A DNA stretch of 27,284 bases. Origin: a virus. The first letter of the stretch is position 1. Every line of letters begins with the position of its first letter. Positions 1 to 27,284 of this stretch are shown here, in pieces. The notes under the pieces are model-generated. The model was not told where the DNA came from. It saw nothing but the letters and a program-made list of their open reading frames with translations, and searched no databases. The DNA is taken from positions 1 to 27,284 of the IMG/VR virus record IMGVR_UViG_3300030339_000205; one strand, written 5' to 3'. The position numbers were made by a program, and so were the translations under genes.

Positions 1-3000
1 CAAATATTCCTGATTGTCCATGTTTCCATAGATTAGTAGTTGTATTTGCTCTATATTTCTCAATAGTATTAAGAATCTTTGCTACTATAGCCAATCTTTG
101 TTGTTCTGTTAATGATACTAAAGGTGTTACCCCACCACGAGCTGGTCGTAAGGGAGGAGCTGTTTCAGCACTACTAAAAATATCTAATAGTTCATTTAAT
201 GTATTTAAATTAGGTCTAATATAAAGAGAATCTTGAAATTTATCACTTCCGGATACTCCTACAGTTCCTAAATTACCATTTGGATTTAGTATAACATCTA
301 AATTAACCAAGAAAGCAAAATATGTTCTATCTATAAAATTCAACAATTTAGTAAATTTACTATCTAAAGAATCAGAATAAAGAGCTTGTGGATTAATAGC
401 TATGTAACTACTTTCTACCACTTTACCTTCAACTGTTGCAGTGTTTTTAGTAATCTCGAAATATTGATTATCATACACTACATTATTAGCACTACCTGAA
501 AAACTATAATTAAAAGTAGGATTTTTATAAAGTTCTCTACCTTGTAAAGTTAAGTAATATTCTTGAGTATTAAGTAATGCTTGTGCAGAATTCACACATG
601 CTATAGCAAAATTCCAACCATCTCTTGCAATAGAGTCTGCTAATGCTTTGTTTTCTTCTGGAGTCACATATGTAGTAACTGGCCCAACTATAAAATTTAC
701 TTTTAAATAAGGTTTAGTACTAGTAGTTTGCATATTGGAAATTACATCACCATTTATATATGATGCTATAAATTCATCTTGTCCATAAGTAATTGTATTT
801 AAAGTATCAGCTGATCTATAAAAATATAGTTTACTATTATCAGAGAGTGAGAGAAATGAATTTTGTTTATCATATACTATTAGTAAATCTCCAGCTTCTG
901 GTGCAAAATTCCACACATTGTCATAACCATGTGTATAAGCTGTGCCTAGATACATAGGATGTTTTGCACTTGCTGGTCCATCTGCAAACAGAATAGGGGT
1001 AGTTAAAGTTACTGTACGAGGTACAGCAAGAGTATTACCCTGAACTATTGAACCAGTTACTACTGGGAGAGTGTCTTCTAGATTCTTTTCATAAAATAAT
1101 GAGAGATAATCACCAGTTGTTAATGGATTCTCTCTGATAGAATTAATATAAATATTTCCCAAACCATCTGCAGAATCAATAGATTTTGAGATCATTGAGG
1201 TTACTTTACAAGTTTCTCTAGCAAAGGTAAAGAAGGTATTACTTATGTTCTCAGAGAATGCAGGCATCCAAGAGAAACGAGTTACCCAGTTATTTAATTG
1301 TTCATTATAACATAAACTCCATACCTTATCAGGTTCATTAAAAGTTTGGTCATAAAAAGTAAACATTAAATCATTCTTAAAAATGTTATAATGAGTCACT
1401 ACATTACGTAATCCAATCATTGGAGTTTTATCGTAGATAGTAAATGTAATATTATCATTCAAGAATTTTTGTACTCTAAAATCAGAGACAACCTCAAACT
1501 TTTTACCATCAGTTCTCCATATTTTTTTAGCAACTGTATCAACCCCATATATATAATTCTTTGAGACTTTAATAGAATCAGACCATGAACTACCAATACC
1601 ATGCGAAACCATCATAGGTTTTTCTGGTAATACACCAGCATTACGTAAGAAGATGTTTTCTCCTTCTGATTGTCCAGCCATGGTTCTCTCATTAATAGGT
1701 AGAATACCAACACCACTTTCAAATACTACAATTAAGTTACCAAACCATGAGATTATTTTAACAATAGCTCCAAACTCAATAGTGTAATCTCTATAATTTG
1801 TGCCTTCAAAAATTCTAAATCCGTTCTTAAATGCATCAGTAACATGTGTTTGTGAATACATTATTCTATTAGTAAAATCATTTTTAATAGCTGGGATATC
1901 AGAGACAGAGAAATAATACTTATCTGAGGTAGTTGAATTGTACCCAACATTCATTGCTCCGGAATCAGCTATTTTTGCTGTTCCTGCAAGACTTCTACTA
2001 TATAGAGGATGAAATGATCTAGGTCTACCTGCTAAAGCATATTCTGAGATGTAAGTAGGATCTATACATCTGAATGCATAGTTAATATTACTACAAAATT
2101 TGAATGTAGCCCAATAACCTAATCTAGCAGCATTCACATCTCCTCTGTTGATCTTAGTTAATCCTTCTTGATTTAACTCTAAAGTATCAGTGTCTTTAAC
2201 ACCATATCCTTTAAAATTCTCTAAAGTATTAACGTCTACTATAATATCATTTACAGGAGCTTCTGGATCTTGAAAGTTTCTCAACATTCTAATAGATACT
2301 TGATTTATAAAACAATCTCCTCTATATACATCAATGCTTCTATATGAAGATTGTTTGTTTGAATCAATATCAAATCTATCCCAGTCATATCTATCTGTAA
2401 TAGCCATAAATGGAGAGTTGTCATTATATCTTACTTTAAAATAAGAATTAACATTATTAACAGAATATCCAAGAGTTCTAATATTATAGAATCCACCAGA
2501 AGTTTTTAATGTACCTAATGATCCAACAAATGGAGTAAAAATTCCTCTTAATAATTCATTAGATAATTTAGAATAATAGATTCCATCTATAGTAACTGGT
2601 TGGTCTACTAATTCTAATTCTTTCTTTAAAAATGCTGAAAATTTCCAAGCTTCTTCTGCTTGTCCAGCTCTTGATGAATAATAAGAAGTGTCCAGACTAA
2701 TTGAATTCACATCTTCTGGGACTAATATTAATTTAGATTTTTCAGTAGAAGATACTGGATTTTCCTCATAATCAGTTATTGTAAAATGAGTAGATAAATC
2801 ATCTAATTCTTCTAAGGTTTTATTTACAGGTACATCTAAGGCAGAAAAATATCTTTGAAATCCACCTTTAGAAGTTTTAAATTTAGTACTAGTTAATGTA
2901 AAATCTGATCCACTAAACATTTGAGATAAATATTCTGAATTTAATAAAGCATCTGGTACAAGTAAAGCACCACCAGGATTTAAATTCTCTATACTAGCTC

Positions 3001-4801
3001 CCATTAAAATACTTTCATTAACAAAGGAAAAGAAACTCTCTCCTTTTAAAGGTATTCTATAGTAAGTAGTGTCTTTCATAGCAGCATTAATACTTGTATA
3101 AGCAGTGTTTGCATACCCAATTGAATACTTAGGTCTATAAATATGTATACCCTGAATAGTATGTACAACTTTCTTTAAGTCATTACTATATTCAGGTAAC
3201 AAAGGTAATCCGGACATTTTGTCATGACCTATAGCCATGGCTTGTGAGAGTATTGTAGGAATTCTTTTTTGTCTAACAATAAAAAATCCTTTTGTATATT
3301 TTTTTAATTCTTCTTGTACGTTAACAGGTACTACTACTTTAATAGTAATAGGTTTTAATTCTGCATTAGTAATTTGTGAAGTAATAGAAGCTCCTCCTAT
3401 TTTCACAACTCCTTTAGTATTTTCTAATTTATATTTAGATCCTACTAATAAATTATCCTCTTCTTCAATATAAACTCTATTTCCTTTAGCATCAAACAGA
3501 GCTTTATCAGAGTAAAAGTTTTCGTATGGGCTGGCAGATGAAATAGATGTGGTAGTATTATTACTAAAATCTCTCCCCCTAATATTATAGGGATCTGATA
3601 AAGAATAATCCTTCATAATATATACTATAGCAAATCTATACATTTCCTCATCCCAATAACCTGTGTATGAGTAAACATTATTACTATCAAAATAAGCAAA
3701 TTTACCCTCTGTTAAAGGTGTGTACTCTGGAGTTAGAACTCCTACATTTACAGATTGTTCTGGGAATGGAAGTATGCGTAATGATAGATCTTTTAGTTCT
3801 CTATATGGTATAGTAGTCCTATGTATATTTGAGAGAAATAACATATTCTGAGCTTGCGCCAGAGTTTTATTTCTATCAATTATATTATATTGCACATTAA
3901 TACTTTCCTTAGTTATAGGTGAAGTTGCTTCAAATCCTGTGATTTTTAAATCAATTGCTTGACTTTTAATAGTGAACTTAGTATCTATTTTAAAGTACTT
4001 AGATATCTCTTTCTCAGAGTAATCTGAAGTACTTACTGAATAGTATATATTTAGGAAATCATAATTACTATCTAGATTTGTTAATCTAAATGTTAATGCT
4101 TTCCCACTATTCTCATTGCCCATACCACCTCTAATAGATTTAGGATCATTAATATTACCTACATGACAACTAATTATACCACTCTCTGTAATTATATCTG
4201 TCTCATTTCCATCAGCATCTACTAATCTAAAATAGAAGACATAATTACCCACATTTAATTTACCATCATTATCTAATCCTAAAAATTCAAGTTTAGGTAT
4301 TCTATTAATAGTCTTGTATAATCTAGTTTGATTATCAATCTTATCATCATCATAGATATTTGTATCTTTATTTCCTTCTCTATCAACTATATAAAAACGT
4401 CTTCCTTCTGTCACACTAAACCTAGAGTTAATTAATCTAGGAGGAGTGTGGTTATCTGAGAGAATTAGATTAACAGTCCCATCATATGAGGGTTGAATTT
4501 CAATCTCTACTGGGTAATTTATAGAGAAATCCAATTTAGTAGTGGAGAAATCCATAAGTTCTCCAGGAATTTTATCAGAAATGATATTTGCATTCCCAGA
4601 GTATCTTATATTTTGAAAAGGTTTAAACACATAGGAAAGATCCCCTTCGATTAAGTTCTTATCTAAAAGAATATTAAATTCAAACTTAAACTCTGCTGGA
4701 AGACTAAAAGTTAATCTACTCGTTAAGTCCGATAATAAAGTGGTGTACGTATTCGGATCTATTTCAGGAAGATCTACTCCTGTGTAATAAAGTTTTATCA
4801 T
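1..4801 (-). CDS. giant tail protein, crAss-like (3' end beyond window)
   Basis: An open frame of 1600 codons starts with ATG at 4801 (MIKLYYTGVDLPEID) and is still open at the left edge, so the C-terminus is missing. It lies 13 bases after the stop of the 1401-aa tail gene and is probably cotranscribed with it. The protein is beta-rich, with many short Gly/Asn/Asp turns and few charged helices. A stretch around residues 980-1090 (for example VVFESGVGILPINERT, then IYGVDTVAKKIWRTDGK) has the repeating strand-turn pattern seen in beta-propeller or tail-nozzle proteins. Position and size fit one of the large tail proteins (muzzle, stabilisation or tail-tip) that crAss-like phages encode after their ring proteins. 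The precise role is inferred; no catalytic motif was seen. I checked most of the frame for stops and found none. Confidence 0.75.
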   Translation of the reverse strand, partial: MIKLYYTGVDLPEIDPNTYTTLLSDLTSRLTFSLPAEFKFEFNILLDKNLIEGDLSYVFKPFQNIRYSGNANIISDKIPGELMDFSTTKLDFSINYPVEIEIQPSYDGTVNLILSDNHTPPRLINSRFSVTEGRRFYIVDREGNKDTNIYDDDKIDNQTRLYKTINRIPKLEFLGLDNDGKLNVGNYVFYFRLVDADGNETDIITESGIISCHVGNINDPKSIRGGMGNENSGKALTFRLTNLDSNYDFLNIYYSVSTSDYSEKEISKYFKIDTKFTIKSQAIDLKITGFEATSPITKESINVQYNIIDRNKTLAQAQNMLFLSNIHRTTIPYRELKDLSLRILPFPEQSVNVGVLTPEYTPLTEGKFAYFDSNNVYSYTGYWDEEMYRFAIVYIMKDYSLSDPYNIRGRDFSNNTTTSISSASPYENFYSDKALFDAKGNRVYIEEEDNLLVGSKYKLENTKGVVKIGGASITSQITNAELKPITIKVVVPVNVQEELKKYTKGFFIVRQKRIPTILSQAMAIGHDKMSGLPLLPEYSNDLKKVVHTIQGIHIYRPKYSIGYANTAYTSINAAMKDTTYYRIPLKGESFFSFVNESILMGASIENLNPGGALLVPDALLNSEYLSQMFSGSDFTLTSTKFKTSKGGFQRYFSALDVPVNKTLEELDDLSTHFTITDYEENPVSSTEKSKLILVPEDVNSISLDTSYYSSRAGQAEEAWKFSAFLKKELELVDQPVTIDGIYYSKLSNELLRGIFTPFVGSLGTLKTSGGFYNIRTLGYSVNNVNSYFKVRYNDNSPFMAITDRYDWDRFDIDSNKQSSYRSIDVYRGDCFINQVSIRMLRNFQDPEAPVNDIIVDVNTLENFKGYGVKDTDTLELNQEGLTKINRGDVNAARLGYWATFKFCSNINYAFRCIDPTYISEYALAGRPRSFHPLYSRSLAGTAKIADSGAMNVGYNSTTSDKYYFSVSDIPAIKNDFTNRIMYSQTHVTDAFKNGFRIFEGTNYRDYTIEFGAIVKIISWFGNLIVVFESGVGILPINERTMAGQSEGENIFLRNAGVLPEKPMMVSHGIGSSWSDSIKVSKNYIYGVDTVAKKIWRTDGKKFEVVSDFRVQKFLNDNITFTIYDKTPMIGLRNVVTHYNIFKNDLMFTFYDQTFNEPDKVWSLCYNEQLNNWVTRFSWMPAFSENISNTFFTFARETCKVTSMISKSIDSADGLGNIYINSIRENPLTTGDYLSLFYEKNLEDTLPVVTGSIVQGNTLAVPRTVTLTTPILFADGPASAKHPMYLGTAYTHGYDNVWNFAPEAGDLLIVYDKQNSFLSLSDNSKLYFYRSADTLNTITYGQDEFIASYINGDVISNMQTTSTKPYLKVNFIVGPVTTYVTPEENKALADSIARDGWNFAIACVNSAQALLNTQEYYLTLQGRELYKNPTFNYSFSGSANNVVYDNQYFEITKNTATVEGKVVESSYIAINPQALYSDSLDSKFTKLLNFIDRTYFAFLVNLDVILNPNGNLGTVGVSGSDKFQDSLYIRPNLNTLNELLDIFSSAETAPPLRPARGGVTPLVSLTEQQRLAIVAKILNTIEKYRANTTTNLWKHGQSGIF

Positions 4802-4814
4802 ATTTTATTTTTAA

Positions 4815-7800
4815 TTAAAATTTTCTAATTGCTCTAACTCGTCTCTCATTGTTTTTAAGAACGGATGCATTATTAGGAGATCTATTAAAGTTAAACATAA
4901 CAGCATGATCATTACTGGTATTTCCAGTTGCTTCTGTTGATGTCCAGTAATCTTGTCCTAAGCTTATACCTATTCCTTTATTTACCATACCTGATACTTG
5001 TATTTGATTCATTTCAAGTTGACTTGGCCAAAACCAATCAGTGTAACCATCTGCAGAATAATCTAAGACAGTTGCTACTGCATATGGTGCTGCACAACAA
5101 TTTGAACTTATTAAATTAGTATTTGCAAGTCCAGTTCCTATAGCAGTTCCTGAGGCACCTGTTGTGTAATTATCACCACAAGTACATCCAGAATTCCTAG
5201 CCCAAAATACACCTGAGCTACAATCTTCTTTTGCCACAATAAGACCATGTTTACCTGTACCATCCACATAGAAGATTATTCCTCCTCCAAATGCTTCACC
5301 TACAGTATAGGTTCTATTATTAATTATCTCTGAGATACTCGGCTGTTCTACCATGTATTTATCAATACCATAAGTATTAATACTTTGCATGATTCTACTA
5401 GCTAATGTAGTAGTGTTGATAACAGGAATTTTTAAATTAGAGTTATTAATATTATTACTTTGTGCACAATCTTTTAAAGAAAAATAAGGATCAGTTGTTT
5501 GTACTGTGTATATATCACCATTTAAAACTCCTTTAATTACAGGAGTAATACCTGTGTTTGATGTTAAATAACTTGTAGCTTCTAATCTAGTTTTACTACT
5601 AGTGAATAGAGTTTGTACAGAGCCTGGACTTCCAGCATTTAACTGAATTCTTGTATTTCTTAAAGGAACCGTACATGTTGGTAAACTTGTGTAATTCCAA
5701 GGAATATTTCTATCTGCTCCAGCAATCTTTGCAAAGTTATACAAAATTTGGAAAGTAGTGTTATTACTTTTCCAATTAGTGATGATATCATCAATAGATT
5801 TTAAAGTAAATGGTACTAGAGTTGAAGAACCAAAACATACTTGAGTTAAATATCTTAAAGATTTGTCTACAGTTGGAGTTATTGTACTGTAAATAATGTT
5901 GTTAGTATTAAGATCCAAATTATCAACACCTGCTGTAACATAGTCTAGATTGGATCCATCAGCATATTGTGCTAATATAGTCTCTCTATAATTCTGATAT
6001 ACATATAGATCATCTAAATATGTTGTCCCAGTCATTCCTATATATGGTCTAGTGACTAAATCAGAGAGCCATAACTGGTTATATTTATTTAATGGAATAG
6101 CTGGATCAGTGACAATTAGGTCCACATAAATTGGAGTATTAGTTTTATATACTTGGTATATAGTCTGTATTACATCATAATTAGATGAGGCAGATTTACA
6201 TCCTATAACAAATTGAGTTGGTGTAAATACCACTCCTGTTCTAGTTTCACTAACTTTAGTAGTATCTATTTGATCTACTACAACTCCAATATTATAAATA
6301 GCTGTGTAAATTAAATCAGTACTAGAATTATCAGATAACTCTAAAGATAAGTTAATGTCAATACCTAAAGCACAATAGAATGTAACTGTTTTAGGGACAA
6401 CTGATCCAGTTGGTGGTACAATAATAGAGAAACTTCTAGTATTATCATCTCCTCCAACTAATTTGAAATTAGTGTATTCTGATAAAGTACCAAATGAATT
6501 AGCATTAAATCTTTTGGATTTAATAGTTTGAGCATTTATCCATGTAAAATATTTAAAGTTTTTATTTCTAGCAAAATCTCTATTGTAAGCATAAAATAAA
6601 GATGGAGCAATAGTTAATCTTTGTGATGATAAAGTAATGTTAGATAGAGTAACTGTGTCTAAAATATCAGTTGTAGTTAATGCCGCTTTAACTGTAGCAG
6701 AAGTACTTGCTGTATTATCAGCACCACCTTTAGACCAGATAAAACTTGTGGTAATCTCAGGAAAGTTATTATAAGTAAAATCTTTATCAAATGTATTTGT
6801 CTGAAAATTAACTAAACTTCCTTTTAATTGTATGCTCTTCTTAAATAAACGATTGTCTACTACTCCAAATAATAATGGTGCTCCAGTAGTTTTACTTGTA
6901 GGTTGTAATGCAATGGTGCCAGTTTGTGATGGTATAGTTATATTACAATTACTTAGAATTTTAAATTTGAAATCTTTTGGTGAACCTCCTGTACTCAGAG
7001 GAGTTGAAAGGTATTCATTACCAGCTGGAAATAAATTAGGACTTAAAGCAACGCTTATATTTGTAATGCCTAATTTCATAGCAGCCTCAGAGAAATTATG
7101 GTGACCTATAGTAGTGATGTTAGTATCTGATATTAAATAAAAATGTCCATCATAAGCATTTCTATAATAAGAATCTACATAAGACCAATTAGTTCTTAGT
7201 AAATCATTTGAGGGAGTTTTATATAATTCATTAAATACAGGTCCCCCATATAATCTATATACATCAGCTGGATCTCCAGATACTGGTATATAGTTAGTTT
7301 CATTTGTAGTAAACACTGCAGTATTCGTTAAAGTTAGAGCACCTAAACCACTATCTGCTAACTGTGTTCCTAAGTAATTTAAATCATAAACTCCATTGTA
7401 TAAAAGACCTTGTACAATATCAATAGTACCAAAGTTCTTTACATTAGTATTTACAAATTTAGGGATAGGAGAAGTATATAGCAATTGAAAAATATTATAG
7501 TCTACTGAAGGTGTTCCTTCTTTACCAAATATTCTAACCAAATAGCAATGATCTTTTCTAAGAATAGATGTGATTGATTTTCTATTACCTGAGGCAATTA
7601 TTTTTTGAGCAGACACAGATGTTTCTATTCCTGAGGCAGGATATCCTCCTTGTGTACTTCCATCAAAAGTTCTAGTAGCAGGTGCACTAGATAACTGTAG
7701 AACTGTAGTACATTCTCCCTCAACAATTGGGACATCAAGTTTTAATGTGCTTATATTAGACCAGAAATCATAGAACTCAATATTTGTGTTAGCAATACCT

Positions 7801-9020
7801 ACTTGTCCTTTGTATAGAAAATTATATTTTATAGTCATACTATTTCCATCAGCTGCTAAACTATACGCAAAGTGATTGTGTGCATCTACTCCTAAGGGTA
7901 AGGCACTAATCTCATATGTTTTAGTAGTTATAAAGTCAGTTAATTCTCTATTGAACTGATCTATAGGAGTACAAGTAACTGTTAATACAGTACCAGCTAT
8001 AAAAGAAACTGCTGTGTTTGGTACATCTTCTTTAGTTATAATAACTTCCATAGAACCATTCTGATAAGCTTCATAATCAAAATATTTATCATTAATTACA
8101 GTTCCCTCAGAACTAGTAGTTCTTATTTTAATAGTTTTTACTTTAATTGCTGAATTTTCTATAATAGATGCTTTCTCAAAAATGATTTTGGCTTTAAGTA
8201 CATTACCAGTATTATCACCAGCAAGAGTAAAATCAAAAGCCTCTAAAGTACATGGTGTCATTATTAAAATAATCACTGCTTTTGCATCATCTTTATAGAC
8301 TTTATACACGCCATTTACGCCAGTTAAACCTGGAGAAGGAGTGTAGTCTACATCGGAGTATTGGCTTGTAAAATTAGGTGCTAAACTCAAGGGAATAGGT
8401 GTTAAATTTCCATCTATATCCATGATGTAATAGTTGAAGGTAAAATAACCATTTCCTCTACTTTTACCATCCACAATTGTTGGTGTATAGTTATTCACAA
8501 ATTTTGAGAGTATCTCTTGTGCTTGTGACCAGGTAGTACCATTAAGAGTTAAAGCAATTCTAAATTTATCTCCACTTGTAATATAGGAAGTTAATAAATT
8601 CATGCCGTGATTAATACTAACAGATTGTTTTAAAGCAGCAGAATCTCCCCATAGATCTGTGATTGTTTTAGTTGTTAGATTATCTCCATCACTAACTACA
8701 ACATATCTTTGTGGTGAGGGTAAACTTCCTACTCTAGTTTCTTTTGTAAAAGGATTATGTGCAACAATATACATAATACCATTATACTCTTTAATACCTA
8801 AGGGTATAAACCCATGAGGCAAAGCATCTGGATCTTCTGTGTCAGCACCTGTTACTCTTACTTGAACATTACCTAATTCAGTTTGTAGATTAAATTCATC
8901 TCCATTATAAGTAATAATAGTTCCATTTAAACAGTCTGTTAAAACATCCTTTGGTGTAGACAGAGGGTTTAAATCCATATTTAATCCTTTTCCAAATGAA
9001 TTCTGGGTTATTTTTTTCAT
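4815..9020 (-). CDS. tail nozzle/muzzle-like protein with C-terminal DUF1566/Lcl_C-like domain
   Basis: This 1401-aa protein begins with a segment (about residues 9-110: GKGLNMDLNPLSTPKDV, then a conserved-looking NG...Y.GDEF..Q.ELGNV block and HGFIPLGIKEYNGIMYIV) that resembles the N-terminal region of T7 gp12-type nozzle and crAss-like muzzle proteins. A long beta-rich middle follows. Residues about 1236-1401 look like a DUF1566/Lcl_C domain of the C-type-lectin-like fold: FGGGIIFYVDGTGKHGLI, then GYTDWFWPS, YWTSTE and the terminal RRVRAIRKF. Five cysteines (about 1267, 1279, 1281, 1308, 1309) sit in this domain. The start overlaps the preceding stop by one base (TAATG), implying coupled translation. 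I infer a tail tube or tip protein that also carries a glycan- or protein-binding end. The tail role is fairly secure from context; muzzle specifically is an inference. Confidence 0.8.
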   Translation of the reverse strand: MKKITQNSFGKGLNMDLNPLSTPKDVLTDCLNGTIITYNGDEFNLQTELGNVQVRVTGADTEDPDALPHGFIPLGIKEYNGIMYIVAHNPFTKETRVGSLPSPQRYVVVSDGDNLTTKTITDLWGDSAALKQSVSINHGMNLLTSYITSGDKFRIALTLNGTTWSQAQEILSKFVNNYTPTIVDGKSRGNGYFTFNYYIMDIDGNLTPIPLSLAPNFTSQYSDVDYTPSPGLTGVNGVYKVYKDDAKAVIILIMTPCTLEAFDFTLAGDNTGNVLKAKIIFEKASIIENSAIKVKTIKIRTTSSEGTVINDKYFDYEAYQNGSMEVIITKEDVPNTAVSFIAGTVLTVTCTPIDQFNRELTDFITTKTYEISALPLGVDAHNHFAYSLAADGNSMTIKYNFLYKGQVGIANTNIEFYDFWSNISTLKLDVPIVEGECTTVLQLSSAPATRTFDGSTQGGYPASGIETSVSAQKIIASGNRKSITSILRKDHCYLVRIFGKEGTPSVDYNIFQLLYTSPIPKFVNTNVKNFGTIDIVQGLLYNGVYDLNYLGTQLADSGLGALTLTNTAVFTTNETNYIPVSGDPADVYRLYGGPVFNELYKTPSNDLLRTNWSYVDSYYRNAYDGHFYLISDTNITTIGHHNFSEAAMKLGITNISVALSPNLFPAGNEYLSTPLSTGGSPKDFKFKILSNCNITIPSQTGTIALQPTSKTTGAPLLFGVVDNRLFKKSIQLKGSLVNFQTNTFDKDFTYNNFPEITTSFIWSKGGADNTASTSATVKAALTTTDILDTVTLSNITLSSQRLTIAPSLFYAYNRDFARNKNFKYFTWINAQTIKSKRFNANSFGTLSEYTNFKLVGGDDNTRSFSIIVPPTGSVVPKTVTFYCALGIDINLSLELSDNSSTDLIYTAIYNIGVVVDQIDTTKVSETRTGVVFTPTQFVIGCKSASSNYDVIQTIYQVYKTNTPIYVDLIVTDPAIPLNKYNQLWLSDLVTRPYIGMTGTTYLDDLYVYQNYRETILAQYADGSNLDYVTAGVDNLDLNTNNIIYSTITPTVDKSLRYLTQVCFGSSTLVPFTLKSIDDIITNWKSNNTTFQILYNFAKIAGADRNIPWNYTSLPTCTVPLRNTRIQLNAGSPGSVQTLFTSSKTRLEATSYLTSNTGITPVIKGVLNGDIYTVQTTDPYFSLKDCAQSNNINNSNLKIPVINTTTLASRIMQSINTYGIDKYMVEQPSISEIINNRTYTVGEAFGGGIIFYVDGTGKHGLIVAKEDCSSGVFWARNSGCTCGDNYTTGASGTAIGTGLANTNLISSNCCAAPYAVATVLDYSADGYTDWFWPSQLEMNQIQVSGMVNKGIGISLGQDYWTSTEATGNTSNDHAVMFNFNRSPNNASVLKNNERRVRAIRKF

Positions 9021-9571
9021 TATATATTTGTTTTTAATTTTAACTCTCTTTTTCTTTCTCTTAATGCAAGTAATTTAGAGCCTTCCTCTGAGATTACGCA
9101 ATCTTTTAAGAAAAAGTTTTCTTTCTTCTCCATCCAAAAAACTTCTTTTTCTGGAATCATATGATTTAATTCTACTTGGTAAATGTATTTAATACCAGTT
9201 CTAATTATACATTCTTTTAATAATTTATATAAAGTAACTGTAGAGAGTACGCCATTTGTAATAAACTCTAAATTTTCTTCTTCTGTTAGTCCTATATAAC
9301 GTATTCCATTCCAAGGTATTTTAGATTCTTTAAATAGTAATTGTCTTTTAGTATGTTCTTTATATGTACTTTTTATCCATTGCTCTGAACTCTCTTGAGA
9401 ATATTTACCTATAAACAAAGAATACTTTAAAAATACATCATTTCCTATACGTATATAGTGATGTAATTTTTTAAATCCATATTCTACTATATAATCTATT
9501 GAGGATTCCTCAATAAATGGAAATAATTTATATAATTCTTGAGAATAATCCTCGTATTTTTTGTAAGCCAT
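9020..9571 (-). CDS. hypothetical tail-region protein, 183 aa
   Basis: I do not recognise this protein. It is 183 aa and rich in Lys, Glu, Tyr and Ile, with no signal peptide, membrane segment or cysteine-rich motif visible; the C-terminus is strongly charged (LRERKRELKLK). Its ATG directly abuts the TGA of the 149-aa gene (TGAATG) and its stop overlaps the start of the 1401-aa tail gene by one base. Such tight packing between connector-like proteins and the large tail protein suggests a low-copy head-tail or tail-assembly component, produced in step with its neighbours. An assembly chaperone would fit equally well. Confidence 0.8.
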   Translation of the reverse strand: MAYKKYEDYSQELYKLFPFIEESSIDYIVEYGFKKLHHYIRIGNDVFLKYSLFIGKYSQESSEQWIKSTYKEHTKRQLLFKESKIPWNGIRYIGLTEEENLEFITNGVLSTVTLYKLLKECIIRTGIKYIYQVELNHMIPEKEVFWMEKKENFFLKDCVISEEGSKLLALRERKRELKLKTNI

Positions 9572-10021
9572 TCAACAATATTTAAATCCATCATTAGTTT
9601 TTTGTATAATCTCATCTTTTAGTCCTTTTCCTGGAATTATCTGTCTTTCATAATGCTTATTTCTATATTCAAATTTCATAACAGGTTGAAATATAGTAAA
9701 GTTTGATTCTAAAAAATCTAATCCCTCAAATTTACCTGAAACATATGCTTTTTTAAACTTATCTCCTTGTAATTTTCTCCATGTAAACATTGAGAAGGCT
9801 TTAACCGGGAGACTAAAAGAACTCCCGGTTTTTACCATATCTTTAATTATAAGTTCTATTAAAGCATAGAATATTTTACATACTAAGGCTAATTTAGAAC
9901 TATATTTATAAGCAACTTGTAGCTTTTTATGGGTTATATCACTCTCTTTAAATTTTATTTTACTAACATCAAAGGATTGAAATAGATCCGAATTAGAAAA
10001 AGCATGTGCATTTCTATGCAT
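9572..10021 (-). CDS. small connector-region protein, 149 aa
   Basis: I recognise no catalytic or named domain in this 149-aa basic protein. A hydrophobic helix-like stretch (around residues 44-60, LALVCKIFYALIELIIKDMV) is probably a buried helix rather than a membrane span because it contains charged residues. Its position between adaptor-like proteins and the giant tail genes suggests a ring, neck or tail-assembly component. The start overlaps the preceding TAA by one base, and the stop directly abuts the next ATG. The gene contains an unusually GC-rich inverted repeat (9803-9830), reported separately. Confidence 0.8.
   Translation of the reverse strand: MHRNAHAFSNSDLFQSFDVSKIKFKESDITHKKLQVAYKYSSKLALVCKIFYALIELIIKDMVKTGSSFSLPVKAFSMFTWRKLQGDKFKKAYVSGKFEGLDFLESNFTIFQPVMKFEYRNKHYERQIIPGKGLKDEIIQKTNDGFKYC
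9803..9830 (+). other. GC-rich hairpin inside a coding region, terminator-like on the plus strand
   Basis: Perfect 9-bp inverted repeat (AACCGGGAG and CTCCCGGTT) around a 10-base A-rich loop, followed on the plus strand by a T run (9829-9833). It lies inside the 149-aa minus-strand gene. On the plus strand it has the form of an intrinsic terminator; on the minus strand the same stem lacks a U tract. Function is unproven. Confidence 0.55.
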
Positions 10022-10710
10022 TATTTAAATGGTTTAAAAGATTTACCAAAACGTTTACGATCCCAACTTCCTTGAACATCTAAAAGATCATTCATAAAGT
10101 TCTGTGATAAGTACTCAGGAGTTCTGGCATCATCACAACTTCTTTTCCATTCATTTTGAATCAATTGTGATTGTTGTAGTAATGCTGAGTCCTTTGTCAT
10201 TGTACCTTTCTTTCTCATGTATATGAATGCACAATAATTGGCTAAAGCTTCTACTTCTTTAAAATTTAAACAAGGTAATCCCTCATCATCTACTAATACT
10301 CCTTTATATAAAACAACAATATTTGTTTGATTTACATTTGGAAAGTATAAAGTATTTCCAGAACGTTCATATTTTAATTGTTTACCTCTTACATAATAAG
10401 GAGATTGATCTGTTTTTCTACTCTCTACGTAACTTTCTACAGTTAATGCAGAGTAATCTTCTCTTGTTACATTCTCAGGTTTATAAAAATCTTCTGTGGT
10501 AGAATTAACAGATTCTATAATATCTACATTTGGTGGAAGGTCTACATACCCACCTGAGATAGTTGTCTCATATTTATAAAGCTTGGTATCTTTATTTCCT
10601 ACATGATTCCAGGCCCAATAAGCCCAGGATTCAAAGTCATCCGGATCTAAAGCTATACCAAAGAAACTTTTAACATGAGTAATTACTGTATAAAAAGGGT
10701 ATTTTTCCAT
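10021..10710 (-). CDS. head-tail adaptor / ring-like protein, 229 aa
   Basis: At 229 aa this has the size and layout of tail adaptor (gatekeeper) proteins such as T7 gp11 or P22 gp4 and of crAss-like ring proteins. The N-terminus is helical (YPFYTVITHVKSFFGI...DFESWAYWAWNHVG), followed by a beta part (GGYVDLPPNVDIIESV) and then a typical block, VVLYKGVLVDDEGLPCLNFKEVEALANYCAFIYMRKKG (about residues 131-165), which matches the common 'Y.G...D..GLP.l...E..Ala.y' pattern of these proteins. It lies three bases after the 225-aa gene and overlaps the following gene by one base. It probably forms a ring below the portal. The family match is from memory of patterns, not a search. A promoter candidate sits about 37 bases upstream of its start. 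Confidence 0.7.
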   Translation of the reverse strand: MEKYPFYTVITHVKSFFGIALDPDDFESWAYWAWNHVGNKDTKLYKYETTISGGYVDLPPNVDIIESVNSTTEDFYKPENVTREDYSALTVESYVESRKTDQSPYYVRGKQLKYERSGNTLYFPNVNQTNIVVLYKGVLVDDEGLPCLNFKEVEALANYCAFIYMRKKGTMTKDSALLQQSQLIQNEWKRSCDDARTPEYLSQNFMNDLLDVQGSWDRKRFGKSFKPFK

Positions 10711-10713
10711 TTA

Positions 10714-11391
10714 TTAAGGTTTAATTGAATTATCACTTGGTTGATGCAAATATACGACTTGTCTGTAATTTCTCAAAAACTTTTCGGTTATTCTTTTCTC
10801 TATATCAGCAGAAAAGAAAGAAAAATAGTCACCACTATCTGGACAACATGCAAATTCTGAGAGTTGTCTTGGATCTTTAGGAATAAGAACAGCTGTAATT
10901 TCTTTCATGATAGGTGTATTAAAAACATACACATCATATTTTCCATTTCTATTAGCAGCCATATCTACCCAAACATATGGTTTATGTGCACGTCTAGTAC
11001 GAAATTTATTGTAAATGAATGCACTATCTGTATATATTTTAAAAGGATTCTGTCTATTAGCAGAACCTATGTATTCTATTGCCTCTTCTCCAAAATCTAA
11101 GATTACTTGAGGTATCTCAAAATGCAGATAATTGGTTCCAGGCTTTACCACTCCACATGAAACAGGACAACGTTCTATTGGAAAACATTCTAAAGTAAGA
11201 CATGGAATTGGAACTAATAAATCCTTTCTAGGTATTAATCCTTTTACCATATACTCTTTAATTATAGCAAGTCTCTCTGCAATTATAGCATCCTCTATAT
11301 GTTCATGTGTCATTGGAACATTGGCATTTGTGCCTTTCAATCCTGAGACTATATTGTTATAGATAGCAGATGTTAATTGTTCTAGTGTCAT
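10714..11391 (-). CDS. ring/connector-like structural protein, 225 aa
   Basis: A 225-aa protein with an N-terminal helical part (TLEQLTSAIYNNIVSGL, then HIEDAIIAERLAIIKEYMVKGLIPRKDLL, residues 28-59) and a beta-rich rest. Residues 64-79 carry four cysteines (C64, C69, C75, C79), and a CC pair occurs later (EFACCPDSGDY). The helix-then-sheet layout and the location among other connector-like proteins suit a crAss-like ring protein. The gene starts just downstream of a strong terminator and shows no promoter of its own in the 70-base gap, so it probably depends on read-through, which would keep its level low, as expected for a 12-copy ring component. The ring assignment is inferred. Confidence 0.65.
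   Translation of the reverse strand: MTLEQLTSAIYNNIVSGLKGTNANVPMTHEHIEDAIIAERLAIIKEYMVKGLIPRKDLLVPIPCLTLECFPIERCPVSCGVVKPGTNYLHFEIPQVILDFGEEAIEYIGSANRQNPFKIYTDSAFIYNKFRTRRAHKPYVWVDMAANRNGKYDVYVFNTPIMKEITAVLIPKDPRQLSEFACCPDSGDYFSFFSADIEKRITEKFLRNYRQVVYLHQPSDNSIKP
10746..10777 (-). promoter_or_regulatory. candidate internal Bacteroidetes-type promoter
   Basis: On the minus strand TTTG (10777-10774), 19 bases, then TATATTTG (10754-10747) followed by C. This fits the Bacteroidetes sigma-ABfr consensus (TTTG, about 19-21 bases, TAnnTTTG). It lies in the last codons of the 225-aa gene, about 37 bases before the ATG of the 229-aa adaptor gene, so it could drive the tail genes separately. Confidence 0.45.
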
Positions 11392-11401
11392 AATTATATT
11401 A

Positions 11402-11438
11402 TATTAAAAAAGGTAGATAGGTTACCCTACCTACCTTT
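11402..11438 (-). terminator. intrinsic terminator after the 325-aa gene
   Basis: On the minus strand a 13-bp stem (arms 11426-11438 and 11409-11421, one G-U pair) closes a 4-base loop and runs into a six-base U tract (11411-11406). It begins 24 bases after the stop of the 325-aa gene. Confidence 0.9.
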
Positions 11439-11462
11439 CGGTTAATTAGTCAATATGTTATC

Positions 11463-12440
11463 TTATGCTTCAGTTGGTGGAGTTACCGCACCAGTTAAAT
11501 CAGCACCAGAAGCTGCGTCAATAATAGTTAAACCTAAAACTTTTAGAATCATATCAAAGTTATATAAACCAGATACAGCACCAGTTCCAGATAAATGTCT
11601 AGAAACAGTAGGAGCAGCTGCATTTACATAAAGTACATGAGTTGTCTTAGATGTTGCTAAACCACCTACAGCAGAAGGATCCATTACACCACGTTCAGCT
11701 TGATACTCGAAAGTATATTGATTGTATGTGGCACCTGCAACAGGAAGTTCTTCTTGGTTTTCACCGAATGGACGGAAATTGTCAAGTGTTGGTAATCTAT
11801 GATTTTTAAGCAAGTCAGTGTAATCTCCAAAAGAAGCTGTTCCAACTGCTACTGCAGTTACAGTTAATGGGATTTGAGTTGCTAAACCTGTTACTAAATC
11901 TAGAGATTCAAATGTGATATCTTTAAATTGAATAAAAGGGTTACCTACTGATGTAAAAATCAAGTCAGCAGTTGATGTAGTTGCTAGAACGAAGTTATCG
12001 TAAGTTGCAAAAGTTTTATTGAAAGCATCTTTTAATGCTGTTGCTAAAGTAGCAGCAGTTGTTACAGAAGCTAGTGCTTCAACATAGAAAGGTTTACCAT
12101 AGGTAACTCTATCACGTGCAAATTGTCCATCAGCATATCCGTTAGTATTGATCTGTAGACCTACTCTGTAAAGAGTACCAGCTACGACAGTAGGGATAGT
12201 GATTTTACTCTGTGCTAAGGTAGCAGCAGTAGCAACACGTTTGTATACTTTTGATCCTTTAATGCTATCTGTAGTACCACCTACAATAAATTTGTTTAGG
12301 CGCTCAATATAAAGAGCTTTTTTAGTGGCTTCGATGCCCGGATCCCAGTTTACACCAGTTGCTGGAGCTGTAAGAGCTCCTAATAGACCTTTAACTTTTG
12401 TAAGGTCGTTTAAAATTGTTTCAGTTGTGAAATTAAACAT
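11463..12440 (-). CDS. abundant virion protein, possibly auxiliary capsid protein (325 aa)
   Basis: The 325-aa protein is rich in Ala, Thr, Val and Gly and appears mostly beta-structured, with no enzyme motif. Its N-terminus (MFNFTTETILNDLTKVKGLLGAL) is helical and may act as an anchoring arm. Three things suggest high expression: a strong dedicated terminator directly after it, a composition of small residues like that of shell proteins, and a less extreme AT-biased codon choice than the neighbouring tail genes. Position a few genes after the major capsid protein fits an auxiliary capsid or decoration protein of a crAss-like virion; a tail tube or collar component is the main alternative. 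The leader ends TTTTGAACT directly before ATG, resembling the leader of the 289-aa gene. Confidence 0.65.
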   Translation of the reverse strand: MFNFTTETILNDLTKVKGLLGALTAPATGVNWDPGIEATKKALYIERLNKFIVGGTTDSIKGSKVYKRVATAATLAQSKITIPTVVAGTLYRVGLQINTNGYADGQFARDRVTYGKPFYVEALASVTTAATLATALKDAFNKTFATYDNFVLATTSTADLIFTSVGNPFIQFKDITFESLDLVTGLATQIPLTVTAVAVGTASFGDYTDLLKNHRLPTLDNFRPFGENQEELPVAGATYNQYTFEYQAERGVMDPSAVGGLATSKTTHVLYVNAAAPTVSRHLSGTGAVSGLYNFDMILKVLGLTIIDAASGADLTGAVTPPTEA

Positions 12441-12475
12441 AGTTCAAAATTGTTTTTAAATTAATAAAGCATTAT

Positions 12476-13234
12476 CTATCCTTGTCTTGGAGGTATCATT
12501 GTTTGATTTAAAGGAATATTATTCTGCATTCTAGGATCTCCAGTTTGCTCCAAAACAAGTGCTGTTAATTTTTTGACTATCTCATAACAGTAATTCTCTG
12601 GGAATTCTAGTTTTTGTGAAATGTCTGTATCTGACTCTAACTCTTCGTATGTAAGATAGAGGTTTTTTGGGTCCGTTTCCTTAATAGTTTTATTAGGGAG
12701 GTTAGGCTTTTTTAAATAATCTATATATAAAGTAGTTGGCTTATAAATGCTTTTGTCTCCAACTTTAAGTTCAATCTCATAAGTAGTTGTAACAGTTAAA
12801 ACAGTTTTCTGAAACTCATGCATGTATAAATAAGGCCTCTTATAAGAGGGTTTTGTATAGTAATCTTTAAATATACCTGAGTTTATCTGACTATCTAATT
12901 TAATCGGTACAGATTGCCATGTGTCTTTGCAGGGTGTAGTTCCTGTAGCTTTTGTAAAATTAACTACTCCACCTGGAAGTAAATGCCAGTAATCAGAAGG
13001 AAGTTGATAAAAATCTCCCTCTGATAGACCAGCGTTAATTAAGGTAGCAGAGCGTGTTAACACCCGTAAATTATCAGTGAGTAATTGGTTTTGCTCATAA
13101 AAAGCATACCATTGATTACCTGTTTCATTTATGGCTTTACCATATAAATAATTAAAAGACTCAAGTAAAAGAGAAGGAGCCTCGACTTTATTAGTCTCCG
13201 TTAAAAGGTAATCATAAACTTCTCTTGATGTCAT
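12476..13234 (-). CDS. connector/ring-like structural protein, 252 aa
   Basis: A 252-aa protein with a helical N-terminus (SREVYDYLLTETNKVEAPSLLLESFNYLYGKAI), a segment LSEGDFYQLPSDYWHLLPGGVV (about 69-91), a beta part ending in TTLYIDYLKKPNLPN, and a final helical part, LEFPENYCYEIVKKLTALVLEQTGDPRM (about 212-239). The pattern 'D.L..P ... l.fpe....EIv...a.l.LE..gdpR' recurs in head-tail connector proteins of Bacteroidetes podoviruses, which suggests a ring or adaptor role. It lies 5 bases after the 289-aa gene and 35 bases before the 325-aa gene, so the three probably form one transcript from the promoter near 14140. The exact ring is not assignable. Confidence 0.65.
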   Translation of the reverse strand: MTSREVYDYLLTETNKVEAPSLLLESFNYLYGKAINETGNQWYAFYEQNQLLTDNLRVLTRSATLINAGLSEGDFYQLPSDYWHLLPGGVVNFTKATGTTPCKDTWQSVPIKLDSQINSGIFKDYYTKPSYKRPYLYMHEFQKTVLTVTTTYEIELKVGDKSIYKPTTLYIDYLKKPNLPNKTIKETDPKNLYLTYEELESDTDISQKLEFPENYCYEIVKKLTALVLEQTGDPRMQNNIPLNQTMIPPRQG

Positions 13235-13239
13235 AATTA

Positions 13240-14109
13240 TTATTTTTTAATTGTTTTTGCTTTGTATGTTTCTGGGGCTACTGCTCCAGGAATAGGTTCT
13301 GGTGTTACGTCTTCACCTTGCTGACTTTTAGCATAATTACTTAATACTAAGTCAGGGTAAGTTTCTGCTTTAATGATTCCTACCATAGTCTTATTAGCAG
13401 GCTGTTTAAACCAATTAATAACTGCTGAATCAGCACTTCCTAAGATAGTATCTGCGTAATAGAATAATCCATTTCTATTTAGAATAACATTCTTATCTAT
13501 AGCGTCAAGTAAGAAGATTCTTAATTGTGTATCCCCACCTGTGTATAAATCAATAATTTTTTCTGGATCTTTCTCTGCAATAGAATGTAGGAAATCTTGG
13601 ATATCACTGATGGCACTGCCTTTCATTTCATGTCCTAAGATTCTTACCTTTTGGTTCAATCCTTCTAGAGAATCTCCAAAGATAAATCCGATTGCTTTAT
13701 GTATGATAAGTTTTCTGTTGATTTTGATTTTAGCTTCTTGACCTGGACGTTCAATGTAAAATTCTGCTGTTCCGTAACGCAATGCATTACCATCAATAGT
13801 TAGATTTCCAAGTACGTCTTTTTCTGTTCTATCCTGAGCAATTCTCTTAGAGTGTTTGATAGAGTCCCATTGTGCAGCCTCTACTTGATCAGTTAGGTTA
13901 AATTCTTTTCCGTCAGTAATTTCAATGACATCCGTAGATTTCACATAAAATTTACCTGATTTACGATCCACATCTGAAAGAATCATGTCTCCTTTAGAGT
14001 CCACTTCTCTTACTGAATCTGGGAATCGATTAGTTTTAGGATCCTTAGCAGGTTCCATGTAGCATTTAGTAATTTTAAATACGCTACGAATAATAATTCT
14101 GTCTTCCAT
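13240..14109 (-). CDS. hypothetical head-region protein, 289 aa
   Basis: First gene after the promoter that follows the capsid terminator. The 289-aa product starts MEDRIIIRSVFKITKCYMEP; its N-terminal third is beta-like and charged, the middle contains EFYIERPGQEAKIKINRKLIIHKAIGFIFGDSLEGLNQKVRILG, and the following part is helical (AISDIQDFLHSIAEKDPEKIIDLYTGGDTQLRIFLLDAIDKNVI). The tail is Pro/Ala-rich and basic (PEPIPGAVAPETYKAKTIKK). I do not recognise a named domain. Being directly downstream of the major capsid protein and upstream of connector genes, it is probably a conserved crAss-like virion or assembly protein. I saw no transmembrane segment and no nuclease or protease signature. 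Confidence 0.75.
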   Translation of the reverse strand: MEDRIIIRSVFKITKCYMEPAKDPKTNRFPDSVREVDSKGDMILSDVDRKSGKFYVKSTDVIEITDGKEFNLTDQVEAAQWDSIKHSKRIAQDRTEKDVLGNLTIDGNALRYGTAEFYIERPGQEAKIKINRKLIIHKAIGFIFGDSLEGLNQKVRILGHEMKGSAISDIQDFLHSIAEKDPEKIIDLYTGGDTQLRIFLLDAIDKNVILNRNGLFYYADTILGSADSAVINWFKQPANKTMVGIIKAETYPDLVLSNYAKSQQGEDVTPEPIPGAVAPETYKAKTIKK

Positions 14110-14136
14110 ATTAGTTCAATATTATTGTTAATTCCG

Positions 14137-14170
14137 CAAATATAAGAAAAGTTTTTCAATTAGTTGCAAA
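14137..14170 (-). promoter_or_regulatory. Bacteroidetes-type promoter upstream of the 289-aa gene
   Basis: On the minus strand TTTG (14170-14167), 22 bases, TATATTTG (14144-14137), then CGGAATTAA. It sits between the capsid terminator and the ATG at 14109 (27 bases downstream of the box). The TTTGCGGAATTAA core is repeated exactly at the promoter near 16840. Confidence 0.7.
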
Positions 14171-14188
14171 ATTTTAGTAAAATTTTTT

Positions 14189-14221
14189 AAAAAAAAGAAA
14201 GGGAGCATTTCTGCTCCCTTT
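14189..14221 (-). terminator. intrinsic terminator after the major capsid gene
   Basis: On the minus strand a perfect 10-bp stem (14221-14212 with 14207-14198, AAAGGGAGCA and complement), a GAAA tetraloop, one C, then eight U (14196-14189). It begins 15 bases after the capsid stop codon. Confidence 0.95.
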
Positions 14222-14236
14222 AATCTGTTGTATTTA

Positions 14237-15661
14237 TTACTGTTCCATCATGATGAATGAACGGTAAGGATTGTAAACTCCAATACCTGCATAACCCATG
14301 TGAATAATTTTACTACCTGCAACAGCAGTATTTACATCACCTGAGGTAACACCATCCATACCCCCAACACCTTTTAGTACGCCACGAATAAATTCGCCAC
14401 CTTTTAAGGTAAACATTTGAGCAGCAGGAACACCTGAAGTTTTATCTGATGTTAAGTCAATACATAATCCGTAACCTTTATCAGGGTACTCATAAGTTAA
14501 ACTTCTATCAACGTGGAATGTTAATTGGTTACCACCGAAGTTATAAGTATCAAAGGTTGCCCCTACTTCTACCATACCACCGGCTTTCTTCGAGTAGAAG
14601 AATACACCATTAGTTTTCCAGTCTTTAAGATAATCTCTAAGAGTTCTTTGGATTTGTGTCCACATTTTTTCGTTACATACAAATACCCATTGGTTACCAG
14701 TTGGTTCTTTGGCACGTTCACGCATTGTTTCAATCATCGTATCAAACGCGTTGATAGTTAATTTAGCGTAAGCATATTTATTTGCATATCTTTCGATTTG
14801 TGCGATAAGTCCATCTCCCATAGGGATAGCACGTCCTGTTTTTGGATCTGTAATGGTACATTTACCATTCTTATCATAGTTAGATTTCCCAAATAACATA
14901 CCTTGGTTTCTAGCCAACATGAAAGATTCAAGACATTCCTGTTCTTTTTTCTTCATCTTGTAAACGACTTCTTTGAAGTTACCGTTATTAGAAGCATCTG
15001 GTTGTCCAATTGAAATAAATACATCTTCTAGAGCAGCGAACTGACTTGAGAAAGATACATCATTTCTATGAAGAGAAATATGATTTCTATGTCTTTCAAT
15101 ATTTGATTGGTACTTAGTGTAACCTTCTTCTGATAGTTCAGGGTGGTAGTTAGAAATCCAACGTGTAGTTGAACCGACTTGAGTTCCTGTAGTATCCAAA
15201 ATAGTTGAGTAATCTGCGTCAATTAATTGTACAATTAATTCCCAGTAATTATCTGCTTTTCTAAGAGGTGAACTCTTAACAAAACATTGCTGACGAGTTC
15301 CTTCGATACGGAATGTATCATATTTCTCGTAATATCTTTCTTTGAATGCCATGATGATATCAGAACCATTCAATCCTGTTCCCGTAGGTACAGCTGCAAA
15401 TTCTACACGTTTGATGAAATTAACATCGATCTCCCATTCAAATACCATTGCATCAATGTTCTGGAATTTAGAAGCTTTGTTTTCATTGTAGTAGATGTTC
15501 ATCAGCGATTCTGTTAAGAAAGACGCTGTTAGATTTGGATACATTTTAGAGACGATACCTAGTCTATGAGGGCGAAGTCCAAGGAATTTTCCAAAGTCTT
15601 CATAAGTCTTAGTTTGGCCCATTGAGGGTTGCTGACTAACAAAATTAGTTACTAAAGCCAT
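14237..15661 (-). CDS. major capsid protein, crAss-like (HK97 fold)
   Basis: The 474-aa product has the length and appearance of crAss-like phage major capsid proteins: an N-terminal arm (ALVTNFVSQQPSMGQTKTYEDFGKFLGLRPH), a long mixed alpha/beta core with a helix near FVCNEKMWTQIQRTLRDYLKDW, and a conserved-looking C-terminus (SKIIHMGYAGIGVYNPYRSFIMMEQ). It would build the icosahedral shell. Context supports this strongly: an acidic scaffold-like gene lies 20 bases upstream and a textbook terminator directly follows. Arg codon CGT is common here, while AGA dominates the neighbouring tail genes, consistent with selection for high expression. No protease gene or obvious long N-terminal delta domain is present, matching use of a separate scaffold. 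The fold is inferred from family knowledge. Confidence 0.87.
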   Translation of the reverse strand: MALVTNFVSQQPSMGQTKTYEDFGKFLGLRPHRLGIVSKMYPNLTASFLTESLMNIYYNENKASKFQNIDAMVFEWEIDVNFIKRVEFAAVPTGTGLNGSDIIMAFKERYYEKYDTFRIEGTRQQCFVKSSPLRKADNYWELIVQLIDADYSTILDTTGTQVGSTTRWISNYHPELSEEGYTKYQSNIERHRNHISLHRNDVSFSSQFAALEDVFISIGQPDASNNGNFKEVVYKMKKKEQECLESFMLARNQGMLFGKSNYDKNGKCTITDPKTGRAIPMGDGLIAQIERYANKYAYAKLTINAFDTMIETMRERAKEPTGNQWVFVCNEKMWTQIQRTLRDYLKDWKTNGVFFYSKKAGGMVEVGATFDTYNFGGNQLTFHVDRSLTYEYPDKGYGLCIDLTSDKTSGVPAAQMFTLKGGEFIRGVLKGVGGMDGVTSGDVNTAVAGSKIIHMGYAGIGVYNPYRSFIMMEQ

Positions 15662-15681
15662 AATTTAATTTATTTTCGTTA

Positions 15682-16812
15682 TTAATCGTTTATATTATAT
15701 AAGTCATCAAGATGGGTGATTTTTTGAGTTGGGGCCGCTTGTCTAGTTTGTGGAGTTGTTCTTATTCTATTTACAGGAACAGTTGGAGTGCCTTTTACAA
15801 CATCTTCTCTTCCTTTTTGAAATGAACTTTTTCTAACATTTTCTATTTCTTTTGCATAATATTTATGTAGAATATCAAATGCTTCTTCTCCCTTTGCTAT
15901 AAACCATGCTGCTCTAAATAATTTCTCAGGGTCATCTAGTGCCTTAACTAACGGAGTTACACCGTTTAAATCTCTATCTATTATTAAGTTTATCACATCT
16001 TCTTTGTCTTGTTCTTCTAAATCTATACCGAACATATCACTAGTTTTAGATGCTATGTCGTTTAATGTAGAAGTTATCTGTTGAAAAGCCTCTTCTTGTG
16101 CTTGAGTTTCTTGAGCGGATACTGCTTTTCTATCTTCTTCTTCTAAGGATTTATATTCATTCCTTATTTTATCTACTTCCTTTTTAAATAAATCAGGGCT
16201 TTCTAAAGCTTTTGTTAGTTTGATCTCCAATTCTTCATTGGTAAAGTCATCAAATTTAGCTTTTAAATCTAGTACATATAATTCTTCATCTGAGTAGCCA
16301 TCTATTTCAAATGTGGCTTGTTCTCCAGTAGCTTTAAATTCTTCTACTGCTGTTCTTCTATGGTAATCTATTAGTTCATCAAGAGTAACATTATTCTCTC
16401 TTAAAAAATTAACAGCTTCTACTTCTTTATCTTCCAATCCAAAATTCATATCCGAATCACTAGATTCTAATAATTCTAATTGTTCAGCTTGAGTAAGAGA
16501 ATTAAAATCTCTAACTACTTCTGTACCATCTTCTTCTTCAAAAATAATTTGAGTAGAATCTACTATACCTTTATTTTTTAGTAAAAGTGATACAATATCT
16601 GAATCTGATGGTTGGGTTGGTTGTGTTTGATCTTGTTGATTTGTGTCCTCTTCGCGTATCTGTTTGATAGTAGCTGTTTCATCAAATTCTGCATCATCTG
16701 CACCATCTAATGATCCCAATTCAATTGGACTTAAATCAGGATTGGTTCCTGCAAAATCGTCATCGTCTGTTAGGTAACTATCATCGATAACCTTCATTGT
16801 TGTGTCTGTCAT
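15682..16812 (-). CDS. scaffold-like acidic coiled-coil protein
   Basis: A 376-aa, very acidic protein. Residues 1-80 are disordered and Asp/Glu/Gln-rich (YLTDDDDFAG..., TNQQDQTQPTQPSDSD). The middle is largely helical with coiled-coil-like stretches (about 195-250: LEIKLTKALESPDLFKKEVDKIRNEYKSLEEEDRKA). The C-terminus switches to basic and Pro/Thr/Gln-rich (residues about 336-365, GTPTVPVNRIRTTPQTRQAAPTQK) and ends in THLDDLYNIND. An acidic helical body with a basic C-terminal tail, placed immediately upstream of the major capsid gene, is the classic scaffolding arrangement; the basic tail would bind the shell. The gene starts at its own Bacteroidetes-type promoter and is probably cotranscribed with the capsid gene. 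An internal (cargo) head protein is the alternative. Confidence 0.72.
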   Translation of the reverse strand: MTDTTMKVIDDSYLTDDDDFAGTNPDLSPIELGSLDGADDAEFDETATIKQIREEDTNQQDQTQPTQPSDSDIVSLLLKNKGIVDSTQIIFEEEDGTEVVRDFNSLTQAEQLELLESSDSDMNFGLEDKEVEAVNFLRENNVTLDELIDYHRRTAVEEFKATGEQATFEIDGYSDEELYVLDLKAKFDDFTNEELEIKLTKALESPDLFKKEVDKIRNEYKSLEEEDRKAVSAQETQAQEEAFQQITSTLNDIASKTSDMFGIDLEEQDKEDVINLIIDRDLNGVTPLVKALDDPEKLFRAAWFIAKGEEAFDILHKYYAKEIENVRKSSFQKGREDVVKGTPTVPVNRIRTTPQTRQAAPTQKITHLDDLYNIND

Positions 16813-16894
16813 ATTATTTCATATTAATTAATTCCGCAAATGTATATTTATTTATCCACAAATACAAATGTTTTATTAAAAAATATGAAATAAT
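16813..16894. repeat. 13-bp inverted repeat flanking a promoter
   Basis: ATTATTTCATATT at 16813-16825 is exactly complementary to AATATGAAATAAT at 16882-16894. The arms enclose the promoter at 16837-16868 and one arm abuts the ATG of the scaffold-like gene. It could be an operator or a long-range RNA pairing, but in AT-rich DNA chance is a serious alternative. Confidence 0.5.
16837..16868 (-). promoter_or_regulatory. Bacteroidetes-type promoter of the scaffold-capsid unit
   Basis: On the minus strand TTTG (16868-16865), 20 bases, TACATTTG (16844-16837), then CGGAATTAATTAATATG. The box is 24 bases upstream of the ATG at 16812. It lies in the only sizeable gap (95 bases) between the 504-aa gene and the scaffold-like gene. 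No clear intrinsic terminator precedes it. Confidence 0.75.
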
Positions 16895-16907
16895 TTTACG
16901 ACATAAA

Positions 16908-18422
16908 TTATACCCAGTAACCGTCAGGAGCAGCAGCACAAACTAAAGCTTGTGTATTAGCAAGTACCCATGTAACAAGTGGTCTTATTGCTATCTGAAT
17001 ATAGGTACCTGCCTCACATAAAACTGGAGTCTGTGGTTTCCAAGAAATAGGACCTAATGAAGTTCCAATTGGTGTAGTAATAGGTACATTAATAAAACCA
17101 ATGATAGCTCTTCTTACCCCTTTAACTGGAGTAGTCTGTGTAGTAATAGCTTCAGCTGTAGCAGGAGAAATATTAGTACAACCATAATTAAGTTCTACAA
17201 CACATGGAATAGGACCTGCATTTGTTCCCGCAACTATTCTTGAGGTCATAAAGAAATCCATACCAGTCAACATAATACCTTTAGCTGGTGAGATAGGTGC
17301 TGCAATTACTGGAGCTGGAACTAAATAACTAAACATAATCCAAGCTGTATCAGCAGTTAATGATGGCCCTGTGGCATTAGAAGTTGTTTGATATCCTCCT
17401 AAACCTGCAACACCAGATGTTCCTAGAGCTACTGCAGAAACAGTAGTTGCTGTGGCTGGAATAGCAACGTTGGTAATACCAGCTGTTAATGTAGAACCAG
17501 TTGATACTCCATTAGAAGGTAAAATCTGACAGTGTTCTTGCATTAAAGCCATTCTATGTGCAAACGGTAAAGCAGTTTCCATATCAGCAATTGATACACT
17601 AATTGAAGAAATATTTAATTTCTGTGCTGTCAGTGAATTAGCAGAACTCATATATAATCTTGCATATATAAATAATTGCTGCGATGCTGTTAAAGCCGGT
17701 GTACTATTATTTTTTAAATCATAAGAATATACCAAGACATCATTAATCCAAAATTCGCAACTATCATCATCCATGAAAATAATATAATGGTTTACTTTAG
17801 TAATATCAAAAGCAATCAATGCTAATTGTGTTGGATTTACTATTGAATTTACAAGTTCAACGTTGTTGTTCATAACCACACAAGATAAACCTGCTGTAGT
17901 ATATCTAAAAAATACTCCATCTGTTGCAGTAACATTTACTGTTCCAGCTGTTAATCCAGCTCCCCATTCTACTGTTGTGTTATTAAAAGAAGTGGTAGCT
18001 ATAGAAGCTCTTATTTCTACATAAGTCCCAAAAGCTGAGAATGTTTGGAATGTTTTCCAAGACTTTAAAATACACCCTTTAGTTGTGGCAACTGAACCAA
18101 CTGCATTTAGAGTTAAAAACCCACCAGCCTGTACTATTGTAGCTGTATCTAAGGGTGTTGCCCACTTACTTGTATTAATTACTGTACCAGAAAATATCTC
18201 ATTGAAAATCATATTATCTGTTCCTACTCTTACTCTAAAGTCACCAGACACATCTACTGGTAAAACTTCTCTTATACCAGTTATAATTCCTTCATCATGT
18301 CCTCCACCTAATGCTGCATATCCAGCTTTATTAGGATTAGTATTTAAAGCCACATTTAATTCATGATCAGCAGTTACATTTACTAAACCAGCTGTATCGG
18401 AACCTCCTTTTATTGTTATCAT
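16908..18422 (-). CDS. LamG-like virion protein, candidate head fibre (504 aa)
   Basis: The 504-aa protein has three parts. Residues 1-68 are a Gly-rich start (ITIKGGSDTAGLVNVTADHELNVALNTNP) typical of attachment segments in phage fibres. Residues about 70-285 look like a concanavalin/LamG-type beta sandwich (MIFNEIFSGTVINTSKWATP ... VNHYIIFMDDDSCEFWINDVLVYSYDL). Residues about 290-504 form another beta-rich, Ala/Thr/Pro-heavy region ending AAAPDGYWV. There is no enzyme signature, so carbohydrate or surface binding is the likely role. The gene follows a long fibre gene by 10 bases and precedes the scaffold-capsid unit, which fits a head fibre or other receptor-binding appendage; a tail fibre is also possible. 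Confidence 0.7.
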   Translation of the reverse strand: MITIKGGSDTAGLVNVTADHELNVALNTNPNKAGYAALGGGHDEGIITGIREVLPVDVSGDFRVRVGTDNMIFNEIFSGTVINTSKWATPLDTATIVQAGGFLTLNAVGSVATTKGCILKSWKTFQTFSAFGTYVEIRASIATTSFNNTTVEWGAGLTAGTVNVTATDGVFFRYTTAGLSCVVMNNNVELVNSIVNPTQLALIAFDITKVNHYIIFMDDDSCEFWINDVLVYSYDLKNNSTPALTASQQLFIYARLYMSSANSLTAQKLNISSISVSIADMETALPFAHRMALMQEHCQILPSNGVSTGSTLTAGITNVAIPATATTVSAVALGTSGVAGLGGYQTTSNATGPSLTADTAWIMFSYLVPAPVIAAPISPAKGIMLTGMDFFMTSRIVAGTNAGPIPCVVELNYGCTNISPATAEAITTQTTPVKGVRRAIIGFINVPITTPIGTSLGPISWKPQTPVLCEAGTYIQIAIRPLVTWVLANTQALVCAAAPDGYWV

Positions 18423-18432
18423 TTTATTTTTA

Positions 18433-21400
18433 TTAAATTGTTATTATATATTGTACTGTATGATTTCCACTGGCACCATTAGCACTGTTTGCTCTTATAT
18501 CAAATGAGACATTATCTATTATGTTTTCTATATTGAAAGTAACTCCTGTGACTGCAAATTCATCTAAACTTGTCTCTGGAGTAGCTATTGGAATAAAATT
18601 AATTCCTTTAATGGCAGATCCAACTATCGTAGAAGCAGTTACGGTAACTATAGTAAATTTATTTTCATTACCAAAGTCTAATACAGCTTCTCCAGATAAA
18701 CCTGCTACTATTGTTATTCCTCCATATTCGAAAGCTCCAATATCAGGAAGGCCTACTCTAGTCTTTCCTAAAAAATCAGTAGTAACTCCAACATCTATAC
18801 CAGCATTAATAGCTGGAGATGTACTTTGTAAATTATAATCAAAACCAGCTTCATTAACAAAGAGAGGATCTGTATTTATTAAGTTTCCTATAATAGTACA
18901 ACCATCAATTGTAGCTCCTACATAAAGTTCTCCATTTCCACCATATGCTATATTATTTTGAATAAATACAGAAGCATATGTATAACCAACTTGATATATT
19001 TGTATTACATATTGTAAGTGATCTTTGAATATATTATTAGTTATTCTAACATTATTCATAGAACCCCACATCATAACATGTCCAGCATAATGGAGTTGAT
19101 TATTATCATGTAAAGTATTGTTTACAAAGTCTAGATGATGAGTAGTTTCGTCATTACCTGAGTAAATTTGTAAAGCAAATCCGCTGACAATGTGGTGAAA
19201 TACACAATTTTTTATTGTAAAATAAGAACACCCATTAACATATATTCCATGATCATGGTCTGTATAAGCAACAGCCGATGGACAGCCTTCTTCTGGATGT
19301 AATCTTCCAATGTTGTCAAAAGTACATCTCTCAAAAGTAGTATAAGAAGCTTGGTAAAAATAAGTAGCTCCCAATCCAAAATCTGTGGTAGTACAAACTC
19401 TTCCTAAATCATGTAACCATAAATCTCTAAAATTTAAATGATGATGTGCTTCACCTGTAGCTATCGCAGTTCCACCTATATTTCTTATTTCAAAACCTTC
19501 TATATTTAAATAATCTGCCCAAATACTTAATCCAACTTGAGTATAATTACTTTGTCCATCAAAAACAGCATAACCATAATTTCTAGCTTTATAAGTAATA
19601 TAATTACCAGCAGTTCCTGATGTAGTTAATACTGCAAAATCATCTACCCCAGCTGTATAAAGACCATCTTCAAAAATTACTGTATCTCCTGGAACAACTC
19701 TAGTATTTGCATAGGCCAAACTAGCCCATGGTGCACTAACAGTTCCTGCTCCTGCATCTACTCCTGTTGGAGATACATAATAAATAGGAGTTGTAGTAGG
19801 AGTTGTAGTTGTGCTTCCTAAAGCAGTTTTAATATTAGCCCAAGTCCATTTATATTTTGTGCCGGCTTTTTCGATTACAAATAAATCTGTATCAGCTGGT
19901 GTACTATTTGCTGTATAAGCTGCAATTCCACCTATATATCCGGCAGTTGCATGATTTCCCCATCCATATGCTGAGTTCCAATTAGCTGAGTTATCAGTTA
20001 ATGATGTACCCCAAACACTTCCTGCAGAAACTGCTATTCCTACTCCAGGATAAGTCATTCCTCCTCCTGAATATTGTGGAACATTTAATACCCCTGTGGT
20101 AGATGAATAAGTAGCCGCTCCAGAGGATCCTGTAGTAGTTAAACTTATAGCACCTCTTGCTAAGGCATTTGTAAATCCGACTGTAGAGGAAGGTGCAAAA
20201 TCTGTTGAGGCACTATTAGCAGCAGTACCAAAGGTTCTTTGTGCTAATACGTTGGTTCCTATAACTAATCCTAAAGAAGTTCTTGCTGTAGCTGCATTTA
20301 AATTTGTAGTTCCACCATCCCAGTTATTTCTTTCTGAGTAAGCTGTATTCCAATTAGTAGAGTTATCTGTTAATATAGAGTATACTCCTGCGGAGGCTCC
20401 TCTTAACATTATACCTTGTGCTGTAAAATCACCATCTTGTACTACATCTGCATGCGAAGTTTGAGACGTTAAATATCCCATTCCTGTCCAAGGAGTACCA
20501 GTAACATAAACTGTTGTATCAAGACCAAATGTTCCAGCTGCAGTCATCTTTATTAAAGGAGATCCTGTAGTCCAAGTTAATCCAGATAATGAAGTTAAAG
20601 AAGCAGAACTTGCTTGCTTTGCACTATCATTACCGTTTAATTTTTGTATAGCTTGTAATATAGTGTCAGTTGCTGCAACTACACCACTTCCAGAAACATA
20701 ACCTGTGATTAATTTACCTGTTACAGTTGCTGCTGAAATTACAGTAGCACCTTGAGTTCCAGTAACATCTCCCAAAAGTGAGCCTGAAAAATTAGTTGAG
20801 GTACCCGAAGAAGTTATATAACCTAATCCAGTCCATGGTGTTCCAGTTACGTATCCCATACTTGTCCAAGGAGTCCCTGTTACATAACCCACTAAAGCAT
20901 GATTGCCCCATCCGAAAGCTGTATTCCAGTTCGCAGAATTATTAGTTATAGAAGTTCCCCAAGCTGAACCTGTAGACAATGGAATACCAACACCTGGCCA
21001 AACCATTCCTGATCCACCTGAATATTGAGGAATGTTTAAAACACCAGTAGCAGGAGTGTATGTTGCTGCACCAGTTGTTCCAGTAGTTGTTAAAGATATA
21101 GCATTTCTAGCTAAAGTATCTGTATAACTAACTGTTGAAGATGGAGCCGCTCCTACTTCTGAGTATGTATAAGTAGGTTTAACGCTATTCTTTGCCCAAG
21201 CATATACGTCTGAGGCTGTACGACTGTCTGTTAAACGAGAATCATTTCCTTGAGTAACAGTGCCGGCAATAGTTCCAAAGTTTTTATTAAAAGCAGTATT
21301 CTTACTAAATACTGGTTCTTTTCCCCCTAGTGCTGTAGCTATTGTAGTGGCAAAGTTAGGATCATTTCCTAAAGCTACAGCTAATTCGTTTAATGTGTCT

Positions 21401-22110
21401 AATGTAGTAGGGGAAGAATTTACAAGTGCAGAAATTGCAGCAGAAATATTAGCTGGTGTAGCTTTACTGTCAAGAGCAGCTTGTAGAGAAGTTATCTCGG
21501 AGATTCCATAAATAGGTTTACTTATGTTTTTAGCCCAAGAATATACATCAGATGCGGGCCGGCTATCTGATAAACGAACGTCACTTGTAACCACATAATT
21601 TGCATCATTGGTAAAAGCACTTACATTAGTAGGTTTCCCAGAGACTTCACTCCAAGAAGGTACATATCCTATTGGTCTGTATAAACCAGCATGACTCCCC
21701 CATCCAAATGCAGTGTTCCAATTAGTTTTATTTTGAGTAGTTATTCCATAAGCTGGAGATGCTACAAAAATAGGATCTGTTTCTGCAGGTGGAGGTGGTA
21801 AATTATCTATTTTAGTTTCTAAAGCAGTATCACCTAGTGTTATAGTAGCATTTATGTTAGTGGTCAGAGTATTTAATATCTCTCTTATACCATTCTGACT
21901 AATAGTATCATTAGTAGATGTTCCAAGTACTTGTAAAACATTTAAAGAGGCTGGATTATATGGGTTTTGTAAAGGAACCAGAGCAATCTCTTTAAGAGTA
22001 AAATCTATTTGTAAATGAGCAGGGCCCCCTATAAGTATAGGGGGATGAAACACAGCAGTACTAGAAGTTGGGGTGATTGCTGCACCATTAAAGATTATAG
22101 GTTCGTCCAT
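18433..22110 (-). CDS. modular tail fibre/spike with beta-helix domain (1225 aa)
   Basis: Fibre-type protein of 1225 aa. Residues 110-730 carry motifs frequent in Bacteroidetes phage fibres: NWNTAFGWGSHA near 130, 394 and 710; SDSRPASDVYSWAK at 181 and a close copy at 295; YVTGTPWTGxG at about 409, 421 and 535. An 83-residue module is present twice (323-405 and 640-722). Residues about 775-1130 look like a right-handed parallel beta-helix (YYVSPTGVDAGAGTVSAPW..., FEDGLYTAG, then many N/H/G-rich strand turns such as LNIEGFEIRNIGGTAI and TIKNCVFHHI), a fold used by phage spikes that bind or cut polysaccharides. Residues 1131-1225 form a small terminal domain. A depolymerase activity is possible but no catalytic residues can be assigned. 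The start overlaps a 55-aa gene by 16 bases. Confidence 0.87.
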   Translation of the reverse strand: MDEPIIFNGAAITPTSSTAVFHPPILIGGPAHLQIDFTLKEIALVPLQNPYNPASLNVLQVLGTSTNDTISQNGIREILNTLTTNINATITLGDTALETKIDNLPPPPAETDPIFVASPAYGITTQNKTNWNTAFGWGSHAGLYRPIGYVPSWSEVSGKPTNVSAFTNDANYVVTSDVRLSDSRPASDVYSWAKNISKPIYGISEITSLQAALDSKATPANISAAISALVNSSPTTLDTLNELAVALGNDPNFATTIATALGGKEPVFSKNTAFNKNFGTIAGTVTQGNDSRLTDSRTASDVYAWAKNSVKPTYTYSEVGAAPSSTVSYTDTLARNAISLTTTGTTGAATYTPATGVLNIPQYSGGSGMVWPGVGIPLSTGSAWGTSITNNSANWNTAFGWGNHALVGYVTGTPWTSMGYVTGTPWTGLGYITSSGTSTNFSGSLLGDVTGTQGATVISAATVTGKLITGYVSGSGVVAATDTILQAIQKLNGNDSAKQASSASLTSLSGLTWTTGSPLIKMTAAGTFGLDTTVYVTGTPWTGMGYLTSQTSHADVVQDGDFTAQGIMLRGASAGVYSILTDNSTNWNTAYSERNNWDGGTTNLNAATARTSLGLVIGTNVLAQRTFGTAANSASTDFAPSSTVGFTNALARGAISLTTTGSSGAATYSSTTGVLNVPQYSGGGMTYPGVGIAVSAGSVWGTSLTDNSANWNSAYGWGNHATAGYIGGIAAYTANSTPADTDLFVIEKAGTKYKWTWANIKTALGSTTTTPTTTPIYYVSPTGVDAGAGTVSAPWASLAYANTRVVPGDTVIFEDGLYTAGVDDFAVLTTSGTAGNYITYKARNYGYAVFDGQSNYTQVGLSIWADYLNIEGFEIRNIGGTAIATGEAHHHLNFRDLWLHDLGRVCTTTDFGLGATYFYQASYTTFERCTFDNIGRLHPEEGCPSAVAYTDHDHGIYVNGCSYFTIKNCVFHHIVSGFALQIYSGNDETTHHLDFVNNTLHDNNQLHYAGHVMMWGSMNNVRITNNIFKDHLQYVIQIYQVGYTYASVFIQNNIAYGGNGELYVGATIDGCTIIGNLINTDPLFVNEAGFDYNLQSTSPAINAGIDVGVTTDFLGKTRVGLPDIGAFEYGGITIVAGLSGEAVLDFGNENKFTIVTVTASTIVGSAIKGINFIPIATPETSLDEFAVTGVTFNIENIIDNVSFDIRANSANGASGNHTVQYIITI
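19945..21144 (-). repeat. duplicated 83-residue fibre module (copies at 20896-21144 and 19945-20193)
   Basis: The two coding copies start PSSTVSYTDTLARNAISLTT and PSSTVGFTNALARGAISLTT, share VLN(I/V)PQYSGG, PGVGI, SxWGTS and end NWN(T/S)A(F/Y)GWGNHA. They are separated by about 234 residues of related fibre repeats. Divergence of the copies shows the duplication is not recent. Confidence 0.85.
22025..22044 (-). other. GC-rich hairpin near the 5' end of the fibre gene
   Basis: Perfect 8-bp inverted repeat (CCCCCTAT and ATAGGGGG) with a 4-base loop, within codons 23-29 of the 1225-aa gene (peptide HPPILIGGP). No U tract follows on either strand, so it is not a terminator. It could affect translation early in the gene. 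Confidence 0.45.
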
Positions 22111-22262
22111 ACGTATTCATAGTATTGTTGTTCTGTTAATAAATTTGTTTCGAACGCTTCTATAAATAGTTTTAGATTTTTATAAGGAAGTGGATTACCT
22201 CTATTATAAGAATCTAAAACTTTTATAAAACTGTTGATTATTTTAAGTTCTATTTCACGCAT
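22095..22262 (-). CDS. small overlapping protein, 55 aa
   Basis: A 55-codon frame (MREIELKIINSFIKVLDSY ... YYEYVWTNL, TAA stop) fills the otherwise empty stretch between the 190-aa gene and the fibre gene. It overlaps the former's stop by 8 bases and the fibre start by 16 bases, the same tight packing used elsewhere in this operon. The peptide is amphipathic and helical, without cysteines or a membrane segment. I recognise no family. The overlaps and the lack of any other explanation for the 144-base gap support it as a real gene, perhaps a fibre assembly factor or simply a coupling reading frame. Confidence 0.62.
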   Translation of the reverse strand: MREIELKIINSFIKVLDSYNRGNPLPYKNLKLFIEAFETNLLTEQQYYEYVWTNL

Positions 22263-22827
22263 TACATCCACAGTTTAGGTTTACATTAGTGTTACAAATA
22301 TTACAAGAAGAAGTGATAGATTCAATAATATGAAGTGCTTGATATACTAAACCAAGTTCAGCTGAATATTTAATCACCGCTAAAGACATTTGTAATAAGT
22401 CTTTGATTTCTTCTTCATTGCGGGTAGTCGTAGTAGTACTAGATAATTTACTATCTAATATTTTTCTTAGTAGAGTTGAGTAACAGTTCTCCATATCAGA
22501 GACAATTATCACTTTTAATGAATCTTTTGTTAAAGCAACATTATCTAATAATGTGCTAATATCTGAGACTAGTACTGTATTAAAATAAATATTTCCACCA
22601 GATATATAATATCCTGTAGGAGAAACTACCGTTGAGATAGGTACTTGATGTAGTTCATATAGACCATCTTTTAAAAAGTCATATATAATTTCCTCATTGG
22701 TTTTAAAAGTTGTTAGTATAGTTCTAACTCCTGTGGAAGCTAGTGAAGTAACTATGGTTACCATAATTTGGTTAGTCAATGTTACTGCAGCAAGAGTGAA
22801 TCCGGTTTTAGTATTTATTATGTTCAT
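22255..22827 (-). CDS. hypothetical protein with C-terminal cysteine cluster, 190 aa
   Basis: I do not recognise this 190-aa protein. The N-terminus is hydrophobic and Thr-rich (TGFTLAAVTLTNQIMVTIVTSLASTGVRTILTTF), a beta-like stretch GYYISGGNIYFNTVLVSD follows, then two long helices. The last 16 residues hold four cysteines spaced C175-x2-C178-x7-C186-x-C188, which could bind zinc. The gene overlaps the portal stop by 4 bases (ATGA), so its translation is coupled to the portal. A portal-associated or head-completion role is suggested by context only. Confidence 0.78.
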   Translation of the reverse strand: MNIINTKTGFTLAAVTLTNQIMVTIVTSLASTGVRTILTTFKTNEEIIYDFLKDGLYELHQVPISTVVSPTGYYISGGNIYFNTVLVSDISTLLDNVALTKDSLKVIIVSDMENCYSTLLRKILDSKLSSTTTTTRNEEEIKDLLQMSLAVIKYSAELGLVYQALHIIESITSSCNICNTNVNLNCGCNA

Positions 22828-25055
22828 CCTATATTTTTAATTTCGTCATTACCTTTGTTAGTATCTGCTAGTTGTAGAACTTCAGCTTGTATTTGTTTTT
22901 CTTTTAGAGAGATCTCTCTATCCTTAAAGTCTTTATCGTCTTTCAACTTAGTAGCACCTTGTTCTGTTTTCATCTTAAGTTCATTCTGTTTTAACTCAAG
23001 ATCAGCTTGATTATTTTTAGCAACTTGATCAGACAATTGTTTAACTTGTGTTTGTGCTTCTTTAATTTGTTGTTCATATTGAGCAACTTGTTGTTGAAGA
23101 TTCTGTAGAACTCCTTGAGATTCTTTTTGTTTACGTAGTGAATTAAGTCCACTCTCTTTAAATTCTGTTAGACTCTCTGTTGTGATTGTCTCAAACATTA
23201 ATTCAGGATCTACTAATCCACCCTCCATTAATTTCATTGTAAGTTGTTTTATTAACTCTATATCTTTAGTGATTTCCGTAGAATCTCCTATATGAATATC
23301 ATGATCTGTAAATGAAAGATGTTCTGGGAGTACTGTAAATATTCTTGTTAATCTATTACCTAGAATTAATGATCCCTTAAATTCTTTCTTAAGAGAAGAT
23401 TTACATAAATCTAACATATCAGTTAACATCTCTTTTACAACGCCATCTAATGTATTGAAATATTGTTTAGTAATGACAGCAGAGTTTCTCATGCCAACTT
23501 GTACATTTGTTACAGCATCTCTCTGTTCTATATCTCCTAATTTTTCTCTGAAGACTCCTGTGATTGCTGAGCAAATATCTTCTGTTTGTGTTATAGCTAA
23601 TTGTATAGCTTGTATTGCTTGTCCCGAGACTGTATCATCAAATCCAGCAAAAGTTGTATTCATAGGAACTCCTCTACCTTCTTGAGCAGAGTTAAATAAA
23701 GCTTTACCAGCTTTTTTATAAGCACCATGTTTAAGTAAACGTTCCTCCGGAGTAGTTCCTAAAAAGGTAGGTACTAAAGCCACATCAATCCAATCTCCTT
23801 TTACACCAGAGTTTGCTATTAGTGTGTCGCGGTACCAATGTAATATATCATACTTATCTTGTAGATTAGCAGTAGCTAATACCATGGAGAAAGGTTTACC
23901 AGTTCTAGATATCATCTGTACTCCATTAATAGAGAGATTACAACTATAAGGATCTTCCATACTTCTACATACAGTATCATCCTTACCCATTCCTAGATAA
24001 ATTTCGCTACCAATTCTAGCACCTTTATATCTATCCATACGATAGAATGTTTTATTTCCAACCTCTACCTTATTATTTTCTAACCACTCTACATAATATA
24101 CTGGATACTTATTGTATCCCATATAATTATCATTATAATAAGGATATGTACCTGGAATAGTGGTCTCAACATTACTAACTATTCCATTAGATTCTGCTCT
24201 TATATAAAATACGTTGTGTGAGAAATTATCAAGATTTACACCTTGTAATGCTGCTAAATCATCCTTAGACATGTCATCTCCGAACTCATTAATAATCTCT
24301 TCTTTAGACATATATTTTACATACACTATTCTTCTAGACTTATTAATATAATTTGAGTTAGGATTTGTCTCTGGAAATACATCAAATGGGTTTAATACAT
24401 CTGTGGTTGGAACAGGAGATCCTTTCTTAACTCTAGGTTTATAATAACATTGACCGCCAATAAGTATATCTTTAAAGAGAAGTTCTCTTTTTAAATTTAG
24501 ATTTATCTCCCTAGATTGCATGAAAAATTCTAGCATATTCTGTGCTGCAATTTCAAACTCAGAGATAAAATCTCTCTTTGTAATTTCTTTAAGTTTAGCT
24601 AATTCTTCTTCATTAGCTTTATCAACTGCTTCTTTACCTTCTCCAAAAATAGATTCAATATTATCAGACAGTTGTATTTTAATTCTATTTAATTCTTCCG
24701 TGTAAATAGCTTTTTGAGCTTCTCTCTCAATTTTGGAAAGAGTTTCAGAATCTTTACAGGTAATCTTTGGTTTTAATTTAGTCTGTAATAACTCTCCTAT
24801 CAAAGCATCTACGTGTCTACGTACTAAAGGAATGAATTCTATCGCAGTGGAACTTCCAATCCCAAAGTTTTCTTCAAGATGACGGAATTGATCTTTATCT
24901 CTTATACAATTATAGTAATTATATGCTTTACGTAAATAGTCTTTATCGTGTACTAATTCTGTAATAGCTTTATCCACACAACCTTTTAAATAGTCTTCTG
25001 AGGATTTCTCTTTTTCTGTATAAGATTCTGAATCATTATAGTTAAATATATTCAT
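22824..25055 (-). CDS. portal protein
   Basis: The 743-aa product matches the size and layout of crAss-like and related podovirus portals. It begins with an acidic, helical segment, contains IEFIPLVRRHVDALIGELLQTKLKPKITC (about residues 72-100, the typical portal start of the clip/wing region), a long charged helix (about 140-175), the motif LLFKDILIGGQCYYKPRVKKGSPVPTTDVLNPFDVFPETN (about 194-233), and later helices with TQTEDICSAITGVFREKLGD. The last 100 residues are Gln/Lys/Glu-rich coiled coil (QNLQQQVAQYEQQIKEAQTQVKQL), forming the barrel or an extended C-terminal part. A dodecamer of it would form the DNA-packaging vertex. The start overlaps the endolysin stop by one base. Terminase is not in the window. 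Confidence 0.9.
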   Translation of the reverse strand: MNIFNYNDSESYTEKEKSSEDYLKGCVDKAITELVHDKDYLRKAYNYYNCIRDKDQFRHLEENFGIGSSTAIEFIPLVRRHVDALIGELLQTKLKPKITCKDSETLSKIEREAQKAIYTEELNRIKIQLSDNIESIFGEGKEAVDKANEEELAKLKEITKRDFISEFEIAAQNMLEFFMQSREINLNLKRELLFKDILIGGQCYYKPRVKKGSPVPTTDVLNPFDVFPETNPNSNYINKSRRIVYVKYMSKEEIINEFGDDMSKDDLAALQGVNLDNFSHNVFYIRAESNGIVSNVETTIPGTYPYYNDNYMGYNKYPVYYVEWLENNKVEVGNKTFYRMDRYKGARIGSEIYLGMGKDDTVCRSMEDPYSCNLSINGVQMISRTGKPFSMVLATANLQDKYDILHWYRDTLIANSGVKGDWIDVALVPTFLGTTPEERLLKHGAYKKAGKALFNSAQEGRGVPMNTTFAGFDDTVSGQAIQAIQLAITQTEDICSAITGVFREKLGDIEQRDAVTNVQVGMRNSAVITKQYFNTLDGVVKEMLTDMLDLCKSSLKKEFKGSLILGNRLTRIFTVLPEHLSFTDHDIHIGDSTEITKDIELIKQLTMKLMEGGLVDPELMFETITTESLTEFKESGLNSLRKQKESQGVLQNLQQQVAQYEQQIKEAQTQVKQLSDQVAKNNQADLELKQNELKMKTEQGATKLKDDKDFKDREISLKEKQIQAEVLQLADTNKGNDEIKNIG

Positions 25056-25582
25056 TATTTGAATTTTGTTGTTTTAATCCTATTAAACCATCCATTTTTA
25101 AACACTATAAGTCTAGGATTTTTAGCTATAATATCTAAATAATATTTTTCTCTGGCTGCTTTATATTCTTTTATAATATCGCCAGTATAATTATTTGCAG
25201 CAGTAGTAGTCATATTACCTATAGAACCATCATCTTGTAGATTTAAGATTCTCTGTAATAACTTAACTGCTGTTTTTGTTCCTGCATTTACACCGTGGTC
25301 AAATATATTAAGTTTTAATTCCTCATTTACTAACCCCTCTAAATGCAAAGGATCCCAAAAGAACTTTTTATAAAGTCCCCTGGAATCTTCTACTGTAAGT
25401 GCTTTAATATCATCCCCATCTATATCTCCATCATGATCAATATCCCCATCTTTTAAAGATAGGTTCTTCATAAACAATAGAGATATTCCATAGTTTGTTT
25501 GACCTCCTGGGTCACTAGGGTGATTCACAAAACCTCCCTCATGTTCTAATATTACTGTAAAGTAATCATTAAATTCTTTCAT
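25055..25582 (-). CDS. endolysin, GH108-type N-acetylmuramidase with EF-hand-like insertion
   Basis: The 175-aa enzyme would cleave the glycan strand of peptidoglycan at lysis. Residues 12-33 carry the GH108 signature (LEHEGGFVNHPSDPGG followed by QTNYGIS), with E15 as the expected catalytic acid. The rest matches the usual pattern: YKKFFWDPL (71-79), IFDHGVNAGTKTAVKLLQ (93-110) and the DDGSIGNMT peptidoglycan-binding-like segment (117-125). Residues 47-58 form a canonical calcium-loop sequence (D47, D49, D51, G52, D53, I54, D55, D58) like dockerin or EF-hand loops, inserted between the two catalytic-domain segments. No signal peptide or membrane anchor is seen, so release would need a separate holin, not identified here. 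The gene is 29 bases downstream of the small helical protein and overlaps the portal by one base; it is unusual in sitting directly before the portal. Confidence 0.9.
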   Translation of the reverse strand: MKEFNDYFTVILEHEGGFVNHPSDPGGQTNYGISLLFMKNLSLKDGDIDHDGDIDGDDIKALTVEDSRGLYKKFFWDPLHLEGLVNEELKLNIFDHGVNAGTKTAVKLLQRILNLQDDGSIGNMTTTAANNYTGDIIKEYKAAREKYYLDIIAKNPRLIVFKNGWFNRIKTTKFK

Positions 25583-25611
25583 AATTTGTTAGTATTAAGG
25601 GAGTTTATAAT

Positions 25612-26049
25612 TTATTCTTCTACTAGAAAGTTATCTAATATATCAGACATATACCATACTAATGGTAAATGTTTTACCTCATCCTTTTGTAGTAAATATA
25701 ATTTCACTTCATTATCTTTTAATAAGAATTTATTATACTCATCTACTAAATTTTTGTGTTCATCTTTCTCTTCTTCTGTTAGTTTGTTAAAACTGATTGA
25801 ATAAAGAAGTGCACTAGGTGTTGTAGGTTCCTCTTTTAGAATATCCTCTCTAAAAGAATATATTTTTCTTTCTAATTCAACAAGTCTCTCTGATGTACTC
25901 TCTTGAATAAGTTTAATTTCTTTTTCTAAGATTCTTAAGTTTCTTTTTAATCCATAATGTAGATATTGACTTTTTATTTCGTTGTCAATTAAATACTTGA
26001 TTAGTGTGTTCAAACCTTCATAGAGGTTTTTTGTCATTCCATGTGTCAT
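25612..26049 (-). CDS. small helical protein, 145 aa (start chosen downstream of promoter)
   Basis: A charged, predominantly helical protein with coiled-coil character in the middle (KRNLRILEKEIKLIQESTSERLVELERKIYSFREDILKEE) and an acidic end. No family recognised. The frame is open up to an ATG at 26103 (163 aa), but the promoter box at 26084-26077 lies downstream of that ATG, so a transcript from it could not include the longer start. The ATG at 26049 (MTHGMTKNLYEGL) lies 28 bases after the box, the same distance as at the other promoters, so I prefer it. The gene is the first of a unit running into endolysin and portal. Confidence 0.7.
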   Translation of the reverse strand: MTHGMTKNLYEGLNTLIKYLIDNEIKSQYLHYGLKRNLRILEKEIKLIQESTSERLVELERKIYSFREDILKEEPTTPSALLYSISFNKLTEEEKDEHKNLVDEYNKFLLKDNEVKLYLLQKDEVKHLPLVWYMSDILDNFLVEE

Positions 26050-26076
26050 ATTAAAATTTATTAGTTCATTAATTTG

Positions 26077-26104
26077 CAAATATACTAAATTTTTTATTAA
26101 CAAA
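26077..26104 (-). promoter_or_regulatory. Bacteroidetes-type promoter before the 145-aa/endolysin/portal unit
   Basis: On the minus strand TTTG (26104-26101), 16 bases, TATATTTG (26084-26077), then CAAATTAATGAACTAAT. The spacing is shorter than the usual 19-21. The upstream TTTG overlaps the end of the terminator hairpin. The downstream TGAACTAAT recurs in the leader of the 289-aa gene. Confidence 0.6.
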
Positions 26105-26140
26105 TAGAGAATACTCTAAAATTTTAGAGCATCTCTATTT
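26102..26140 (-). terminator. AT-rich two-part hairpin after the 99-aa gene
   Basis: Nested inverted repeats: an outer 9-bp pair (26102-26110 with 26132-26140) and an inner 16-base palindrome CTCTAAAATTTTAGAG (26114-26129). It begins 5 bases after the stop of the 99-aa gene. The following U tract is weak (GTTAATAAAAAATTT), so termination may be partial. Confidence 0.65.
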
Positions 26141-26145
26141 AATTA

Positions 26146-26445
26146 TTACACTGTTGGATTAAATACTAAATCTATTCTATCTTGCATACCAGTCATTACT
26201 GCAAAAAGATTTCCAGTTGACCAATTACCATTAACAGTCATATTTTTCTGACCATTTTTATTAGCATAAATAGTGATGGTAGTTCCAGCACCAACTGTAC
26301 CAGTACCATCAGGAATAAAACTAGTTGCCTGCACTGTATTAGGAGTTTCACCTGATAAATTCTCATAAGTTATGTTAACAGTTTCTCCTACAATAGTTCC
26401 TACAATAGTCGTGTTAATCTTTTCTGTTTTTACTTCATTTTCCAT
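26146..26445 (-). CDS. small beta-rich virion-like protein, 99 aa
   Basis: A 99-aa acidic protein with alternating hydrophobic and Thr/Gly/Asn residues (INTTIVGTIVGETVNITYENLSG, GTGTVGAGTTITIYANKNGQKNMTVNGNW), which predicts an all-beta fold. There are no cysteines, membrane segment or catalytic motif. It stands between a homing endonuclease and a terminator, downstream of a tail fibre. A dedicated terminator after so short a gene suggests substantial expression, as for a decoration or fibre-tip protein, but I do not recognise the family and this role is a guess from form and place. Confidence 0.75.
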   Translation of the reverse strand: MENEVKTEKINTTIVGTIVGETVNITYENLSGETPNTVQATSFIPDGTGTVGAGTTITIYANKNGQKNMTVNGNWSTGNLFAVMTGMQDRIDLVFNPTV

Positions 26446-26456
26446 TTTATTAATTT

Positions 26457-27146
26457 TTAAAGTTTATTTTCTAATTTTAATATCTTTTGTTTTTTAAATT
26501 TCCATTTATAACCTCCTGCTGTTTTACGTTTATTATTACAACAAAGAGAAATGTGTTTAAAATTTACTCCTGTGTTTTCATCTGCTTCACTCATACTATC
26601 AAATTCATTAATTATTTCTCCAGATAATTCCATTTGCATTACTGCTTTTTTACGTGAATTAATTCTGCCATTTGCATATGATTCTTTTATCACATCAGAT
26701 AGCAATTGTTTTTGACTATCTAACATTGCAACACCTTTGTTTACTACTTTTCTACCTTTATTAGATTTACTTATTTTATCACCTGTTTCTTTTGAGATTT
26801 CTTTTTTAAGTTCTCCACCAGATGTTAAATTATAACCATTTAAAAATGTATCATATAGTAAAATAAATGCGACTTCATTCAATTCTAAATCTAATCCTTC
26901 ATACAATATTGATACAGTAAACTTTTTATACTTTCTTATTGCACTATATATTGCAGAAGAATATTGTGGTTTGTTTTTATTCATTGAATTAGATAAATGC
27001 ATTCCTAATCTTGCTTGGAATTTTTGAGTTGTTAATCCTATGTATTTCTTTCCATTATCAAAAGTTAAACAATAAACTACATTCTTTTTAAGTAAATCAT
27101 TTTCATTTATAAATACAGTTATTCCATAACTAATTTTTTCTATCAT
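26457..27146 (-). CDS. GIY-YIG homing endonuclease
   Basis: The 229-aa product has a GIY-YIG nuclease domain in residues about 22-112: the variant first motif VYC (24-26), YIG (35-37), the catalytic arginine probably R46 and the metal-binding glutamate probably E91, ending in GYNLTSGGE as in phage Seg-like enzymes. A NUMOD3-like segment follows (GDKISKSNKGRK, 122-133), then a C-terminal NUMOD1-like DNA-binding module (MQMELSGEIINEFDSMSEADENTG ... KTAGGYKWKF, 170-217). It is a selfish DNA element enzyme expected to nick or cut phage alleles lacking it. It is free-standing: its start overlaps the tail-fibre stop by 17 bases and no intron sequence is visible. It appears intact. Confidence 0.92.
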   Translation of the reverse strand: MIEKISYGITVFINENDLLKKNVVYCLTFDNGKKYIGLTTQKFQARLGMHLSNSMNKNKPQYSSAIYSAIRKYKKFTVSILYEGLDLELNEVAFILLYDTFLNGYNLTSGGELKKEISKETGDKISKSNKGRKVVNKGVAMLDSQKQLLSDVIKESYANGRINSRKKAVMQMELSGEIINEFDSMSEADENTGVNFKHISLCCNNKRKTAGGYKWKFKKQKILKLENKL

Positions 27147-27284
27147 TTTTTAATTCCTCTATTTGTTTGGTTAACTCTTGTATTGCCTTAACCAAAACGG
27201 GAATTAATTCTTCCTTCCTAGCTACTAAATACTTATCATCTATTATTTTACTTACTAAGTAAGGATTAATTTTTTCTAATTCTT
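27130..27284 (-). CDS. tail fibre C-terminus with S74-type intramolecular chaperone (partial)
   Basis: Only the last 50 codons are in the window; the 5' part lies beyond the right edge. The visible peptide begins ELEKINPYLVSKIIDDKYLV, continues ARKEELIPVLVKAIQELTKQ and ends IEELKNDRKN (TAG stop). The 'L.P.lv ... Y..LIPvLvkAIQEL...i..L' pattern is the characteristic end of the peptidase S74/endosialidase-type intramolecular chaperone, a trimerising helical bundle that folds fibres and spikes and then cleaves itself off. The catalytic Ser/Lys part is upstream and not visible. It overlaps the homing endonuclease start by 17 bases. Confidence 0.85.
   Translation of the reverse strand, partial: ELEKINPYLVSKIIDDKYLVARKEELIPVLVKAIQELTKQIEELKNDRKN

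Follow-up and report, generated by a model that had tools for sequence, protein, structure and literature searches.

Crassviruses are the most abundant phages of the human gut, and their host recognition is poorly known. The closest described counterpart of the locus studied here is the crassvirus muzzle, a hexameric assembly with a probable role in contacting the cell and in gating ejection; its published structure suggested these functions and showed no dedicated binding domain (PMC10172136). In phiCrAss001 the muzzle protein gp44 (PF25731/PF25729; 7qok, 7qol, 8ckb) is a single chain of 1371 residues without a lectin, and its IG1 domain (residues 163-292) sits between propeller blades 2 and 3; variation in muzzle length has been placed in the crass and IG2 domains (PMC10172136). 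The ring-joining and propeller domains of the crassvirus muzzle have been described as similar to those of the T7 gp12-type nozzle (PMC10172136). Diversity-generating retroelements (DGRs) also occur in crassviruses (PMC7290462, PMC11054128, PMC12386605), where they aim at tail-fibre or RBP genes; in epsilon and zeta crAss-like phages the targeted tail proteins end in a C-type-lectin-fold domain and are encoded by tail-fibre/RBP genes of their own within a DGR cassette that includes a reverse transcriptase (PMC11054128, PMC12386605). A third point of comparison is the C-terminal domain of Lcl (8q4e), a collagen-like adhesin of Legionella pneumophila, which binds glycosaminoglycans as a trimer (PMC11162425).

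Here we analysed a 27,284-base IMG/VR virus record (the window, to which all window coordinates refer). As with gp44, the muzzle gene of this phage follows a ring-protein gene and a Pfam muzzle domain is present, carried by the protein P2, while the N-terminal module of the adjoining protein P1 is weakly similar to the first 55 residues of gp44. Unlike gp44, the window has two chains, with an extension of about 1,300 residues at the break that ends in an Lcl_C domain, and the break lies elsewhere than the domains to which muzzle length variation was ascribed in the published account. P1 itself has no detected nozzle match, its link to the T7-type protein running via the crassvirus muzzle only. 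The P1 end resembles the DGR targets in having a C-type-lectin fold, predicted here from a model, as the last domain of a crassvirus tail protein, but P1 is probably a muzzle part and neither reverse transcriptase nor template was found for it. With the Legionella domain it has fold and C-terminal position in common, yet it ends a phage tail protein and its ligand is putative. Our main reading, to which we give a probability of roughly 0.6, is that two neighbouring genes here encode one crassvirus muzzle, and that P1 forms its N-terminal chain and carries the lectin on an exchangeable extension.

A muzzle divided between two adjacent genes

On sequence grounds we assign the window phage to the crassviruses, because its capsid protein matches PF23898, portal-like and ring-like proteins are encoded and the crassvirus muzzle profile is present. 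The nearest relatives of the capsid protein in the annotated collection are two unannotated human-faecal phage records (53-56% identity). The features of the window that bear on the muzzle are the following:

2..4801, minus strand: P2, second chain, muzzle body (PF25731, E = 1.3e-25), truncated by the contig end
4815..9020, minus strand: P1, first chain of the split muzzle, 1401 residues, assigned from the open reading frame, homology and gene order
4818..5315, minus strand: P1 residues 1236-1401, Lcl_C/DUF1566 domain with a modelled C-type-lectin fold (profiles, PDB sequence search, structure model)
5316..7340, minus strand: P1 residues 561-1235, extension, with no relative detected beyond the lineage of the window and the related locus L001
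7341..8705, minus strand: P1 residues 106-560, body recognisably common to L009, L011 and L012 (model pLDDT 52)
8706..9020, minus strand: P1 residues 1-105, muzzle N-terminal module (N-module), the most conserved part of P1
10021..10710, minus strand: ring protein 1-like (PF24228, E = 5.5e-4, below cut-off), gene-order context
10714..11391, minus strand: ring protein 2-like (PF25702, E = 0.011, weak), gene-order context
14237..15661, minus strand: crassvirus major capsid protein (PF23898, E = 2.3e-15), identifying the phage group
18433..22110, minus strand: tail-fibre-like protein, 1225 residues, a separate gene and alternative receptor binder

Elsewhere in the window, a glycosyl hydrolase 108 protein of endolysin type, which includes a peptidoglycan-binding domain, is encoded inside the structural cluster (25055-25582), and a GIY-YIG/NUMOD-type homing endonuclease gene lies close to the contig end (26457-27146). 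The gene at 16908-18422 (504 residues) is nearly unrelated to its L001 counterpart at 457-2064 (535 residues; pN 0.51), although the capsid gene beside it is nearly identical between the two (pN 0.02); judged from this comparison, its product is another exchanged, probably surface-exposed protein, without a family match.

The earlier note had taken the 1401-residue protein as a whole for a nozzle- or muzzle-type protein. A Pfam search matches only Lcl_C in P1 and the PF25731 match belongs to the neighbouring gene at 2-4801, so that the designation fails for a whole muzzle and survives for a split one, of which P1 is the N-terminal chain with a long extension. We likewise rejected P1 as a complete muzzle or a muzzle paralogue, since its muzzle homology by Pfam and blastp is limited to the first ~105 residues. 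The complete P2 of L001 comprises 1777 residues. A direct PDB search with P2 gave no match, and the structure model of P1 residues 1-560 was too poor (pLDDT 52) for a fold search.

Querying with the N-terminal 225 residues of P1 produced 32 related loci; four loci end too early to be scored as split or single-chain. The N-module and the muzzle body lie in adjacent genes at 27 of the 30 resolvable loci (window included) and in one gene at three. The P1 of L004, used as a query in viral contigs, gave no match. The single-chain muzzles (L022, L027 and L034; 1647-2242 residues) match PF25731 and begin with the N-module, which aligns to their N-termini at 44-47% identity (blastp, E = 1e-19 or better). 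In the best of these alignments P1 residues 1-104 match L022 residues 4-98 (46% identity, E = 5e-25), and P2 residues 39-535 align to L022 residues 98-579, resuming where the P1 match stops; L027 and L034 give the same division. As P1 and P2 align to successive parts of L022, the two window genes divide one muzzle. On a muzzle-core tree the group is separate from the single-chain Steigviridae and Suoliviridae, and the single chains (L022 4966-9909, L027 3374-8320, L034 10001-16729) nest in three separate places. The split or single state needs four changes on this tree, for example one split and three re-fusions, its long branches leaving the exact history unsure; the nesting suggests either repeated re-fusion or repeated splitting.

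Two other causes of the split were considered and rejected. The window has no Rfam match, which argues against a self-splicing intron of the listed types, and purifying selection acts at the protein level on the extension, an open frame. A reassigned stop codon is likewise rejected, as the standard code is read in both the window and L001, and P1 and P2, separated by 13 nt in the window and 9 nt in L001, lie in different frames. Many of the 32 loci use TAG or TGA as sense codons: many among L005, L010 and L014-L037 read through one of these codons in their muzzle genes, and the standard code applies to these genes in the window, L001, L004, L009, L011, L012 and L013.

The connection to the solved phiCrAss001 muzzle was examined with profile comparisons. 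The N-module matches the muzzle N-termini of Steigviridae and Suoliviridae (hhalign P = 9e-5), and against whole muzzles the exact N-terminus was matched at P = 0.004, compared with 0.2-0.8 for reversed and shuffled controls. A PDB hmmsearch with an N-module profile that included three Suoliviridae muzzle N-termini found residues 4-55 of the phiCrAss001 muzzle at E = 0.096, ranked under an unrelated tail-needle repeat. This weak similarity is suggestive, not proof, of homology between the N-module and the N-terminus of gp44. Because IG1 occupies residues 163-292 of gp44 and P2 starts just before that region, the break would by analogy probably fall between propeller blades 1 and 2.

As to assembly, we infer that the N-module of P1 begins the muzzle and that P2 supplies the rest; judging from the phiCrAss001 muzzle, which is hexameric, the two chains would probably co-assemble at the tail end. 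It is unlikely, in our judgement, that P1 is instead an independent tail component such as a spike or adaptor, with a borrowed muzzle N-module serving as its docking peg, which would leave P2 alone to form the muzzle with a substitute N-terminus. The 40-80 variable residues that precede the muzzle homology in P2 could replace the N-module, and the P1 extension is far larger than the N-module and unlike muzzle, but no second N-module is found in P2 at any split locus examined, P1 adjoins P2 in all 27 resolvable split loci, and three relatives fuse the N-module directly to P2 sequence, either without an extension or with an insert only. A docked P1 of this kind would likewise present the lectin close to the tail tip.

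The Lcl_C domain at the end of P1

Positions 4815-5315 encode the last 166 residues of P1 and the stop codon, position 5315 being the first base of residue 1236. The earlier note had read these residues as a DUF1566 match and thus as a lectin-like domain fused to the end of a tail-tip protein, and profile, PDB sequence and structure-model matches now bear this out, all four motifs that it quoted being found. Pfam Lcl_C (PF07603) matches residues 1266-1399 over profile positions 5-117 of 117, with an E-value of 9.8e-5 and a score of 23.1 bits, short of the curated 34.9-bit cut-off. The match to phrog_4245 (residues 1188-1401, E = 1.3e-12) also takes in residues 1188-1235 of the extension, and a PDB sequence search found chain 8q4e, the Legionella Lcl C-terminal domain (E = 2.2e-4). 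A structure model of the domain, built on 24 aligned homologues, is mostly above pLDDT 85 across residues 1236-1401. Its best structural match is again 8q4e, with a VIA-align Z of 16.4 (rmsd 2.5 Å, 126 residues aligned), a Foldseek E-value of 6.6e-9 and 29% identity in the structural alignment, followed by the Bacteroides fimbrial protein 4eps at Z 13.3; generic C-type lectins reach about Z 8, far under the value for 8q4e. Structure modelling of the C-terminal residues, the check that had been proposed, therefore assigns residues 1236-1401 to the Lcl_C/DUF1566 C-type-lectin fold, as predicted by the match of the model to 8q4e.

The core motifs GGGIIFY, DW..P, YW(S/T)S and R..R.F line up in an alignment with L001, a protein of one other phage and 21 homologues from bacteria. 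L001, which is 78% identical over P1, has the domain at the same place. Homologues with 28-42% identity are mostly C-terminal in secreted or lipoprotein-like proteins, largely from environmental Bacteroidota, a distribution that we count for the main reading. Another phage encodes a 253-residue protein (L074 4740-5501, on an 89.5-kb contig) in which a short unrelated N-terminus precedes an Lcl_C-type domain at the end, and the module therefore travels among phage proteins. In annotated phages, a tblastn search with the domain gave no match at 1e-5 and just two DUF1566 proteins, from Porphyromonas phages, at E = 5e-3.

Comparison of the window with L001 reveals very different rates along P1. 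The N-module is 98% identical, with a dN/dS of 0.017, and the body has values of about 0.1-0.17; within the domain, dN/dS is 0.11 in the first half and 0.41 in the last 86 codons. These 86 codons, which lie in the fastest-evolving stretch of the gene, have a pN of 0.268 against a window mean of 0.133, and none of 5000 random codon sets reaches 0.268. The fast C-terminus could be a ligand-facing surface and would also fit relaxed constraint.

Under the main reading, the extension of ~1,300 residues would hang off the muzzle and display the Lcl_C domain at its free C-terminus, where it would bind a surface ligand of a Bacteroidota host; a lectin-fold end on the first muzzle chain would thereby place a binding module beside the ejection gate. 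As a tail-fibre gene is also encoded, the chief receptor binder may be the separate tail-fibre-like protein (18433-22110) rather than the lectin. We regard it as quite improbable that the domain is mainly structural, trimerising or capping the P1 extension and leaving receptor recognition to the tail fibre. The Legionella Lcl domain is trimeric and its authors suggest that DUF1566 could promote trimer formation (PMC11162425), and a tail-fibre-like gene is indeed present; against this, change is fastest in the distal half of the domain and close to nil in the N-module, and the domain is limited to the window lineage and L033, and is therefore not needed for the muzzle.

The search for a diversity-generating retroelement

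DUF1566, Fib_succ_major and Big_2 are all domains of DGR targets, the first two common ones (PMC4159848), and the proposal in the earlier note that the P1 end is such a target was for this reason a sensible one. Its observation that the window holds neither a reverse transcriptase nor a template repeat was confirmed by an RVT_1 search and by an adenine-tolerant scan for a template of the P1 end, the matches in the window staying at the level of shuffled controls. RVT_1 was also absent from the L001 record (115.6 kb) and from the L002 and L003 records (one relative record being 67 kb). The 115.6-kb record yielded no near-identical, adenine-differing copy and no convincing template for the P1 end of L001, the best chance-like matches having 6-7 non-adenine mismatches in 60. 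As a positive control, the scan recovers template/variable repeat (TR/VR) pairs in all six relatives that bear a reverse transcriptase. There is no adenine-biased variation in the P1 domain: between window and L001, the two lineages compared, 63% of the differences in the domain involve adenine versus 66% in the rest of the extension. L001 and L003, contigs from separate datasets, are identical over the P1 gene including the domain, and the L002 contig, which stops short of the domain, shows a single difference to L001 in the P1 gene.

A reverse transcriptase is present in 6 of 31 wider relatives. Per 70 bases, their TR/VR pairs mismatch at 13-19 adenines and at 0-1 other positions; they lie within about 4 kb of the reverse transcriptase and none is in P1, four of the six records having been scanned at the reverse transcriptase and P1 regions only. 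Complete-looking DGRs are found in G030, G031, G021, G020, G016 and G023 (the large crassvirus records of L035, L036, L026, L025, L021 and L028), with apparently two variable repeats in each of G030 and G031. Even with DUF1566 and Fib_succ_major common among target domains and DGRs present in crassviruses, the lack of a reverse transcriptase in the 115.6-kb and 67-kb relative records and of a template in the 115.6-kb one, the absent adenine bias and the different aim of the relatives' DGRs make it extremely improbable that the P1 C-terminus is a variable repeat served by a reverse transcriptase in an unsequenced part of the genome.

Differing modules after the N-module

In most split loci the extension after the N-module measures ~870-1,680 residues, and the modules at this site differ. 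The first chain of L033 is 354 residues long, consisting of the N-module and then a Fib_succ_major/Lcl_C-like end, with the rest of the muzzle in the next gene; L034 has a Big_2 Ig-like insert at the break site and no split; and L022 has almost nothing between the N-module and the muzzle rest. L033 and L034 are 57% identical before the site and 70% after it, and since these flanks are similar and the modules differ, the module has been replaced between fairly close relatives. Lcl_C stands at the break site only in the window, L001/L003 and L033, and the L033 domain is distant from that of the window; acquisition was likely, though not provenly, independent in L033 and the window lineage. Read from these sequences, the break point appears to be a site of binding-module exchange.

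We extend this only tentatively, and short of favouring it, to a whole crassvirus clade, in which a two-chain muzzle would have its N-module in trans, the break would act as a socket for swapped binding modules of up to ~1,700 residues (Lcl_C, Fib_succ_major, Ig-like and uncharacterised domains) and the ejection gate would carry a host-recognition domain. If this were true, binding could directly trigger opening of the ejection gate. Within the open-access literature searched, the split muzzle is a so far undescribed form of the known crassvirus muzzle. An annotation of this large crassvirus group that relies solely on the muzzle profile overlooks the first chain, and a muzzle split with a lectin-fold or Ig-like module at one site provides a testable receptor-binding candidate.
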